Translations under genes and position numbers: made by a program
Virus record (IMG/VR): IMGVR_UViG_3300012685_000007
Span: 1 to 46,502 of that record
Source: a virus
Direction: 5' to 3' (one strand)
Length of the DNA stretch: 46,502 nucleotides
Notes under the pieces: generated by a model
Seen by the model: the letters and a program-made list of their open reading frames with translations, nothing else
Database searches by the model: none
Told to the model about the DNA's origin: nothing
In this document: positions 1 through 46,502 of the stretch, piece after piece
Numbering within the stretch: position 1 is the stretch's first letter
Layout of the letters: each line of letters opens with the position of its first letter

Positions 1-882
1 AACAACGTCATCAGTCTTGGTTTCGTCCGCCATAGCAATCTCTTTCTGTTCGTAGCATACGAACCACTGGAGAGCGCATGCGGCATCAGTCAGGGTTCGA
101 ATATCGTAGATCTCATTAAGGTTGCCCTGAGCAAGGCTCTCAGCCTCACTGATGATGAGTCGGGCGATACACGAAATAGCTTCCTGAGCGTTATTGATAT
201 CAGCAGATTCATCTGCTTTAGCAACAATGATCAACGGAGTAAGCTGTTCGATGAGCTTCTCAGCGTCAGATTTCTCCGCCGGGATTTCATCGACAACGGG
301 GACAGGAACCTTACCCAGCGACTTTAAGAGTTCAGCGAACTGAGAGGGCGTGAAGCTAGGCTCATCAGCTTTCGTTGTCTCTTCCAACGCGGGTACGTCC
401 ACCACCTGAAGATCTCCGTTAGAGTCCGCTTTCGCGATAGTAAAAACGGTTCCAGGGTTGCTGGGTCGGTCCACCACGGAGACTTCGAAGATCTTTCCCC
501 CGACGATTCGTCCACCAGCAGCCGCCTTGTCGATAGTCACTCGGCCGTTTTTAGCACCGAACGAATACCCACGAAGAACACCAGCCTCGATTTTCTTAAC
601 CGTGACAGGATCGACGATATGCGATCGGAGCCAGTGCTTACCGCCGTCAAGCTTCTGATAAGTCAAAGCAACACCAGCCGCTCGCTTACCGTCATGCTGT
701 TCGCGGATATTCCCGCCTTCGCGGAACCATTCGGGCATTGCGGTATCCAACCATGCAGGATCCGCAATCTGGTAGTCCCTGTCAATCGAAGAATCAGTGG
801 CGACTCCTTCGATAATCAGCGAACCATCTTCCTGCTTTTCCTGCTTCGAGATTGGCACGTAGCCATAAACAGGTTCAGTCAT
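1..882 (-). CDS. HK97-type prohead protease, N-terminal part of a protease-scaffold protein (cut by window end)
   Basis: The reading frame opens with ATG at 882 and stays open for 294 codons to base 1. It appears to continue in frame at base 46502 and to stop at 46086, giving about 432 aa. Residues 1-150 look like the HK97 (U35/S78) prohead protease: His63 in a QHDG context, Ser107 in GYSFGA, and Asp138 in VVDRP, the usual His-Ser-acidic set. This protease cleaves capsid delta/scaffold regions during head maturation. Residues after about 165 are acidic, Lys/Glu-rich and low in complexity, as expected for a fused scaffold. The ATG overlaps the stop of the upstream MuF-like gene (TAATG), so the two are translationally coupled. 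An internal ATG at 33 may start a separate scaffold. Protease call is firm; the scaffold role is inferred from position and composition. Confidence 0.85.
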   Translation of the reverse strand, partial: MTEPVYGYVPISKQEKQEDGSLIIEGVATDSSIDRDYQIADPAWLDTAMPEWFREGGNIREQHDGKRAAGVALTYQKLDGGKHWLRSHIVDPVTVKKIEAGVLRGYSFGAKNGRVTIDKAAAGGRIVGGKIFEVSVVDRPSNPGTVFTIAKADSNGDLQVVDVPALEETTKADEPSFTPSQFAELLKSLGKVPVPVVDEIPAEKSDAEKLIEQLTPLIIVAKADESADINNAQEAISCIARLIISEAESLAQGNLNEIYDIRTLTDAACALQWFVCYEQKEIAMADETKTDDVV

Positions 883-1628
883 TATGACCCCGTGTCTTCT
901 TCATCGATTGGTGTTTCATCAGAATACGTAGTAGCCGAATCCAAAGAACCCGGGATATAATCCGGTACGATATGGCATCGACATGCCGGATGGCATGGCG
1001 GAGGTCCGTTAGGGAAGGATTCGGTGATTAGAATAGATCCGGTATTCTCGTTCTCGTCGCATACTGGGCAAACCCGAGAGTCTGCCACAGTGATAAACGA
1101 GACGGTAGCTACGCTAGCCCGTTGGTATACCGAGTACGCAGCAGCAGTAAACGATCGAGTGACCTCGGTCTGAGTGATAGCATAAGCCTTCTCAGCAGAA
1201 GAATCCCGGACGATCTGAACTAGCTCCGTGGCCGTGGCAGGCAGCGCCTGAGCTAAGAGTTTAGCGGTGCGTTTCGCTATAGACTGGGTGATTCCTCGCC
1301 ACACCGTCTTAGCTTTGGCTTTTAGTCCGGTGAGCGCTGAGTCAGTTTTAGAGATGTTGGATACTAGCTCCTGGGCTATCTCAGTGCCGAACGCGTAAGC
1401 GTCTGTGTAGAGTTGCTCTAGAGGCCCGGAATCCAGGTTCATAGACTGGGCTATGAGCCCGTGAATCTCTTCAGGAGTAGTTAGACCCCGGGAGAGAATC
1501 TCGTCAGCTAGTTCTGCTGGATTGTTAATCAACCCAGTCAAAGCCGTGCTGATACCCGGTAGAAATTGCTGAGTCAGCTGTTCGTGGCTTAGGAGGCGTC
1601 GAGCCTCCCACGTCTCGTGTGTTGGCAT
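882..1628 (-). CDS. MuF-like minor head protein
   Basis: A 248-aa protein placed between portal and protease, where Mu gpF/SPP1 gp7-like minor head proteins normally lie. The first half is helical. The second half has the typical run TQTEVTRSF followed by a zinc-site pair, CPVC near residue 190 and PCHPACRC near residue 212, which is the signature of the MuF domain. Family members sit inside the head near the portal and may be ejected with DNA. I choose ATG 1628; GTG 1631 is one codon upstream. The gene overlaps the portal gene by about 104 bases, unusually long for this genome. Its stop overlaps the protease ATG. No toxin domain is fused to the C-terminus, which ends in an acidic tail. Confidence 0.8.
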   Translation of the reverse strand: MPTHETWEARRLLSHEQLTQQFLPGISTALTGLINNPAELADEILSRGLTTPEEIHGLIAQSMNLDSGPLEQLYTDAYAFGTEIAQELVSNISKTDSALTGLKAKAKTVWRGITQSIAKRTAKLLAQALPATATELVQIVRDSSAEKAYAITQTEVTRSFTAAAYSVYQRASVATVSFITVADSRVCPVCDENENTGSILITESFPNGPPPCHPACRCHIVPDYIPGSLDSATTYSDETPIDEEDTGS

Positions 1629-3408
1629 CACCTTTGAGGATCTCCGCCGATTCGGCGGGAGTGTGGTGGTGCCAGATAAACGGACGAGCGTTGCCTTTAC
1701 GAATATAGTTACGATAAGCAGTTAGCTCCGACTTCTTAACATCGGCAGTAGGCTTATCACTTGTTTTCTCGTTAGGTTTAGGTTCATCGGTGGTAGTCGG
1801 GGCGCTGGGCGGACCGACCTGAACACCGGGTGTAGCAGCAGCGGCAGAAGCCGCATTCTCGATAAACACCACGCCACCACGAGTAACAACCATAGGCATA
1901 TCAGCCTCGGGGAACGTGAACCGGGGAAGACCGATACGATCCCGATCCTCGTTTAGAGTCATACGTCCACCACTCACACGCGCAGCGGCTACTAGATCCG
2001 CTTCGTGCTCATCCTCGGATTCCATACCAAGGAACTGGAGCGTAAGCTCCGCAGGCATACCAAGGTACTCACGAGAAATAGAATTGACCAGGTCGACTAG
2101 CCACGCAAGCGTAGGACGAAGAGATTTACGATACGTAACATCTTCTTCGCCTTGCGAGAATCCCGCCCCACCGAGTCCTTTAGATGGGGTGAAACCAATC
2201 TCAGAGGGCTGAGTAGCCATGTGCGCACACAACAGTTTGACAAGGAATTCGTCGTAGTCGGGCTTGTACCGCTCAGAAGCATCCGAAGTAACAACCGGAT
2301 CCATACCGCCTGGGAGAAGCTTGTAACGGTGGCGGTTAGAAGTATCGCCAGCCATATAATCGTTGAGTACTACTTCCCACGCACGAGTCTGCTCCGGGGT
2401 CATAGCCCCCATAGCAGTATCCATTTTGAGGAACGTGGTAGGCAACGTACCCGAAGTGTATTCTTGCCTCATCCAATCCTGGCGACGAAGATAAACATCG
2501 GCCGAGACCAGCGCTTGTTCGACTTCTGGGAATCCAAACGGAGATTGAGTGCGTCGAGTGTACGGCTTGTAAATAAGGCTTCCGGCTCCGCCTTCCCAGT
2601 TATCAGAGGCGCCATTATCAGTGTATTCACCACGAGGAAAACCATACAGCCACTGCTGATAAGCGGGGGCGGGGGGAGCAGGACGATTGCCGTATTCGTC
2701 GATAAGCGGTTTGATAGTAGAGCCATCGACAATCTCTAAGCTAGCGAGCTGCCCGCCATACGTCATACGCGGGTAAATACTCAGTGCGTCGAGTACAAAT
2801 CGCTCTTCGAGCAACATACCCAACCACTCAGACCATGACAGGTCGTTAGTAGTGTCCGGGTTAGACCAGAAGTTTTTGAGCGCAGCGAACTGGTCCGAAT
2901 ACTTATCCCGCATCTCTTTCTTAGACGTGGGGGAAGTAATCCCTAGTTGCTGCTCAGCGTCGGCAGTGAAGCCGAAACCCCACTCAAGTTGGCATAGTTC
3001 GTCTTTACGCGTGCGCAGGCACAAGCGGATAATATCGACTTTATCCGCTGCTTCTCGTAGCGTAGTCCATGGGACAGGGCGATCGTTAGCCAACAGGTTA
3101 TATGAAACAGGATACTCGTACTGGCGGGGGTCAGCTTGATTGGTAACCGGGTTAGGAGTGTTCAGCGGAGCAGGGTACAGCGGGGCACCAGGCCCAAACA
3201 ACGACCAGAAGCCTTGAGAGCGGTCGAGAGGGACAGCCCCTGATACAGCACCCTGGGTACGACCCTGAATCATCCCTAGCATGCTCGTAGCGTCTGTAAC
3301 CGTACTCCCTGCCGGGAGAGCCAAACCACCAGGCATAGAAGTAGGGCCACGATAGGCTTTGGATACAGGAGAGCCTGCTACACGAGGGCGACGAATACCA
3401 CGAGACAT
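1525..3408 (-). CDS. Portal protein
   Basis: A 627-aa protein immediately downstream of the large terminase (stop to start gap of 1 base, GGGGG ribosome site). The body (about residues 95-480) has phage portal features: a YNLLANDRPVPW segment, long helices with RTRKDELCQLEW, and a PTTFLKMD region. It forms the dodecameric ring through which DNA enters and leaves the head. Residues about 500-560 are a Pro/Thr/Lys-rich linker. The last 70 residues contain a basic YRNYIRKG and FIWHHHTPAE segment, as in several actinophage portals. Length is long compared with the common 450-500 aa because of the extended tails. Family assignment is by order and overall pattern, not by a single catalytic motif. 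Confidence 0.85.
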   Translation of the reverse strand: MSRGIRRPRVAGSPVSKAYRGPTSMPGGLALPAGSTVTDATSMLGMIQGRTQGAVSGAVPLDRSQGFWSLFGPGAPLYPAPLNTPNPVTNQADPRQYEYPVSYNLLANDRPVPWTTLREAADKVDIIRLCLRTRKDELCQLEWGFGFTADAEQQLGITSPTSKKEMRDKYSDQFAALKNFWSNPDTTNDLSWSEWLGMLLEERFVLDALSIYPRMTYGGQLASLEIVDGSTIKPLIDEYGNRPAPPAPAYQQWLYGFPRGEYTDNGASDNWEGGAGSLIYKPYTRRTQSPFGFPEVEQALVSADVYLRRQDWMRQEYTSGTLPTTFLKMDTAMGAMTPEQTRAWEVVLNDYMAGDTSNRHRYKLLPGGMDPVVTSDASERYKPDYDEFLVKLLCAHMATQPSEIGFTPSKGLGGAGFSQGEEDVTYRKSLRPTLAWLVDLVNSISREYLGMPAELTLQFLGMESEDEHEADLVAAARVSGGRMTLNEDRDRIGLPRFTFPEADMPMVVTRGGVVFIENAASAAAATPGVQVGPPSAPTTTDEPKPNEKTSDKPTADVKKSELTAYRNYIRKGNARPFIWHHHTPAESAEILKGDANTRDVGGSTPPKPRTADSAISTGYQHGFDWVD

Positions 3409-3409
3409 T

Positions 3410-4717
3410 CTAACCCCCTGTCTTAGTAGACATCAGTGAATCCAAGAATCCAGCAGCAAACGAAGGCTGAGCAAGATGAAGCAACGCGTACACCAAAGCA
3501 TCCATACGGTCTGGCGATTCGACTTCTTCAGGAGTCCACATACACAACTGATCCTCCAAGTTGTCGAATGAACCTACATGGTGTACTTTGTGCTGTTCGT
3601 ACAATGCTGATACTGGCTCAGCACGAACCCGCTTGCCTTTTTTAGCGTGGATCATTTTAATAGGCAGGTTAGGAGCGAGTTGACGGAGCAAAGCGGTAAG
3701 AGCTTCTCCACCTTGGTTGGTCTCAATAACTACTTCGTTAGCGCTGAAGTCGTCAAATGCGCCCACGGTACGAGCAGCCCAGTCAAGAGGCGTAGTTCTG
3801 ACAGATCGATCTGATAAGACATAGTATTGCCCGTCAATTCCCTGACCAGCCACGATGATACCGGTTTCATCTGCATCTTCACCAGAAGTGACAGCAGGAT
3901 CAACCGCAACAACAATTCGTTGCATTTCAGGAGCACGCTGAACGCGATCTGAATCAAGCCATTCACGCTGCCAGAGTGCGCCGGGGATATCGTCGAGTAT
4001 CTCGGCGAATAGTTCTTGACGACCAAGCCTGGTGCCTTCATACCTCTCCTTCAGCGAAGCAAGCGTAGAAGCAGCGAGGTTGGCAGCGTTGTCGTATGTG
4101 CTACCCCGAGTAACATGCACATCTTCTCGCTTGAGAAGCTCCCGGACAATTTTCACAGGAAGCGGAGTAGTCGTGGCGATAACCTTTGGCTGAACACCGA
4201 GGCGGAGACCAAACATCAACTGATCCCACGCGTCTGGTGCGTTTTTCACTACCTGGGCTAGTTCGTCTACCCACGCTCGGTGATGCTGAGGACCACGGAG
4301 ACGTGCGGGTGATTCAGCAGAGAACAGCTTGACCTGGGCTTTGTTAGGGAGGGTAATCTGACCAAGAGTCTTATTCCACTTGAGTCCGGTTTCCTCGGTG
4401 AGCCCGTACCGCTCTAGTACAGCGAGCAGCCCTGATTCACCTTCTACGCAGGTGTCACGAGCGTCAGCGAAGGTAGGCGCCAGGATCGCGCAGCGGTGGC
4501 CTGGGTTGGATACGAGGTAGTCAGCGAGGTCCTCAGCCCCGGTGCGTGTCTTGCCAAACCCTCGACCAGCGAGGATGAGCCATACGTTCCAGTCGCCTTC
4601 GGGGGTGTGTTGCTCGGTACGGCCTTGCTCACGCCAGAACTTCTGGCCGTTGGCTACCGGGTCACCGTGCGTGACCTGGTGTTCTAGGAGTTCGGTGAAG
4701 ATCGACAAAGCATCCAT
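3410..4717 (-). CDS. terL: Large terminase subunit (packaging ATPase and nuclease)
   Basis: A 435-aa TerL. The N-terminal ATPase has a Walker A GRGFGKT near residue 52 and a Walker B ending in WVDE near residue 150. The RNase H-fold nuclease begins with the acidic strand VVAVDPAV near residue 270 and continues with VIETNQGG near 335 and an MDALVYAL segment near 415. It cuts concatemeric DNA and drives it through the portal. Length is usual for actinophage TerL. The start ATG at 4717 lies only 1 base from the -35 box of a plus-strand promoter (4719), so its own promoter must lie within or beyond the inserted plus-strand cassette. The presumed small subunit (5508-6098) is separated from it by that cassette. 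Confidence 0.95.
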   Translation of the reverse strand: MDALSIFTELLEHQVTHGDPVANGQKFWREQGRTEQHTPEGDWNVWLILAGRGFGKTRTGAEDLADYLVSNPGHRCAILAPTFADARDTCVEGESGLLAVLERYGLTEETGLKWNKTLGQITLPNKAQVKLFSAESPARLRGPQHHRAWVDELAQVVKNAPDAWDQLMFGLRLGVQPKVIATTTPLPVKIVRELLKREDVHVTRGSTYDNAANLAASTLASLKERYEGTRLGRQELFAEILDDIPGALWQREWLDSDRVQRAPEMQRIVVAVDPAVTSGEDADETGIIVAGQGIDGQYYVLSDRSVRTTPLDWAARTVGAFDDFSANEVVIETNQGGEALTALLRQLAPNLPIKMIHAKKGKRVRAEPVSALYEQHKVHHVGSFDNLEDQLCMWTPEEVESPDRMDALVYALLHLAQPSFAAGFLDSLMSTKTGG

Positions 4718-4718
4718 G

Positions 4719-4746
4719 TTGACACCTGCCGATCGTGTGCTATGCT
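4719..4746 (+). promoter_or_regulatory. Sigma-70-like promoter of the 4753-5458 cassette, leaderless layout
   Basis: TTGACA at 4719-4724 and TATGCT at 4741-4746 are separated by 16 bases. The ATG of the first cassette gene lies 6 bases after the -10 box, so transcription would begin at or next to the start codon. It points away from the terminase gene and is the best consensus promoter seen in the window. Confidence 0.75.
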
Positions 4747-4752
4747 AGGTCC

Positions 4753-4944
4753 ATGACAGCAGCCGAGTTCAAAGACATCCTGGCTCTCCGCGATGAGTAC
4801 CGCCAGGTATCCGAAGAGTGGCGCTTCCTTCGGGAGCGTTCCGGGTTGAATAACCCGGTAGTAGAAGCCAAACTTGGCTTGCTCCGGATGATCGCTCTGG
4901 ATCTTCGTGAAGACCACGGCATCGACATCGACGACATTCTCTGA
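4753..4944 (+). CDS. Small helical protein, first gene of moron-like cassette
   Basis: A 63-aa, charged and mostly helical protein with no motif I recognise. ATG 4753 is chosen because it lies 6 bases from a strong -10 box; no ribosome site precedes it. Its stop overlaps the next ATG (TGATG). It is one of three plus-strand genes wedged among minus-strand packaging genes, so it is probably expressed independently of the late operon, as morons are. Function unknown; host modification or superinfection exclusion would be typical for such a position but is not shown. Confidence 0.6.
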   Translation: MTAAEFKDILALRDEYRQVSEEWRFLRERSGLNNPVVEAKLGLLRMIALDLREDHGIDIDDIL

Positions 4945-5120
4945 TGGTCTACCAATTCGACGTAGGGGTAACTACTCACGATCTCCTGAGTAAAGGTATT
5001 TTAGTAGACCACTACGTTCGAGTCGAGCTAGAAGCCCCAAGCTACCACGATGCTTCGCTACTAGCGATCCAGATGGGGTTTGTGGTAGGCTACGCAACCG
5101 AACTACTAGACGTGGAGTGA
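4944..5120 (+). CDS. Hypothetical protein, second gene of moron-like cassette
   Basis: A 58-aa product, below usual length cut-offs but supported by its tight placement. ATG 4944 overlaps the previous stop by one base, and its stop overlaps or abuts the start of the third cassette gene. The sequence is mixed alpha/beta with no signal peptide, membrane segment or metal site. No family recognised. Confidence 0.6.
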   Translation: MVYQFDVGVTTHDLLSKGILVDHYVRVELEAPSYHDASLLAIQMGFVVGYATELLDVE

Positions 5121-5122
5121 CA

Positions 5123-5458
5123 ATGACTTGGTTTGAGTATAGCCAGAACAACTCTGGTGGATCGTTTGACCATGACCCTAAGCGCGGTATTGGCTACTAC
5201 GTGTGGGTCGAAGCAGTAGACGCTGAGGAATCTGACTACAAAGCTCAGCGTATCGGTTTGTATTTCGATGGCGTCGACAACAACCAAGATTGTTCTTGTT
5301 GCGGTGATCGCTGGTCGTCTAAGTCGAAATACGAGTGGAATAACAAGGGCCAGGAAAACCCACCCACGATCGAGGACCTCTCGGGTGGTTGGCATATCGG
5401 TTCGTACGCTCACCATGCAGACGGACAGATCACGACTGTGGTAGTAGTGAACAAGTAA
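5123..5458 (+). CDS. Conserved phage protein with CSCCGDRW motif, third moron-like gene
   Basis: A 111-aa protein. ATG 5123 is preferred over GTG 5117 because a GGAG lies 5 bases upstream. The order of motifs (YYVWVEA near residue 27, IGLYFDGVD near 48, CSCCGDRW near 59) matches a small family that I recall from several unrelated phages and whose function is unknown. Three closely spaced Cys could bind a metal. The gene ends 11 bases before a terminator hairpin, which closes the cassette. Confidence 0.65.
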   Translation: MTWFEYSQNNSGGSFDHDPKRGIGYYVWVEAVDAEESDYKAQRIGLYFDGVDNNQDCSCCGDRWSSKSKYEWNNKGQENPPTIEDLSGGWHIGSYAHHADGQITTVVVVNK

Positions 5459-5469
5459 ATAGATCTTGG

Positions 5470-5509
5470 CACCCCCAGCTGGCTAACCGCCCTGGGGGTG
5501 TCTTGGTTT
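5470..5509. terminator. Intrinsic terminator closing the moron-like cassette
   Basis: A 9-bp GC-rich stem (5470-5478 with 5492-5500) encloses a 13-base loop and is followed on plus by TCTTGGTTT. It lies between convergent gene ends (5458 plus, 5508 minus), so it may stop both transcripts, although the minus side lacks a clear U run. Confidence 0.7.
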
Positions 5510-6098
5510 ATGAAGCGATAGCAGGCAAGAGCTTCAGGTGGTTGACAGCAGCAAGCTTAGCTACCTGTTGCATTTCGATGCTCATACCTACAGCCCTGAG
5601 AGCAGCGTCTAGCGCTGCCATCATCATACGAGCATGAGCTTCTGCAATCTCGACCTGGCGCTTAGCAAGACCAGCAGCAACAGCCTTGACAGCGAGGTCC
5701 CCACAGAACTTCCGCTCGGTCATCTCAAGCGCTACGAGACCCTTGACGTACTCGCCTTGCACGCCAAACTCTCCCCACACTTTGCCAATAACAGCTTCTC
5801 GTAAAGTATCGGATTTGCTAACAAGCTGTTCAAGCTCTAGCGCATACATCTCAGCACGGCTAGCAGACTGTGAGAGCAATCGTAGCAGCATCTCACCCGG
5901 GTCTACGGTAGAGTCACCCAAGCCCCATTTAGCAATCTCAGCGCGCACAGCAGCAGTAGCGCGGACCTGTGGGGCTCCGCCCCCGTGCTTACGGCAGACG
6001 GTAGCGCCGTTGATAGGCCAGTTACCACACCGTTCCCCCGCACGATCACCGAGTCGGGTGATGCCGATACACTTTTCTTTGGGAGTAGGCGACTTCAT
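5508..6098 (-). CDS. Probable small terminase subunit with N-terminal zinc finger
   Basis: A 196-aa protein. The N-terminus carries a C-x12-C-x10-C-x2-HGGG pattern (Cys10, Cys23, Cys34, then KHGGG) seen in actinophage proteins annotated as TerS or as hypothetical neighbours of TerL. The rest is helical with coiled-coil tendency (residues 70-180), as expected for an oligomerising DNA-recognition subunit. TerS recognises the packaging site and loads TerL. The link to TerL is by position on the same strand, with the plus-strand cassette in between. I see no clear helix-turn-helix, so the function is inferred. Confidence 0.6.
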   Translation of the reverse strand: MKSPTPKEKCIGITRLGDRAGERCGNWPINGATVCRKHGGGAPQVRATAAVRAEIAKWGLGDSTVDPGEMLLRLLSQSASRAEMYALELEQLVSKSDTLREAVIGKVWGEFGVQGEYVKGLVALEMTERKFCGDLAVKAVAAGLAKRQVEIAEAHARMMMAALDAALRAVGMSIEMQQVAKLAAVNHLKLLPAIAS

Positions 6099-6107
6099 TA
6101 CGCCCCT

Positions 6108-6587
6108 TTACAACTCGCTAAGACCAAACGAACGGATGATTTCTGGGTTGGTAACTAGCGAAACAGTAACCAACTGATAATCCTCGGTGGATTCGGGGTG
6201 GTCCGTATCGCGATACGGGTAAGCGACCTTGGTAATCTGATACAGTTTGTTATCGATCAGAACTTCGCTTAGATCTTTCAATGGTGCATCCAAGAACACT
6301 GTTACCAAATGCGTATTATTCTCGTTATACAACCGAGCTTGTGCTCGGGGTGTGGTAGGGATAACACTCAACGACGGAGTGAGATTAGTACGCTGACCCT
6401 GGTCTTCGGGGTATGTGTTGATCGTGAGAACAGCCTGCGATGAATCCGGAACCTGAACCTGCCGAAGGACATGCCGGTACCCAGAGTCCAGCCCTGTGAT
6501 TTGTACCTCATGGCCCACCCATTCTGAGAACGTCGTTGGCTTGAAGCCGTTGGTATCCGAGAATAGCTTTACGGTGTATTCAATCAT
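6108..6587 (-). CDS. Hypothetical beta-rich protein upstream of terminase
   Basis: A 159-aa protein. ATG 6587 is chosen over an in-frame upstream ATG at 6614 because AGAGGA lies 5 bases before it. The sequence is rich in short hydrophobic strands (LYQITKVAYPY, QLVTVSLVTNP), with no transmembrane segment or catalytic motif. It lies just downstream of the tRNA gene and 9 bases before the TerS-like gene, so it probably shares the leftward transcript. Function unknown. Confidence 0.6.
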   Translation of the reverse strand: MIEYTVKLFSDTNGFKPTTFSEWVGHEVQITGLDSGYRHVLRQVQVPDSSQAVLTINTYPEDQGQRTNLTPSLSVIPTTPRAQARLYNENNTHLVTVFLDAPLKDLSEVLIDNKLYQITKVAYPYRDTDHPESTEDYQLVTVSLVTNPEIIRSFGLSEL

Positions 6588-6635
6588 CGTTTTCCTCTCA
6601 GAGATACGGATCACCCCCTAGTTTGCTTCCCTCAG

Positions 6636-6707
6636 CAAGGGTGGAGGGATTTGAACCCCCGACATCTGGTTTTGGAGACCAGCGTTCTTCCGCTGAACTA
6701 CACCCTA
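6636..6707 (-). tRNA. tRNA-Trp (anticodon CCA)
   Basis: A 72-base cloverleaf on minus. The acceptor stem TAGGGTG pairs with CACCCTT (six pairs, U-U at position 1-72), followed by U8-A9, a GTTC/GAAC D stem, anticodon stem CTGGT/ACCAG around loop CTCCAAA (anticodon CCA), and T arm GGGGG-TTCAAAT-CCCTC. The 3' CCA is not encoded. It is the only tRNA seen. It lies between structural and small-protein genes of the leftward operon. Confidence 0.9.
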
Positions 6708-6842
6708 ATACGTGGCTAGGAGCACACCCCCGACTTAGCCGCTCAGTACTTAGAGCGGTACCACACGGCGTGTAACCGGGAAAGATAGCTACACACCTTT
6801 TGGAGCTAGCCTGCAATTAGATTCAGATTTACGGTCTGAACC

Positions 6843-6977
6843 CTACGGTGTCTTTCCACTGCCGGGGCAACGTTCTTTAACTCGCTTAAACGATTTTGTC
6901 CGGAGCTTGATTTTATGGTCTACAAACCGACCATCCGCCGTCAACCGCTCAGTCTTACCACAAATACGACAGCGCAT
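6843..6977 (-). CDS. 44-aa zinc-binding protein ending CPGSGK
   Basis: A 44-aa product opening MRCRICGKTERL, with a second half ending RCPGSGKTP. A CxxC at residues 3-6 and one further Cys give a partial metal site. Very small proteins with a CPGSGK-like end are frequent in phages. No strong ribosome site; the preceding gene stops 15 bases upstream, so translation is probably coupled. The region from 6708 to 6842 next to it holds no gene I can support. Confidence 0.6.
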   Translation of the reverse strand: MRCRICGKTERLTADGRFVDHKIKLRTKSFKRVKERCPGSGKTP

Positions 6978-6991
6978 ATTAACCGCCAAAG

Positions 6992-7285
6992 CTAGTCATC
7001 CTCTCCGGATGCTTCGTTGTAGGCTGCTTCGTTCTTAGCGATCCGCTCCATAGCCTCTTCATACGCCACCATACCTCGGCTATACGCCATCATAATAGCA
7101 GCGACAGGATCAGCAGCAGAGGCTTTGCACAGCTCAGCAGGGGGATCCTGAGACACAAGCGTAGCAGTATACCCGAGCTTGTCACCAACAGGAGTGATGA
7201 CAAGAGCGAATAGTTCACCGGTCTTCTCGTTAAAGTCTTCCATCACGACTTTGAATTCAGAATCGCTCAGAGAGAAGTCGTCCAT
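6992..7285 (-). CDS. Hypothetical acidic protein
   Basis: A 97-aa acidic protein preceded by a near-perfect AAGGAGG 5 bases before the ATG. The N-terminal half is strand-like (LFALVITPVG, YTATLVSQDP), the C-terminal half helical (AAIMMAYSRGMVAYEEAMERI). It overlaps the end of the upstream zinc-ribbon gene by 29 bases. No family recognised. Confidence 0.65.
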   Translation of the reverse strand: MDDFSLSDSEFKVVMEDFNEKTGELFALVITPVGDKLGYTATLVSQDPPAELCKASAADPVAAIMMAYSRGMVAYEEAMERIAKNEAAYNEASGEDD

Positions 7286-7436
7286 CAGACCTCCTTACCG
7301 GGTATGTGTGGTGGTCCCACAATACAGCGACGTATCGGATGACTCCGTCAACCAAGGGCTCTACTGAGACCTTGTCATCTTCGTGGATTACTACTCCACA
7401 ACAGGCGCAAGAACCCTGTCTGTGAGCGGCTGACAT
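7257..7436 (-). CDS. 59-aa putative zinc-binding protein
   Basis: Product opens MSAAHRQGSCACCGVV and contains VLWDHHTYPV near residue 40. The CxCC and paired His could form a metal site; similar short proteins occur in actinophages. It overlaps both neighbours, 46 bases upstream and 29 bases downstream. The reading frame is supported by the Cys/His pattern rather than by a ribosome site. Function unknown. Confidence 0.5.
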   Translation of the reverse strand: MSAAHRQGSCACCGVVIHEDDKVSVEPLVDGVIRYVAVLWDHHTYPVRRSDGRLLSERF

Positions 7437-7528
7437 AGCATATTCGCCTCTTCTCGCTCTCGTGCGATCTCAGCAGTGATATCAGCCCAGGTGATTCCTC
7501 GGCCCATCCGGGGCAGGTTCTCAGTCAT
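7391..7528 (-). CDS. Small hypothetical protein (45 aa)
   Basis: An ORF starting ATG 7528, product beginning MTENLPRMGRGITWADITAEI and rich in Glu/Arg in one helix. An AGG lies 7 bases upstream. It fills the otherwise empty interval between the membrane protein gene and the zinc-binding gene. Existence is moderately supported; function unknown. Confidence 0.45.
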   Translation of the reverse strand: MTENLPRMGRGITWADITAEIAREREEANMLCQPLTDRVLAPVVE

Positions 7529-7536
7529 GGTGTCGC

Positions 7537-7800
7537 CTAGCCTCTCTTCGAGCCCTGCGCTTGTTCCGGGCTATCACGTAGATCCCGTGTACTAAGAAGT
7601 ACAGGTACGGAAGTCTCAGCATGTGTCTCCCTAGTCAGCCACATAGCCATGAACCCGAGCCAGAGGAGCAGGCTCAACACACCCCAGATAGCTAGAGCAA
7701 CCACGAGGTAAGCATGGCTGGCTTCGCCTACGAACACCAAAACCAACATCGAGAACGTTAGTGAGGCAGTGAAGAACACTCTCGCGAGTAAGTAAGTCAC
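7537..7800 (-). CDS. Small membrane protein with two transmembrane helices
   Basis: An 87-aa protein. GTG 7800 is chosen because it forms a GTGA overlap with the upstream stop and has GGAGAG 7 bases before it. Two hydrophobic helices are evident: YLLARVFFTASLTFSMLVLV near residue 3 and YLVVALAIWGVLSLLLWLGF near 28. A hydrophilic tail follows. It is outside the lysis cassette; a role in membrane modification or exclusion is possible but not shown. Confidence 0.65.
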   Translation of the reverse strand: MTYLLARVFFTASLTFSMLVLVFVGEASHAYLVVALAIWGVLSLLLWLGFMAMWLTRETHAETSVPVLLSTRDLRDSPEQAQGSKRG

Positions 7801-8036
7801 CTGGTCACTCTCCAGCCCCGGCCGATCCACTCCAGGTTGAAACGCTTGCCTTCGAAGTACTCAAGCGCCATGTCTTCAGCGGCCTGAACCAGGTTCAACG
7901 TCTGAAACCACTGGCCATCCACCGACTGCCAAGCTTCAGCGGAAGGCATCGAGTCGGTAGCCAGCGTCTGGCCCTGATCGTGAAACCACAGGTGAGTGGT
8001 GTCTCCGTGCTCCCGGACTGAAATCATCTTGGTCAT
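7797..8036 (-). CDS. Hypothetical protein (79 aa)
   Basis: A soluble mixed alpha/beta product with Trp-rich strands (THLWFHDQG, GQWFQTLNL, LEWIGRGWRV). Start ATG 8036 has only a weak CAGGT upstream; ATG 8027 is an alternative. It is translationally coupled to the downstream membrane protein by a GTGA overlap. No family recognised. Confidence 0.6.
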   Translation of the reverse strand: MTKMISVREHGDTTHLWFHDQGQTLATDSMPSAEAWQSVDGQWFQTLNLVQAAEDMALEYFEGKRFNLEWIGRGWRVTR

Positions 8037-8090
8037 ACCTGAACCATACGCTTTGGTGCTTCAACGAAGCAAGCCTACGTTATCATGTTG

Positions 8091-8252
8091 TTACTGTAGT
8101 CCTGAGTTCTTGCACCTAGGACACATACCAGTCTGGTGACAGTTTTGGCAAGTGCTTTGGCGAGGGAACTTACCCATGCAGGCTGAGCATCGTTTCTTAC
8201 CGTTACACGACGGACAAATCTTTACATGACCGTTACCAGGATATTTTGACAT
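8091..8252 (-). CDS. 53-aa DnaJ-like cysteine-rich zinc finger protein
   Basis: Four CxxC pairs occur in 45 residues (CPSC, CSAC, CQNC, CPRC) with Gly-rich spacing, the arrangement of the DnaJ/HSP40 cysteine-rich domain that binds two zinc ions. There is no J domain. The ATG at 8252 has AGGA 4 bases upstream. In DnaJ this domain binds unfolded protein; in phages such stand-alone domains are of unknown role. Confidence 0.75.
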   Translation of the reverse strand: MSKYPGNGHVKICPSCNGKKRCSACMGKFPRQSTCQNCHQTGMCPRCKNSGLQ

Positions 8253-8299
8253 AAGGTCCTATGTTGTAAAGGTTCATTAGTGGACTAACTAAGCCTACC

Positions 8300-8485
8300 C
8301 TAATAAGTCCAGGTCTGAGGGTTGCAATCACAATCATCAGGACCTGCACAACCTGCGTTATGCACCTTGATCGTATCGCCCTCTTCAAGTTCATCTAGTG
8401 CAGCTCGGGTAGCTTCATCACGAGTCTCGTACTCACCAGAAGTCCACCAGCCATTGCTCCCGCGTACGTAAACCGGAGTGTCCAT
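8300..8485 (-). CDS. Hypothetical protein (61 aa)
   Basis: An acidic small product containing a WWTSGEYETRDEA segment and a C-terminal CAGPDDCDC cluster that might bind a metal. AGAGAGG lies about 9 bases before ATG 8485. Family unknown. Confidence 0.6.
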   Translation of the reverse strand: MDTPVYVRGSNGWWTSGEYETRDEATRAALDELEEGDTIKVHNAGCAGPDDCDCNPQTWTY

Positions 8486-8538
8486 CCCTCATTGCCTCTC
8501 TAAGCCTCTAAACATCCCAGTTGGCACTCTGAGTCGAA

Positions 8539-8784
8539 CTAGGCGCCCACGTAAGCCTCAGCACAATCCGCATACCCAGCAATCGGCCCATCATGACCAG
8601 GCTGATGAGCGATACCACGCGAGTTGAGAACCAACCCGGATTCTTCGACAGTCAAGCACCGGAACGAGCGTCGGTGATGGTCGAAGTTGTTCACAGTCGA
8701 GAACGTGACATGACACGCCGAACAATGAGCATTTTTGAGCGCTCGTGCGCTCCAGGTGTTGGAGCACCCTCCACAAGTAAGCAT
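8539..8784 (-). CDS. FDxHR-type zinc-binding protein
   Basis: An 81-aa protein with the order CGGC-NTW, AHCSACH, TFSTVNNFDHHR, the pattern of the FDXHR putative zinc-binding domain common in actinophages. The ATG at 8784 is preceded by AGGAGAGG. Probably a nucleic-acid or protein binding zinc knuckle; its role in infection is unknown. It is one of several Cys-rich small proteins in this block. Confidence 0.8.
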   Translation of the reverse strand: MLTCGGCSNTWSARALKNAHCSACHVTFSTVNNFDHHRRSFRCLTVEESGLVLNSRGIAHQPGHDGPIAGYADCAEAYVGA

Positions 8785-8871
8785 AGCCTAACCTCTCCTA
8801 GGGGTTCTGGTCGGTCCACGGTCTTGCGATACCCAGCTCACCGTGATTGCCCACTCTCCCGACCAGAAGAC

Positions 8872-9414
8872 TTACTGCTGAGCAGTCACCTGCAAAGCGA
8901 TAGTCCCCACACTAACAGCCAAGGTTGCTTTGACTTCGATGTCCAGCCCAGTAGCTGTCTGAGTGCCCGAGACCACAGACCAGGTTACTGCGCCTACGAT
9001 CGTGGTAGAGCCTTGCGGGACCATAGCCACCGAGTACACAGCCGAGGGCATCGCAGTGTCCCAGGTGACTGTCAGGGTCTTCTTCTCGAACAACCCGAGA
9101 GCAGGGACCATCACAGTCTTGACCTGACGAGCTGGAATATACAAATCAGCTACGTTAGATGCCAAAGCGTAAAAGTCTCCGCTGGCGTTGATCGGCTGGT
9201 AAGTCGCTGCGAAAGCACTAGGCGAGATCACCTGCCCGGTGTGAGTCACCCAGTCCCCTTGGTTGATCACTACGAAGTTATACAAGCTCAGGGTGGTGTC
9301 GCCGTTGTCGGTGAGGCCGTTCCCGATATTCAGAAAGTTGTAGATCTCGGTGAAGTTGGATCCTGTCCACTGACGCAAGTCGATTGCGACTGGCCGGTTG
9401 ATATACAATCCCAC
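8872..9414 (-). CDS. Adhesin or fibre-like protein outside the tail module
   Basis: A 180-aa protein starting GTG 9414 with GGGGAG 7 bases upstream. Residues 1-75 have the RQWTGSN...INQGDWV...FAATYQPI pattern of a small domain found in many phage proteins. Residues 85-180 form a beta-rich module (VTWDTAMPS, VTWSVVSGTQTATGL) resembling lectin-like or tail-spike terminal domains. The same QWTGSN motif recurs in the fibre-region protein at 32907-33203. Attachment to virion or host surface is inferred; it lies more than 20 kb from the tail genes. Confidence 0.6.
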   Translation of the reverse strand: MGLYINRPVAIDLRQWTGSNFTEIYNFLNIGNGLTDNGDTTLSLYNFVVINQGDWVTHTGQVISPSAFAATYQPINASGDFYALASNVADLYIPARQVKTVMVPALGLFEKKTLTVTWDTAMPSAVYSVAMVPQGSTTIVGAVTWSVVSGTQTATGLDIEVKATLAVSVGTIALQVTAQQ

Positions 9415-9449
9415 TTAACTACTCCCCAGTAGTTTACTGTTCAGTTGTG

Positions 9450-9600
9450 CCCGGCTGATGCCGGTTCTAGGAGCGGTACCAGGGGAGCCGAACGTCACGA
9501 CCGCCGCAAGGCGGGGTGCGCGAGCAAGCGGAAGCTTGCTCCGATCCCTCGGTGGAGAGGATCACCGATTCGTATCCAGCTCTACCCTGGTACCGGCTGA
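9450..9600 (+). ncRNA. Candidate structured RNA with three hairpins inside a long helix
   Basis: An 11-bp perfect helix (9474-9484 with 9585-9595) continues after a 2-base bulge with 4 bp (9485-9488 with 9579-9582). Inside it are three hairpins: CCGCC-GCAA-GGCGG (9501-9514), an 8-bp stem capped by GGAA (9522-9541), and a stem 9543-9562 with one bulge. A small hairpin, 9451-9464, precedes it. Both GCAA and GGAA are GNRA tetraloops only when read on plus, so plus is the likely RNA strand although both flanking genes are minus. No reading frame explains the pairing. No known RNA class recognised. Confidence 0.6.
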
Positions 9601-9782
9601 GTGGGTAGCCTGGCTACGCCAAACCGCGCTAGCCACGAAAACTACCCCCTACTCTAGTAGGGTGATCGTGACAAAAACACTGTGACCAGCAATGATTACT
9701 CTCGGGTGATGCTTGGTCACCCGGGGCGGAATGTTCTTCTCACCGTACCTCAACTGATCCTTGCACCGATCCCCACCTGGTG
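9601..9782. other. Gene-free interval with further inverted repeats
   Basis: No gene supported. Inverted repeats include CCCTAC/GTAGGG around TCTA near 9646-9661, GTGACCA/TGGTCAC near 9682-9719, and CGGGTGA/TCACCCG near 9703-9723. They may extend the adjacent RNA or act on the end of the regulator transcript. None is followed by a convincing U run. Confidence 0.5.
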
Positions 9783-10085
9783 TTATAACTTATAGTTGAA
9801 CTTCAGTAACAGATCTAGTAGAAGAGCTTCGATCCTCTCAAGCCTGTCTTCTACAGACTCCGAGACGGAGTCTCGATACTGGAGATCGGATGGTTTGACC
9901 TGCAAATATGCACACAATCGATCTAACGTAGCACCGAGAAACGGTGCGCAGTGTCCTGCCTCCATAGCTTGCAACGAATCAATCTTGATCTTAGTCTTTG
10001 CAGACAACTGAGCAAAGCTCAAGCTCAGATTCTCCCTAGCGACTTTCAGTCGCTCTCCATCAAAATTCTCCAACGTTTGACTCAT
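9783..10085 (-). CDS. XRE/Cro-type HTH transcription regulator
   Basis: A 100-aa protein. Residues about 10-68 form a Cro/C1-type helix-turn-helix (RLKVARENLSLSFAQLSAKT then a recognition helix near SLQAMEAG). Residues 75-97 are a Leu-rich helix likely to dimerise (VEDRLERIEALLLDLLL). It is the first gene of the leftward arm and faces the rightward early arm across a repeat-rich intergenic region, so it probably controls the divergent promoters there. No integrase is present, so I do not call it an immunity repressor. Confidence 0.75.
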   Translation of the reverse strand: MSQTLENFDGERLKVARENLSLSFAQLSAKTKIKIDSLQAMEAGHCAPFLGATLDRLCAYLQVKPSDLQYRDSVSESVEDRLERIEALLLDLLLKFNYKL

Positions 10086-10393
10086 GATTATTAATCTTCT
10101 CTCTTAAGCTGTCTTTTGGATACTTCGTATCCTTCTGAGATGAGTAAGAGTTGTAGTTGTTTTATTATTAATAACACGCGTACGCGTGTACGTGTGCGCA
10201 CGACCCCTTGTCAGTAGACTATCAGAACCTGTTGTATGCTTCTGAACAAGCTTCTGAGCTGGCACTTCGTGCCTCTGATAGAATCTGGTATGTAGTGAAA
10301 CGCTAGCTACTCGGTGAGAAATTCCCAGGCGGAGGAAACATCACCCGTTTGGGGGATACGAAGCGAGCTTCTCGACGTGGTAGAGTGCTCGGC
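10086..10393. promoter_or_regulatory. Divergent control region between leftward and rightward arms
   Basis: About 300 bases without a gene. Visible elements are a hairpin GGATAC-TTC-GTATCC (10118-10132); AT-rich DNA (10161-10173); a 16-bp palindrome ACACGCGTACGCGTGT (10174-10189) inside a 29-bp alternating purine-pyrimidine run (10174-10202); GCTTCTGA twice, 12 bases apart (10238, 10250), with CTTCTGA again near 10132; and the inverted pair CTATCAGA/TCTGATAG (10219, 10274). A -10-like TAGAGT (10381) lies 7 bases before the first rightward ATG. These look like operator and promoter sites, possibly also an origin. Confidence 0.6.
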
Positions 10394-10612
10394 ATGGACA
10401 CCAACTGGATCGAGATCACGACCAATAAGTGTTGTGTGTGTAGCAACGCGACTACGCTCCGAGTTGAGCTGGATAGCTACCGATCGTGGCTGATCGATGG
10501 CGAAATGGTGCAGGATGCCTTCCCTGCGATGTCCGCAGAGGAGCGAGAGTTGCTGATCACTGGCACGCACCCCGAGTGCTGGGATTCGATGTTCGGAGAC
10601 GATGATGAGTAA
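10394..10612 (+). CDS. Conserved actinophage early protein (72 aa)
   Basis: ATG 10394 is chosen over an upstream TTG because TAGAGT lies 7 bases before it and no ribosome site exists. The pattern CCVC near residue 12, a SYRSWLIDGE segment, FPAMSAEERELL, and the ending TGTHPECWDSMF match a small family that recurs as an early gene in actinophages. The Cys/His residues may bind zinc. Function unknown. As first gene of the rightward arm it is probably expressed soon after infection. Confidence 0.7.
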   Translation: MDTNWIEITTNKCCVCSNATTLRVELDSYRSWLIDGEMVQDAFPAMSAEERELLITGTHPECWDSMFGDDDE

Positions 10613-10688
10613 GCTTTCAGAGGCCCGGGATGCCTACGAAGCAGAGGTAGAATCCCACGAAGAAACTCTACGAGATCTCGTGCCATAG
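10605..10688 (+). CDS. Very small ORF (27 aa)
   Basis: An ATG overlapping the end of the previous gene by 8 bases opens a 27-aa acidic helical peptide. The overlap style matches other genes here, but its small size leaves doubt. Confidence 0.35.
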   Translation: MSKLSEARDAYEAEVESHEETLRDLVP

Positions 10689-10758
10689 TGACTCTCTGCT
10701 GTTTTGTTTACACCCTGTGTGCGAGACCCTGCGGAATCTAGAAGGGACGTATTAGGTT

Positions 10759-10941
10759 ATGGACACGAATTTGTACCAGATTACGTACCAGGTCCCGGGG
10801 CAGGCTGAGCTACACGACTGGGAGACCAGGGCCGAGTCTGCTCGGGACGCTGTACACGATCTCAGGGCATATCATGAGACCTACGCTGACGTGATCGTGG
10901 TGTATCGGAAGATCAACATAGACCGAGAGTTTTGGGGTTGA
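10759..10941 (+). CDS. Hypothetical protein (60 aa)
   Basis: The product has a strand-helix-strand look (YQITYQVPG, ESARDAVHDLRAYH, DVIVVYRKI), common in small phage proteins of unknown role. ATG 10759 follows GAAGGG at a rather long distance. No metal site or membrane segment. Confidence 0.6.
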   Translation: MDTNLYQITYQVPGQAELHDWETRAESARDAVHDLRAYHETYADVIVVYRKINIDREFWG

Positions 10942-10949
10942 TAATACTC

Positions 10950-11111
10950 ATGGGTAAGTTCAGCAGGGAGTATCCTGATCACTGGGAGCTACGGAAAGTA
11001 CAGGACTTCGTAGCCGACTGTAAGCGTGAAGGCAGGATTCCGAGCTACGCAGTGATCAAGTCCAAGCGAATCTATCGCAAAAAGGTTGTGCGGTTGACCT
11101 GGCGGTGGTAG
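10950..11111 (+). CDS. Small basic protein (53 aa)
   Basis: A Lys/Arg/Tyr-rich product (VADCKREG, AVIKSKRIYRKKVVRLTW) with high positive charge, suggestive of nucleic acid binding. It starts at ATG 10950, nine bases after the previous stop. No family recognised. Confidence 0.5.
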   Translation: MGKFSREYPDHWELRKVQDFVADCKREGRIPSYAVIKSKRIYRKKVVRLTWRW

Positions 11112-11114
11112 CGT
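11086..11114 (+). promoter_or_regulatory. Putative leaderless promoter for the DUF6011 gene
   Basis: TTGTGC (11086-11091), 17 bases, TAGCGT (11109-11114), then 6 bases to ATG 11121. The spacing is the same as at 11684-11712 and close to that at 4719-4746. No ribosome site precedes the ATG. Confidence 0.45.
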
Positions 11115-11120
11115 TGTCGT

Positions 11121-11618
11121 ATGACAACAACCGAGCAGTACACCGGCTGGCTCTCTAGCGCAGGCATCATCCGCAACGGTGGCCTCAAAGCCCCTGGTCA
11201 GGAGCACCTTGCGGCTGTCACCGGGACTCACAAAGCCAAGCTTGGTCAGGTCAAGAAAGACACCTCGTTCACCTCGGCGATCCCTGCTCCGGTTCAGGCT
11301 CGTCAGGTCACGGAGAAGACCATCACCCGCGATCGCCCGCTTGGTCCGGGTTACTTCCAGTTCGGCGAGACTGTGGCCAAGGTCCAGATCTCCAAGTCAT
11401 CGGGTCGTCCATACGCGAAGGTTCTGGATCTGGTCAGTGGCTCGTTCGAGTACGCTCCGGGTGTTATGACCAGGCTATTCGAGTCCGACCGGCTCACGAT
11501 CGAGGTAGCGGCCAAGATGGGGCGTCAGACCGGGCGGTGCATGATCTGCGCACGTGAGCTGACTAACACAGACTCAATCGAGCGTGGTATCGGTCCGATC
11601 TGCGCTGGCAAGCTTTAG
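11121..11618 (+). CDS. DUF6011 domain protein
   Basis: A 165-aa protein. The last 30 residues carry the DUF6011 signature: GRCMICARELT followed by SIERGIGPICAGKL, with Cys pairs likely to bind zinc. The central region (FGETVAKVQISKSSGRPYAKV) is strand-rich. DUF6011 occurs in actinobacterial phages, often at the end of DNA-associated proteins; its function is unknown. Start ATG 11121 lies 6 bases from a -10-like box with no ribosome site. The stop codon TAG is also the first three bases of the 48-base double-hairpin element. Confidence 0.8.
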   Translation: MTTTEQYTGWLSSAGIIRNGGLKAPGQEHLAAVTGTHKAKLGQVKKDTSFTSAIPAPVQARQVTEKTITRDRPLGPGYFQFGETVAKVQISKSSGRPYAKVLDLVSGSFEYAPGVMTRLFESDRLTIEVAAKMGRQTGRCMICARELTNTDSIERGIGPICAGKL

Positions 11619-11663
11619 ACCGACCGTAAGGTCGGGCGTCTGTCAGCTTTGCTGACAGCCTAG
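11616..11663 (+). repeat. Double-hairpin repeat element, copy A
   Basis: A 48-base element beginning at the TAG stop of the preceding gene and ending CCTAG. Hairpin 1 is CCGACC-GTAA-GGTCGG (11620-11635, GNRA loop). Hairpin 2 is CTGTCAGC-TTT-GCTGACAG (11640-11658). Copy B at 29155-29201 is the same except for one missing loop base. No U run follows, so it is not an ordinary terminator. Confidence 0.85.
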
Positions 11664-11683
11664 TCCGTTCGGGTGACCTGGGA

Positions 11684-11712
11684 TTGACTGCCCCCGCCCC
11701 GGATGCTAAGCT
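11684..11712 (+). promoter_or_regulatory. Putative leaderless promoter
   Basis: TTGACT (11684-11689), a 17-base spacer, TAAGCT (11707-11712), then 6 bases to ATG 11719. It starts a new transcription unit just after repeat copy A. Confidence 0.65.
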
Positions 11713-11718
11713 TCTCGT

Positions 11719-11883
11719 ATGAACGAGACCTTCACCGCCCGCTTGACCAGCCGAGACAACAACCACGAACAGACGTGGACCGGGCTGTCCACTGAGCTCC
11801 GAGACTTTCTCGCTGGGCAGCACCATGACCGTACCGCTTCCGGTACCACAGACACCACCCTGACTTTCGAACTGGAGAACTGA
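11719..11883 (+). CDS. Hypothetical protein (54 aa)
   Basis: A polar product (MNETFTARLTSRDNNHEQTW at the start, TTLTFELEN at the end). ATG 11719 lies 6 bases after a good -10 box and lacks a ribosome site. The TGA overlaps the next ATG by one base. Function unknown. Confidence 0.6.
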   Translation: MNETFTARLTSRDNNHEQTWTGLSTELRDFLAGQHHDRTASGTTDTTLTFELEN

Positions 11884-12290
11884 TGTTCCAGAACAACGAT
11901 GTCGTCAAGTTCAAAACTGGCAAGGTGCTCTACGAAGTCAACCACCTCGGTGGTGAGCTTGTCCTGACCTCGCTCGAAACGAACAAAAACCGGTACAACG
12001 TAGACGAAACGAAGCTTGTCTTGGTGCGATCGGCTGAGGCTGACAACCACGTGACTGGGAACTTCGGTCCGGTTCCGGAGCCTCTCACGCTTGAGGAGAT
12101 GGCTGCCCAGACTGAGGCTGAGGTGTACAAGCGGGATGGCCGTCAGGGCTCGTACGGACGCCGTATCCTGATGGCCCTACAGACCAAGGCTCACGTGTTT
12201 GAGGGGCTTAGGGACGCTGTCAAGCCTCGGCATGCCAAGCGCCGTGCGAAGAGCCGTGTTGCCAAGCAAAGCCGTAAGGCGAATCGGTGA
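11883..12290 (+). CDS. Hypothetical protein with SH3-like N-terminus and basic tail
   Basis: A 135-aa protein. The first 50 residues look like a small beta barrel (DVVKFKTGKVLYEV, ELVLTSLE, KLVLVR), as in KOW/SH3-like phage proteins. The last 25 residues are Arg/Lys-rich (KRRAKSRVAKQSRKANR), suggesting nucleic acid binding. Coupled to both neighbours by short overlaps. Confidence 0.65.
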   Translation: MFQNNDVVKFKTGKVLYEVNHLGGELVLTSLETNKNRYNVDETKLVLVRSAEADNHVTGNFGPVPEPLTLEEMAAQTEAEVYKRDGRQGSYGRRILMALQTKAHVFEGLRDAVKPRHAKRRAKSRVAKQSRKANR

Positions 12291-12466
12291 CTGACCCGTG
12301 CCAGTCGGTGCTGTGCTCACGAGTCGATGGCATATGCCGAGGGTCGCACTGCGCTAGGTGTGGCAAGCCTAGTAGTATGTACGGGCACTGGACCTCGTGG
12401 TGTACCACTACTCACCAGCGGGAGGAACATCACTTCTGTTGCCCGCACGATTGTGATCGCGGATGA
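12287..12466 (+). CDS. Cys/His-rich 59-aa protein
   Basis: GTG 12287 makes a GTGA overlap with the previous stop. The product has about nine Cys and several His (CRGSHCARCGKP, HHFCCPHDCD), very likely binding one or two zinc ions. Its stop overlaps the next ATG (ATGA). Similar arrangements occur in actinophage early regions. Function unknown. Confidence 0.65.
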   Translation: MTDPCQSVLCSRVDGICRGSHCARCGKPSSMYGHWTSWCTTTHQREEHHFCCPHDCDRG

Positions 12467-12642
12467 GTGACGGTAAGATCCCCGCTCAGGAGGTCTGCAA
12501 GTGTGGACATTCGTGGAGAGCACATCACAATACCAACGGGCAATGTACAGCGGCTAGGTATACTTGTGATTGTCTAGGATTCCGTTGGTCTGGAAATAAA
12601 ACCCTGGATTTCAAAAAGTTCAAGAAAAAGTATAAAAAATGA
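12463..12642 (+). CDS. Cys/His-rich 59-aa protein with CxCGH motif
   Basis: The pattern CKCGHSWRAHHN, QCTAARYTCDCLGF and a Lys-rich end (KKFKKKYKK) describe a compact zinc-binding fold with a basic tail, a recurrent small actinophage protein type. ATGA overlap with the previous gene; the stop overlaps the next ATG. Confidence 0.65.
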   Translation: MSDGKIPAQEVCKCGHSWRAHHNTNGQCTAARYTCDCLGFRWSGNKTLDFKKFKKKYKK

Positions 12643-12920
12643 CCGAGAGCGGAGCGAGTGGACAAATGACCCGGTATGTAGCGATTAGTACGCCATGGGA
12701 CGTGAGCGATCTACCGTTCGCTGACTCGCAAGTTTATCGTGAGCACGAAACCGACGTGGTTCAGACGCTGACCGAGGCTGGTAAGTGGACTCCAGCTATT
12801 CGTGCCGAGAACGAACACAACCTTCAGGACTTGATCGACTTTTATGTTGATCCCACCGAGGACCACCCTTGGAAGGTGCGAGATCTCGTCTCGGAAGAGA
12901 TTGCAGGGCTGCCGGAATGA
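12639..12920 (+). CDS. Hypothetical protein (93 aa)
   Basis: A soluble acidic product with no motif recognised. ATG 12639 gives an ATGA overlap; a second in-frame ATG at 12666 could be the true start, because the bases between them form a leader that recurs upstream of the next gene. Function unknown. Confidence 0.6.
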   Translation: MTESGASGQMTRYVAISTPWDVSDLPFADSQVYREHETDVVQTLTEAGKWTPAIRAENEHNLQDLIDFYVDPTEDHPWKVRDLVSEEIAGLPE

Positions 12921-12945
12921 CGACCGGGAACGGAGTGAGTAGGCG

Positions 12946-13128
12946 ATGAATTACTACCAGTACGCTCAGTCTATGCACTTTCCGCAGATGTTCTTCCGAT
13001 TCACAGACACTACAGTCGAGTCGTACGCGACTGATGATGATGCGGGTTGGATGAAATCAGAAATGTCGATTGGCAATCAATTCCTGGACTGGATCGATAA
13101 GTCCAAGCTCCCTAAGGATGCGAAATGA
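12946..13128 (+). CDS. Hypothetical protein (60 aa)
   Basis: An aromatic-rich product (MNYYQYAQSMHFPQMFFRF). It is preceded by a 22-base leader resembling the one at 12641. Its stop overlaps the ATG of a membrane peptide gene. No family recognised. Confidence 0.55.
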   Translation: MNYYQYAQSMHFPQMFFRFTDTTVESYATDDDAGWMKSEMSIGNQFLDWIDKSKLPKDAK

Positions 13129-13217
13129 CCAGCGGCGACATCGTGACCACGATTTGTGTCCTGGGGTTCTTAGCTTTTATTTGTGTTATCGTATGGGTCG
13201 AGAAAGATAACCGATGA
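13125..13217 (+). CDS. 30-aa single-pass membrane peptide
   Basis: ATGA overlap at both ends. A 19-residue hydrophobic helix (IVTTICVLGFLAFICVIVWV) is followed by EKDNR, giving an N-out/C-in or reverse single span. It is directly followed by a second such peptide. Size and hydrophobic core are all that is visible. Confidence 0.55.
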   Translation: MTSGDIVTTICVLGFLAFICVIVWVEKDNR

Positions 13218-13306
13218 ATGGTATCGCTGGCGTTTTGATTGCTCTTATCCCTTGTTTGTCTATAGCCGCTCTGCTCGCGATTGTTGTTTGGAAGGATAGG
13301 AAATAA
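13214..13306 (+). CDS. 30-aa single-pass membrane peptide
   Basis: A second 30-aa membrane peptide in tandem: a hydrophobic helix (VLIALIPCLSIAALLAIVVW) ending KDRK. ATGA overlap upstream and TAATG overlap downstream. The pair share size and topology but little exact sequence. Confidence 0.55.
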   Translation: MNGIAGVLIALIPCLSIAALLAIVVWKDRK

Positions 13307-13752
13307 TGGGTATTATTGTTAATTCGGAGCTTCGAGGGGCTGCACTAGCCCAGGCTACGGCAGAATACATCACCGCCCACCCCGAAGAGTGGGATCAGGG
13401 CACCTGGGGCAACAAAGACCCTGAGTGTGGCACCATCGCTTGCTTCGGGGGTACCGCCTGTTTCATCGCAGGCGAGGCCGAGTGGTATGAGGACTCGGAT
13501 GGTTCGGGGTACGGCCACCTCAACTCTGCCAACGGGCGAACTGACATGGACTTCACCAGGGTTGCTCAGACCCTTCTGGGTCTGGGTGACCACGTTAGCA
13601 ACGGTTTGTTCTTTGGTAACTGGGAATTCAACCGGACTAAAACCGGAAATATCGACAACACTCCAATTCGGGATAAGGTCCGGAACATGTGGGCTAAGAT
13701 GGTTGAATTGTACGGTGACAAGATCACAGTTCCTGAGGAGTATCAGCGGTGA
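13306..13752 (+). CDS. Conserved phage protein with CGTIACFGG motif
   Basis: A 148-aa protein. The stretch ITAHPEEWDQGTWG, then CGTIACFGGTACFIAGEAEW, matches a family frequent in actinobacterial and other phages and of unknown function; the paired Cys may form a disulfide or metal site. The C-terminal half is helical. Coupled upstream (TAATG) and downstream (GTGA). Confidence 0.7.
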   Translation: MGIIVNSELRGAALAQATAEYITAHPEEWDQGTWGNKDPECGTIACFGGTACFIAGEAEWYEDSDGSGYGHLNSANGRTDMDFTRVAQTLLGLGDHVSNGLFFGNWEFNRTKTGNIDNTPIRDKVRNMWAKMVELYGDKITVPEEYQR

Positions 13753-14528
13753 CGACAACTCACGTCTTGGTTGGCAGCAGCGCGGCTAAGTTTCACTTCC
13801 CGTCATGGCGTGAGCCAAAGGACAAAGATGTCTTCACCCCGATGACAGACCCGAGGGAAGATGCGTTTTGGCACCCATCGCTGGCTCTGTACTGGCCGGA
13901 GGGTCGTTGGATCGCTACCCCGGACGAGCTGTACACTATCAAGCTCTCGCACTCGTACTGGGAGCTTGAGAACGGTTCTTGGCTGAAGCACATCACCGAT
14001 GCTATGCTGCTGAAGCGTGAGGGTGCTTCGCTGATTCCGAAACTTCACGGATTGCTGTACTTGATCTGGGAAGAGAAGCACGGAGTCAAGAAAGTCGATT
14101 TAGACATGGATAAAGCATCATTCTTCGACGATGCGGTTCCGCGTAAGTATGATCACGACTCGGTGCATTATTCGGTAGCATACGGCAATGCCCCAATGTA
14201 CGAAAAGGTTTTGAGGAGCGGTGCTGAGGTTGGCGTCTCTATGGCTAAGATCAAAGCGCTGCCGTTCGAGGATTGTGTCAAGTTGTTCCGAGAAGAGATT
14301 TACGCTACCGCGCTAGAACGTAAGATGATCCCCTCAGACTACCGAGGTAGCCCGGGAGCAGCGTATCAGTGGGCGCTAAGGCGTACGATCACTAGCCTCA
14401 CCAAAGGCTGGTCTGCTACGTTTATAGCGGATAACTACGAACTATTCCGCAAGCCTGATATCGATTACGTCCAGCACCATCGATCAAAGTCGGATCAGTT
14501 GATTCCGTATGAGAGGAAAAACAAATGA
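13749..14528 (+). CDS. Nucleotidyltransferase-like (DUF7275-type) protein
   Basis: A 259-aa protein starting at a GTG in a GTGA overlap. The N-terminus HVLVGSSAAKF followed by a WREPKDKDVF segment resembles the G-S and D-x-D motifs of the MNT/poly-beta nucleotidyltransferase fold, as in phage DUF7275 proteins. The following region is mostly helical. If active it would transfer a nucleotide to a protein or nucleic acid, but the match is short and visual, and the first motif Asp is replaced by Lys in KDKD. Confidence 0.5.
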   Translation: MTTTHVLVGSSAAKFHFPSWREPKDKDVFTPMTDPREDAFWHPSLALYWPEGRWIATPDELYTIKLSHSYWELENGSWLKHITDAMLLKREGASLIPKLHGLLYLIWEEKHGVKKVDLDMDKASFFDDAVPRKYDHDSVHYSVAYGNAPMYEKVLRSGAEVGVSMAKIKALPFEDCVKLFREEIYATALERKMIPSDYRGSPGAAYQWALRRTITSLTKGWSATFIADNYELFRKPDIDYVQHHRSKSDQLIPYERKNK

Positions 14529-14902
14529 CATACACCGGCGCCCAGATCCAGCAGGCCTTGGAGAACCATACCTGGGAGTTTGAGACCTGTGCTTATGACT
14601 TGAACTATCGCGTGATCCCGGGCAAGACTGAGACACACACTGCTGAGTTCGAGTGGTACGAGGCTGAGGATAGCGTGGGGACTACGTACAACGTGCTCGG
14701 CGGAGTTGAGATTGTCGACTCTGATCCCGGGGGCGAAGGCCACGGCGAGTATATCTACGTCGTTGTTCGGACTGTGGATACTAACCAGTACTTCCGTATC
14801 GACGGATATTACGCGTCCTACGGGGACGGCTCTCAGTATGATGGGGACATGTACGAGGTTCGTCCGTTTGAGCGGACTATCACAGATTGGGCAAAGGTCT
14901 GA
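14525..14902 (+). CDS. Hypothetical protein, paralogue of next gene (A)
   Basis: A 125-aa protein, strand-rich and acidic, with the C-terminal pattern YFRIDGYYASYGDGSQYD followed by VRPFERTITDW. The next gene has the equivalent FFKISGVFNSYGDYDSYG and VEPTTRTVVVYDF, so the two are diverged tandem duplicates. ATGA overlap upstream and TGATG downstream. Function unknown. Confidence 0.65.
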   Translation: MTYTGAQIQQALENHTWEFETCAYDLNYRVIPGKTETHTAEFEWYEAEDSVGTTYNVLGGVEIVDSDPGGEGHGEYIYVVVRTVDTNQYFRIDGYYASYGDGSQYDGDMYEVRPFERTITDWAKV

Positions 14903-15267
14903 TGTTTGTTGAACTAGACGCAGCGATTGCGGAGGCGATTCTCCGAAAGATCCGACGTGAGCAGGATGCTTATAACGAGGATTGGGCTTGGTGGCGGAAC
15001 GACGCTATTCCCAACTCTGCGTACGAGGTGTCGGCTAAGATCACGGTGTCTGTGATCGATCGGGGCACTAAGTATTCCGAGAATTCGTATGGAGACCAGG
15101 AGCCGGTGAGCACACTTGTGTTCCAGTTCACCGAGACCGGTACACTAGACTCTGTGTTTTTCAAGATCTCGGGTGTTTTCAATTCGTACGGTGACTACGA
15201 CTCGTACGGCCAGCTTGTTCAGGTCGAGCCTACTACGCGTACCGTAGTTGTGTACGACTTCATCTAG
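14902..15267 (+). CDS. Hypothetical protein, paralogue of previous gene (B)
   Basis: A 121-aa protein; ATG 14902 overlaps the previous stop. An N-terminal helix (AAIAEAILRKIRREQDAY) is followed by the same beta-rich domain as in the preceding gene, with the SYGD motif and an RTVVVYDF end. Followed by a 66-base gap with a GC-rich inverted repeat (CCCCGGACGTTACGGCGTTC region) before the next ribosome site. Confidence 0.65.
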   Translation: MFVELDAAIAEAILRKIRREQDAYNEDWAWWRNDAIPNSAYEVSAKITVSVIDRGTKYSENSYGDQEPVSTLVFQFTETGTLDSVFFKISGVFNSYGDYDSYGQLVQVEPTTRTVVVYDFI

Positions 15268-15333
15268 GTCAGCATCATCCGGCCCCGGACGTTACGGCGT
15301 TCGGGGTACGGGTCTATTCACAGGAGAAAGATC

Positions 15334-15498
15334 ATGGAAATTCGAGTCTCCCCGGATGGAGATCAGATCGCGTACAAATGGCTTACTGCGTGGTGGGCTG
15401 TCAAGCCCAAGCGTGTAGCTCCGTTCCGAGTCACCGAAGAACAAATCAAGAATTGGAAGTATGTTATGGTCATCGAGAACGACCGGCTGAACCGATGA
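15334..15498 (+). CDS. Hypothetical protein (54 aa)
   Basis: ATG 15334 with AGGAGAAAG upstream, one of the clearest ribosome sites in the early arm, which reinitiates translation after a short gap. The product is basic and Trp-rich (YKWLTAWWAVKPKRV). The stop overlaps the MazG-like ATG. Confidence 0.6.
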   Translation: MEIRVSPDGDQIAYKWLTAWWAVKPKRVAPFRVTEEQIKNWKYVMVIENDRLNR

Positions 15499-15875
15499 CC
15501 GAGTCTGAAGCGACCCGAATGGTAATCGAGTTTCACCGAGTGTTTAATATCGTTATTAATGGAGACGACACGCGAGAACTTCGATCTTTGCGCGCGGATC
15601 TGGCTTACGAAGAATCTGAAGAAGTCTACGAAGCACTAGTTAACAATTCCCGATTGGAACATGTCGCCAAAGAACTCGCGGACGTGGTGTACGTCGCATT
15701 CGGGGCGGCGGTGTCGCTGGGTATTGACTTGGACGAAGCACTGCGTAGGGTGCACGCTTCGAATATGTCTAAGCGTAATCCGGATGGAACCGTGTCATAC
15801 CGGGAGGATGGAAAAGTGCTCAAACCAGATACGTACCGCGTACCGGATCTTACGGGGGTTGTGTACAGTGATTAA
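15495..15875 (+). CDS. MazG-like nucleotide pyrophosphohydrolase
   Basis: A 126-aa all-helical protein with the MazG/dUTPase-2 metal signature: EESEEVYEAL (ExxxE) in helix 2 and ELADVVY (ExxD) in helix 3. This fold hydrolyses nucleoside triphosphates, or in some phages lowers (p)ppGpp or removes modified nucleotides. Start ATG 15495 (ATGA overlap). A GTG gene starts within its last codons. Substrate cannot be told from sequence. Confidence 0.8.
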   Translation: MTESEATRMVIEFHRVFNIVINGDDTRELRSLRADLAYEESEEVYEALVNNSRLEHVAKELADVVYVAFGAAVSLGIDLDEALRRVHASNMSKRNPDGTVSYREDGKVLKPDTYRVPDLTGVVYSD

Positions 15876-16059
15876 CTGGGTGTGTAGCGATTATTTCGAA
15901 CTACTAAACGAGTTTGGGAGTGGGCTAGCAGTAGCTCGGTTGAGTCCCGGGACTGACGACGCGGTTATCTACGTGGGGGATTCGCAGGTTCGGATTACCA
16001 CTGAGCACCTTGGACAGTTCGCTGAGGCTTTGACTAAGTTGTACGGGGAGCGGGAGTAA
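15868..16059 (+). CDS. Hypothetical protein (63 aa)
   Basis: GTG 15868, eight bases inside the MazG-like gene and preceded by GGGGG. The product shows strands (LAVARLSPG, AVIYVGDSQVRI) then a helix (HLGQFAEALTKLY), a small alpha/beta fold seen in many phages. The stop overlaps the next ATG. Confidence 0.55.
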   Translation: MINWVCSDYFELLNEFGSGLAVARLSPGTDDAVIYVGDSQVRITTEHLGQFAEALTKLYGERE

Positions 16060-16244
16060 TGGCGGGACCACAAGGATGCGAGTCTGTTTCTCGGTGGGAT
16101 CAATGCGGCGTTATCGAAACTAAAACTTGCGCACGGCCCACCGGTCATCCTGGGGAACATATGTCGAAGCTTGTCAGCGAGTGGGATACACGTCGTTGGT
16201 TCGACGACGAAGCGGCGTACAGTGTCGGGGGTTCTGATGACTAA
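16059..16244 (+). CDS. Small Cys/His protein (61 aa)
   Basis: The pattern CESVSRWDQCG, CARPTGHPGEHMS, then a Trp, is that of a recurrent actinophage zinc-binding peptide (C-C-C-H-H). TAATG overlap with the previous gene. Function unknown. Confidence 0.6.
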   Translation: MAGPQGCESVSRWDQCGVIETKTCARPTGHPGEHMSKLVSEWDTRRWFDDEAAYSVGGSDD

Positions 16245-16659
16245 GCTACCGCACGGCAGGTTGTGGGAGCTAGAGTGCGCTAGCAAGGGCCTAGACCCTC
16301 TCACAGCAACCGCTGACGATGTTCTGGGTGCTTACACCAGGTTCGCTATGTGGGACGCGAACGGGCGTCTGATCCTCTCAGCGACCAACCGTGTCGGTGA
16401 GGACTCTTGCTGGTCTGCTGACACTGGGCTTACCGGCGAGTACTACAACATCGAAGACTTCATGGACGGAGTCCAGGACGTTGCTGGGCTGACTTATGAT
16501 GAGCGTATGCTGGTAGAGTCGATCGTAGATGGCGGACCCATCCCGGGTACGGGACAGTATACGATCACATACGCTAGGCGATTCAGGCGATCGCCAACAA
16601 CGATTAGGAAGATATGGCAGCGTGCCAAGAAAAAGCTTTTGGATAGGTGGGCAGCATGA
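16237..16659 (+). CDS. Sigma region 4-like HTH protein
   Basis: A 140-aa protein; ATG 16237 lies 8 bases before the previous stop. The C-terminal 45 residues (TYDERMLVESIVDG, ARRFRRSPTTIRKIWQRAKKKL) read as a helix-turn-helix like sigma-70 region 4, with a basic recognition helix. The N-terminal part is mixed. It may redirect transcription or bind phage promoters; a full sigma factor is excluded because region 2 is missing. Confidence 0.6.
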   Translation: MTKLPHGRLWELECASKGLDPLTATADDVLGAYTRFAMWDANGRLILSATNRVGEDSCWSADTGLTGEYYNIEDFMDGVQDVAGLTYDERMLVESIVDGGPIPGTGQYTITYARRFRRSPTTIRKIWQRAKKKLLDRWAA

Positions 16660-17069
16660 CGATCGGAGTGTGCCGGAACGGGCACAAGCGAACAGCTAAG
16701 AACACTCGTATCTCGGCAGCGGGCGAGGTCAGATGCATTATCTGCCAGACCGCTAACAATCAACGCAGTCGAGCTAAAAAGTCTGTTCTCAGCAAACAGT
16801 ACTCAGTTCCAGACGGATGGGAGGACGAGTTTGGACCAGCCCCAGAACGAGCGGGTAACAGCACGTGGTATGATGAAGTGATTGTTCACCGTGCACTGAA
16901 CGGATACTCAACCGGCCGAAGGCCGTTTCCGCTAGAAGCTCAAGCTATCCTAGCAGGGATGAACAGCTCTCACGACGGAGAGTCTGTCAGCGAACTGTGT
17001 GGGCTACAACGTACAGCTGTAGCTCGCTGGATTCAGAGATGGGGCAAGCCTAGTGAGCGAGCATCGTAG
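16656..17069 (+). CDS. Zinc-ribbon and HTH DNA-binding protein
   Basis: A 137-aa protein. The N-terminal CRNGHKRTAKN and CIICQTANN form a zinc ribbon (C-x3-H, C-x2-C). The C-terminal part, SVSELCGLQRTAVARWIQRW, is a helix-turn-helix. The middle includes an EDEF acidic patch. ATGA overlap upstream; it overlaps the nuclease start by 17 bases. Probable DNA-binding regulator. Confidence 0.65.
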   Translation: MTIGVCRNGHKRTAKNTRISAAGEVRCIICQTANNQRSRAKKSVLSKQYSVPDGWEDEFGPAPERAGNSTWYDEVIVHRALNGYSTGRRPFPLEAQAILAGMNSSHDGESVSELCGLQRTAVARWIQRWGKPSERAS

Positions 17070-17826
17070 CTTTAGCCAGCTATCGAGTTACAAATGTCCC
17101 TACCGCTACTATTTAGAACGTGTAGAAAAGGTCTGGCAGAAGCCAGCCGCTTGGTTGGGAATGGGAACTGCTGTCCACTACGCGTGCGAGCAATGGGAGT
17201 TGTCCGAGCGCAAAGCTCCGGATGTTGTTATCAAAGCGTGGTTCCAAGAATCCTACTGGGAAGCTACGAACAAGTACTTAGAAGAAACACCGAACACAGC
17301 GCATTGGGAAGCTAGCGGACCGTACAAAGGTCCGGAGGATATTGCCCGTAGGTTTGAAGTTGGACAAGAACATGTTATCCGGTACGCCGAATACTATCGG
17401 AAACACCGCACGGAACTTCCTTGGGTCACTCCAGATGGAACGCCTGCTATTGAACTCCCGTTTGACTTTGAGCTTGGTGGCGTACCTATCAGAGGGTTTA
17501 TTGACGCTGTTATCAATGTCGACGGGGAACTTATAGTCCGGGATACCAAATCGGGTCGTCAACCCGGCGATGACCAACAGCTCAAGATTTACGCCTTGGC
17601 TATCGAAGCTATGGGTGGGCCCGAGATCGCTCTCGGCGATTATTTTATGACTCGTACCGGCAAGCCTACGTTCCCGTATGATTTACTCCAAGTAACAAAA
17701 GAAGAGATGACCAATCGATTTGTTCAACTGGATCTGTCGATCAAAGCGGGAGAATTCCCGCCTAACCCAGGCGATGAATGTGCTAGGTGTTCTGTGAAAC
17801 TATCCTGCGAATATCGAGTGGGGTGA
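17053..17826 (+). CDS. Cas4/AddB-like PD-(D/E)XK exonuclease with Fe-S cluster
   Basis: A 257-aa RecB-family nuclease. The active site reads GFIDAV (Asp151), IVRDTKSG (Asp164, Lys166), with QLKIYALA (Gln176, Tyr180) as motif QxxxY and an upstream His42. Cys15 in YKCPYRYYL and a C-terminal C-x2-C-x5-C (CARCSVKLSC) match the 4Fe-4S cluster of Cas4/AddB proteins. Such phage nucleases act in replication or recombination, often paired with a recombinase, although none was recognised here. It lies next to the primase-helicase gene, so a replication role is likely. Confidence 0.85.
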   Translation: MSEHRSFSQLSSYKCPYRYYLERVEKVWQKPAAWLGMGTAVHYACEQWELSERKAPDVVIKAWFQESYWEATNKYLEETPNTAHWEASGPYKGPEDIARRFEVGQEHVIRYAEYYRKHRTELPWVTPDGTPAIELPFDFELGGVPIRGFIDAVINVDGELIVRDTKSGRQPGDDQQLKIYALAIEAMGGPEIALGDYFMTRTGKPTFPYDLLQVTKEEMTNRFVQLDLSIKAGEFPPNPGDECARCSVKLSCEYRVG

Positions 17827-17830
17827 ATAC

Positions 17831-19609
17831 ATGTCTCAAAACACAGCGGGAGCCGCTGCTATTATGGCTGAGCTAGGCTATTGGGTTTACCCGGTAACCG
17901 TCCGACTCGACGAGAAGGGTAAGAAGCGCCCGGAGTTTCCTGGGAGTTGGAAGAATTCTGTATGTTTCCCGATTGACAGCGACCCGGATGGCCCGGACTT
18001 CGACGAGTACGATGGCTTTATCGTAGACTGTGAGATGTCTAAAATCGTAGTCATCGATCTGGATTGGTCTGATTCCAAGTCTGGTGTAGCGAGTCTTAAA
18101 GCAGCAGGCATCGAGCTACCGCACACACCTATGCGGGTACGCACACAGTCAGGTGGTTTTCACGGCTACTACCGCCAGCCGGAGAAGCCAGTGGGCACGT
18201 ATCAAGGTGTCCCTGTACAAGGCGTGGACATCCGTGGAGTCGGTGGGTGTGTGTTCGGACCTGAGACCGTGGTTTACAGCCCCGAGGGCGAACCTGTAGG
18301 GTTGTACGTAGCGGTTGAGGATGCGATTCCTGTCTCGGAACTCCCGGTATTGTCAGAAGCGTTTGTAGCGGCTATCGACTCGGTGACTGTAGAAGTCGAG
18401 CGTGGCCCTTCGACGTTGGTACCGTATGTAGGCACATTGTCCACGTACCAAGACGAACTCTTGACCAAGTGGTACAACGAAGATCTAGACGCTATTGTTA
18501 ACGCGGGTGACGGCGAACGTCACCGGGTGCTTTTGTCCAAGGTCGGGAAGATCTTGGACCGAGGTATGAAGCTGGATACTCAAAGCCTAGAAGGGATCAT
18601 CCACGATATTCAGCAAGCGTATGAGGACTCCGGCGGTGACGAGTGGGAAGACAAGAAGCAGATTGTGGAATGGTCGCTGCTCAAGGTAGCAGCCGACCCG
18701 ATGGGCGTCCCGCAAGAGCGTGTGCATGCTTCTGAGCTTGAGCGTGAAGCCAAGATCCGAGAAGAACAGACCAAGATCGAGATCCGTCGAGAAGCTAAGC
18801 GCAGGGCTGATGTAGGCTCCGAGCCGGTTGATACTGGCCGTGTACTGTCTTTCGATGAGCCCGAAGGAAGTCTTTATCACCAGTCATGGGTTGAGGGGGT
18901 TCTCCCAAAAGGGGAGACGGTTATCCTTTTCGGCCAGAGGTACCACGGTAAGTCTGTATTCGGTCTAGATCTGGGATTGTCTGTAGCAGGGGGTGTCGAT
19001 TGGCATGGACGAACAACCGAACAAGGTAACGTACTTTACCTCGCGGGTGAAGGTACCATCGGCCTACCGGCTCGTAGGCGAGCGTGGGTACAGCATCATG
19101 CAACAACCAACCCGGTTCAGCTGCAAATGCGAGATCGTGTTGTTCAACTCGGAAATCCCGGATCGGTAAAAGCGTTCAAAGAACTTGTGCTAGAGCACGA
19201 AATCGATTTGCTGATTATCGACACGCTACGGCGTGCTGCTCGTGGCCTGGATATAGCAGATCCGGGTGTTGCTCAGGATATGGTGGAGATCGTTGATGAC
19301 ATCCGACGTACCCGACACGGTTGCACCGCGCTAGTACTCCACCACCCCACGAAGACCAACCCGACAGAGCCTGCTGGTGGTGGCACGCTTCAGGATGCTG
19401 TCTCAGTGATTCATTTCTTGGAAAAGGATGAATACAATGAGATGACTCTTACAACTACCAAAATGAAAGACGGTCCGGATGGTGAGGTGGGCAGGTTTTA
19501 TCTCACCGAGGTAGCAGGGTCTATTGCTTTGACCAAGGAAGCACCCCAGGCTGAATATTCCGGGCCTGAAGGTGACCCGTTCCAACGACGAAGGCACGAG
19601 GACGAATAG
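17831..19609 (+). CDS. Primase-polymerase fused to RepA/DnaB-like helicase
   Basis: A 592-aa fusion. Residues 1-190 form a Prim-Pol (AEP) domain: catalytic VIDLD (Asp76, Asp78) and SGGFH (His111). Residues about 340-560 form a RecA-like motor of the RepA/AAA_25 type: Walker A GQRYHGKS (368-375), LLIIDTL Walker B, and a sensor-like LVLHHPTK near residue 503. A charged helical linker (residues 290-335) joins them. One protein could thus unwind DNA and make primers at the fork. Its neighbours (nuclease, endonuclease VII, polymerase) form the replication module. Confidence 0.85.
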   Translation: MSQNTAGAAAIMAELGYWVYPVTVRLDEKGKKRPEFPGSWKNSVCFPIDSDPDGPDFDEYDGFIVDCEMSKIVVIDLDWSDSKSGVASLKAAGIELPHTPMRVRTQSGGFHGYYRQPEKPVGTYQGVPVQGVDIRGVGGCVFGPETVVYSPEGEPVGLYVAVEDAIPVSELPVLSEAFVAAIDSVTVEVERGPSTLVPYVGTLSTYQDELLTKWYNEDLDAIVNAGDGERHRVLLSKVGKILDRGMKLDTQSLEGIIHDIQQAYEDSGGDEWEDKKQIVEWSLLKVAADPMGVPQERVHASELEREAKIREEQTKIEIRREAKRRADVGSEPVDTGRVLSFDEPEGSLYHQSWVEGVLPKGETVILFGQRYHGKSVFGLDLGLSVAGGVDWHGRTTEQGNVLYLAGEGTIGLPARRRAWVQHHATTNPVQLQMRDRVVQLGNPGSVKAFKELVLEHEIDLLIIDTLRRAARGLDIADPGVAQDMVEIVDDIRRTRHGCTALVLHHPTKTNPTEPAGGGTLQDAVSVIHFLEKDEYNEMTLTTTKMKDGPDGEVGRFYLTEVAGSIALTKEAPQAEYSGPEGDPFQRRRHEDE

Positions 19610-19854
19610 TGGCTAACATCCTGCACACCACGGTTAAACTAGGCGAGAAGAGCTGGCATCATATCGCTAATGTTCTTATCGAAGGCGAGTACCTCTCGGT
19701 AGAGCACATCGGTAAGAAGAACATCACCGCGCGTGCTTACCGTCGAGCTACCTCGTTTGACGACGGAGCTTATATCCTGGATCTAGTCGGGCTAGAGCTT
19801 CTCGACAAGCATGGCGAGAGGGTGGCTGTTTCTGCCAAGGCGGTAGGGTTCTGA
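19609..19854 (+). CDS. Hypothetical protein (81 aa)
   Basis: GTG 19609 overlaps the last base of the helicase stop. A strand-rich small protein (HHIANVLIEGEYLSVEHI, AYILDLVGLELLD). Located within the replication module, so a role there is possible but unproven. Confidence 0.6.
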   Translation: MANILHTTVKLGEKSWHHIANVLIEGEYLSVEHIGKKNITARAYRRATSFDDGAYILDLVGLELLDKHGERVAVSAKAVGF

Positions 19855-20282
19855 GCCGCCGTAAGAAGGCTAAGCCGGTCAAGTCGGTAGGAGGCTGCGT
19901 AGACTGCGAGCCCGGGTCTAAGAGGTTGTCCTACCGGCCTGGCCCACGCTGTGCTACACACCACCGCGCTAAGAAGAATACTCAACGCACCGCAGCCCAC
20001 GATACTCACGTGCTCAAGACGTACGGCATCACAGGCGATGAGTACTGGGCGATTTACGAAGCGCAGAACCGGGTGTGCTATATTTGTCAGAGAGCTACCG
20101 GCGCACGTAAGCGGTTGTCTGTAGACCACGATCACGCTACTGGTGAGGTCAGAGGGTTGCTCTGCACCACAGACAATCGGTATCTAGGTCACATCAGAGA
20201 CAGCATCGAGACAGCGAAGCGAGTGGAATCGTATCTACGAAATCCCCCTGCTAGACGCATACTAGGAGGTAAAAATGGCTAG
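19851..20282 (+). CDS. Recombination endonuclease VII, probable CTG start
   Basis: The frame opens at CTG 19851, giving 143 aa; the first conventional start, TTG 19926, would remove a Cys pair (GCVDC) that with RCATHH forms the N-terminal zinc site of the family. The core CYICQRATG, LSVDHDHATG, VRGLLC is the His-Me finger endonuclease VII motif that resolves Holliday junctions and branched DNA before packaging. CTG overlaps the previous stop as CTGA, parallel to ATGA/GTGA/TTGA elsewhere, with TAGGG just upstream. Family call is secure; the start is inferred. Confidence 0.85.
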   Translation: MSRRKKAKPVKSVGGCVDCEPGSKRLSYRPGPRCATHHRAKKNTQRTAAHDTHVLKTYGITGDEYWAIYEAQNRVCYICQRATGARKRLSVDHDHATGEVRGLLCTTDNRYLGHIRDSIETAKRVESYLRNPPARRILGGKNG

Positions 20283-20628
20283 CCGTGTCTTGATCACAGG
20301 CTCTCGTGAGTGGGTGGACGAAGACAAAATGGTGCGCGCATTATCGCTGCTCCCGGAGCACATAGTGGAACTTGTCCATGGGGGAGCACGAGGCGCGGAT
20401 CTTATGGCGGAAAAACTGTGGACTTCGTGGCGAGGGTACCGGGCGCTACAGATCGTAGCAGAATGGGACACGCTTGGTAAAGCGGCTGGAGTGATTCGGA
20501 ATCAGCATATGGTCGATCTCGGGGATTATGCAGTGTGTCTTGCTTTTCCCCTCGGGGAATCTCGTGGTACCCGGGATTGTATGGCTCGTGCCCGCAAAGC
20601 GGGTATTCTAGTTTTAGAGGTTACGTGA
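20275..20628 (+). CDS. SLOG (YspA/DUF2493-like) protein
   Basis: A 117-aa Rossmann-like protein with the full motif order of the YspA-type SLOG family: VLITGSREW, VHGGARGAD, RNQHMVDLGD, FPLGESRGTRDCM. SLOG proteins bind nucleotide-derived ligands and are often linked to defence or counter-defence, but this stand-alone phage form has no known reaction. It overlaps the endonuclease VII gene by 8 bases. Confidence 0.85.
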   Translation: MASRVLITGSREWVDEDKMVRALSLLPEHIVELVHGGARGADLMAEKLWTSWRGYRALQIVAEWDTLGKAAGVIRNQHMVDLGDYAVCLAFPLGESRGTRDCMARARKAGILVLEVT

Positions 20629-20653
20629 TTACCCTGGATACGCGGAGGAAGTG

Positions 20654-20851
20654 ATGGCGATCATCATCCCAGTTTGGATCAAGTGGGGGAGTAAACAAGG
20701 ACCACTCCGGTCATTTGGTACATTCACAGTCCCGGATGATTACGAGGGCGATGCCGCTCTAATCTTTGCCCGGCACCTTCGTAAGTGTGCTGAGCTAATG
20801 GAAACCGAAGTAGAAGTCAACTACTTCAAAAAGTCTTTGGAGGGTTTGTGA
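20654..20851 (+). CDS. Hypothetical protein (65 aa)
   Basis: ATG 20654 with GGAGG 5 bases upstream; GTG 20651 is an in-frame alternative. The product begins with strands (IIIPVWIKWG, GTFTVPDD) and ends in a helix with KSLEGL. No family recognised. Confidence 0.55.
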   Translation: MAIIIPVWIKWGSKQGPLRSFGTFTVPDDYEGDAALIFARHLRKCAELMETEVEVNYFKKSLEGL

Positions 20852-21024
20852 GCTACGAAATTCGTGAGTGGAGTGAATACGACCGTTCAGGGTTCGAAGT
20901 TGTCGACGCTGCCGGAGACCCGGTCATCCTGATCTCGGATGACTTCGAAACCCGTGAAGACGCTGAGTGGTTCCTGGAGTATCTCTGGCGAACCGGAGTA
21001 CAGCCGGGAGAAGGCGAACTGTGA
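20848..21024 (+). CDS. Hypothetical acidic protein (58 aa)
   Basis: GTG 20848 in a GTGA overlap, GGAGGG upstream. A small alpha/beta product (YEIREWSEYDRSGFEVVDA, EDAEWFLEYLW). The stop overlaps the next GTG by coupling. Function unknown. Confidence 0.55.
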   Translation: MSYEIREWSEYDRSGFEVVDAAGDPVILISDDFETREDAEWFLEYLWRTGVQPGEGEL

Positions 21025-21200
21025 GCTATCAAGACGATCTTCTCCGAATCGATAAATTGTGCGAGTTTAGTGCGTCCGGAGACGGAGTCTCCGTAGTTCA
21101 TGCGTTAATAAACGTGCTCACGGTAGCTTACTCAACCGGCAAAGAAGACATTATCGCAGCCGCGCATCTTGCGTTGTATCCTCCTAAGGAGGAATCTTGA
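21021..21200 (+). CDS. Hypothetical helical protein (59 aa)
   Basis: GTG 21021 overlaps the previous stop. The product is a run of short helices (LLRIDKLCEFS, VVHALINVLTVAYSTG, IIAAAHLALY). The strong ribosome site of the next gene (AAGGAGG) lies within its last codons. Confidence 0.55.
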   Translation: MSYQDDLLRIDKLCEFSASGDGVSVVHALINVLTVAYSTGKEDIIAAAHLALYPPKEES

Positions 21201-21940
21201 GGGTTCTTCTAATCGACATCGAGACTAAGCCGAACCTTGGTTATATCTGGTCATTGTGGAATCAGAATGTTAGCTTGAGCCAGCTAGTCGAAGCCAAGGA
21301 TACTATCTGCTTCGGGTATGAATGGCTCGAAGGCAACGGCAAAGGATTCCATTCAGTGTGGGGCGAAGATGGTAAGCAGGGTATGGTTCAAGCTGCCTGG
21401 GATCTGCTGAACGAAGCGGACGCTGTTATCCATTACAACGGCTCCAGGTTCGATATGCCCCATCTTAACGCTTTGTTCTTCGAAGCGAAGATGGGTCCGC
21501 CGAGTCCGTATAAGAACATTGATTTGTTGTCTGTGGTTCGTAAGAAGTTTGGTCAGGGTATCCCTAGTAAGAAGCTGGCCTACGTCACTCAGTGGGCTGG
21601 TCTTACGACTAAGACGGATACCGGCGGTTTCGGATTGTGGATCGGGGTGATGAAAGACGATCCTAAAGCTCAGAAGAAAATGGAGCGGTATTGCCGGAAT
21701 GATGTTAAGATCATGCGCCCGCTGTACTATCGTCTTCTGCCTTGGATCGACAACCACCCCAACCGGAATCTATACGATGTCAAAACCGATGGTTGCCCGA
21801 AATGTGAGGGTGGCCCAGAGGACTTGGTAAAAGAAGGGTTCCGATACACTCAGACCGGGGCGTATCAGCAGTATTCTTGCCGCAGGTGCAAGGGTTGGTG
21901 CTCGGGCGGTAAGCGAAGTTACGGGAGCGACGTTCGATGA
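21197..21940 (+). CDS. DEDD-type 3'-5' exonuclease with C-terminal zinc ribbon
   Basis: A 247-aa RNase H-fold exonuclease. Exo I is LLIDIET (Asp7, Glu9), exo II NGSRFDMPHLNA, exo III YCRNDVKIM, the order of DnaQ-like DEDD enzymes. The last 45 residues carry CPKC and CRRC, a zinc ribbon for nucleic acid binding. TTG 21197 is the start: it makes a TTGA overlap and has AAGGAGG upstream. It may process DNA ends or prune host DNA. The family A polymerase downstream has its own exonuclease domain, so proofreading alone does not explain it. Confidence 0.8.
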   Translation: MRVLLIDIETKPNLGYIWSLWNQNVSLSQLVEAKDTICFGYEWLEGNGKGFHSVWGEDGKQGMVQAAWDLLNEADAVIHYNGSRFDMPHLNALFFEAKMGPPSPYKNIDLLSVVRKKFGQGIPSKKLAYVTQWAGLTTKTDTGGFGLWIGVMKDDPKAQKKMERYCRNDVKIMRPLYYRLLPWIDNHPNRNLYDVKTDGCPKCEGGPEDLVKEGFRYTQTGAYQQYSCRRCKGWCSGGKRSYGSDVR

Positions 21941-22122
21941 CGGATGAAGAAATCCGCGATGCTATCCTGGATTATTTCCGGGTTGTTTTTCTGAACTTTG
22001 GAGGGGACTATCTAGACGAAACTCTAGAGGGGACGGAAGACGAAGACGATTACGATCGAGCGTGCGAGCTTATGACAGGAGCCACCCTGAATATCGAATG
22101 GTCAGGAGAAGTCAGTGACTGA
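21937..22122 (+). CDS. Hypothetical acidic protein (61 aa)
   Basis: ATGA overlap. Strongly acidic helical product (DETLEGTEDEDDYDRACELM), of the size and charge of DNA-mimic or inhibitor proteins, although nothing specific supports that. Function unknown. Confidence 0.55.
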   Translation: MTDEEIRDAILDYFRVVFLNFGGDYLDETLEGTEDEDDYDRACELMTGATLNIEWSGEVSD

Positions 22123-22339
22123 GAAGCGTGTGTATCGTCTAGTGCTAGAGCCGGAAGACATCGATACCCGGATTGAATACGTAATCGAAGATGTAGAAAA
22201 TGAAGAGGTTATACCCCTGGACGCTGAAGACGCATTCGATTGCGTGCTTAGTAATAACGAAGGCTACTACCTCAAATCGTTCGAGGTTATTAGCGAGTCG
22301 GAGATTCCGAAGAACGCCCGACCTTACGAGGGGGGGTAA
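22115..22339 (+). CDS. Hypothetical acidic protein (74 aa)
   Basis: GTG 22115 inside the end of the previous gene. Acidic, strand-rich product (VYRLVLEPEDIDTRIEYVIE, YYLKSFEVI). Two bases separate it from the RNA ligase ATG, with GAGGGGGG serving as ribosome site. Confidence 0.55.
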   Translation: MTEKRVYRLVLEPEDIDTRIEYVIEDVENEEVIPLDAEDAFDCVLSNNEGYYLKSFEVISESEIPKNARPYEGG

Positions 22340-22341
22340 CA

Positions 22342-22941
22342 ATGATTGAGTTCGAAGGTTGGCCCAAGACTCCTCGGTTGAATAAAACTGTTGTTTATAC
22401 CGAAAAGCTAGATGGTACGAATGCAGCAGTTGTCATCGAGGAGATCGATGACCCATCTATGTACGAATACGACGATAAGTACTATGATATCGGTGCTCAG
22501 TCCCGCAACCGTCTTATCACTCCGTCTGATGACAACCACGGTTTTGCTCGCTGGGTTTCTTCGAATGCTCAGGGGCTTATCGCTACGCTTGGTCCCGGTC
22601 GCCACTTCGGTGAATGGTACGGTTCTGGTATTGGTCGTGGCTACGGGCTGACCAAGGGTGACAAGCGGTTCGCTTTGTTCAACACCGCTCGATGGTGGAC
22701 TATTGAGAACCTGAACCGGGTTAGCGAGGTCCCCGGGCTAGAGTGCGTCACGGTTCTAGGTATCCAGCCTTTCTCTGTCGAGACGGCTAAGTTTTATGTC
22801 GAGGAACTTCGTCAGTTTGGGTCTGAGCATGTACCCGGCTTTATGCGTCCTGAAGGCGTATGCGTATTCCACACTGCTAGCCGCCAGGTGTACAAAACGT
22901 TCCTAGAGAATGACGAAGTCCCCAAGGGGCGTGACGGATGA
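22342..22941 (+). CDS. RNA ligase (Rnl2-like nucleotidyltransferase)
   Basis: A 199-aa protein with the covalent nucleotidyltransferase motifs: motif I EKLDGTN (Lys22 as AMP acceptor), a motif III-like GEWYGSG, motif IIIa FALFNTARW, motif IV PEGVCVFH and motif V YKTFLE. This is the adenylation domain of RNA ligases; no C-terminal accessory domain follows. Phage RNA ligases rejoin tRNAs cut by host anticodon nucleases, with end-healing enzymes. Strand-joining polarity cannot be told from sequence. No polynucleotide kinase was found; a HAD phosphatase is encoded at 28560. Confidence 0.8.
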   Translation: MIEFEGWPKTPRLNKTVVYTEKLDGTNAAVVIEEIDDPSMYEYDDKYYDIGAQSRNRLITPSDDNHGFARWVSSNAQGLIATLGPGRHFGEWYGSGIGRGYGLTKGDKRFALFNTARWWTIENLNRVSEVPGLECVTVLGIQPFSVETAKFYVEELRQFGSEHVPGFMRPEGVCVFHTASRQVYKTFLENDEVPKGRDG

Positions 22942-23510
22942 CTGACTTCATGACTAGGGAGGTGGAACACAAGCCACGCCCGGGTGGAACCCCCAATGGA
23001 ACCGTGGCTATTTCAGAATCTGTGATAGGTATCGTGGTAGAATCCCGACTGGGATCGTTTGTTGTCCAAGTAGACAAAGATGACTATCCCCCGCTGTCAC
23101 CCTACCGGTGGTACGTTTATCAGAACGGGTATACCGAATACGCGAAGGCGGATTGCGTGGCAGACGGCCACAACAACTGTCGAGTGTATGCACACCGGTT
23201 AATTACCGGGTTTTCTGAAGTGGACCACGAAAACCATGACGGGCTGGATAATCGACGAGACAATCTTCGTCTTGCCAGCCGTTCGCAAAATATCGTGAAC
23301 TGTCGTGTGCGCAGCCGCAATACGTCGGGGTATACAGGTGTTAGCTGGGATAAGAGACATAGAAAGTGGGAAGCTTATTACAGCTCGAATAACAAAAAAG
23401 TGTCGCTAGGGCTGTTTTCAGAGATTCTAGACGCCGCTGAAGCGCGGTTTAAAGCGGTGACGAAAGAGTACGGGGAGTTTGCCCCTTCGGACGGAGTGCG
23501 AGATGACTGA
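22938..23510 (+). CDS. HNH homing endonuclease (with AP2-like C-terminus)
   Basis: A 190-aa free-standing HNH endonuclease. Core: VYAHRLITG, EVDHENHDGLDNRRDNLR, then ASRSQNIVNCR. The C-terminal NTSGYTGVSWDKRHRKWEA is an AP2/NUMOD-like DNA-binding segment. Such genes spread between phages by cutting gene-lacking relatives. Its first 12 codons mirror those of the next gene (MTDFMTREV against MTDMMTEEV), suggesting insertion that copied or captured the target start. ATGA overlap with the ligase gene. Confidence 0.85.
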   Translation: MTDFMTREVEHKPRPGGTPNGTVAISESVIGIVVESRLGSFVVQVDKDDYPPLSPYRWYVYQNGYTEYAKADCVADGHNNCRVYAHRLITGFSEVDHENHDGLDNRRDNLRLASRSQNIVNCRVRSRNTSGYTGVSWDKRHRKWEAYYSSNNKKVSLGLFSEILDAAEARFKAVTKEYGEFAPSDGVRDD

Positions 23511-24027
23511 CATGATGACCGAGGAGGTACGATTCGTGTGGTGGCTAGGTCCTAGTATCCGTTCCGCCGCTGAGGATGCGGTACTCAACTACCCGGGTGT
23601 TACTGACGCTGACACGCTCACAGCAGAGCTAACCCTGAGTATCCTGGACAAGAACCTAGCCGAGGAGATCGAAGCTCTCCCAGACCATCTCAGGCGCCGT
23701 AGGCTGGCTTCTACAGCGAAGAACCTGATCCTCACCGAGATTGCTGACTTCGAATACCGGACCGGGAACGTGATGTATTCGGTCAGCCAAGTCAAGTATT
23801 TGTTGGAATCGGGGCTGTTGACTGGCGGGCGTACGCGTATCGCTCCCGAGGGTTCAGACCTGGATCTAGGCTGTCAGTACCTTCAGCGTGTGCTCCCAGC
23901 CTACGCTCGTAGTATTGCTTCTAAATACGTATCCGGGGAGATACCGGGTGACCCCGGACTGTTAGCACGCGCTATCCATGCGTTGACTGACTGCGTCAAC
24001 AATCTCCATAAGAATAAGGTGGCTTAA
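23503..24027 (+). CDS. Hypothetical helical protein
   Basis: A 174-aa mostly helical protein in the replication block. ATG 23503 is the longest start; GTG 23536 with a perfect GAGGAGGT 7 bases upstream is a strong alternative and would give 163 aa. The sequence VLNYPGVTDADTL and a conserved-looking LRRRRLASTAKNLI have no family I recognise. The homing endonuclease immediately upstream carries a near copy of its start. Confidence 0.6.
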   Translation: MTDMMTEEVRFVWWLGPSIRSAAEDAVLNYPGVTDADTLTAELTLSILDKNLAEEIEALPDHLRRRRLASTAKNLILTEIADFEYRTGNVMYSVSQVKYLLESGLLTGGRTRIAPEGSDLDLGCQYLQRVLPAYARSIASKYVSGEIPGDPGLLARAIHALTDCVNNLHKNKVA

Positions 24028-24537
24028 ATGTCTACTGACCCATTTGCCAAGCGTACCCCGAAGAAAGAGGAGCCCGTGGCAGAAACCCCCGGAGTTACCG
24101 TTTCCCCTGTTGGTGAGATCAGCCTGAGTGGTAAGACTGGCCCTGGCTACGAAGCCGGGCTTATCAATCTGAGGGCTCCGACTGTCCGGGATGCTGCTGA
24201 GACTCTGGGTATCGATCCTGAGGGCAAGCTTCCTAACGTCTTGCTGGCAGAAGTTATCGCTAAGTGGAACGAAGTCCATGTATTCGCTCAGGATCATTAC
24301 CGCGAGACCAAGGGCGAGCCTGCTCCGTCTGCTAAGGCTGCTCCCGCTCAGCGTGGTAAGCCTGCCGGAGCTACTCAGGCTCCGGACTGGATGGGTCTCC
24401 CCCCATCGTGTGACCATGGTAAGAAGCGATACGTGACCAAGGTTGGTGCTAAGGGTCAGTGGCATGCTTGGGGATGCCCTGGTCCGAAGAACGACCAGTG
24501 CGAAGATGGTCTCGACTTTCAGAACGAACCGAAGTAG
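24028..24537 (+). CDS. Conserved actinophage protein with C-terminal zinc finger
   Basis: A 169-aa protein. A disordered Pro/Lys start is followed by RAPTVRDAAETLGI and a helical segment, then a Pro/Ala linker (PAPSAKAAPAQRG) and a zinc finger SCDHGKKRY, AWGCPGPKNDQCE. This layout recurs next to replication genes in actinophages and is thought to bind DNA, possibly as a single-strand binding or recombination factor, but the function is not established. Confidence 0.65.
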   Translation: MSTDPFAKRTPKKEEPVAETPGVTVSPVGEISLSGKTGPGYEAGLINLRAPTVRDAAETLGIDPEGKLPNVLLAEVIAKWNEVHVFAQDHYRETKGEPAPSAKAAPAQRGKPAGATQAPDWMGLPPSCDHGKKRYVTKVGAKGQWHAWGCPGPKNDQCEDGLDFQNEPK

Positions 24538-24543
24538 TCTAGT

Positions 24544-24572
24544 GAGTCGGGGTCCTTCGGGACCCCACTCTA
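24544..24572 (+). terminator. Terminator-like hairpin
   Basis: GGGGTCC-TTCG-GGACCCC, extended by flanking GAGT/ACTC (about 24544-24572). The following CTATTCG is only weakly U-rich, so partial termination or mRNA protection is as likely. It separates the replication module from a group of very small genes. Confidence 0.6.
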
Positions 24573-24591
24573 TTCGTTTGAGAGGAAAGTT

Positions 24592-24747
24592 ATGAGCATG
24601 ACACAGCGCGTAGTCGACGAGTTGCGAGAGCTAGCGGACAAGGTCGGTATCGAAGCAAACCAGGCCACCCGAACAGGACAAATGATCCGGCTAGAACGAT
24701 ACGCGAACCGCCTTCATGAACTTGCGGACGAATTGGGGGACGATTAA
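24592..24747 (+). CDS. Small helical protein (51 aa)
   Basis: ATG 24592 with GAGAGGAAA upstream. Product is a single long amphipathic helix pair (RVVDELRELADKVG, MIRLERYANRLHELADELG), likely coiled coil. The TAA overlaps the next ATG. Function unknown. Confidence 0.6.
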   Translation: MSMTQRVVDELRELADKVGIEANQATRTGQMIRLERYANRLHELADELGDD

Positions 24748-24899
24748 TGGACCGATACGAAATTAGCTCCGATTACTTTGGTGGACCCATGGTTTTGGAA
24801 GATCGACAAGCTGGATACGAATTGGTGATGATTCTATCGAGCGGTGTCACTGTGGCGGATATTCTCCGGGAGATCGAAGCTTATGAACAGAGTTGGTGA
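24747..24899 (+). CDS. Hypothetical protein (50 aa)
   Basis: Translationally coupled (TAATG) small acidic product with strand-helix order (YELVMILSSG, ADILREIEAYEQ). Nothing recognised. Confidence 0.5.
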   Translation: MDRYEISSDYFGGPMVLEDRQAGYELVMILSSGVTVADILREIEAYEQSW

Positions 24900-24902
24900 A
24901 TA

Positions 24903-25079
24903 ATGATTAGTCTTATCGGCGTAGACGATATGGGGTATATCTACGTTGTTATCAACCATGAGCTTTACTTCGTACGGCCTCACAAAGGAACTCTGTGTAA
25001 AACCTCTGATTACGAAACCTGGGACGAAGTGGTAAAGTACGGTAACGGGCGTCTTCTGGAGATTGATACGGACTGGTGA
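24903..25079 (+). CDS. Hypothetical protein (58 aa)
   Basis: ATG 24903, three bases after the previous stop. Beta-rich product (GYIYVVINHELYFVRPH). Ends three bases before the DNA polymerase ATG. Function unknown. Confidence 0.5.
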   Translation: MISLIGVDDMGYIYVVINHELYFVRPHKGTLCKTSDYETWDEVVKYGNGRLLEIDTDW

Positions 25080-25082
25080 GCT

Positions 25083-26984
25083 ATGGCTATTGAGTTCCCT
25101 GATTCTACGTTGTTCTTCGACGTGGAAACCCACACAATCGCTGAGCGCTACGCGCTTCCCGCGCGGGAGTACTTCCGTCTCGGCGGGTACTGTTGGGGTG
25201 AGTCTGACGACATTATTCTCACTGATGACTACGACGAGATGCTCCGTGTCATCCGCTCAGCAGATGTAGTCGTTGGACACAACATCCATGGATTCGACTT
25301 GTCGGTATTGTTTGGTGTCGAGTCTATCGAGCCGGTGTGGATGGCTCGTGAGGAACGAGTGTTTTGTACCCTGACCCACGCTACGCTAGTCAACCCTGCG
25401 CCATACAACTACGTGAACCGTGCGGGGCGTACGCTGAAGTCCAACACCCCTGCTACCGCTCGTAAGTGGTTCTCTCTGGATAACCAAGCGTTTCAGCTTG
25501 GCGTCGAGGGCAAGTCTCACAAGTTCTCAGACCTCGCCGATCCGTTCGAATTCGAGTTCGTACCGAACATCTCTAAGAAGACTGGTAAGGTTCTCAAGAC
25601 CGGAACCATGCGTAAACGGGAAGGGGTGTGTTGTGGAGCGGGTCATATCCCCCTAGACCACGAAGACTACCGCGAATACCTTAAGCAGGATGTCAGGGCA
25701 ACCCGCCACGTCGCCAGGGAATTACTCAAGCTCGGACCCTTGGACGACTACGCCTGGCGTACTCAGCTTGTGGCAGCCTGTGATTCTCAGATCTCTCGAA
25801 ACGGTGTGGTCATCGATCAGGACCTAGTCAACGCCCGTATCGCTGAGCAAGACTACACCACGGCTACTGTGATCAATGAGCTGCATGACAAATACAACTT
25901 CCCTGTGAACGGGAAGAAAGCCATGTCATCGAAGCTTGGTAAAGAAGCTGTGCTCAAAGCCTTCGCTGATCTTGGTGTGCACACAAACGGGATGGATCGC
26001 ACCGAGAATGGCGCGTTGTCTTTCTCTGGTGATTCTATCAAGAAAGCATGCGGCTACGTCAGGGGTAACGACGAATGGGTGCGTCCTGAGAAGGGGAATC
26101 AGGCAGCCCTGGACCTCGCTGAGGCCCTGGGTATTCTCGCCGGTACTAGGACACTCCCCCAGCTTACTAAACTATGTACACACCCCGATGGCAAAGTACA
26201 CCCGACGATTATGGCTCTCCAGCGATCCGGACGGAAGTCTACGACCGAGCCTGGCGTAACTATTTTCGATTCCAATCACAAAGATTATTTCTTGTCAGAT
26301 TCCGAACTCGAAGCGTGGATGTGCTACGATTATTCGAACGCGGACTCTCGTGTCGTCGCTGCTTTGTCCGGGGATCGTGAGTACGCGAAGAGACTGCTTC
26401 CGGGTGTGGACGGACACGTGATTTCGGCTATTGCTGCGTACGGCGAAGAAGTGTTCCAAACAGATCCCAAGCGCTACCGCAAGAACGCTAAGCCCCTGAT
26501 CCACACTTGGGGCTACGGCGGCGGAGCTCAGACGATGTCTGAGAAGAACGATCTCCCGATGTCGGTGACCAAGAAGTTCGTGACTAGTTGTAACCGAATG
26601 TACCCCCGGGTAGTAGCCTGGCAAAACCGAGTGCGTGAGGAGGCTCGTAAGCTTGGCTACGTCCTTTACCTTTGTGGCCGTAAGATGCCCACCGAGAAGG
26701 GCAGGGAGCACACTCAGGCGCCCGCGTTGCAAGGCCAGGGCGGGACCACAGAGCTTCTCAACGATGCGTTGATCAAGTTACCAGATCGTAACCTGCGTCA
26801 GGTGAAGTTCACTGTGCACGATGAGTTGTGCGCTTCGATCCCGTATGCTACGTTGGAGCAAGACACCAAGATTTTCGTAGACGCGATGACCGGGGTCATC
26901 GATGTTCCTGGTGGACAACGCACTGATTTCCCGGTAGGCTACGGCCAGCCGGGCAGGAACTGGAAAACCGCCGAACACTCGTGA
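25083..26984 (+). CDS. Family A DNA polymerase with 3'-5' exonuclease
   Basis: A 633-aa Pol I-type enzyme without a 5'-3' nuclease. Exonuclease: FFDVETH (Asp13, Glu15), HNIHGFD (Asp72), YLKQD (Asp203). Polymerase: motif A DYSNADSR (Asp416), motif B R466-x3-K470-x3-H474-x3-Y478-G, motif C HDE (579-581). Two positions differ from E. coli Pol I: the Glu710 steric gate is Asp421 and Phe762 is His474. All catalytic Asp are kept, so it should be active. It would copy the phage genome with the primase-helicase at 17831. Confidence 0.92.
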   Translation: MAIEFPDSTLFFDVETHTIAERYALPAREYFRLGGYCWGESDDIILTDDYDEMLRVIRSADVVVGHNIHGFDLSVLFGVESIEPVWMAREERVFCTLTHATLVNPAPYNYVNRAGRTLKSNTPATARKWFSLDNQAFQLGVEGKSHKFSDLADPFEFEFVPNISKKTGKVLKTGTMRKREGVCCGAGHIPLDHEDYREYLKQDVRATRHVARELLKLGPLDDYAWRTQLVAACDSQISRNGVVIDQDLVNARIAEQDYTTATVINELHDKYNFPVNGKKAMSSKLGKEAVLKAFADLGVHTNGMDRTENGALSFSGDSIKKACGYVRGNDEWVRPEKGNQAALDLAEALGILAGTRTLPQLTKLCTHPDGKVHPTIMALQRSGRKSTTEPGVTIFDSNHKDYFLSDSELEAWMCYDYSNADSRVVAALSGDREYAKRLLPGVDGHVISAIAAYGEEVFQTDPKRYRKNAKPLIHTWGYGGGAQTMSEKNDLPMSVTKKFVTSCNRMYPRVVAWQNRVREEARKLGYVLYLCGRKMPTEKGREHTQAPALQGQGGTTELLNDALIKLPDRNLRQVKFTVHDELCASIPYATLEQDTKIFVDAMTGVIDVPGGQRTDFPVGYGQPGRNWKTAEHS

Positions 26985-26998
26985 GAGGAACAGAGAGC

Positions 26999-27355
26999 AT
27001 GCTTGACGAAACGTTCAAGGCTGAGTGGATCGCTGCGCTTGAGTCGGAAGAGTACACTCAGGGCCACAACAGGTTGTGGGAGCAGTCTGCTCCTGGCAAG
27101 ACGATGTGTTGCCTTGGGGTTGCTGGCGATCTTCTGGTGAAGGCTGGGAAGGCTCAGTGGGATGGAGGTACGTTGGTGGACCCGAACGCATCCCAGGAAG
27201 CTGTTGACGAAGGGCACAGTTCGTCTTCCGGGTATCTCCCCCGGAGCCTTTGTACGTTGATTGGGCTTAGCGCGCAACACGGGGACGAGCTCGCACGGAC
27301 GAACGATCAGTCCGTCTCTTTCGCACCGGTTATCGAGCGGATTTGGGGGCTGTAG
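26999..27355 (+). CDS. Conserved phage protein with CCLGVAGDL motif
   Basis: A 118-aa protein of a family seen in many phages: an N-terminal WIAALESEEYTQG, then MCCLGVAGDLL, then a C-terminal ARTNDQSVSF and VIERIW. Function unknown. ATG 26999 is chosen; GTG 26981 in a GTGA overlap with the polymerase stop is an alternative and would add six residues. Confidence 0.65.
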   Translation: MLDETFKAEWIAALESEEYTQGHNRLWEQSAPGKTMCCLGVAGDLLVKAGKAQWDGGTLVDPNASQEAVDEGHSSSSGYLPRSLCTLIGLSAQHGDELARTNDQSVSFAPVIERIWGL

Positions 27356-27357
27356 TT

Positions 27358-27702
27358 ATGTGGATGTATTTCGAGCCGGAGAAGCATGGGTTGGTCCACG
27401 TCACGGCTGTTGACTGGCTCGCTGGAGAAGGTTGCTACGAGTGGGATGAAACCACGGTTTTGTGGTCGCCTAAGAACAAGCTCTTCTACTGGGAGAGTGG
27501 TTCCGGGTGCTCGTGTAACGGACCTCTCGACGACGTGGACAGCATCGACGAACTGGAAAGCGGTACATTCTGGGATCTGGTGATTGATCTCCAGGGAGTT
27601 CTGACGGAGTATGCGGAATCCAGCCGTAAGGACGCTGTTTCTGCCGAGGTAACAGACAGCATCGGCGTAGCACTCAAGGTATGGGATAGCCGCAATGACT
27701 GA
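27358..27702 (+). CDS. Hypothetical protein with GSGCSC motif
   Basis: A 114-aa protein; the segment LFYWESGSGCSCNGPLDDV resembles a small phage family (DUF7574-like) of unknown function. Strand-rich first half, helical acidic end. ATG 27358 lies two bases after the previous stop. Its end overlaps the next ATG by 8 bases. Confidence 0.6.
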   Translation: MWMYFEPEKHGLVHVTAVDWLAGEGCYEWDETTVLWSPKNKLFYWESGSGCSCNGPLDDVDSIDELESGTFWDLVIDLQGVLTEYAESSRKDAVSAEVTDSIGVALKVWDSRND

Positions 27703-28216
27703 GTTCAAACCGGGCGATTATGTATCGGGCCCTCATTGGCGTGGTGAAATGGCTTCCGGGTATCTTCTGCCCAAGGGACAAATTCATGAGGGTGCGCGCG
27801 AACGTTCGATTGCGCCACGGATCGACGGATACGATTTTAGCGGGACGAATAACTGCTCGTTCAACTACATCCATGAAGAAACTATGCGGCACGCGGATGC
27901 CCCGAACACCGCCCCCGTTTCTCTCCCTGGGATTCTTTCTGTCCGAGCGTCTATTCTCCAAGAAGCAGAAACCCTAATCACCGGGGATAGGAACAAAACC
28001 TACGGTTCTCCTACCGAGAACTTCGCCAACACTGCTGCGTTGTGGAACGTTCAGATCGGGCACAAGCTGAAGGAGCCTATCACAGCTACTGAGGTGGCTT
28101 TGATGATGGCCCAGCTCAAATTAGCTCGGATGATCGCTCAGCCTAAGCGGGATAACTTTGTAGACGCCGTGGGGTATATTGCCTGCGGAGCAGAATGTGA
28201 GGACTTTGATGAGTGA
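27695..28216 (+). CDS. DUF6378-type protein with extra N-terminal domain
   Basis: A 173-aa protein. Residues about 80-173 (LITGDRNKTYGSPTENFANTA, ALMMAQLKLARM, NFVDAVGYIACG) follow DUF6378, an all-helical domain of MazG-like appearance common in phages. The N-terminal 75 residues (PGDYVSGPHWRG, a loop ending IHEETMRHAD) are a separate small domain. A nucleotide-related role is suspected from the fold only. Confidence 0.7.
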   Translation: MTEFKPGDYVSGPHWRGEMASGYLLPKGQIHEGARERSIAPRIDGYDFSGTNNCSFNYIHEETMRHADAPNTAPVSLPGILSVRASILQEAETLITGDRNKTYGSPTENFANTAALWNVQIGHKLKEPITATEVALMMAQLKLARMIAQPKRDNFVDAVGYIACGAECEDFDE

Positions 28217-28379
28217 ATACATCGAATTCGGGTACGCGTCTAGCTCCAATATCACGTTTCGCGGGACTTTAGGCTCGCGGATCACCCGGGAAGAATGGGA
28301 CGAGTGGCCGCGTGAGGAGCAGAACGATTACCTCGCCGAGGAGCTTTTCAACTTGGTTGATATTTGGGTGGTGGACTAA
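28209..28379 (+). CDS. DUF7167-like small protein
   Basis: A 56-aa product with the order IEFGYASSSNITFRG, EEWDEWPREEQNDYLAEEL, LVDIWVVD, as in the small phage family DUF7167. ATG 28209 overlaps the previous stop by 8 bases. Function unknown. Confidence 0.6.
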   Translation: MSEYIEFGYASSSNITFRGTLGSRITREEWDEWPREEQNDYLAEELFNLVDIWVVD

Positions 28380-28585
28380 TGAGCGCTGAAATCTTCAATC
28401 TCGAAGATGGGGATTGGGTTTATGATAAAGGCGGTACTTACTTCGCGTATTGTAGCGATGGCACGTTGTACGTCGAGTCTCGGTCATCGACTCGGTGTTT
28501 GTCGCTGCTAATAGACGAAGTTCGGATTCTCCGGAATCTTCTCGGGAAGGAGATTCCTGATGGAACCCCCGAAACCCAGGAGTAA
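28379..28585 (+). CDS. Hypothetical protein (68 aa)
   Basis: TAATG start. Beta-rich first half (DGDWVYDKGGTYFAYCS) and helical end (DEVRILRNLLGKEI). Overlaps the HAD gene by 26 bases, within which lies that gene's ribosome site (GGAAGGAG). Confidence 0.55.
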   Translation: MSAEIFNLEDGDWVYDKGGTYFAYCSDGTLYVESRSSTRCLSLLIDEVRILRNLLGKEIPDGTPETQE

Positions 28586-28889
28586 CCTGAAGTGGCTTGG
28601 TATCGACCTTGACGGTACGATCGCTGAGCCGTTGTGGACTCCTGATAACCCCACCAGCCGTATCGGTGATCCGATCCGACGAAACACGTACAAGCTCCAC
28701 GAAGCTCACGAGGCAGGATTCAAGCCGATTATCCACACAGCTCGACCCTGGACTGATTACGAAGCTATCGAGTTCTGGTTGAATTTGAACGCTATCCCGT
28801 TCAAAGCAATTCAGTGCGGCAAGCCTTTGTATGCTCTCTACGTGGACGATCGGGGCCGACATGAGTCGGCGGAAAGTTGGATACCGTGA
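28560..28889 (+). CDS. HAD-superfamily phosphatase-like protein
   Basis: A 109-aa minimal HAD protein: motif I GIDLDGTIAEP (nucleophile and acid Asp pair near residue 16), motif II IHTARPW (Thr), and a late YVDDRG acidic motif IV. The catalytic set appears complete; the cap is reduced. HAD enzymes of this size remove phosphate from small molecules or nucleic acid ends. In this genome a possible partner is the RNA ligase, which would need 3'-phosphate removal, but that link is conjecture. Confidence 0.75.
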   Translation: MEPPKPRSNLKWLGIDLDGTIAEPLWTPDNPTSRIGDPIRRNTYKLHEAHEAGFKPIIHTARPWTDYEAIEFWLNLNAIPFKAIQCGKPLYALYVDDRGRHESAESWIP

Positions 28890-28981
28890 AGGCTGGTGAA
28901 GTTCTAGCTACGCTTTTTATGCTCCTCGGTTTGACCTGTATCCTGGTAGGAGTAATCTACGAATTGGTGGCGAGACTGTGA
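28886..28981 (+). CDS. 31-aa membrane peptide
   Basis: GTGA overlap start. A single hydrophobic helix (VLATLFMLLGLTCILVGVIY) then ELVARL. Paired with a two-span membrane protein in the next gene. Function unknown. Confidence 0.5.
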   Translation: MKAGEVLATLFMLLGLTCILVGVIYELVARL

Positions 28982-29157
28982 TTAAGTTTCTTGAATACGC
29001 TGGTATGGGCTTATGGTTTGGATTCAACTTGTTTCATTTCGGAGGTACTGTGTACCTAGCTGCCAAGACTCGTAAGAGTTTGTGGACCCTGGTTCAGTTG
29101 GCGGTCGTTTCTGTGTCTGTTACGGGGTGGGTTCTGGTAGCTCCGAGCGTCTTCTAG
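28978..29157 (+). CDS. Small membrane protein (59 aa, two spans)
   Basis: GTG 28978 overlaps the previous stop. Two hydrophobic segments, AGMGLWFGFNLFHFGGTVYL and LVQLAVVSVSVTGWVLVAP, around a basic loop (KTRKS). Its TAG stop is the first triplet of repeat copy B. No holin feature beyond topology; an early-region membrane role is possible. Confidence 0.55.
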   Translation: MIKFLEYAGMGLWFGFNLFHFGGTVYLAAKTRKSLWTLVQLAVVSVSVTGWVLVAPSVF

Positions 29158-29201
29158 ACCGACCGTAGGTCGGGCGTCTGTCAGCTTTGCTGACAGCCTA
29201 G
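29155..29201 (+). repeat. Double-hairpin repeat element, copy B
   Basis: A 47-base copy of the element at 11616-11663, differing by one base in the first loop (GTA against GTAA). It again starts at the TAG stop of the preceding gene and ends CCTAG. It is followed after 25 bases by a conventional terminator. Confidence 0.85.
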
Positions 29202-29226
29202 ACCATGACTGCTCACCCGTTTGGCG

Positions 29227-29262
29227 GTACCCCCTGGCTTCGGCCAGGGGTACTGTTGTTTT
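29227..29262 (+). terminator. Intrinsic terminator with UUCG tetraloop
   Basis: A stem of 11 bp with one bulged C (29227-29238 and 29243-29253) is capped by TTCG and followed by TGTTGTTTT. A strong rho-independent terminator that ends most of the early transcript. The next gene's ATG directly follows the U run. Confidence 0.85.
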
Positions 29263-29382
29263 ATGACCGAGACAGAGACCTCCGCTTACTGGGCGTGGAT
29301 CTTCACCAGCCCGGACAAAGAGGTAGTAGCAGAGCCTGTAGAGTCCATCGAAGACGACTGGCACCGATCGGGAGATGAGTAG
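29263..29382 (+). CDS. Very small acidic protein (39 aa)
   Basis: Starts at ATG 29263 immediately after the terminator, 6 bases from a TACTGT that could serve as -10 for a leaderless mRNA; no -35 is evident and that box overlaps the hairpin. Acidic product (MTETETSAYWAWIFTSPDKE). Its end overlaps the next ATG. Confidence 0.5.
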   Translation: MTETETSAYWAWIFTSPDKEVVAEPVESIEDDWHRSGDE

Positions 29383-29569
29383 AGTGCAGGATCACGAGGC
29401 GCGTGAAGCGCTTGGTTTGGTATTACTTAGTCTCGAAAATCTCGTGGAAGCAAACAAGCAACTCCGCAATCGAGTGAAGAACCTGGAATTGCTTGTAGCA
29501 GACCGTGTGATCACCCCAGAAGAGAAGGTTGCTTCTGCCGACCGCTGGCGGAATTCTAGGTCGAAGTAG
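29375..29569 (+). CDS. Coiled-coil protein (64 aa)
   Basis: A long heptad-rich helix (LGLVLLSLENLVEANKQLRN, RVKNLELLVADRV) suggests dimerisation. Starts within the end of the previous gene (ATGAG). The same codons overlap the next ATG. Function unknown. Confidence 0.6.
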   Translation: MSRVQDHEAREALGLVLLSLENLVEANKQLRNRVKNLELLVADRVITPEEKVASADRWRNSRSK

Positions 29570-29740
29570 ATGCCAAAAAGCAGCGACCCGCAGCGAGCAG
29601 GCGGGCGGTACATGGTCCGGTGGATCGACGATAAAGGCAAAACACATTCAGCCGAGCGAGCTACTATAGGACAAGCTCGGAAGCTGATGCAACACCGCAA
29701 GGCTCAAGGCTTCACAGCATGGATGAATCCGATTAAGTGA
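29570..29740 (+). CDS. Small basic protein (56 aa)
   Basis: A Lys/Arg/Gln-rich product with a strand pair (GRYMVRWIDDKGKTHSA) followed by a helix (ATIGQARKLMQHRKAQG), the look of AP2-like or integrase-N-type DNA-binding domains. ATG 29570 follows the previous TAG directly (TAGATG). Confidence 0.55.
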   Translation: MPKSSDPQRAGGRYMVRWIDDKGKTHSAERATIGQARKLMQHRKAQGFTAWMNPIK

Positions 29741-29751
29741 GAGGGAATGTC

Positions 29752-30018
29752 GTGGGTCTGAAAGATGTGTTCAAAAGTGGCGACTGGAAACGCCCTATGG
29801 GCAAGTCGTACCACGGTGGCAATGCTTTCGAGGGGCGCGGGTCCAGCCCTGCTGATGCGGCTGCTAAGTCGGAGGCTCGCAAGCTGAAGCGCGAAGTCAG
29901 GGCTGCCGAGGGTCGCATCCGTGGCTGTAAGAAGTGTTCCAAAATCTCCGGTACCTCAGAAGGCGGAGTCTGCCGGAAGCATATCAAGGACGCGAGCTTC
30001 ATTGCGAATAACAGCTGA
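29752..30018 (+). CDS. Basic Cys-containing protein (88 aa)
   Basis: GTG 29752 with GAGAGGG 6 bases upstream is preferred; GTG 29737 in a GTGA overlap is possible. A Gly/Ser/Lys-rich start (GDWKRPMGKSYHGG), a basic helix (KSEARKLKREVRAAEGRIRG), and a CKKCSKIS...VCRKH zinc-like site. Probable nucleic acid binding. Confidence 0.55.
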   Translation: MGLKDVFKSGDWKRPMGKSYHGGNAFEGRGSSPADAAAKSEARKLKREVRAAEGRIRGCKKCSKISGTSEGGVCRKHIKDASFIANNS

Positions 30019-30170
30019 TGCCTATGAGCCTGAGCGGGTTGAGTATAGAATACTTGTATGATACGCTGAGGACGCTGGAACAAGCGAACAAGACAAAGCC
30101 CCAACGCAAGGTTATGAGGCGTATCGTGGCTATCAAAACAGAACTTCGACGGAGAGGGCGGTTGGTGTAA
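30018..30170 (+). CDS. Small basic helical protein (50 aa)
   Basis: TGATG start. Two helices with high charge (IEYLYDTLRTLEQANK, VMRRIVAIKTELRRRG). Followed by another coupled gene (TAATG). Function unknown. Confidence 0.5.
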   Translation: MPMSLSGLSIEYLYDTLRTLEQANKTKPQRKVMRRIVAIKTELRRRGRLV

Positions 30171-30325
30171 TGGCCCGCAAGATGCCCTATGGGTTCTATT
30201 TCGACCCTAACGGTCGTAAACGTACGTACGGCGGTATGAAGCCAGTCGCTAAACCGGAGCATGTGAAGTCCGAAGCTGTCCCACCTGTAAATCCTGGGCG
30301 CACAGGCACTCGGGGTAAACGATGA
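30170..30325 (+). CDS. Small basic protein (51 aa)
   Basis: An unstructured-looking Lys/Pro/Gly-rich product (GFYFDPNGRKRTYGGMKP at the start, GRTGTRGKR at the end). ATGA overlap with the next gene. Function unknown. Confidence 0.45.
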   Translation: MARKMPYGFYFDPNGRKRTYGGMKPVAKPEHVKSEAVPPVNPGRTGTRGKR

Positions 30326-30471
30326 CTCTCAGATTCCGCCTGGTCAAGGACCAGATCTCCCCACCGAAACGGCGTTATTATTGTATGCTGGTAGACTCAC
30401 GAGGTTTGGTTTGCAAAGAGCATTTTGCTACTAGGCTTCTCCGAAAAGCTCACCAAAGGTGGTATCATTAA
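30322..30471 (+). CDS. Small basic protein (49 aa)
   Basis: Strand-rich, basic product (LRFRLVKDQISPPKRRYYC, KEHFATRLLRKAHQRW). Coupled at both ends. It belongs to a run of six tiny basic proteins closing the early arm. Confidence 0.45.
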   Translation: MTLRFRLVKDQISPPKRRYYCMLVDSRGLVCKEHFATRLLRKAHQRWYH

Positions 30472-30659
30472 TGTCTGGTACCTCAGGCGGCAACTATCGC
30501 AAGTGGGCTAAGCATCCTTACTCGGTCAAGTTCCGGTTGAGGAACGGGACCACCACCGAGAAGAAATTCGAGTCCAGATCAGACCGCAACCGCGAGGCAG
30601 CAGCCTTACGCGATCGGTACGGTGACCAGATCGTATGGCTAAAGATTAAGGACAAGTGA
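30471..30659 (+). CDS. Small basic protein (62 aa)
   Basis: TAATG start. Ser/Gly start then a strand-helix-strand unit (YSVKFRLRNGTTTEKKF, RNREAAALRDRYG, QIVWLKIKDK). Highly basic. Stop overlaps the next ATG. Function unknown. Confidence 0.55.
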   Translation: MSGTSGGNYRKWAKHPYSVKFRLRNGTTTEKKFESRSDRNREAAALRDRYGDQIVWLKIKDK

Positions 30660-30817
30660 TGGCTAAGAAGAATCCAGACGAGGAAGCAGCCCGGAAACGG
30701 GCGAAGGCACTAGCCAAAGCCGAGAAGAAAGAGGATAAGCGGATCAACAGGTTGGCCAAGAAAAACAAGGGCCTATCCAACGATGAGAAGTTTAAGAAGT
30801 GGTTGGACGAAGACTGA
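30659..30817 (+). CDS. Lys/Glu-rich small protein (52 aa)
   Basis: A charged helix with alternating Lys, Ala and Glu (EEAARKRAKALAKAEKKEDK) and an acidic end. Last gene of the rightward arm, 14 bases before the convergent terminator. Confidence 0.55.
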   Translation: MAKKNPDEEAARKRAKALAKAEKKEDKRINRLAKKNKGLSNDEKFKKWLDED

Positions 30818-30825
30818 AGATATGA

Positions 30826-30867
30826 AAAAGCCCCCTCTCGCGTGAGCGAGAGGGGGTTCTGTATTTT
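30826..30867. terminator. Bidirectional terminator at convergence of the two arms
   Basis: An 11-bp perfect stem (CCCCCTCTCGC with GCGAGAGGGGG) around GTGA. AAAAAG lies on the left and TTCTGTATTTT on the right, so both strands see a hairpin followed by U-rich sequence. It separates the early arm (ends 30817) from the lysis end of the late arm (30874). Confidence 0.92.
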
Positions 30868-30873
30868 CCGGGA

Positions 30874-31059
30874 TTAAACTACAGGCTTGTCCTTGTTCTT
30901 CGGGCCGAGGAGCACAGCGAGCAGAGCAACCACTCCGCCGACTCCAGCGGCCACACCAGCCGGGAGATCCGGGAACAGCGTGTCTACACCACCAGCGGCG
31001 ACAACAGCACCCACAAGAGCGCTGAGAGCCTTCTTGAACCTAGCGAGATACGACACCAT
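30874..31059 (-). CDS. Holin-like small membrane protein
   Basis: A 61-aa protein: a short basic start (VSYLARFKKAL), a hydrophobic span (ALVGAVVAAGGVDTLFPDL region), a second span (GVAAGVGGVVALLAVLL) and a basic end (GPKNKDKPVV). Position directly after the endolysin (TAATG overlap) and topology fit an actinophage holin that times membrane permeabilisation. Last gene of the late operon. Confidence 0.75.
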   Translation of the reverse strand: MVSYLARFKKALSALVGAVVAAGGVDTLFPDLPAGVAAGVGGVVALLAVLLGPKNKDKPVV

Positions 31060-31877
31060 TAGCTAGCCAACCTTCGTTCGAATTCGTCAGCGACGGCTGC
31101 CGCCAGCGTGGGACCGACCAGGGCAGCCACCTTGGCCGCTAGGGCGTCCAGGTCGACTGTAGGCGTGCTCAGAGCGTCCAGCTTGGCCTTGAGAGCCGCA
31201 TCGTTGTTCAGCAGCGTGTTGAGCACGTTAGCCGCGTTGATCGAGGTGTTCGGCGCGTGTACTGGATCCAGGGTCAGAAGAGGGTCTCTCCAGACTTTGT
31301 ACACATCCTGATCTGTTAGTGCCACGTCATTTCCTTCCTGAGAAATCACAAGGTTTCGGTCGCACAAGATCCCGCCGACTGTAACCTGAGTATTATTGTC
31401 TTGCCAGTAATTCGCCGCTGGGCTCAGTGCGGATCGGGCTCCCGCTTGCCAAAAAGCAGAAGCGTGTCCTTGAGCAGTATCAATAGCGTTGCGGAAACCA
31501 TATGCACCGACTTGGTCTAAACCGAGTACAGACACAGCTCCATCGAGATAAGCTCGCCAGATTGTCGGATCGGGTACCGTAGTCCGGTCGTTAGTGAAAA
31601 AGATCCTCCCGTGATACCCGAGATAATCAGCACCAGCCTTAGCCCGCTGAGCGTAAGCCACCCCGCGTGCGTAGCCACCATCCGCGTCTGTGGTGTTTAC
31701 TTGCATCACCAAGCGTACGATCAAGCCTTGTGCGATATGGTCTTTGTATTCAGACAAACTAGTATGCTTGCTGCTTAGATTAAGAGGGGAGTCGATATAC
31801 CGAATTACCCCGTTATAGCCGTTTGCCCGGATCGTTGCTCCGGAGATTTTTCCGGCGGAATAGTCGAGGAAGTACAT
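31059..31877 (-). CDS. Endolysin with DUF1906 (glycoside hydrolase-like) domain
   Basis: A 272-aa protein. ATG 31877 is chosen over 31889 because GGAG lies 6 bases upstream. Residues 1-205 match DUF1906/Rv2525c-like: FLDYSAGKIS at the start, NGVIRYID, then DYLGYHGRIFFTND and GLDQVGAYGF, a TIM-barrel fold related to GH25 lysozymes found in actinobacterial cell-wall enzymes. Residues 210-272 form a Leu/Ala-rich helical tail (LDALAAKVAALVGPTLAAAV), perhaps for oligomerisation or membrane/wall association; no known wall-binding repeat is visible. The exact bond cleaved is not established for this family. Confidence 0.8.
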   Translation of the reverse strand: MYFLDYSAGKISGATIRANGYNGVIRYIDSPLNLSSKHTSLSEYKDHIAQGLIVRLVMQVNTTDADGGYARGVAYAQRAKAGADYLGYHGRIFFTNDRTTVPDPTIWRAYLDGAVSVLGLDQVGAYGFRNAIDTAQGHASAFWQAGARSALSPAANYWQDNNTQVTVGGILCDRNLVISQEGNDVALTDQDVYKVWRDPLLTLDPVHAPNTSINAANVLNTLLNNDAALKAKLDALSTPTVDLDALAAKVAALVGPTLAAAVADEFERRLAS

Positions 31878-32029
31878 TCGTCGCTCCATTCCTCTCTGAT
31901 TTTGTTAAGCCTGTCTAAAACAGGCTGCGAGATACGTTCTATACGAGTGATCTGTGAGTGAACAGTTTGAGCATCTTTCAAAGCACTGTTCGCCTCAGTG
32001 CATCCGGACTTTCTCTTTCGACCAAACAT
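31805..32029 (-). CDS. DUF7620-like small protein overlapping the endolysin start
   Basis: A 74-aa protein beginning MFGRKRKSGCTEANSALKDA, the usual start of DUF7620-type proteins placed near actinophage lysis genes. A helical middle (QITRIERISQPVLDRLNKI) and polar tail. It overlaps the endolysin by 73 bases in another frame. Function unknown; the position suggests a lysis accessory role. Confidence 0.65.
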   Translation of the reverse strand: MFGRKRKSGCTEANSALKDAQTVHSQITRIERISQPVLDRLNKIREEWSDECTSSTIPPEKSPEQRSGQTAITG

Positions 32030-32030
32030 A

Positions 32031-32294
32031 CTAGTCCTTCCGGATAAACTGAGTGCTGATGCTTTTCATCACTTGTTCAGTGACCTCGGCGGTGATTTGC
32101 TGCCGGATAAGCAGACTGGATTGTGTGTCGAAAGCCTGCTTCATAGTGTCGTGAGCTTTCTTCCACGTATCCGCTTCTAGCTCCGCTCTGTCAACCCGAG
32201 AGGCGGGAACAAGCTTTCCTAGCAGAATCAAGCCCAGTAGACTGACAAATCCTGTCCCGACCACGCCGACAACAGCAGACCAGACCCCATCCAT
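32031..32294 (-). CDS. Single-span membrane protein of the lysis region
   Basis: An 87-aa protein with one N-terminal transmembrane helix (VVGVVGTGFVSLLGLILLGK) and a long charged helical tail (AELEADTWKKAHDTMKQAF, ITAEVTEQVMKS). Such N-anchor, C-coiled proteins accompany holins in actinophages. It may be a second holin or spanin-like component; no lipobox is seen. Confidence 0.65.
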   Translation of the reverse strand: MDGVWSAVVGVVGTGFVSLLGLILLGKLVPASRVDRAELEADTWKKAHDTMKQAFDTQSSLLIRQQITAEVTEQVMKSISTQFIRKD

Positions 32295-32303
32295 ACATGC
32301 CTC

Positions 32304-32882
32304 CTAGGTAGACGAAGTCTGATAAATAGCAGAGATGTAAGACCCACCGAACCCAGTCTGGGTGTTTCGTGCGGCACCCGAAGTCTGGACAGCCACGAGA
32401 AACACCGTGGCACCTGCCGCCAGGTTAACCAGACAAGACACGTTTCCTGCCGGACCACAGTTGCTTGTAGACATGTTTGCTGCGCCCGCAGCAACCGCGT
32501 TAGACGCGGGTACAGCTCCGTTCACACAAAGGTAGCAGCCGCCAGTCTGAGCCGTAGTCATACCCGCTACGTTGACATAAAATGTCTGACCTTGGAGGAG
32601 GTAAATCCCGGCATGCTGGATAGTCAACTGAGTAGGCGCACCAGAAGACCACATAGAGTCCGTGTTTACCACCGCAGTCTGAAACGTCATTGTAGCGTTG
32701 GCGTTATCCGCGATAGATTGGAGCGTAGTCTGACGAATCAACGCACAAGGTTTTTGCGAGTTGAAACTAGCCTGACCGTATGTATACAAGTTGGTGAGGT
32801 TGGATCCCAGCGCGTTCAGATCCGTGGCGTGAACCACGGTACCATCGGTGAAAACTGGGATAGCTGGAGTGGGCACAGACAT
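32304..32882 (-). CDS. Tail fibre or minor tail protein with C1q/TNF-like domain
   Basis: A 192-aa protein. A short N-terminal linker (PTPAIPVFTDGTVVHATDLN) typical of tail-attached proteins is followed by a jelly-roll-like module (ADNANATMTFQTA, GIYLLQGQTFYVN, GATVFLVAVQTSG) as in phage C1q-like receptor-binding domains. It lies at the distal end of the tail genes, so host recognition is likely. Confidence 0.7.
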   Translation of the reverse strand: MSVPTPAIPVFTDGTVVHATDLNALGSNLTNLYTYGQASFNSQKPCALIRQTTLQSIADNANATMTFQTAVVNTDSMWSSGAPTQLTIQHAGIYLLQGQTFYVNVAGMTTAQTGGCYLCVNGAVPASNAVAAGAANMSTSNCGPAGNVSCLVNLAAGATVFLVAVQTSGAARNTQTGFGGSYISAIYQTSST

Positions 32883-32906
32883 AAGAAGGGGCGCTCCTGT
32901 CTTATC

Positions 32907-33203
32907 TTATGGGGCGAGCGTATGCCCAGCTGTGAATGTTGCGTTGTCGATAGGGGTAGAAACTCCGTCAGTTCCGTAAGAAGGATTGCCGGTAGTAGCA
33001 ATACCCGAGGGTATCCATCCGTTCAGAGGCACATAAACTCCGTTCGGTCCCGGTCCAGACGCCCCGAATAGAACAAGCCCCGTTTCCTGGGTACTCGAGA
33101 ACACAAGCCATCCCACCGGAGACAAAGCCGTTTGGATAGCCGACAGATTAGATCCAGTCCACTGAATAGCCGTGATCTTACCATTGACTGTAAAGTCAGA
33201 CAC
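32907..33203 (-). CDS. Fibre-region protein with QWTGSN motif
   Basis: A 98-aa product. KITAIQWTGSNLSAIQTAL matches the N-terminal domain of the protein at 8872-9414. The rest is Gly/Pro/Ser-rich (ASGPGPNGVYVPLNGWIPSG). It sits between the giant hub protein and the C1q-like protein, suggesting a structural or adaptor role in the tail tip. Confidence 0.6.
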   Translation of the reverse strand: MSDFTVNGKITAIQWTGSNLSAIQTALSPVGWLVFSSTQETGLVLFGASGPGPNGVYVPLNGWIPSGIATTGNPSYGTDGVSTPIDNATFTAGHTLAP

Positions 33204-33216
33204 ATTTATCCTTTGA

Positions 33217-36200
33217 TTAGTAAACTGTCACAGTAGTTGTACCTAGGACACCGTAGGTAGAATCACCGAGGATCCACGCTACGGGGTTAAATACCGGGGA
33301 CAATTGGTAACTTACGGTCCATGACGATTCTGAGCCGTCTACCGAATGCGAGACTTGCTCGATGTAATAGTCTCCGGTAATAATCGTTCCGGGGGCGGTT
33401 CTACGGGTTACTGTTATCCGCTCACCGATATCCAGGGACAAAGCAGCCGTCCACAGATTAGGATTAGATCCCGGATTGATAGTCAGCCTGTTGATACGCA
33501 ACGGAGCTGTGGATCCGTTACCGCCCGGAGGCACTGCGTACCTTTTAGTAAAGAAGTTAGCCGCTTGCTGTACATCCCAATCATTAGCCATAAACATCTG
33601 CTGAGACAAAATACGTTGGCCGTAAGCTGTCTGAGACGTAGCATTGACCGAGGTGTAAACAACCCCTGAATCCGCTGTGAGATCCGCTTCGGAGTAGACA
33701 TACGTCGGGTCGTAATCGTAGTCGACCTCTTCGTAGGGGAGTTCTCCGCCAGCAGCATTCTCACCGAATACATACTGGGCTGTCTTAGCGTTCAGATATC
33801 TAGTATCCCGGGCATCAAAGTTGATAAACCCACGAGCGTCCACCCACAACAGGCCACCCTCAGTGTTAGCAACCTCTTGGAGCGCCGAAAGTACTGACAT
33901 AGGCGAGGACTGTTGCCCGGGAGATACGATCGGGTCGTAGTGGAAGTCTGAGGACATCTGAGTCTCACCGCTGGCAGTGATGATATTCGGAGACCAGTAC
34001 TTGTTAAGAATCCTGGCGGCTCGAACCCCAGAGAGTTCTCCAAAATATCCGATACCACGTTGGTAGTGGTTATTAATTTGAGTTTGGGACAGTTGGATGC
34101 CGTTGTAAAACCCTGCGTTGGCCATAGAGAAGTTGGATGCGATATCGCCGAAATACGTGGAAGCGCTCACGAAGAAGGCGTTTAGGATTTGTCCCGGAGG
34201 ATTACCCGCTCCGAATAGAGCGCCCCAAGAAGAAAGAGTGCTCCCATCGATAGACCATCTGCGGGAATAAACACTAGCTGGGAATCCCAACTGGAGTACT
34301 GCGTAATGCCACAGACCATCCGGTCGAATAACGTTGCCGTTTGCATCTAGAGGCGTGTTGTTAATACGAATAGTCGCGGTATCGTCCGTCCAGATCCAAG
34401 CCATTCTGGTGTCAGGGGAGTACTCGTACATACCAAAAGCACGTTGGGGAGTTTGGGACGTTGCCCCGAGCACCTCACCAGGTTGCATTACTGCTGCTCC
34501 ACCAGCACCCGCTGACCCGATCATCTTGAACCAAAACTCCATAGTGAAAGCGGCGGGGTTCAGGTACGTACTATACCCGTAGGTACTCAGCCAAGTGACC
34601 TGGTTTCCATTCCCAGAAGTGGGGGGGTTTACGTTGGTTTGAGCGAGCTGAACGGCATTAGACCCATCGAGGAAGCTATCTCCCCCAAAAGTAACCGCCC
34701 CCGAGTTAGTTCCTAAAAGCTGGGTACCGGTTCCCGGAGAACCGCCCAAAGGAAGTTGCACCTTCTGAGGAAGCGCCGCGTCATTGTACGGTATAAACAC
34801 ATTCGGAGAATCCGCCAGGACAGTCTGCTGATAAGACTGATTGATAACCGCTCGTGAGAGCGGAGACAGCGCGTCGACACATTCCAGAGGTTTGATACCC
34901 CGAAACCCAGCAGAGTCCCACGTCTGGGGATAGCGTTCAATATACCCAGTATAAACTGGGTAGTACGTAGGTCCGGAAGTAGTAAACGCAGAAGCTGAGC
35001 TGCCTACTTCGAGCTGCATCGCGTCAAAAAACACAGTAGACGCGAACGTGCCCGAAGCCAGAGTCAGGATAATAGCCGTGATCGGAGTATTCGGAGTAGC
35101 AGTCATAGTCAACCGTTGCCACGCGCCAGTAGTCGATGACGTAGCTGTAGCTAGTGTTGTACCGATGCCGCCCGGGTTGTTATGCCACCGAACTTGTACA
35201 GTGTGGCTAGCCGCCACAAACACATAAATCGAAAGTGTGTATTGGATATTCGGTGAGGAGTAGATTGGGACTACTGCTAGGTCACCAGCGGTATTAAACA
35301 CCACTGACATTGATTTAGCGCCGTCGAAATGTTGGGTTGCAGAAGTGGTGATTGTGGGCGCCCCTTGGAGCCCGAAGAATCCGGACACCGTGGTTTCAAA
35401 CGATGGGTCGTACGTCAGCGTGAGAGAACTTGGTACATAGTTAGTCGAATTAAGTAGATTACCAGCGATGTTTTTGGTCGCTGGGTTCCACCATGCGCCG
35501 TACTGTACACAACGATATGGGAGGAGTGAGTTTGGCCCTGTGTTCCAGGGAGAAGCTGTAGACGTGACATTAATCAGGGATACGTCATCCAAATACCAAA
35601 TCTGACTAGCAGCCGGAGTACCAGACAACACAGGAACCACGGCCATAGTATTAGCCGCAGCAGGGGCTGTAAGCGTATTCGTAAACTGAGTCCACGTAGC
35701 AGCAGCCACAGACACTGCGGCACCCAGCGTTGTGATATACGCTCCGGTGACATCAAAAAAGTTCACTGACAACGAGAAGTTGTTAGTAACCGCGTTGGTA
35801 AAATATACCCACGCGGATACAGTGACTTGGTTGCTACCGACAACTGGAAGAGTTTCCGAGTTAAAGTTGTCTTGAGAAGATGATCCGTTAGGAATCATCT
35901 TCCCGGAGAATGTGCCCGAGTGTTTCTGCGTAGATGATTGGCTTACCGTACCGCCAGCACCAGTCCAGGGGGAAATACCCGATTCGAACGTGGAGTTAGA
36001 AAGCAGATTGGTAAACGTGCCCTTGTTCGTAGGGTTCAGATACTCTAATTGATCCGTGAGATTCGCCGAGAGACTGCCAGTCTGAACTTGATCCAATTCA
36101 TACTGGCGCCCTCGCGTCGTCGAAATGCTACGGTTCGCAGTCTGGCCAGCTAGCAAGCTTACTGCGTTACCCCCCGGGAAACCCGGGGGACCTTGGGTGA

Positions 36201-36240
36201 AGTCAGCGATAAGACTCGTTAGCGGCCAGTTGCGAGACAT
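33217..36240 (-). CDS. Giant hub/minor tail protein with carbohydrate-binding and LamG-like domains
   Basis: A 1007-aa protein following the tape measure (TAATG overlap), where distal-tail and hub proteins lie. The N-terminus is strand-rich with a Pro/Gly motif (FTQGPPGFPGG). Two CBM4/9-like modules follow (about residues 75-230, LLSNSTFESGISPWTG; and 270-410, LTYDPSFETTVSGFFG). A LamG/concanavalin-like domain spans about 500-690 (AAFTMEFWFKM, LWHYAVLQLG). The last 250 residues (VLSALQEVANTEGGLLWVD, FDARDTRYLN, ERITVTRRT) resemble hub/Tal proteins. It probably merges distal tail, hub and adhesin roles. Confidence 0.75.
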   Translation of the reverse strand: MSRNWPLTSLIADFTQGPPGFPGGNAVSLLAGQTANRSISTTRGRQYELDQVQTGSLSANLTDQLEYLNPTNKGTFTNLLSNSTFESGISPWTGAGGTVSQSSTQKHSGTFSGKMIPNGSSSQDNFNSETLPVVGSNQVTVSAWVYFTNAVTNNFSLSVNFFDVTGAYITTLGAAVSVAAATWTQFTNTLTAPAAANTMAVVPVLSGTPAASQIWYLDDVSLINVTSTASPWNTGPNSLLPYRCVQYGAWWNPATKNIAGNLLNSTNYVPSSLTLTYDPSFETTVSGFFGLQGAPTITTSATQHFDGAKSMSVVFNTAGDLAVVPIYSSPNIQYTLSIYVFVAASHTVQVRWHNNPGGIGTTLATATSSTTGAWQRLTMTATPNTPITAIILTLASGTFASTVFFDAMQLEVGSSASAFTTSGPTYYPVYTGYIERYPQTWDSAGFRGIKPLECVDALSPLSRAVINQSYQQTVLADSPNVFIPYNDAALPQKVQLPLGGSPGTGTQLLGTNSGAVTFGGDSFLDGSNAVQLAQTNVNPPTSGNGNQVTWLSTYGYSTYLNPAAFTMEFWFKMIGSAGAGGAAVMQPGEVLGATSQTPQRAFGMYEYSPDTRMAWIWTDDTATIRINNTPLDANGNVIRPDGLWHYAVLQLGFPASVYSRRWSIDGSTLSSWGALFGAGNPPGQILNAFFVSASTYFGDIASNFSMANAGFYNGIQLSQTQINNHYQRGIGYFGELSGVRAARILNKYWSPNIITASGETQMSSDFHYDPIVSPGQQSSPMSVLSALQEVANTEGGLLWVDARGFINFDARDTRYLNAKTAQYVFGENAAGGELPYEEVDYDYDPTYVYSEADLTADSGVVYTSVNATSQTAYGQRILSQQMFMANDWDVQQAANFFTKRYAVPPGGNGSTAPLRINRLTINPGSNPNLWTAALSLDIGERITVTRRTAPGTIITGDYYIEQVSHSVDGSESSWTVSYQLSPVFNPVAWILGDSTYGVLGTTTVTVY

Positions 36241-39203
36241 TATGCACCCTTCACCGATAGTCCGTTCGAGGAATTACGTAGGTTATATCGGAGAGTTCCG
36301 GTTTGCAGCCATTGAGCTACATCTCGGGGGTTCATCTGAATAGTAACGTTGGCACCTGTATTAGCCGTGGTACGACCAGCAGCAGACAATAACGCCCCAC
36401 CGGACAATGATCCATTAATAGTCAGCGGCTTACGCGAAGCTTGACCGGCAGCACCGAGCACCGAATCCACCATGTTCTGAGCGGCTTTAGCAGCGTGGTG
36501 TGCATCCGAATCTAAGCCGTTGACAAGACCCTCAACAAGACCCTGTCCCATTGCGTGCGTATGGCGAGAGGGTGAGTTGATACCAAGAGCGGACATGATT
36601 CCGTCCAGCAGCCCCTTGGCCATGTCCCGTGCTTTCTGACCGAGCCACCCGACCATAGAGCTAATACCATTCCACAAGCCTCGCAGCAAATCAGCGCCAG
36701 CATTATACAACCAATTACCAGACCCGTTAAAGAACCCGGTAACAGACTTCCAGACACCCTTGAACCAGTCCCACACAGCTTTCGCAGCGTTGACGATACC
36801 GTCTTTCAGACCGTTGATAATCGACTTACCATGTTCGAGGAGCCAGTTACCGGCTGAGTTAAAGAATGCTTTGATACGCCCGGGCAGCGCGTTCAGCCAA
36901 GCCCAGACATCTTTAGCCATCGAAACGATACCGTTTTTAAACCCGGTGATAAGAGAGCTACCTTCAGAATTGAGCCAGTTTCCTGCCGAGGTGAAAAAGC
37001 TAGCCAGGTTCCCGGGCAAATCATGGAACCAGCGCGTTACATTATTCCACAGACTCTTGATACCATTCCAAAGTCCTGTAATAATGTCCTTGCCTTTTTG
37101 GAGAAGCCATGTACCAGCGTTGCCGAGAGCAGTGGCAATCTTAGCAGGCAGCCCGATAAACCACTGGATCACGTTGTGAACACCGTTACCGATAGCCCCG
37201 CCGAACTGGATAGCCCACTTGATCGCAGTGCCCAGGGCGAAGCCCAGGGAATACCCGATCATATACGGGAGATCCTTGAAGAACTTCAGAACATTGTCCC
37301 AGAGCTTTTTGAAGAATCCAGGGATGCTATTCCACGTAGAGATAATCCAGTTGATAATGCCGCTGAATGTGGACGTGATAAAATTGACAATATCCGAGAT
37401 ACGATCAGAAGTCCACTTCCAAACCGTGTTCCACAGATCCGCGAAAAAGTTAGAAACGTCAGTCCACCGATTTACGATCCAATCGATAACCGTAGTGAAC
37501 ACAGACACTAGGAAATTGACGATGTCAGTGACTCGGTCCGAGGTCCATTTCCAGACTGTGTTCCAAAGCCAAGCGAAGAAATCGCCTACTTCTTTCAGGT
37601 GGGTAATAAGCTCATAGAGCCCAAACACCAGCGCTGCAATAACCACGATAATCGCCGCCACGATCCAAACAACTGGGTTAGCAGCGAGTCCCCACAAAGC
37701 CACACCTACCGCTGCGATAGCGACGATAAGACCGGCTGTGAGTACGATAATCAAAGCAATCATCGCTGCTTTGTGGTCGCTGATCCAGGTGATAGACTCT
37801 ATAAACCATCCGGCGAGTTTGGTAAGAACCGGTAGAACAATCACACCGATCTTGATACCAAGGTTCTCAAGGCTGGCCACGAGATCGTGCATCTTGAAAG
37901 CGAAGGTGCTCGATGCGTCTTTCCAGTTCTGCTCGAACTTGGTAATAGACGAATCGTTACCAATAGCGTCGTACTTCTCTTTAAGTCCGTCTAGGTTCTG
38001 CATAAGCGACATGATCGCTTTATCAGACCTACCGCCACCAAAGATCTTGGACAGGGTAGAGTCCGCCTCAGTGCCCGAGACGCCCGCTGCTTCCAGCGCG
38101 GTCTTTAGGTGATTCAGCGCAACATACAAACCATCAGGCTGCTTAAGGTCTGCTGCTAGTTGGTTGTTGGTTACGCCTGCCTTTTTCAGTGCAGCTTCCA
38201 TCAGCGCACTAGAAGCGGTGACATCGCCAGAAGCTACGCCTAGGCCCTTAAGCAGACCAGCGGCTTGCTTAGAGGGGGTGGACATCATCACAAGACCCAT
38301 GGTCATACGCGTAGCGGCTACCTCGGCAGAGTTACCACGGTCGGTGAGATAGGCGAGTCCAGCACCCATAGACTGGATCGAGATGCCCATCTGCGCAGCA
38401 GTAGGAGTCCAGTTCTTGATAGATGCGTTGAAGTCCTGGAACCGCATATCGCCTTCACCAACGATAGCGTTAAGAAGAGCCATCGTAGGCTGAGCATCAG
38501 CTGCATTCTGGTTAAAAGCTTTCATCACCGATGACAAAGCGTACGTAGTGTCGTCGAGATTAGCCCCGGAGATAGCTGCCTCTTCGGCAGAATATCGAAC
38601 CACGTTCAAAGCAGTGGCCATATCCAGGCCAGCAGAAATAGGATGGTACAAAGCCTCAGCCATCTTAGTGCCAGACTGGCCGACATCATCCGCGATCTTG
38701 AGTACAACGTCGTAGCTATCGAGCACAGCTTGTTTAGGAGCACCAGCGGCTGTGTACAGCCGAGTCATCTGCTTCTCAAACTCAGAAGCTAGATGGACAG
38801 ACTCGCCGATAAGCAACCCGGAAACTACGCCGACACCTATCAGCCCTCTGCCGATAGCAGCAGCGGATACACCAGAAGTAGCAGCAGTGCCAGCCATAGC
38901 CACACCAACACGCTCAACAGAAGCCGCTGCTTTAGCGGACGCCGCTTCCATCTTAACAGCCATAGCAGCAGCATCAGCTGACATCTTGTCCATAGCCAAC
39001 GCAGTGTCAATAGCCGCTGTATCAGCAGCGGAAGCTACCTTGGCCATAGACAATGCAGCGGCATCGTTCTGAACAATAAGCGCTTCGAACGCTACACCAA
39101 TCTGCGCCATTTCCAGCTTGGCGGTAGTCATACCCGCTGCAAACTCGGTGGTGTTCGCGGTTAGTACAGCAACAACCGGGGGTAGAAATCCTCCATCGGA
39201 CAT
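36240..39203 (-). CDS. Tape measure protein
   Basis: A 987-aa protein. Residues 40-100 are Ala-rich helices; 130-470 carry the TMP core (EFEKQMTRLYTAAG, DVGQSGTKMAEALYHPISAG). Two transmembrane-like helices lie at 481-505 and 510-533. Residues 540-650 hold Trp repeats (NTVWKWTSDR twice), and 690-840 tandem units of the SAGNWL...G..II.G type. A late GINSPSRHTHAMGQGLVEGL precedes the C-terminus. At about 0.15 nm per residue such a protein would suggest a tail near 150 nm. It runs down the tail tube and helps DNA entry. Confidence 0.92.
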   Translation of the reverse strand: MSDGGFLPPVVAVLTANTTEFAAGMTTAKLEMAQIGVAFEALIVQNDAAALSMAKVASAADTAAIDTALAMDKMSADAAAMAVKMEAASAKAAASVERVGVAMAGTAATSGVSAAAIGRGLIGVGVVSGLLIGESVHLASEFEKQMTRLYTAAGAPKQAVLDSYDVVLKIADDVGQSGTKMAEALYHPISAGLDMATALNVVRYSAEEAAISGANLDDTTYALSSVMKAFNQNAADAQPTMALLNAIVGEGDMRFQDFNASIKNWTPTAAQMGISIQSMGAGLAYLTDRGNSAEVAATRMTMGLVMMSTPSKQAAGLLKGLGVASGDVTASSALMEAALKKAGVTNNQLAADLKQPDGLYVALNHLKTALEAAGVSGTEADSTLSKIFGGGRSDKAIMSLMQNLDGLKEKYDAIGNDSSITKFEQNWKDASSTFAFKMHDLVASLENLGIKIGVIVLPVLTKLAGWFIESITWISDHKAAMIALIIVLTAGLIVAIAAVGVALWGLAANPVVWIVAAIIVVIAALVFGLYELITHLKEVGDFFAWLWNTVWKWTSDRVTDIVNFLVSVFTTVIDWIVNRWTDVSNFFADLWNTVWKWTSDRISDIVNFITSTFSGIINWIISTWNSIPGFFKKLWDNVLKFFKDLPYMIGYSLGFALGTAIKWAIQFGGAIGNGVHNVIQWFIGLPAKIATALGNAGTWLLQKGKDIITGLWNGIKSLWNNVTRWFHDLPGNLASFFTSAGNWLNSEGSSLITGFKNGIVSMAKDVWAWLNALPGRIKAFFNSAGNWLLEHGKSIINGLKDGIVNAAKAVWDWFKGVWKSVTGFFNGSGNWLYNAGADLLRGLWNGISSMVGWLGQKARDMAKGLLDGIMSALGINSPSRHTHAMGQGLVEGLVNGLDSDAHHAAKAAQNMVDSVLGAAGQASRKPLTINGSLSGGALLSAAGRTTANTGANVTIQMNPRDVAQWLQTGTLRYNLRNSSNGLSVKGA

Positions 39204-39212
39204 AGCCGCCCC

Positions 39213-39632
39213 CTAGTCTTGCCATGCAGTGTAAAATATCAGAGCCATGTCATCTTTTGTATTGTCTAGCGCGGGTGAGAGATAAGGCCTCGCAGGGAGC
39301 CTTGCTCCGTTGCCTGCTGTGCCGCCTAGCTCCTGAATACGCGCGTAGGGGGTAGTACCGCCTACTCGTGCTTCGAACCCGTCAGGGATCGGATGAGGCC
39401 CTTGAATCGACACTGATTCGCTGAGATCCCCTGAGATCTTCGCAGGGGGTTGCCCGGGAGCGGATGGAGTCGGCGTACCCTTAGCGTGAGACTGATACGT
39501 CAACAGCCGCCGGGTCTCTTCCTGGAGCTTTTCCGCGCTGAGTTCTACTCCGATACGAGATCCAATAAGTTTCTTGGCAATCCAATCGGTTAAAGCAGAC
39601 TCGAACTCGGACAACCCGACTAGCTCACTCAC
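39213..39632 (-). CDS. HK97 gp10-like neck/tail completion protein
   Basis: A 139-aa protein starting GTG 39632 with AGGGGG upstream. The middle has the gp10 pattern: GQPPAKISGDLSESVSI, VGGTTPYARIQELGG, LPARPYLSPAL. In HK97-type phages this gene lies between connector and tail terminator; here it lies between the tail chaperone and the tape measure. Probable tail-completion or neck protein; family call is good, place is unusual. Confidence 0.7.
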   Translation of the reverse strand: MSELVGLSEFESALTDWIAKKLIGSRIGVELSAEKLQEETRRLLTYQSHAKGTPTPSAPGQPPAKISGDLSESVSIQGPHPIPDGFEARVGGTTPYARIQELGGTAGNGARLPARPYLSPALDNTKDDMALIFYTAWQD

Positions 39633-39844
39633 CGAGACCCCCTGTTAGCTCGTTCCTGGGCTTCGTTACGAACGCGGACAGCCTCATTGTCAATCAATGG
39701 AATCCGGTTAAAAGATTCTAGTGGGATCTCGTCGACAACCTGGGGTGGCAAGTTGAACTTATCCAGCCACCACCAGTCGTCGAGTGCTTTATCCCACTTC
39801 TTTTGCTCTGCTGATTTAGCAGATCCTACATCGTTCCCTTCCAA
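39629..39844 (-). CDS. Downstream tail assembly chaperone frame (likely -1 frameshift extension)
   Basis: This frame lies in -1 relation to the preceding chaperone gene and is open from 39880. Its only start-like codon, TTG 39844, has no ribosome site. The pre-start part reads in the style of a chaperone (YRALHRIKVALEGNDVG), then WWWLDKFNLPPQVVDEIPL and an Arg/Glu helix. This matches the T part of lambda gpG/gpGT-like pairs, made by slippage near the end of the first frame. The fused product would be about 200 aa. Confidence 0.65.
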   Translation of the reverse strand: MEGNDVGSAKSAEQKKWDKALDDWWWLDKFNLPPQVVDEIPLESFNRIPLIDNEAVRVRNEAQERANRGSR

Positions 39845-39852
39845 CGCTACTT

Positions 39853-40239
39853 TTATGCGGTGGAGGGCACGGTAGGGGATTCAAGATTCGGAGTCCCGTC
39901 TGAGTTCTCAGTGTCATCCGGGCTAGGAGCCTGCGGGCTGAACAGCTTAACCAAAGGCTCGATAGCTGCCTGAACCGCATTCTCATCCAGAATTTCTAGC
40001 TCGTCGAGATTGTCGAGTTTGATCTGGGGGATATCAGCGCCCGGAAGATACGGAAGCTCCCAAGCGATGATAACCGTAGCCGCGATCAAGTCGGTCATAC
40101 TGACCACGGTAGCCATACGGTGACCCTCTTCGGGGTCAGCAATCTGACGAAGAACCGCTTTACGATCCTTAGCACGAAGCTCAGAAGCTTCTTTAACCTC
40201 AACCCAACCGCCCGAAGGCAGCTCGTGACGAATAGACAT
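39853..40239 (-). CDS. Tail assembly chaperone (gpG-like)
   Basis: A 128-aa protein between major tail protein and tape measure. N-terminal strands (HELPSGGWVEVKEA) and helices (AKDRKAVLRQI, SMTDLIAATVIIAWELPYLP) fit actinophage chaperones; acidic Pro/Thr tail. A C4 run at about 39875-39878 lies in the 26-base window where a -1 shift would join it to the downstream frame. Chaperones hold the tape measure during tail assembly and are absent from virions. Confidence 0.75.
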   Translation of the reverse strand: MSIRHELPSGGWVEVKEASELRAKDRKAVLRQIADPEEGHRMATVVSMTDLIAATVIIAWELPYLPGADIPQIKLDNLDELEILDENAVQAAIEPLVKLFSPQAPSPDDTENSDGTPNLESPTVPSTA

Positions 40240-40259
40240 ATTAGCGCTCCTAGCTTAAC

Positions 40260-41492
40260 TTACAGGTACGTGTACGGAGGAACAGCGTTGGCAAGAGTCA
40301 CCTTGATAGGCGAGTATCCACCAGACACGCCCGCGTCGGTAGTATTGGCAACCGCGTAGAACGTGGTGTCATACGCAATCGCAGCCTTACCAAAGTTAGG
40401 CTTAGAAGTCTCATACGCAGCGTTCTGACAGTTGACCGTGATACTCGCCAGAGAAGTACCCGCGAGGGCGTTAGACAGCACTAGCTGGAGCTGAGGCTGA
40501 GTATTGCTAATCATCGTGGTAAACGGGGTCTCATCGATAGCGACAAACGACAGCTTGCCAGAAGCAGAGACTGCGCCACGCTGGATAATATACGGACTCT
40601 GAGAGTTCTGAGTGGTGAAGATAGGCTCAAGCGCTCGCTTGATCATGAACTCCCCATCCATCACAGTCTTCACCTGCGTACCGCCGGAAGCAGGGCCAGC
40701 GATACCCAAGACACCACGCCAGGAGGCGACAGGAGTAACAGCAGACGGAGCGGAGACAGGAGTAACACCAGAGATAGCCGTAGGGTACGCGGAGCCTTTA
40801 GCGTCATAAGTCAGAAGCTGAGTCTCAGCGTTCCACTTCAATGTAACCTCGGAGAGACAGGCGCCCGCGAGAACACGGGTTCCGGTGCTAGCCGGGGGAC
40901 CAAAGTTGTGAACAAGCGTGTGAGAGCCCGGCTGGCCATTGCCAGAGTTGAGCGTAGACATCACCGTGTTGAACGGAGCTACGACAACCTGAACAGATGC
41001 ACCCGAAGAGTGCGACTTGGCAACCGGAGCGGTGAGGGTGACGTTCAAAGCAGCAATCGAAAGAACAGTCACATTCTCCAAAAGACCCGCAGTATCAAGC
41101 TGAAGAATCACGCCTGCCGAGATGCCCGTAGCCGAGGTGACCGGGACCACAGTAGAAACACCAGCGGTCAAAGCGCCCGTGGTCGTAGTCGGCGATCCAG
41201 ACGGGGTACCGCCTGAATAAGCCACGTCGCCGAGGGTGTTAGCCAGAAGGAATCCGAGAGTATCCAGGAAAACCGGGCCAGACATCGAAAAGTCAGTCTT
41301 GATAACACCAGTCTGGCGGGCGTACGATTCGACCATGCTACCACGCATTGCCTTGTCATCGAGCCAGACAGGCTTATCCTCCCATTCGAACTTCTCGACA
41401 GGAATAGTCGAAGTGCCAGCGACAGCAGTACCCTGAGTAACTTCTTTACCGATCAGGATAAATTGCTTCGCGGACGCGAAAGTTGCTACCAT
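40260..41492 (-). CDS. Major tail protein
   Basis: A 410-aa protein in the usual place before the chaperones. The start (FASAKQFILIGKEVTQGTAV, WEDKPVWLDDKAMRGSMVES) and end (NAAYETSKPNFGKAAIAYD) follow actinophage tube proteins. Residues about 95-175 form an inserted beta-module (VPVTSATGISAGVILQLD, LNVTLTAPVAKSHSSGASV) also present in the connector gene. Tail tube protein; the insertion would decorate the tube surface. Confidence 0.85.
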   Translation of the reverse strand: MVATFASAKQFILIGKEVTQGTAVAGTSTIPVEKFEWEDKPVWLDDKAMRGSMVESYARQTGVIKTDFSMSGPVFLDTLGFLLANTLGDVAYSGGTPSGSPTTTTGALTAGVSTVVPVTSATGISAGVILQLDTAGLLENVTVLSIAALNVTLTAPVAKSHSSGASVQVVVAPFNTVMSTLNSGNGQPGSHTLVHNFGPPASTGTRVLAGACLSEVTLKWNAETQLLTYDAKGSAYPTAISGVTPVSAPSAVTPVASWRGVLGIAGPASGGTQVKTVMDGEFMIKRALEPIFTTQNSQSPYIIQRGAVSASGKLSFVAIDETPFTTMISNTQPQLQLVLSNALAGTSLASITVNCQNAAYETSKPNFGKAAIAYDTTFYAVANTTDAGVSGGYSPIKVTLANAVPPYTYL

Positions 41493-41495
41493 AGT

Positions 41496-41693
41496 TTACG
41501 CCCCCTTAGGGCTAGGGGCGCCTTTGCCGGACGCCTTGTCATTGAGCTTCAGTTCAAGCTGAGGTTTGTCTTCGACAAGTTCAAAATTCTGATCGAGTGG
41601 CGCTGGGAGTTCGTAAGTCTCACCAGGTTCAGCGAGTAAGCCGATCGTGGTATACACAATCCGCTGACTAGACGTGTAGCGGTACTTAGGCAT
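41496..41693 (-). CDS. Small structural-region protein (65 aa)
   Basis: Located just before the major tail protein and overlapping the preceding gene by 8 bases. Strand-rich start (YRYTSSQRIVYTTIGLLAEP), Lys/Gly/Pro tail. Small proteins at this place are common in actinophages; function unknown. Confidence 0.6.
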   Translation of the reverse strand: MPKYRYTSSQRIVYTTIGLLAEPGETYELPAPLDQNFELVEDKPQLELKLNDKASGKGAPSPKGA

Positions 41694-42003
41694 TCGGTTC
41701 TCCGAATCGGTTTATGAGCGCTCGGCGAGTAGCAAGTTCTACTTCATCCGGGCTCATGCCCCGGAACAAAGCGTAAGCTTTCCAGTCAGCAGCAGAAGCA
41801 GCGGTGTTAGGCTTTTTAACGTATCCAATGTGAGTGGTGTTCGGTGTTTCGTCTTGAACGAACACCTCTGGGATCGTGTGTACGTATTCGATCCACCCAG
41901 GTTCGTAAGGCTTGTTCACCCAATAAACAATATCCCCTTTGCGTACCGAATAACCGGTATATTCTATCGGGTTGTCTCCGGTGTATTGATAAGCCGTAGC
42001 CAC
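41686..42003 (-). CDS. Head-tail region protein (105 aa)
   Basis: GTG 42003 is chosen: AGGAG lies 5 bases upstream and the previous gene stops 8 bases away, whereas the longer frame has no ribosome site. Residues 1-60 are beta-rich (YSVRKGDIVYWVNKP, WIEYVHTIPEVFV); a helical end (ADWKAYALFRGMSPDEVELA) follows. No firm family; position suggests a neck or connector part. Confidence 0.6.
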   Translation of the reverse strand: MATAYQYTGDNPIEYTGYSVRKGDIVYWVNKPYEPGWIEYVHTIPEVFVQDETPNTTHIGYVKKPNTAASAADWKAYALFRGMSPDEVELATRRALINRFGEPNA

Positions 42004-42011
42004 ATGCGCTC

Positions 42012-42539
42012 CTATGTGCTGTATTCGTATGATTCTAGTGCGAAATGGACTGCTGCCCAGCAAACCCAGGTGTTACCGTTGCCAGGGCGCACCGGGCGGC
42101 CCCGCTCGACATAAAGCTTGGATACAGCAGCCTGAATAATATCAAACTGAGGGAGTTGGGGTGGGTTCGGAGGAAGGGTCCCTAGCCGGGGATCTTCTCG
42201 TAGCCGGTACTTAACCGCGTCGATGATGTTGTCCATTAGCTGAGTAGCTCCAGTCACTTCTCCGGAAACATCCCAGCCCATAAGTTCTAGCGAGATTTGA
42301 TACTTTACGATACGTTCCCCACCCGCGCCATCCATAGCTACGAACCGATCATCATCGGAATCAATATAAACGATCCCGATACACGCCATCGTAGAGCCTG
42401 GAGCGAGTAAAGAATCATACGGAATGTCCGAAGTATCAAACGGAGGATCAGCGTATATCTTCACTAGGTTAGCAATAGCCGCTGCGTTTACGTAGCTGGA
42501 TACCGCCGCACGAATAATCGTACTCGGAGTAGTGGCCAT
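42012..42539 (-). CDS. Tail terminator-like protein
   Basis: A 175-aa protein directly after the connector (TAATG overlap). An N-terminal helix (TIIRAAVSSYVNAAAIANLV), strands around IVKYQISLELMGWDVSG, helix MDNIIDAVKYRLREDPRLG, then a C-terminal strand pair resemble gpU/tail-terminator proteins. It would cap the tail tube and bind the head. The assignment is by order and pattern. Confidence 0.6.
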   Translation of the reverse strand: MATTPSTIIRAAVSSYVNAAAIANLVKIYADPPFDTSDIPYDSLLAPGSTMACIGIVYIDSDDDRFVAMDGAGGERIVKYQISLELMGWDVSGEVTGATQLMDNIIDAVKYRLREDPRLGTLPPNPPQLPQFDIIQAAVSKLYVERGRPVRPGNGNTWVCWAAVHFALESYEYST

Positions 42540-43390
42540 TACGTAGCCAACCGCTCATATCGCTTCGCGAGGAGCAGTGCCTGATCCAGTTCTCGGCCGA
42601 TTTCTTTCTTAGTAGGCTTATTCTCGGTGGGAACCTTGGCCATGACAAGGCCGGAGCCTTTGTGCTCTTTAATGTAGTGCGTGGTAGCGAGAATACACGC
42701 TTCTTTGATATCGTCGGGTACTTCGGAGACTCCCGCCTGAGCGGGCCAGCCTTCGATCAGGGCAGAAGTCAGCGTCACCGAGCTGCCTGCTACCGACAAA
42801 GCGATATACGTATTCTGAACCGCGCCCGCTGAGAATCGGAGCTGAGTGCCGGGGACAATCCCTGTAGGGTTGTCCACTACTACTACAGATTGCCCGATAG
42901 TTTGAGCACCGGTCAATCGAGTCGTAGCCCAACCCGCAGTAAACGTCCACTGGACGAACACAGATCCGGATGTAGGCTGGAACATCGCGGACAACCCACC
43001 ACGCCATGCAACTCCGGTATTACTCAGCGCCACCCGGATTCGACTCTCTTCGAGAAACATCGAGAACGGAGCGGCCATAATATTCAACGAACTCCACGTG
43101 TGTCCCCACGAGAAAGCGTCTAGAGACTTCACACGGTCTTGCTTAGCGTGGAGAAGCACATCAGGCCCGTTAACACGGGCGGTCTCGTTCTGGGATCCCT
43201 GGGTAGCATACAGCGGCTGACGAGCAACGCTGTCGATCCACCTAGAAGCACGAGCGATAAGTCCCGCTAGCTCCGCATCCTGCGTAGCCTGATTACCCCC
43301 AGGAACCAGGTTATTAGTCTGGAGAGCGGTAGGGGCTGCCCGAAATTCTTCGACTGTGATATAAGATCCCGTCAAAAAGGGTGTGCTCAC
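42539..43390 (-). CDS. Head-tail connector (adaptor) protein with inserted beta-module
   Basis: A 283-aa protein. N-terminal helical part (VTVEEFRAAP-like start, LIARASRWIDSVARQPLY) and C-terminal helices (VPDDIKEACILATTHYIK, ELDQALLLAKRYERL) match gp6/gp15-like adaptors. Residues about 165-225 (SVVVVDNPTGIVPGTQLRFS, SVTLTSALIEGWPAQAG) form the same beta-module as in the major tail protein. The adaptor ring sits under the portal. Length is almost double the usual because of the insertion. Confidence 0.7.
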   Translation of the reverse strand: MSTPFLTGSYITVEEFRAAPTALQTNNLVPGGNQATQDAELAGLIARASRWIDSVARQPLYATQGSQNETARVNGPDVLLHAKQDRVKSLDAFSWGHTWSSLNIMAAPFSMFLEESRIRVALSNTGVAWRGGLSAMFQPTSGSVFVQWTFTAGWATTRLTGAQTIGQSVVVVDNPTGIVPGTQLRFSAGAVQNTYIALSVAGSSVTLTSALIEGWPAQAGVSEVPDDIKEACILATTHYIKEHKGSGLVMAKVPTENKPTKKEIGRELDQALLLAKRYERLAT

Positions 43391-43404
43391 AGCCCCTCCT
43401 TAAG

Positions 43405-43665
43405 TTAGAAAACGCCGACAACAGCGGTAGTACCGGCGCCGGTGGAGATAGCATACAAGCTCCCGGACAATCCAGTAAGTGGAAGGTTGGTGCCTGCTTT
43501 GACAATCACCCCGGTAGTCGTAGTGACATTGAGCGCACCGATAAACATATCCGTAGCGCCCGTATTAGAAACCACGATGCCACGGCTATCGACAACCCCA
43601 TAAGACAATCCGGGAGAGATCTGAACCGTTGTGGTACTCACAGTAGTAGCCTGGGTAGAAGCCAT
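43405..43665 (-). CDS. Head decoration-like protein (86 aa)
   Basis: A Thr/Gly-rich, all-beta product (TTVQISPGLSYGVVDSRGIV, NTGATDMFIGALNVTTTTG). The look matches capsid fibre or decoration proteins with a small beta-barrel. It lies in the head gene block after the major capsid gene. Confidence 0.55.
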   Translation of the reverse strand: MASTQATTVSTTTVQISPGLSYGVVDSRGIVVSNTGATDMFIGALNVTTTTGVIVKAGTNLPLTGLSGSLYAISTGAGTTAVVGVF

Positions 43666-43667
43666 TG

Positions 43668-43970
43668 TTAGCCCCTCGTGGTGTTAGTGCCAACCGCCGT
43701 GACTAGCAGAGCAGCAAGCGCAGGTTCAGTACCCGGGGCGACAGCCGCGATAACAGATCCAGCGGTAGCAGACAGCAAGAAATCCGGGAGAGCCGCCTTC
43801 TGAGCAGCAGACAAAGTAGAGTTGTAATAAGTGTCAAGAACAGCGAGAACGGCAAGCTGACCAGCGGGGGTGAGCTTCTGCCCACCACGAGCCTGGATAG
43901 TAAGCTGTTTCAAGTTGTCGTTGTATTCAAGCTGAAGGCCAAGAACCTGACCCTGAAGTTTCACAGGCAT
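43668..43970 (-). CDS. Head-region protein (100 aa)
   Basis: ATG 43970 overlaps the previous stop (TAATG) and has GGAGGA upstream. The start (PVKLQGQVLGLQLEYNDNLK) is strand-rich, the rest helical and Ala-rich. Probably a virion component of the head; no family recognised. Confidence 0.55.
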   Translation of the reverse strand: MPVKLQGQVLGLQLEYNDNLKQLTIQARGGQKLTPAGQLAVLAVLDTYYNSTLSAAQKAALPDFLLSATAGSVIAAVAPGTEPALAALLVTAVGTNTTRG

Positions 43971-44233
43971 TATTCCTCCGATTTGCACATGCCGCCACAA
44001 CGGCCGCATGTAGTGAACCACCCCAAGAATCCGCAGTCTTCACACCGGCGGCCTGAACCTCCACCACCAGTGCCTAGCCCGGCGGGAGTGGCGCCGAACT
44101 CTCGGAGTGCTTTCTCGTCATGCGAGTCAGCGGGGGAAACAATCGTACCTTTATATCGCCGAGTAAAACCACCGGGACGCTTAACGTCCGCTTCGATAAC
44201 CTGATCACTCGGCATAAGAAGTCTATTGGTCAT
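43970..44233 (-). CDS. Zinc-ribbon protein in the head gene block
   Basis: An 87-aa protein. The N-terminal half is strand-rich and basic (VIEADVKRPGGFTRRYKG). A Gly linker (GLGTGGGGSGR) leads to CEDCGFLGWFTTCGRCGGMC, a double CxxC zinc ribbon. Such proteins between capsid and connector genes are known in actinophages but unexplained. Confidence 0.65.
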   Translation of the reverse strand: MTNRLLMPSDQVIEADVKRPGGFTRRYKGTIVSPADSHDEKALREFGATPAGLGTGGGGSGRRCEDCGFLGWFTTCGRCGGMCKSEE

Positions 44234-44254
44234 TGCGCGCTCCTAGTGTGTGAC

Positions 44255-44297
44255 CTCAGGGGACCCGAGCGGAGCGCCCGGACCCGAGTCCCCTGAG
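44255..44297 (-). promoter_or_regulatory. Long-stem hairpin after the major capsid gene
   Basis: CTCAGGGGAC (44255-44264) pairs perfectly with GTCCCCTGAG (44288-44297), enclosing a GC-rich loop with a second GGACCCGAG copy. It lies 22 bases after the capsid stop. No U run follows on minus, so it more likely protects the capsid mRNA 3' end or attenuates than terminates fully. Confidence 0.55.
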
Positions 44298-44319
44298 ATA
44301 CTGTTGACTAGCCTAAAGA

Positions 44320-46068
44320 CTAGCCAGCCTGGATACCGGTAATAGCACCCTGCCATGCCGGAGCGTGGCAGAAGAACGTGCCGAACCAGTACGTAGAGAA
44401 GTCGTAACTGAGCTGATTTACAGGCCAGCTGATACCCATGTAATCCTGAACGTTGCGGTATTCCCAGCAAGAGGGGACCTCAGAGTTCGGGAACGGGAGG
44501 GTATGAGTCAGAATCGACGCAGTGCCCTGGGGCCAGTACGGGTGGACTTCAAGGTCAACAACCTTGCCAGTCGCTTCGTTCTGGATAGCAGTGACAATCT
44601 GGCCGATCTGGTGGCCACCGGCGCCGTCCGCATCGATCGTGACACGGAAGCCGGTAGACGTCGAGCCCTTGAGCAGATCCGAGAGCTGGATACGGTCGTT
44701 AGCGTTAGTCAGAATCGCATCCGGGTTAGCCAGATTCTTAGCGTACATCGTCGCAAAAGCCTTCTGGAATTCGGTACCAGGGTTAGTGGTAGAGAACTTA
44801 CCAGCGATGTTCGTAGTGTAACCTGAGTTAGCGCCGAGCGTGACCGGGAGAATACCGTCGTAACCAATCGACTGAGCAGAAGTGTCAGCGGTCGGGGCGG
44901 TAGCACCAGACGACGGAATCGGACCAAGCACAGTGTAAGCAGGGGCGGTAACCGTGGTCGAGTTAGTGAAAGCACCCGCGTACGCGCCCGTAGCCGCCAC
45001 AAAGAACGAGGTAGCGTTAGTAGCAGCGGTAGCGGAAACGTACACCTGGTAGCCTACAGCGCCCGGGACAGCAGTCCACGCGACGTTGATAACACCGCCA
45101 GACGTGGTCGTCACAGCAGACGAGAACGTCGAAGCAGAGGTACCAAATCCGGAGACAGTGGCAACCGAAACGAACGTAGTCGTCGAGACACCCAGAGAGC
45201 CGCCACCAGCCGCCGGAGTAACAGCGACCGTAGCCGGAGCCGCAAGGACGCCCGAGTAGCCGTTACCAGCAGTACCGCGACCATAAACAGTCATACGCTC
45301 TTCCGCGAGGAACGAAGCGTACATCGTGCTAGTCTGAGAAAGCTGGCGAGCGTCCTGGAAACCCTGTCCAGCAAAGAACGCCGACCAAGTAACCTCGTCC
45401 GACAGACCAAACTGGAAGTACTTAGCCAGCTGATCCTGACCGGTGTAGCTGATCTTCGGGGGGCGGTTGTAGTACAGCGCGTTAGCAGAGCCAGAAACAT
45501 CAAAACGGTTCTGCGTGGTGTCCGCAACACCCGGGTGAATCAGCGGAAGACCGGTACCCGTCTGAGCGTTGGTAAATCCAGTGATCTGCTTATACTGGAA
45601 CGAGGTGCCGACACCCTGAGTACGCGGGAAACGATTGCGAAGCGGGGTATCAATCGGCACCAACTCTTCAGCAGGCGCCTTAAGGTCGGTCAGAACCAGG
45701 CCAGTGTTAACCGGCGAGGTGAGAGAGATATCCTTCTGGATATCCATAGTGCCCAGCGAGTTCTGAATAGAAGCCAGCTGATCAGCACCGAGTGCTTTGT
45801 TAATCGTGTCGTTTGCCAGAAGCGAACGAAGCTGAGCAGCGTGATCCTCGGTCTTCTCGACCTGGATCAGAGTCTGACCACTATCAGCCTTGGTCTGATT
45901 CGAGATTCGGAGATTACCCCGAACAGTCTGACCCGAGGAGTTAAATTCGCCCCACGGGGCGTCGGTCAGAGCCTGCTTATAGCGATCAAACCTCTGGGAC
46001 TTCTCGATAGGCGTTTCATCCGCCCCACCGAACAACGCGGTAGTCGCGTCGGCTTTCTTGCGAGCCAT
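44320..46068 (-). CDS. Major capsid protein (HK97 fold) with Ig/FN3-like insertion
   Basis: A 582-aa protein between protease-scaffold and connector genes. Residues 1-115 are helical and charged, like a delta domain to be cleaved. Residues 120-275 (RNRFPRTQGVGTSFQYK, STMYASFLAEERMTVYG) and 400-582 (PDAILTNANDRIQLSDLL, DFSTYWFGTFFCHAPAW) form the HK97 body. Residues about 279-385 are a Thr/Ala/Val-rich module with INVAWTAVPGAVGYQVYVS, typical of fibronectin III/Ig-like domains. The insertion would stand on the head surface. Assignment by order and pattern. Confidence 0.85.
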   Translation of the reverse strand: MARKKADATTALFGGADETPIEKSQRFDRYKQALTDAPWGEFNSSGQTVRGNLRISNQTKADSGQTLIQVEKTEDHAAQLRSLLANDTINKALGADQLASIQNSLGTMDIQKDISLTSPVNTGLVLTDLKAPAEELVPIDTPLRNRFPRTQGVGTSFQYKQITGFTNAQTGTGLPLIHPGVADTTQNRFDVSGSANALYYNRPPKISYTGQDQLAKYFQFGLSDEVTWSAFFAGQGFQDARQLSQTSTMYASFLAEERMTVYGRGTAGNGYSGVLAAPATVAVTPAAGGGSLGVSTTTFVSVATVSGFGTSASTFSSAVTTTSGGVINVAWTAVPGAVGYQVYVSATAATNATSFFVAATGAYAGAFTNSTTVTAPAYTVLGPIPSSGATAPTADTSAQSIGYDGILPVTLGANSGYTTNIAGKFSTTNPGTEFQKAFATMYAKNLANPDAILTNANDRIQLSDLLKGSTSTGFRVTIDADGAGGHQIGQIVTAIQNEATGKVVDLEVHPYWPQGTASILTHTLPFPNSEVPSCWEYRNVQDYMGISWPVNQLSYDFSTYWFGTFFCHAPAWQGAITGIQAG

Positions 46069-46085
46069 GGTATTAGAGCCCTTTC

Positions 46086-46502
46086 TTAGGCATTGCCGTC
46101 GAGCTTCAAGAGCTCAGCTTCAGCGACAACAAGGCGTTCGCGATAGCCTTTTTGCATATCTCCGCCGGTTACGGCGATAGAACGCTGACAAAGGTCGATC
46201 TCACGGTGCAAGCTGTCTGCTTTAGCAGAGACGGCGGTTTGATTGGTAGTGCGGGTACGAGCCGGACCACCGGGCCTAGGGGTTTCCAACACCTTCGTCA
46301 TCTCAGCCTTGACGATTTCGAGTTCGTCCTGATAAGGCTTAACGGCCTTTGTGATGGCATCCTCAAGTAGCGCGGTAATGTCGCTCTTGGTCAACGTCTC
46401 TTCCGAGTCGTCTCCCTTGTTCAGAGGCTCAACAGCAACCTCTGGAGTTTCGGGAATAGGCTCCGCAACAACAGGAGCTTCATCGGTTTTAGTGACAGCG
46501 TC
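46086..46502 (-). CDS. C-terminal part of the protease-scaffold protein (continues at base 1)
   Basis: An open frame from 46502 to the stop at 46086, 138 codons. It has no start here and joins in frame to the gene at 1-882 if the window is circular. The sequence is acidic and Pro/Thr/Glu-rich, then a coiled-coil-like helix (DITALLEDAITKAVKPYQDE, ELEIVKAEMTKVLE), a Pro/Arg linker and a final helix (KADSLHREIDLCQRSIA). This fits a scaffold tail. It lies 17 bases before the capsid ATG, as scaffolds do. Confidence 0.75.
   Translation of the reverse strand, partial: DAVTKTDEAPVVAEPIPETPEVAVEPLNKGDDSEETLTKSDITALLEDAITKAVKPYQDELEIVKAEMTKVLETPRPGGPARTRTTNQTAVSAKADSLHREIDLCQRSIAVTGGDMQKGYRERLVVAEAELLKLDGNA

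Follow-up and report, generated by a model that had tools for sequence, protein, structure and literature searches.

A structured non-coding element at the early/late arm junction of an actinobacterial-type phage genome: a candidate phage RNA

Analysis of a 46,502-base phage record (the whole stretch of DNA analyzed, referred to below as the window) revealed a structured element that is real, non-random and unclassified. It is located in a non-coding gap at the point where the late and early gene arms meet. We tentatively propose that the plus strand of this element gives rise to a stable non-coding RNA of the phage, approximately 120-150 nt long, which is produced from the early/late arm junction during infection. 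The excess of folding, the long helix enclosing GNRA-capped hairpins, the non-coding location and the presence of a repressor-like neighboring gene were all established by computation.

Genome organization

An open reading frame (ORF) at 46203-46502 joined to 1-600 is open across both contig ends, and the record was therefore taken as circularly permuted, without a terminal repeat; the phage genome is complete or nearly so. The distinguished genes and regions are listed below.

9414 down to 1, then 46502 to 31059, minus: late genes
46203-46502 joined to 1-600, minus: ORF spanning the contig ends, prohead protease-like by eye
882-1631, minus: head protein
1525-3408, minus: portal
3410-4717, minus: TerL
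6635-6707, minus: tRNA-Trp within the late arm
GTG start at 9414, minus: first late gene
9415-9782, no strand: non-coding gap of 368 nt, defined from the ORF list, codon scores and gap list
9783-10085, minus: repressor-like helix-turn-helix (HTH) gene
10349 to ~30 kb, plus: early and replication genes (primase/helicase, exonuclease, DNA polymerase, endonuclease VII)
31059-31889, minus: lysin
36240-39203, minus: tape measure
44320-46068, minus: capsid-like protein, inferred from gene place

The phage is of the actinobacterial type. Its DNA polymerase is closest to enzymes of Mycobacterium abscessus prophages (43.9%). The late module is closest to two actinobacterial MAG contigs (TerL, 73%) and to IMG/VR contigs (capsid-like protein, up to 88% over 119 aa). 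For the first 25 kb of the genome, the phage collection contained no closely related DNA, and none of the 50 ORFs tested was recognized as an integrase. Within the replication arm, the ORF at 23479-24027 (plus) matches a PHROG family named sigma-K factor (E 1.4e-19). At the point where the arms converge (30831-30856) there is a perfect 11-bp hairpin, CCCCCTCTCGC-GTGA-GCGAGAGGGGG, which is likely a bidirectional terminator.

The gap at 9415-9782 separates the first late gene from the repressor-like HTH gene, both encoded on the minus strand, and contains the most stable 120-nt fold among all gaps of the genome. The initial annotation had described a gene-free stretch whose flanking genes are both opposite to the plus strand, and the gene layout agrees with this description. 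A single overlapping ORF was considered (9458-9685, plus, 75 aa). It lacks a visible ribosome-binding site, the related loci contain no relative, and its codon usage is of the non-coding kind (-0.05 bits per codon); a protein-coding reading was dropped on the basis of the codon usage. Neither a tRNA nor a tmRNA was found at the element, and there is no intrinsic terminator (a hairpin followed by a T run) at this site on either strand. The best upstream candidate for a plus-strand promoter (TCGATT-18-TACAAT, ~9404) is unconvincing, as its score is reached approximately 11 times in every 10 kb of each strand of the window. A plus-strand RNA would need a promoter of its own, the presumed early promoter region (10086-10348) being situated on the far side of the HTH gene. 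On the minus strand, the GGGGAG ribosome-binding site of the first late gene falls within a small hairpin (9412-9439), partly in its loop and partly in its stem, which possibly limits translation of this gene.

Predicted secondary structure

The following parts were distinguished within and next to the element, all on the plus strand.

9451-9464, plus: CCGGC-UGAU-GCCGG, a small hairpin separate from the element and immediately 5′ of it
9474-9484, plus: 5′ arm of the closing helix P1, CGGUACCAGGG, forming a perfect 11-bp helix with 9585-9595
9485-9488, plus: 5′ arm of the 4-bp bulged helix P1b, GAGC, pairing with 9579-9582
9501-9514, plus: hairpin H1, CCGCC-GCAA-GGCGG, 5 bp, with the GNRA loop GCAA at 9506-9509
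9522-9541, plus: hairpin H2, GAGCAAGC-GGAA-GCUUGCUC, 8 bp, with the GNRA loop GGAA at 9530-9533
9543-9563, plus: alternative third hairpin, GAUCCCUC-GGUG-GAG-A-GGAUC, present in the energy minimum
9550-9567, plus: hairpin H3, CGGUG-(8)-CACCG, the third hairpin of the initial annotation, present in the plus-strand centroid
9569-9577, plus: linker motif TTCGTATCC, between the hairpins and the 3′ arm of P1b
9579-9582, plus: 3′ arm of P1b, GCUC, with the UA bulge (9583-9584) on its 3′ side
9585-9595, plus: 3′ arm of P1, CCCUGGUACCG, pairing with 9474-9484

The computed minimum contains P1, P1b, H1 and H2. Three hairpins enclosed by the 11-bp helix and the bulged 4-bp helix had been reported originally. 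All of these parts exist at the positions given, but H3 is absent from the energy minimum, in which the overlapping and mutually exclusive hairpin at 9543-9563 is preferred. This predicted competition may reflect either a switch or an ambiguity of modelling.

Fold statistics

The predicted fold has an energy of -80.1 kcal/mol, compared with a mean of -59.8 kcal/mol for shuffled sequences (z -5.5; 0 of 200 shuffles as stable). Four segments containing the long helix gave z values of -4.2 to -6.0 on the plus strand and -5.1 to -7.0 on the minus strand (0 of 300 shuffles in each case), while the interior without this helix (9484-9585) reached only -3.1 on either strand. After correction for G+C content, the element ranks first on the minus strand and fourth on the plus strand among all 150-nt segments of the genome. 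A lone 11-bp inverted repeat is not rare (~2.5 expected in a shuffled window, one observed), and two GNRA hairpins never arose in 20,000 shuffles of the segment; the excess over chance is therefore placed in the combination of features. The earlier claim that chance pairing of such extent is unlikely thus stands for the energy and for the combined features, but does not extend to the 11-bp repeat taken alone.

We consider it quite unlikely that the element is a chance or relic structure without present function, e.g. the remains of a terminator or of a mobile element. Such an origin is suggested by the chance-level frequency of the 11-bp repeat in a window of this size, by the lack of demonstrable conservation and by the number of segments compared, since among roughly 1,850 overlapping segments from the two strands one must be the extreme. 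Set against this are the shuffling results, in which neither the energy (200-300 shuffles) nor the combined architecture (20,000 shuffles) was reproduced. Moreover, an idle sequence of 368 bp is rarely retained in phage genomes, which also argues against a relic.

Strand of the element

The GNRA loops are the sole strand-specific feature of the element and the sole support for the plus strand. The tetraloops of H1 and H2 had been noted as GNRA on the plus strand alone, and this was confirmed: their minus-strand counterparts are UUGC and UUCC, which are not favored loops. Among the 86 tetraloop hairpins found genome-wide, the loop is of the GNRA type in nine on the plus strand and in one on the minus strand. 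We estimate that two adjacent GNRA loops would favor the plus strand by a factor of a few tens. Over the region 9468-9600 the minus-strand fold is better by 2.8 kcal/mol (-73.0 vs -70.2 kcal/mol), owing to three G-U pairs. Across the window, the energy difference between the strands has a standard deviation of 8 kcal/mol and reaches 2.8 kcal/mol in 33% of the segments compared, so this difference was treated as noise and the choice of strand by fold energy was dropped. We lean tentatively towards the plus strand.

The minus strand would be the relevant one if the element formed the 5′ leader of the late (structural) operon, ending ~60 nt short of the first late gene, and controlled its elongation or translation, e.g. 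as an antitermination RNA resembling put or as a leader that binds a ligand or a protein. We regard this as somewhat unlikely, although several observations are in its favor. Both flanking genes are on the minus strand, and the fold of this strand equals or exceeds that of the plus strand (-134.8 kcal/mol and z -5.6 over 9405-9690, in addition to the values given above), and G-U pairs possible only on this strand extend the closing helix. Leaders of this type exist in phages, as exemplified by put of HK022 (PMC9378689), and the late transcript of phages L5 and D29 starts ~230 bp inside the left genome end (PMC5712189). However, the energetic advantage of the minus strand is within noise, its tetraloops are the non-favored ones, no good minus-strand promoter was found between 9600 and 9782, and the contigs with a shared late module lack the element.

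Linker motif and arm junction

The linker motif TTCGTATCC is present in four copies in the genome (9569-9577, 10124, 10354-10362 and 24813-24821), compared with 0.38 expected. Three of them (9569, 10124 and 10354) are clustered within less than 800 bp around the repressor-like gene. The copy at 10124 is included in a perfect dyad, GGATACTTCGTATCC (GGATAC-TTC-GTATCC, 10118-10132), situated 33 bp upstream of the start of the HTH gene, and the half-motif of this dyad recurs inside the element. The four copies may be regarded as a candidate operator or stoperator set. The recurrence of TTCGTATCC around the presumed control region of the HTH gene makes an operator half-site possible, and the motif may thus have this role rather than that of a pairing sequence.

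The linker region 9561-9581, which includes the copy of TTCGTATCC at 9569-9577, is complementary to a plus-strand site at 24809-24829 (21 contiguous pairs, including one G-U), placed within an early ORF of 50 aa (24747-24899). This complementarity is weak in the genome-wide search (E 0.15).

The inverted repeats could also act at the level of DNA, as protein-binding or cruciform sites of a cos/pac packaging site or of a replication origin at the arm junction. In linear L5-like genomes the ends lie at this junction (PMC5712189), and the cumulative GC skew of the analyzed genome is lowest at 9-10 kb. The equally good structure of both strands and the proximity of the perfect dyad, with its half-motif inside the element, would also fit such a role. 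Nevertheless, we find it improbable: the contig closes through the protease-like ORF, so no fixed end is seen at the junction, the GC skew follows gene orientation, and the AT-rich, dyad-bearing region 10086-10350 suits an origin better. Furthermore, GNRA loops would serve nothing in DNA.

Search for relatives

Screening of the whole window against Rfam 15 gave a single match at the gathering threshold, i.e. the tRNA, at 6636-6707; with E values of up to 5 allowed, the only addition was a weak minus-strand match to a CRISPR repeat (E 3.3). A DNA search of 50,697 phage records returned only short chance matches to the element. The covariance search proposed in the initial annotation was performed with a model built from the single sequence of the element (R1), which recovers its own segment at 175.9 bits and is of limited reach. 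With this reach, R1 detected no homologue: there was nothing significant in 81 related loci, no match in 395 Actinomycetes genomes, and only chance-level or in-gene matches in 12 phage records. The best match elsewhere, in phage phiGD24-3 (23693-23807; 20.3 bits, E 0.0056), was judged to be due to chance, because it lies inside a minor tail protein gene, its P1 pairs are mismatched and the stretch corresponding to H2 has 7 nt instead of 24 nt. Partial matches in two MAG genomes with related terminases (E 2.5-7.5) were also rejected.

The contigs that have the late module in common (L085, L086 and L109-L113) contain no R1 match. In L110, which was examined most closely, and in L085, the region upstream of the terminase genes is occupied by early-type genes on the same strand; there is no divergent arm junction, and these two contigs are therefore unable to test the element. 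No relatives were found for the genes near the element (8872-9414 and 10349-10612). Because R1 has a limited reach and close records of this genome may be absent from the collections searched, the missing relatives are no proof of uniqueness. A further late-module relative, L116, carries different, unrelated hairpins upstream of its terminase genes. The end of this contig (120-330, minus) is very strongly folded (z -7.5), with hairpins that nearly repeat one another, and a near-perfect stem of 17 bp (5780-5826) lies upstream of its small-terminase-like gene.

Comparison with known phage RNAs

In phages L5, D29 and StarStuff, the arm end is transcribed in the early direction into an abundant non-coding RNA (PMC5712189). 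The genome analyzed here is similarly organized, a tRNA gene in its late arm included, and its element is likewise placed in a non-coding late/early arm junction; if the plus reading is assumed, it also points into the early arm, so that by gene layout the location corresponds to that of the L5 and D29 RNAs. The L5 RNA differs in being a primary transcript of ~500 nt processed to 100-400 nt. D29 (AF022214) contains neither an R1 candidate nor an outstanding fold at the same place, and neither this model nor the DNA search of the phage collection revealed homology between the element and these RNAs.

The put RNA of HK022 has ~70 nt, forms two stem-loops and is located downstream of early promoters (PMC9378689). 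If the minus strand of the element were the functional one, both would be structured RNAs of phages located upstream of operons, but the element has 122 nt, is multi-branched and lies beside the late operon, and so does not correspond to put. The c4 antisense RNA (RF01695), reported from Proteobacteria and their phages (PMC2864571), resembles the element in being small and structured, in its proximity to an immunity-type gene and in a possible antisense pairing. In contrast to c4, the element has no Rfam match, and its pairing partner is distant, the pairing being only suggestive.

Proposed role of the element

The interpretation as a plus-strand small RNA is supported by the z value of the fold, the two GNRA hairpins on this strand, the non-coding position at the arm junction, the precedent of L5, D29 and StarStuff, and the 21-nt complementarity. 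It is opposed by the lack of a convincing plus-strand promoter or terminator, the minus orientation of the flanking genes, a minus-strand fold that is at least as good, the E value of the complementarity (0.15) and the lack of homologues by which conservation could be demonstrated. Under this interpretation, the element would be transcribed towards the early arm, and the closing helix and tetraloops would confer resistance to nucleases. The RNA could then act in trans, either through pairing of the linker (9561-9581) with the mRNA of the 50-aa early ORF or by binding a host protein; a regulatory or decoy function, as suggested in the initial annotation, is likewise putative.

It is unlikely that the element represents a new lineage-specific class of phage small RNAs, i.e. 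closed, multi-branched RNAs with two GNRA loops that would be expressed on the plus strand from the arm junction, act in trans on targets of the phage or host (e.g. by pairing through 9561-9581) and be controlled by the neighboring repressor-like protein. At present it is an orphan prediction, and it is a candidate for a known kind of RNA (structured phage RNAs encoded between genes) rather than a demonstrated new RNA class. The abundant arm-end RNAs of L5 and D29 are without known function. If the proposed interpretation is true, its occurrence at the corresponding position of an unrelated phage would suggest that arm-end RNAs are a recurrent and convergent feature, and a compact, strongly folded element would offer a small object for structural work.

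Other structured repeats

Two copies of a 51-bp element (96% identical) are present on the plus strand at 11616-11666 and 29155-29204, each directly 3′ of a stop codon. Homology between the arm-junction element and this two-hairpin repeat was rejected, as only scattered identities were seen. The hairpins of the repeat, CCGACC-GUAA-GGUCGG and CUGUCAG-CUUUG-CUGACAG, are not followed by a T run, and the repeat might represent a mobile RNA element or a tandem terminator of a U-less type.
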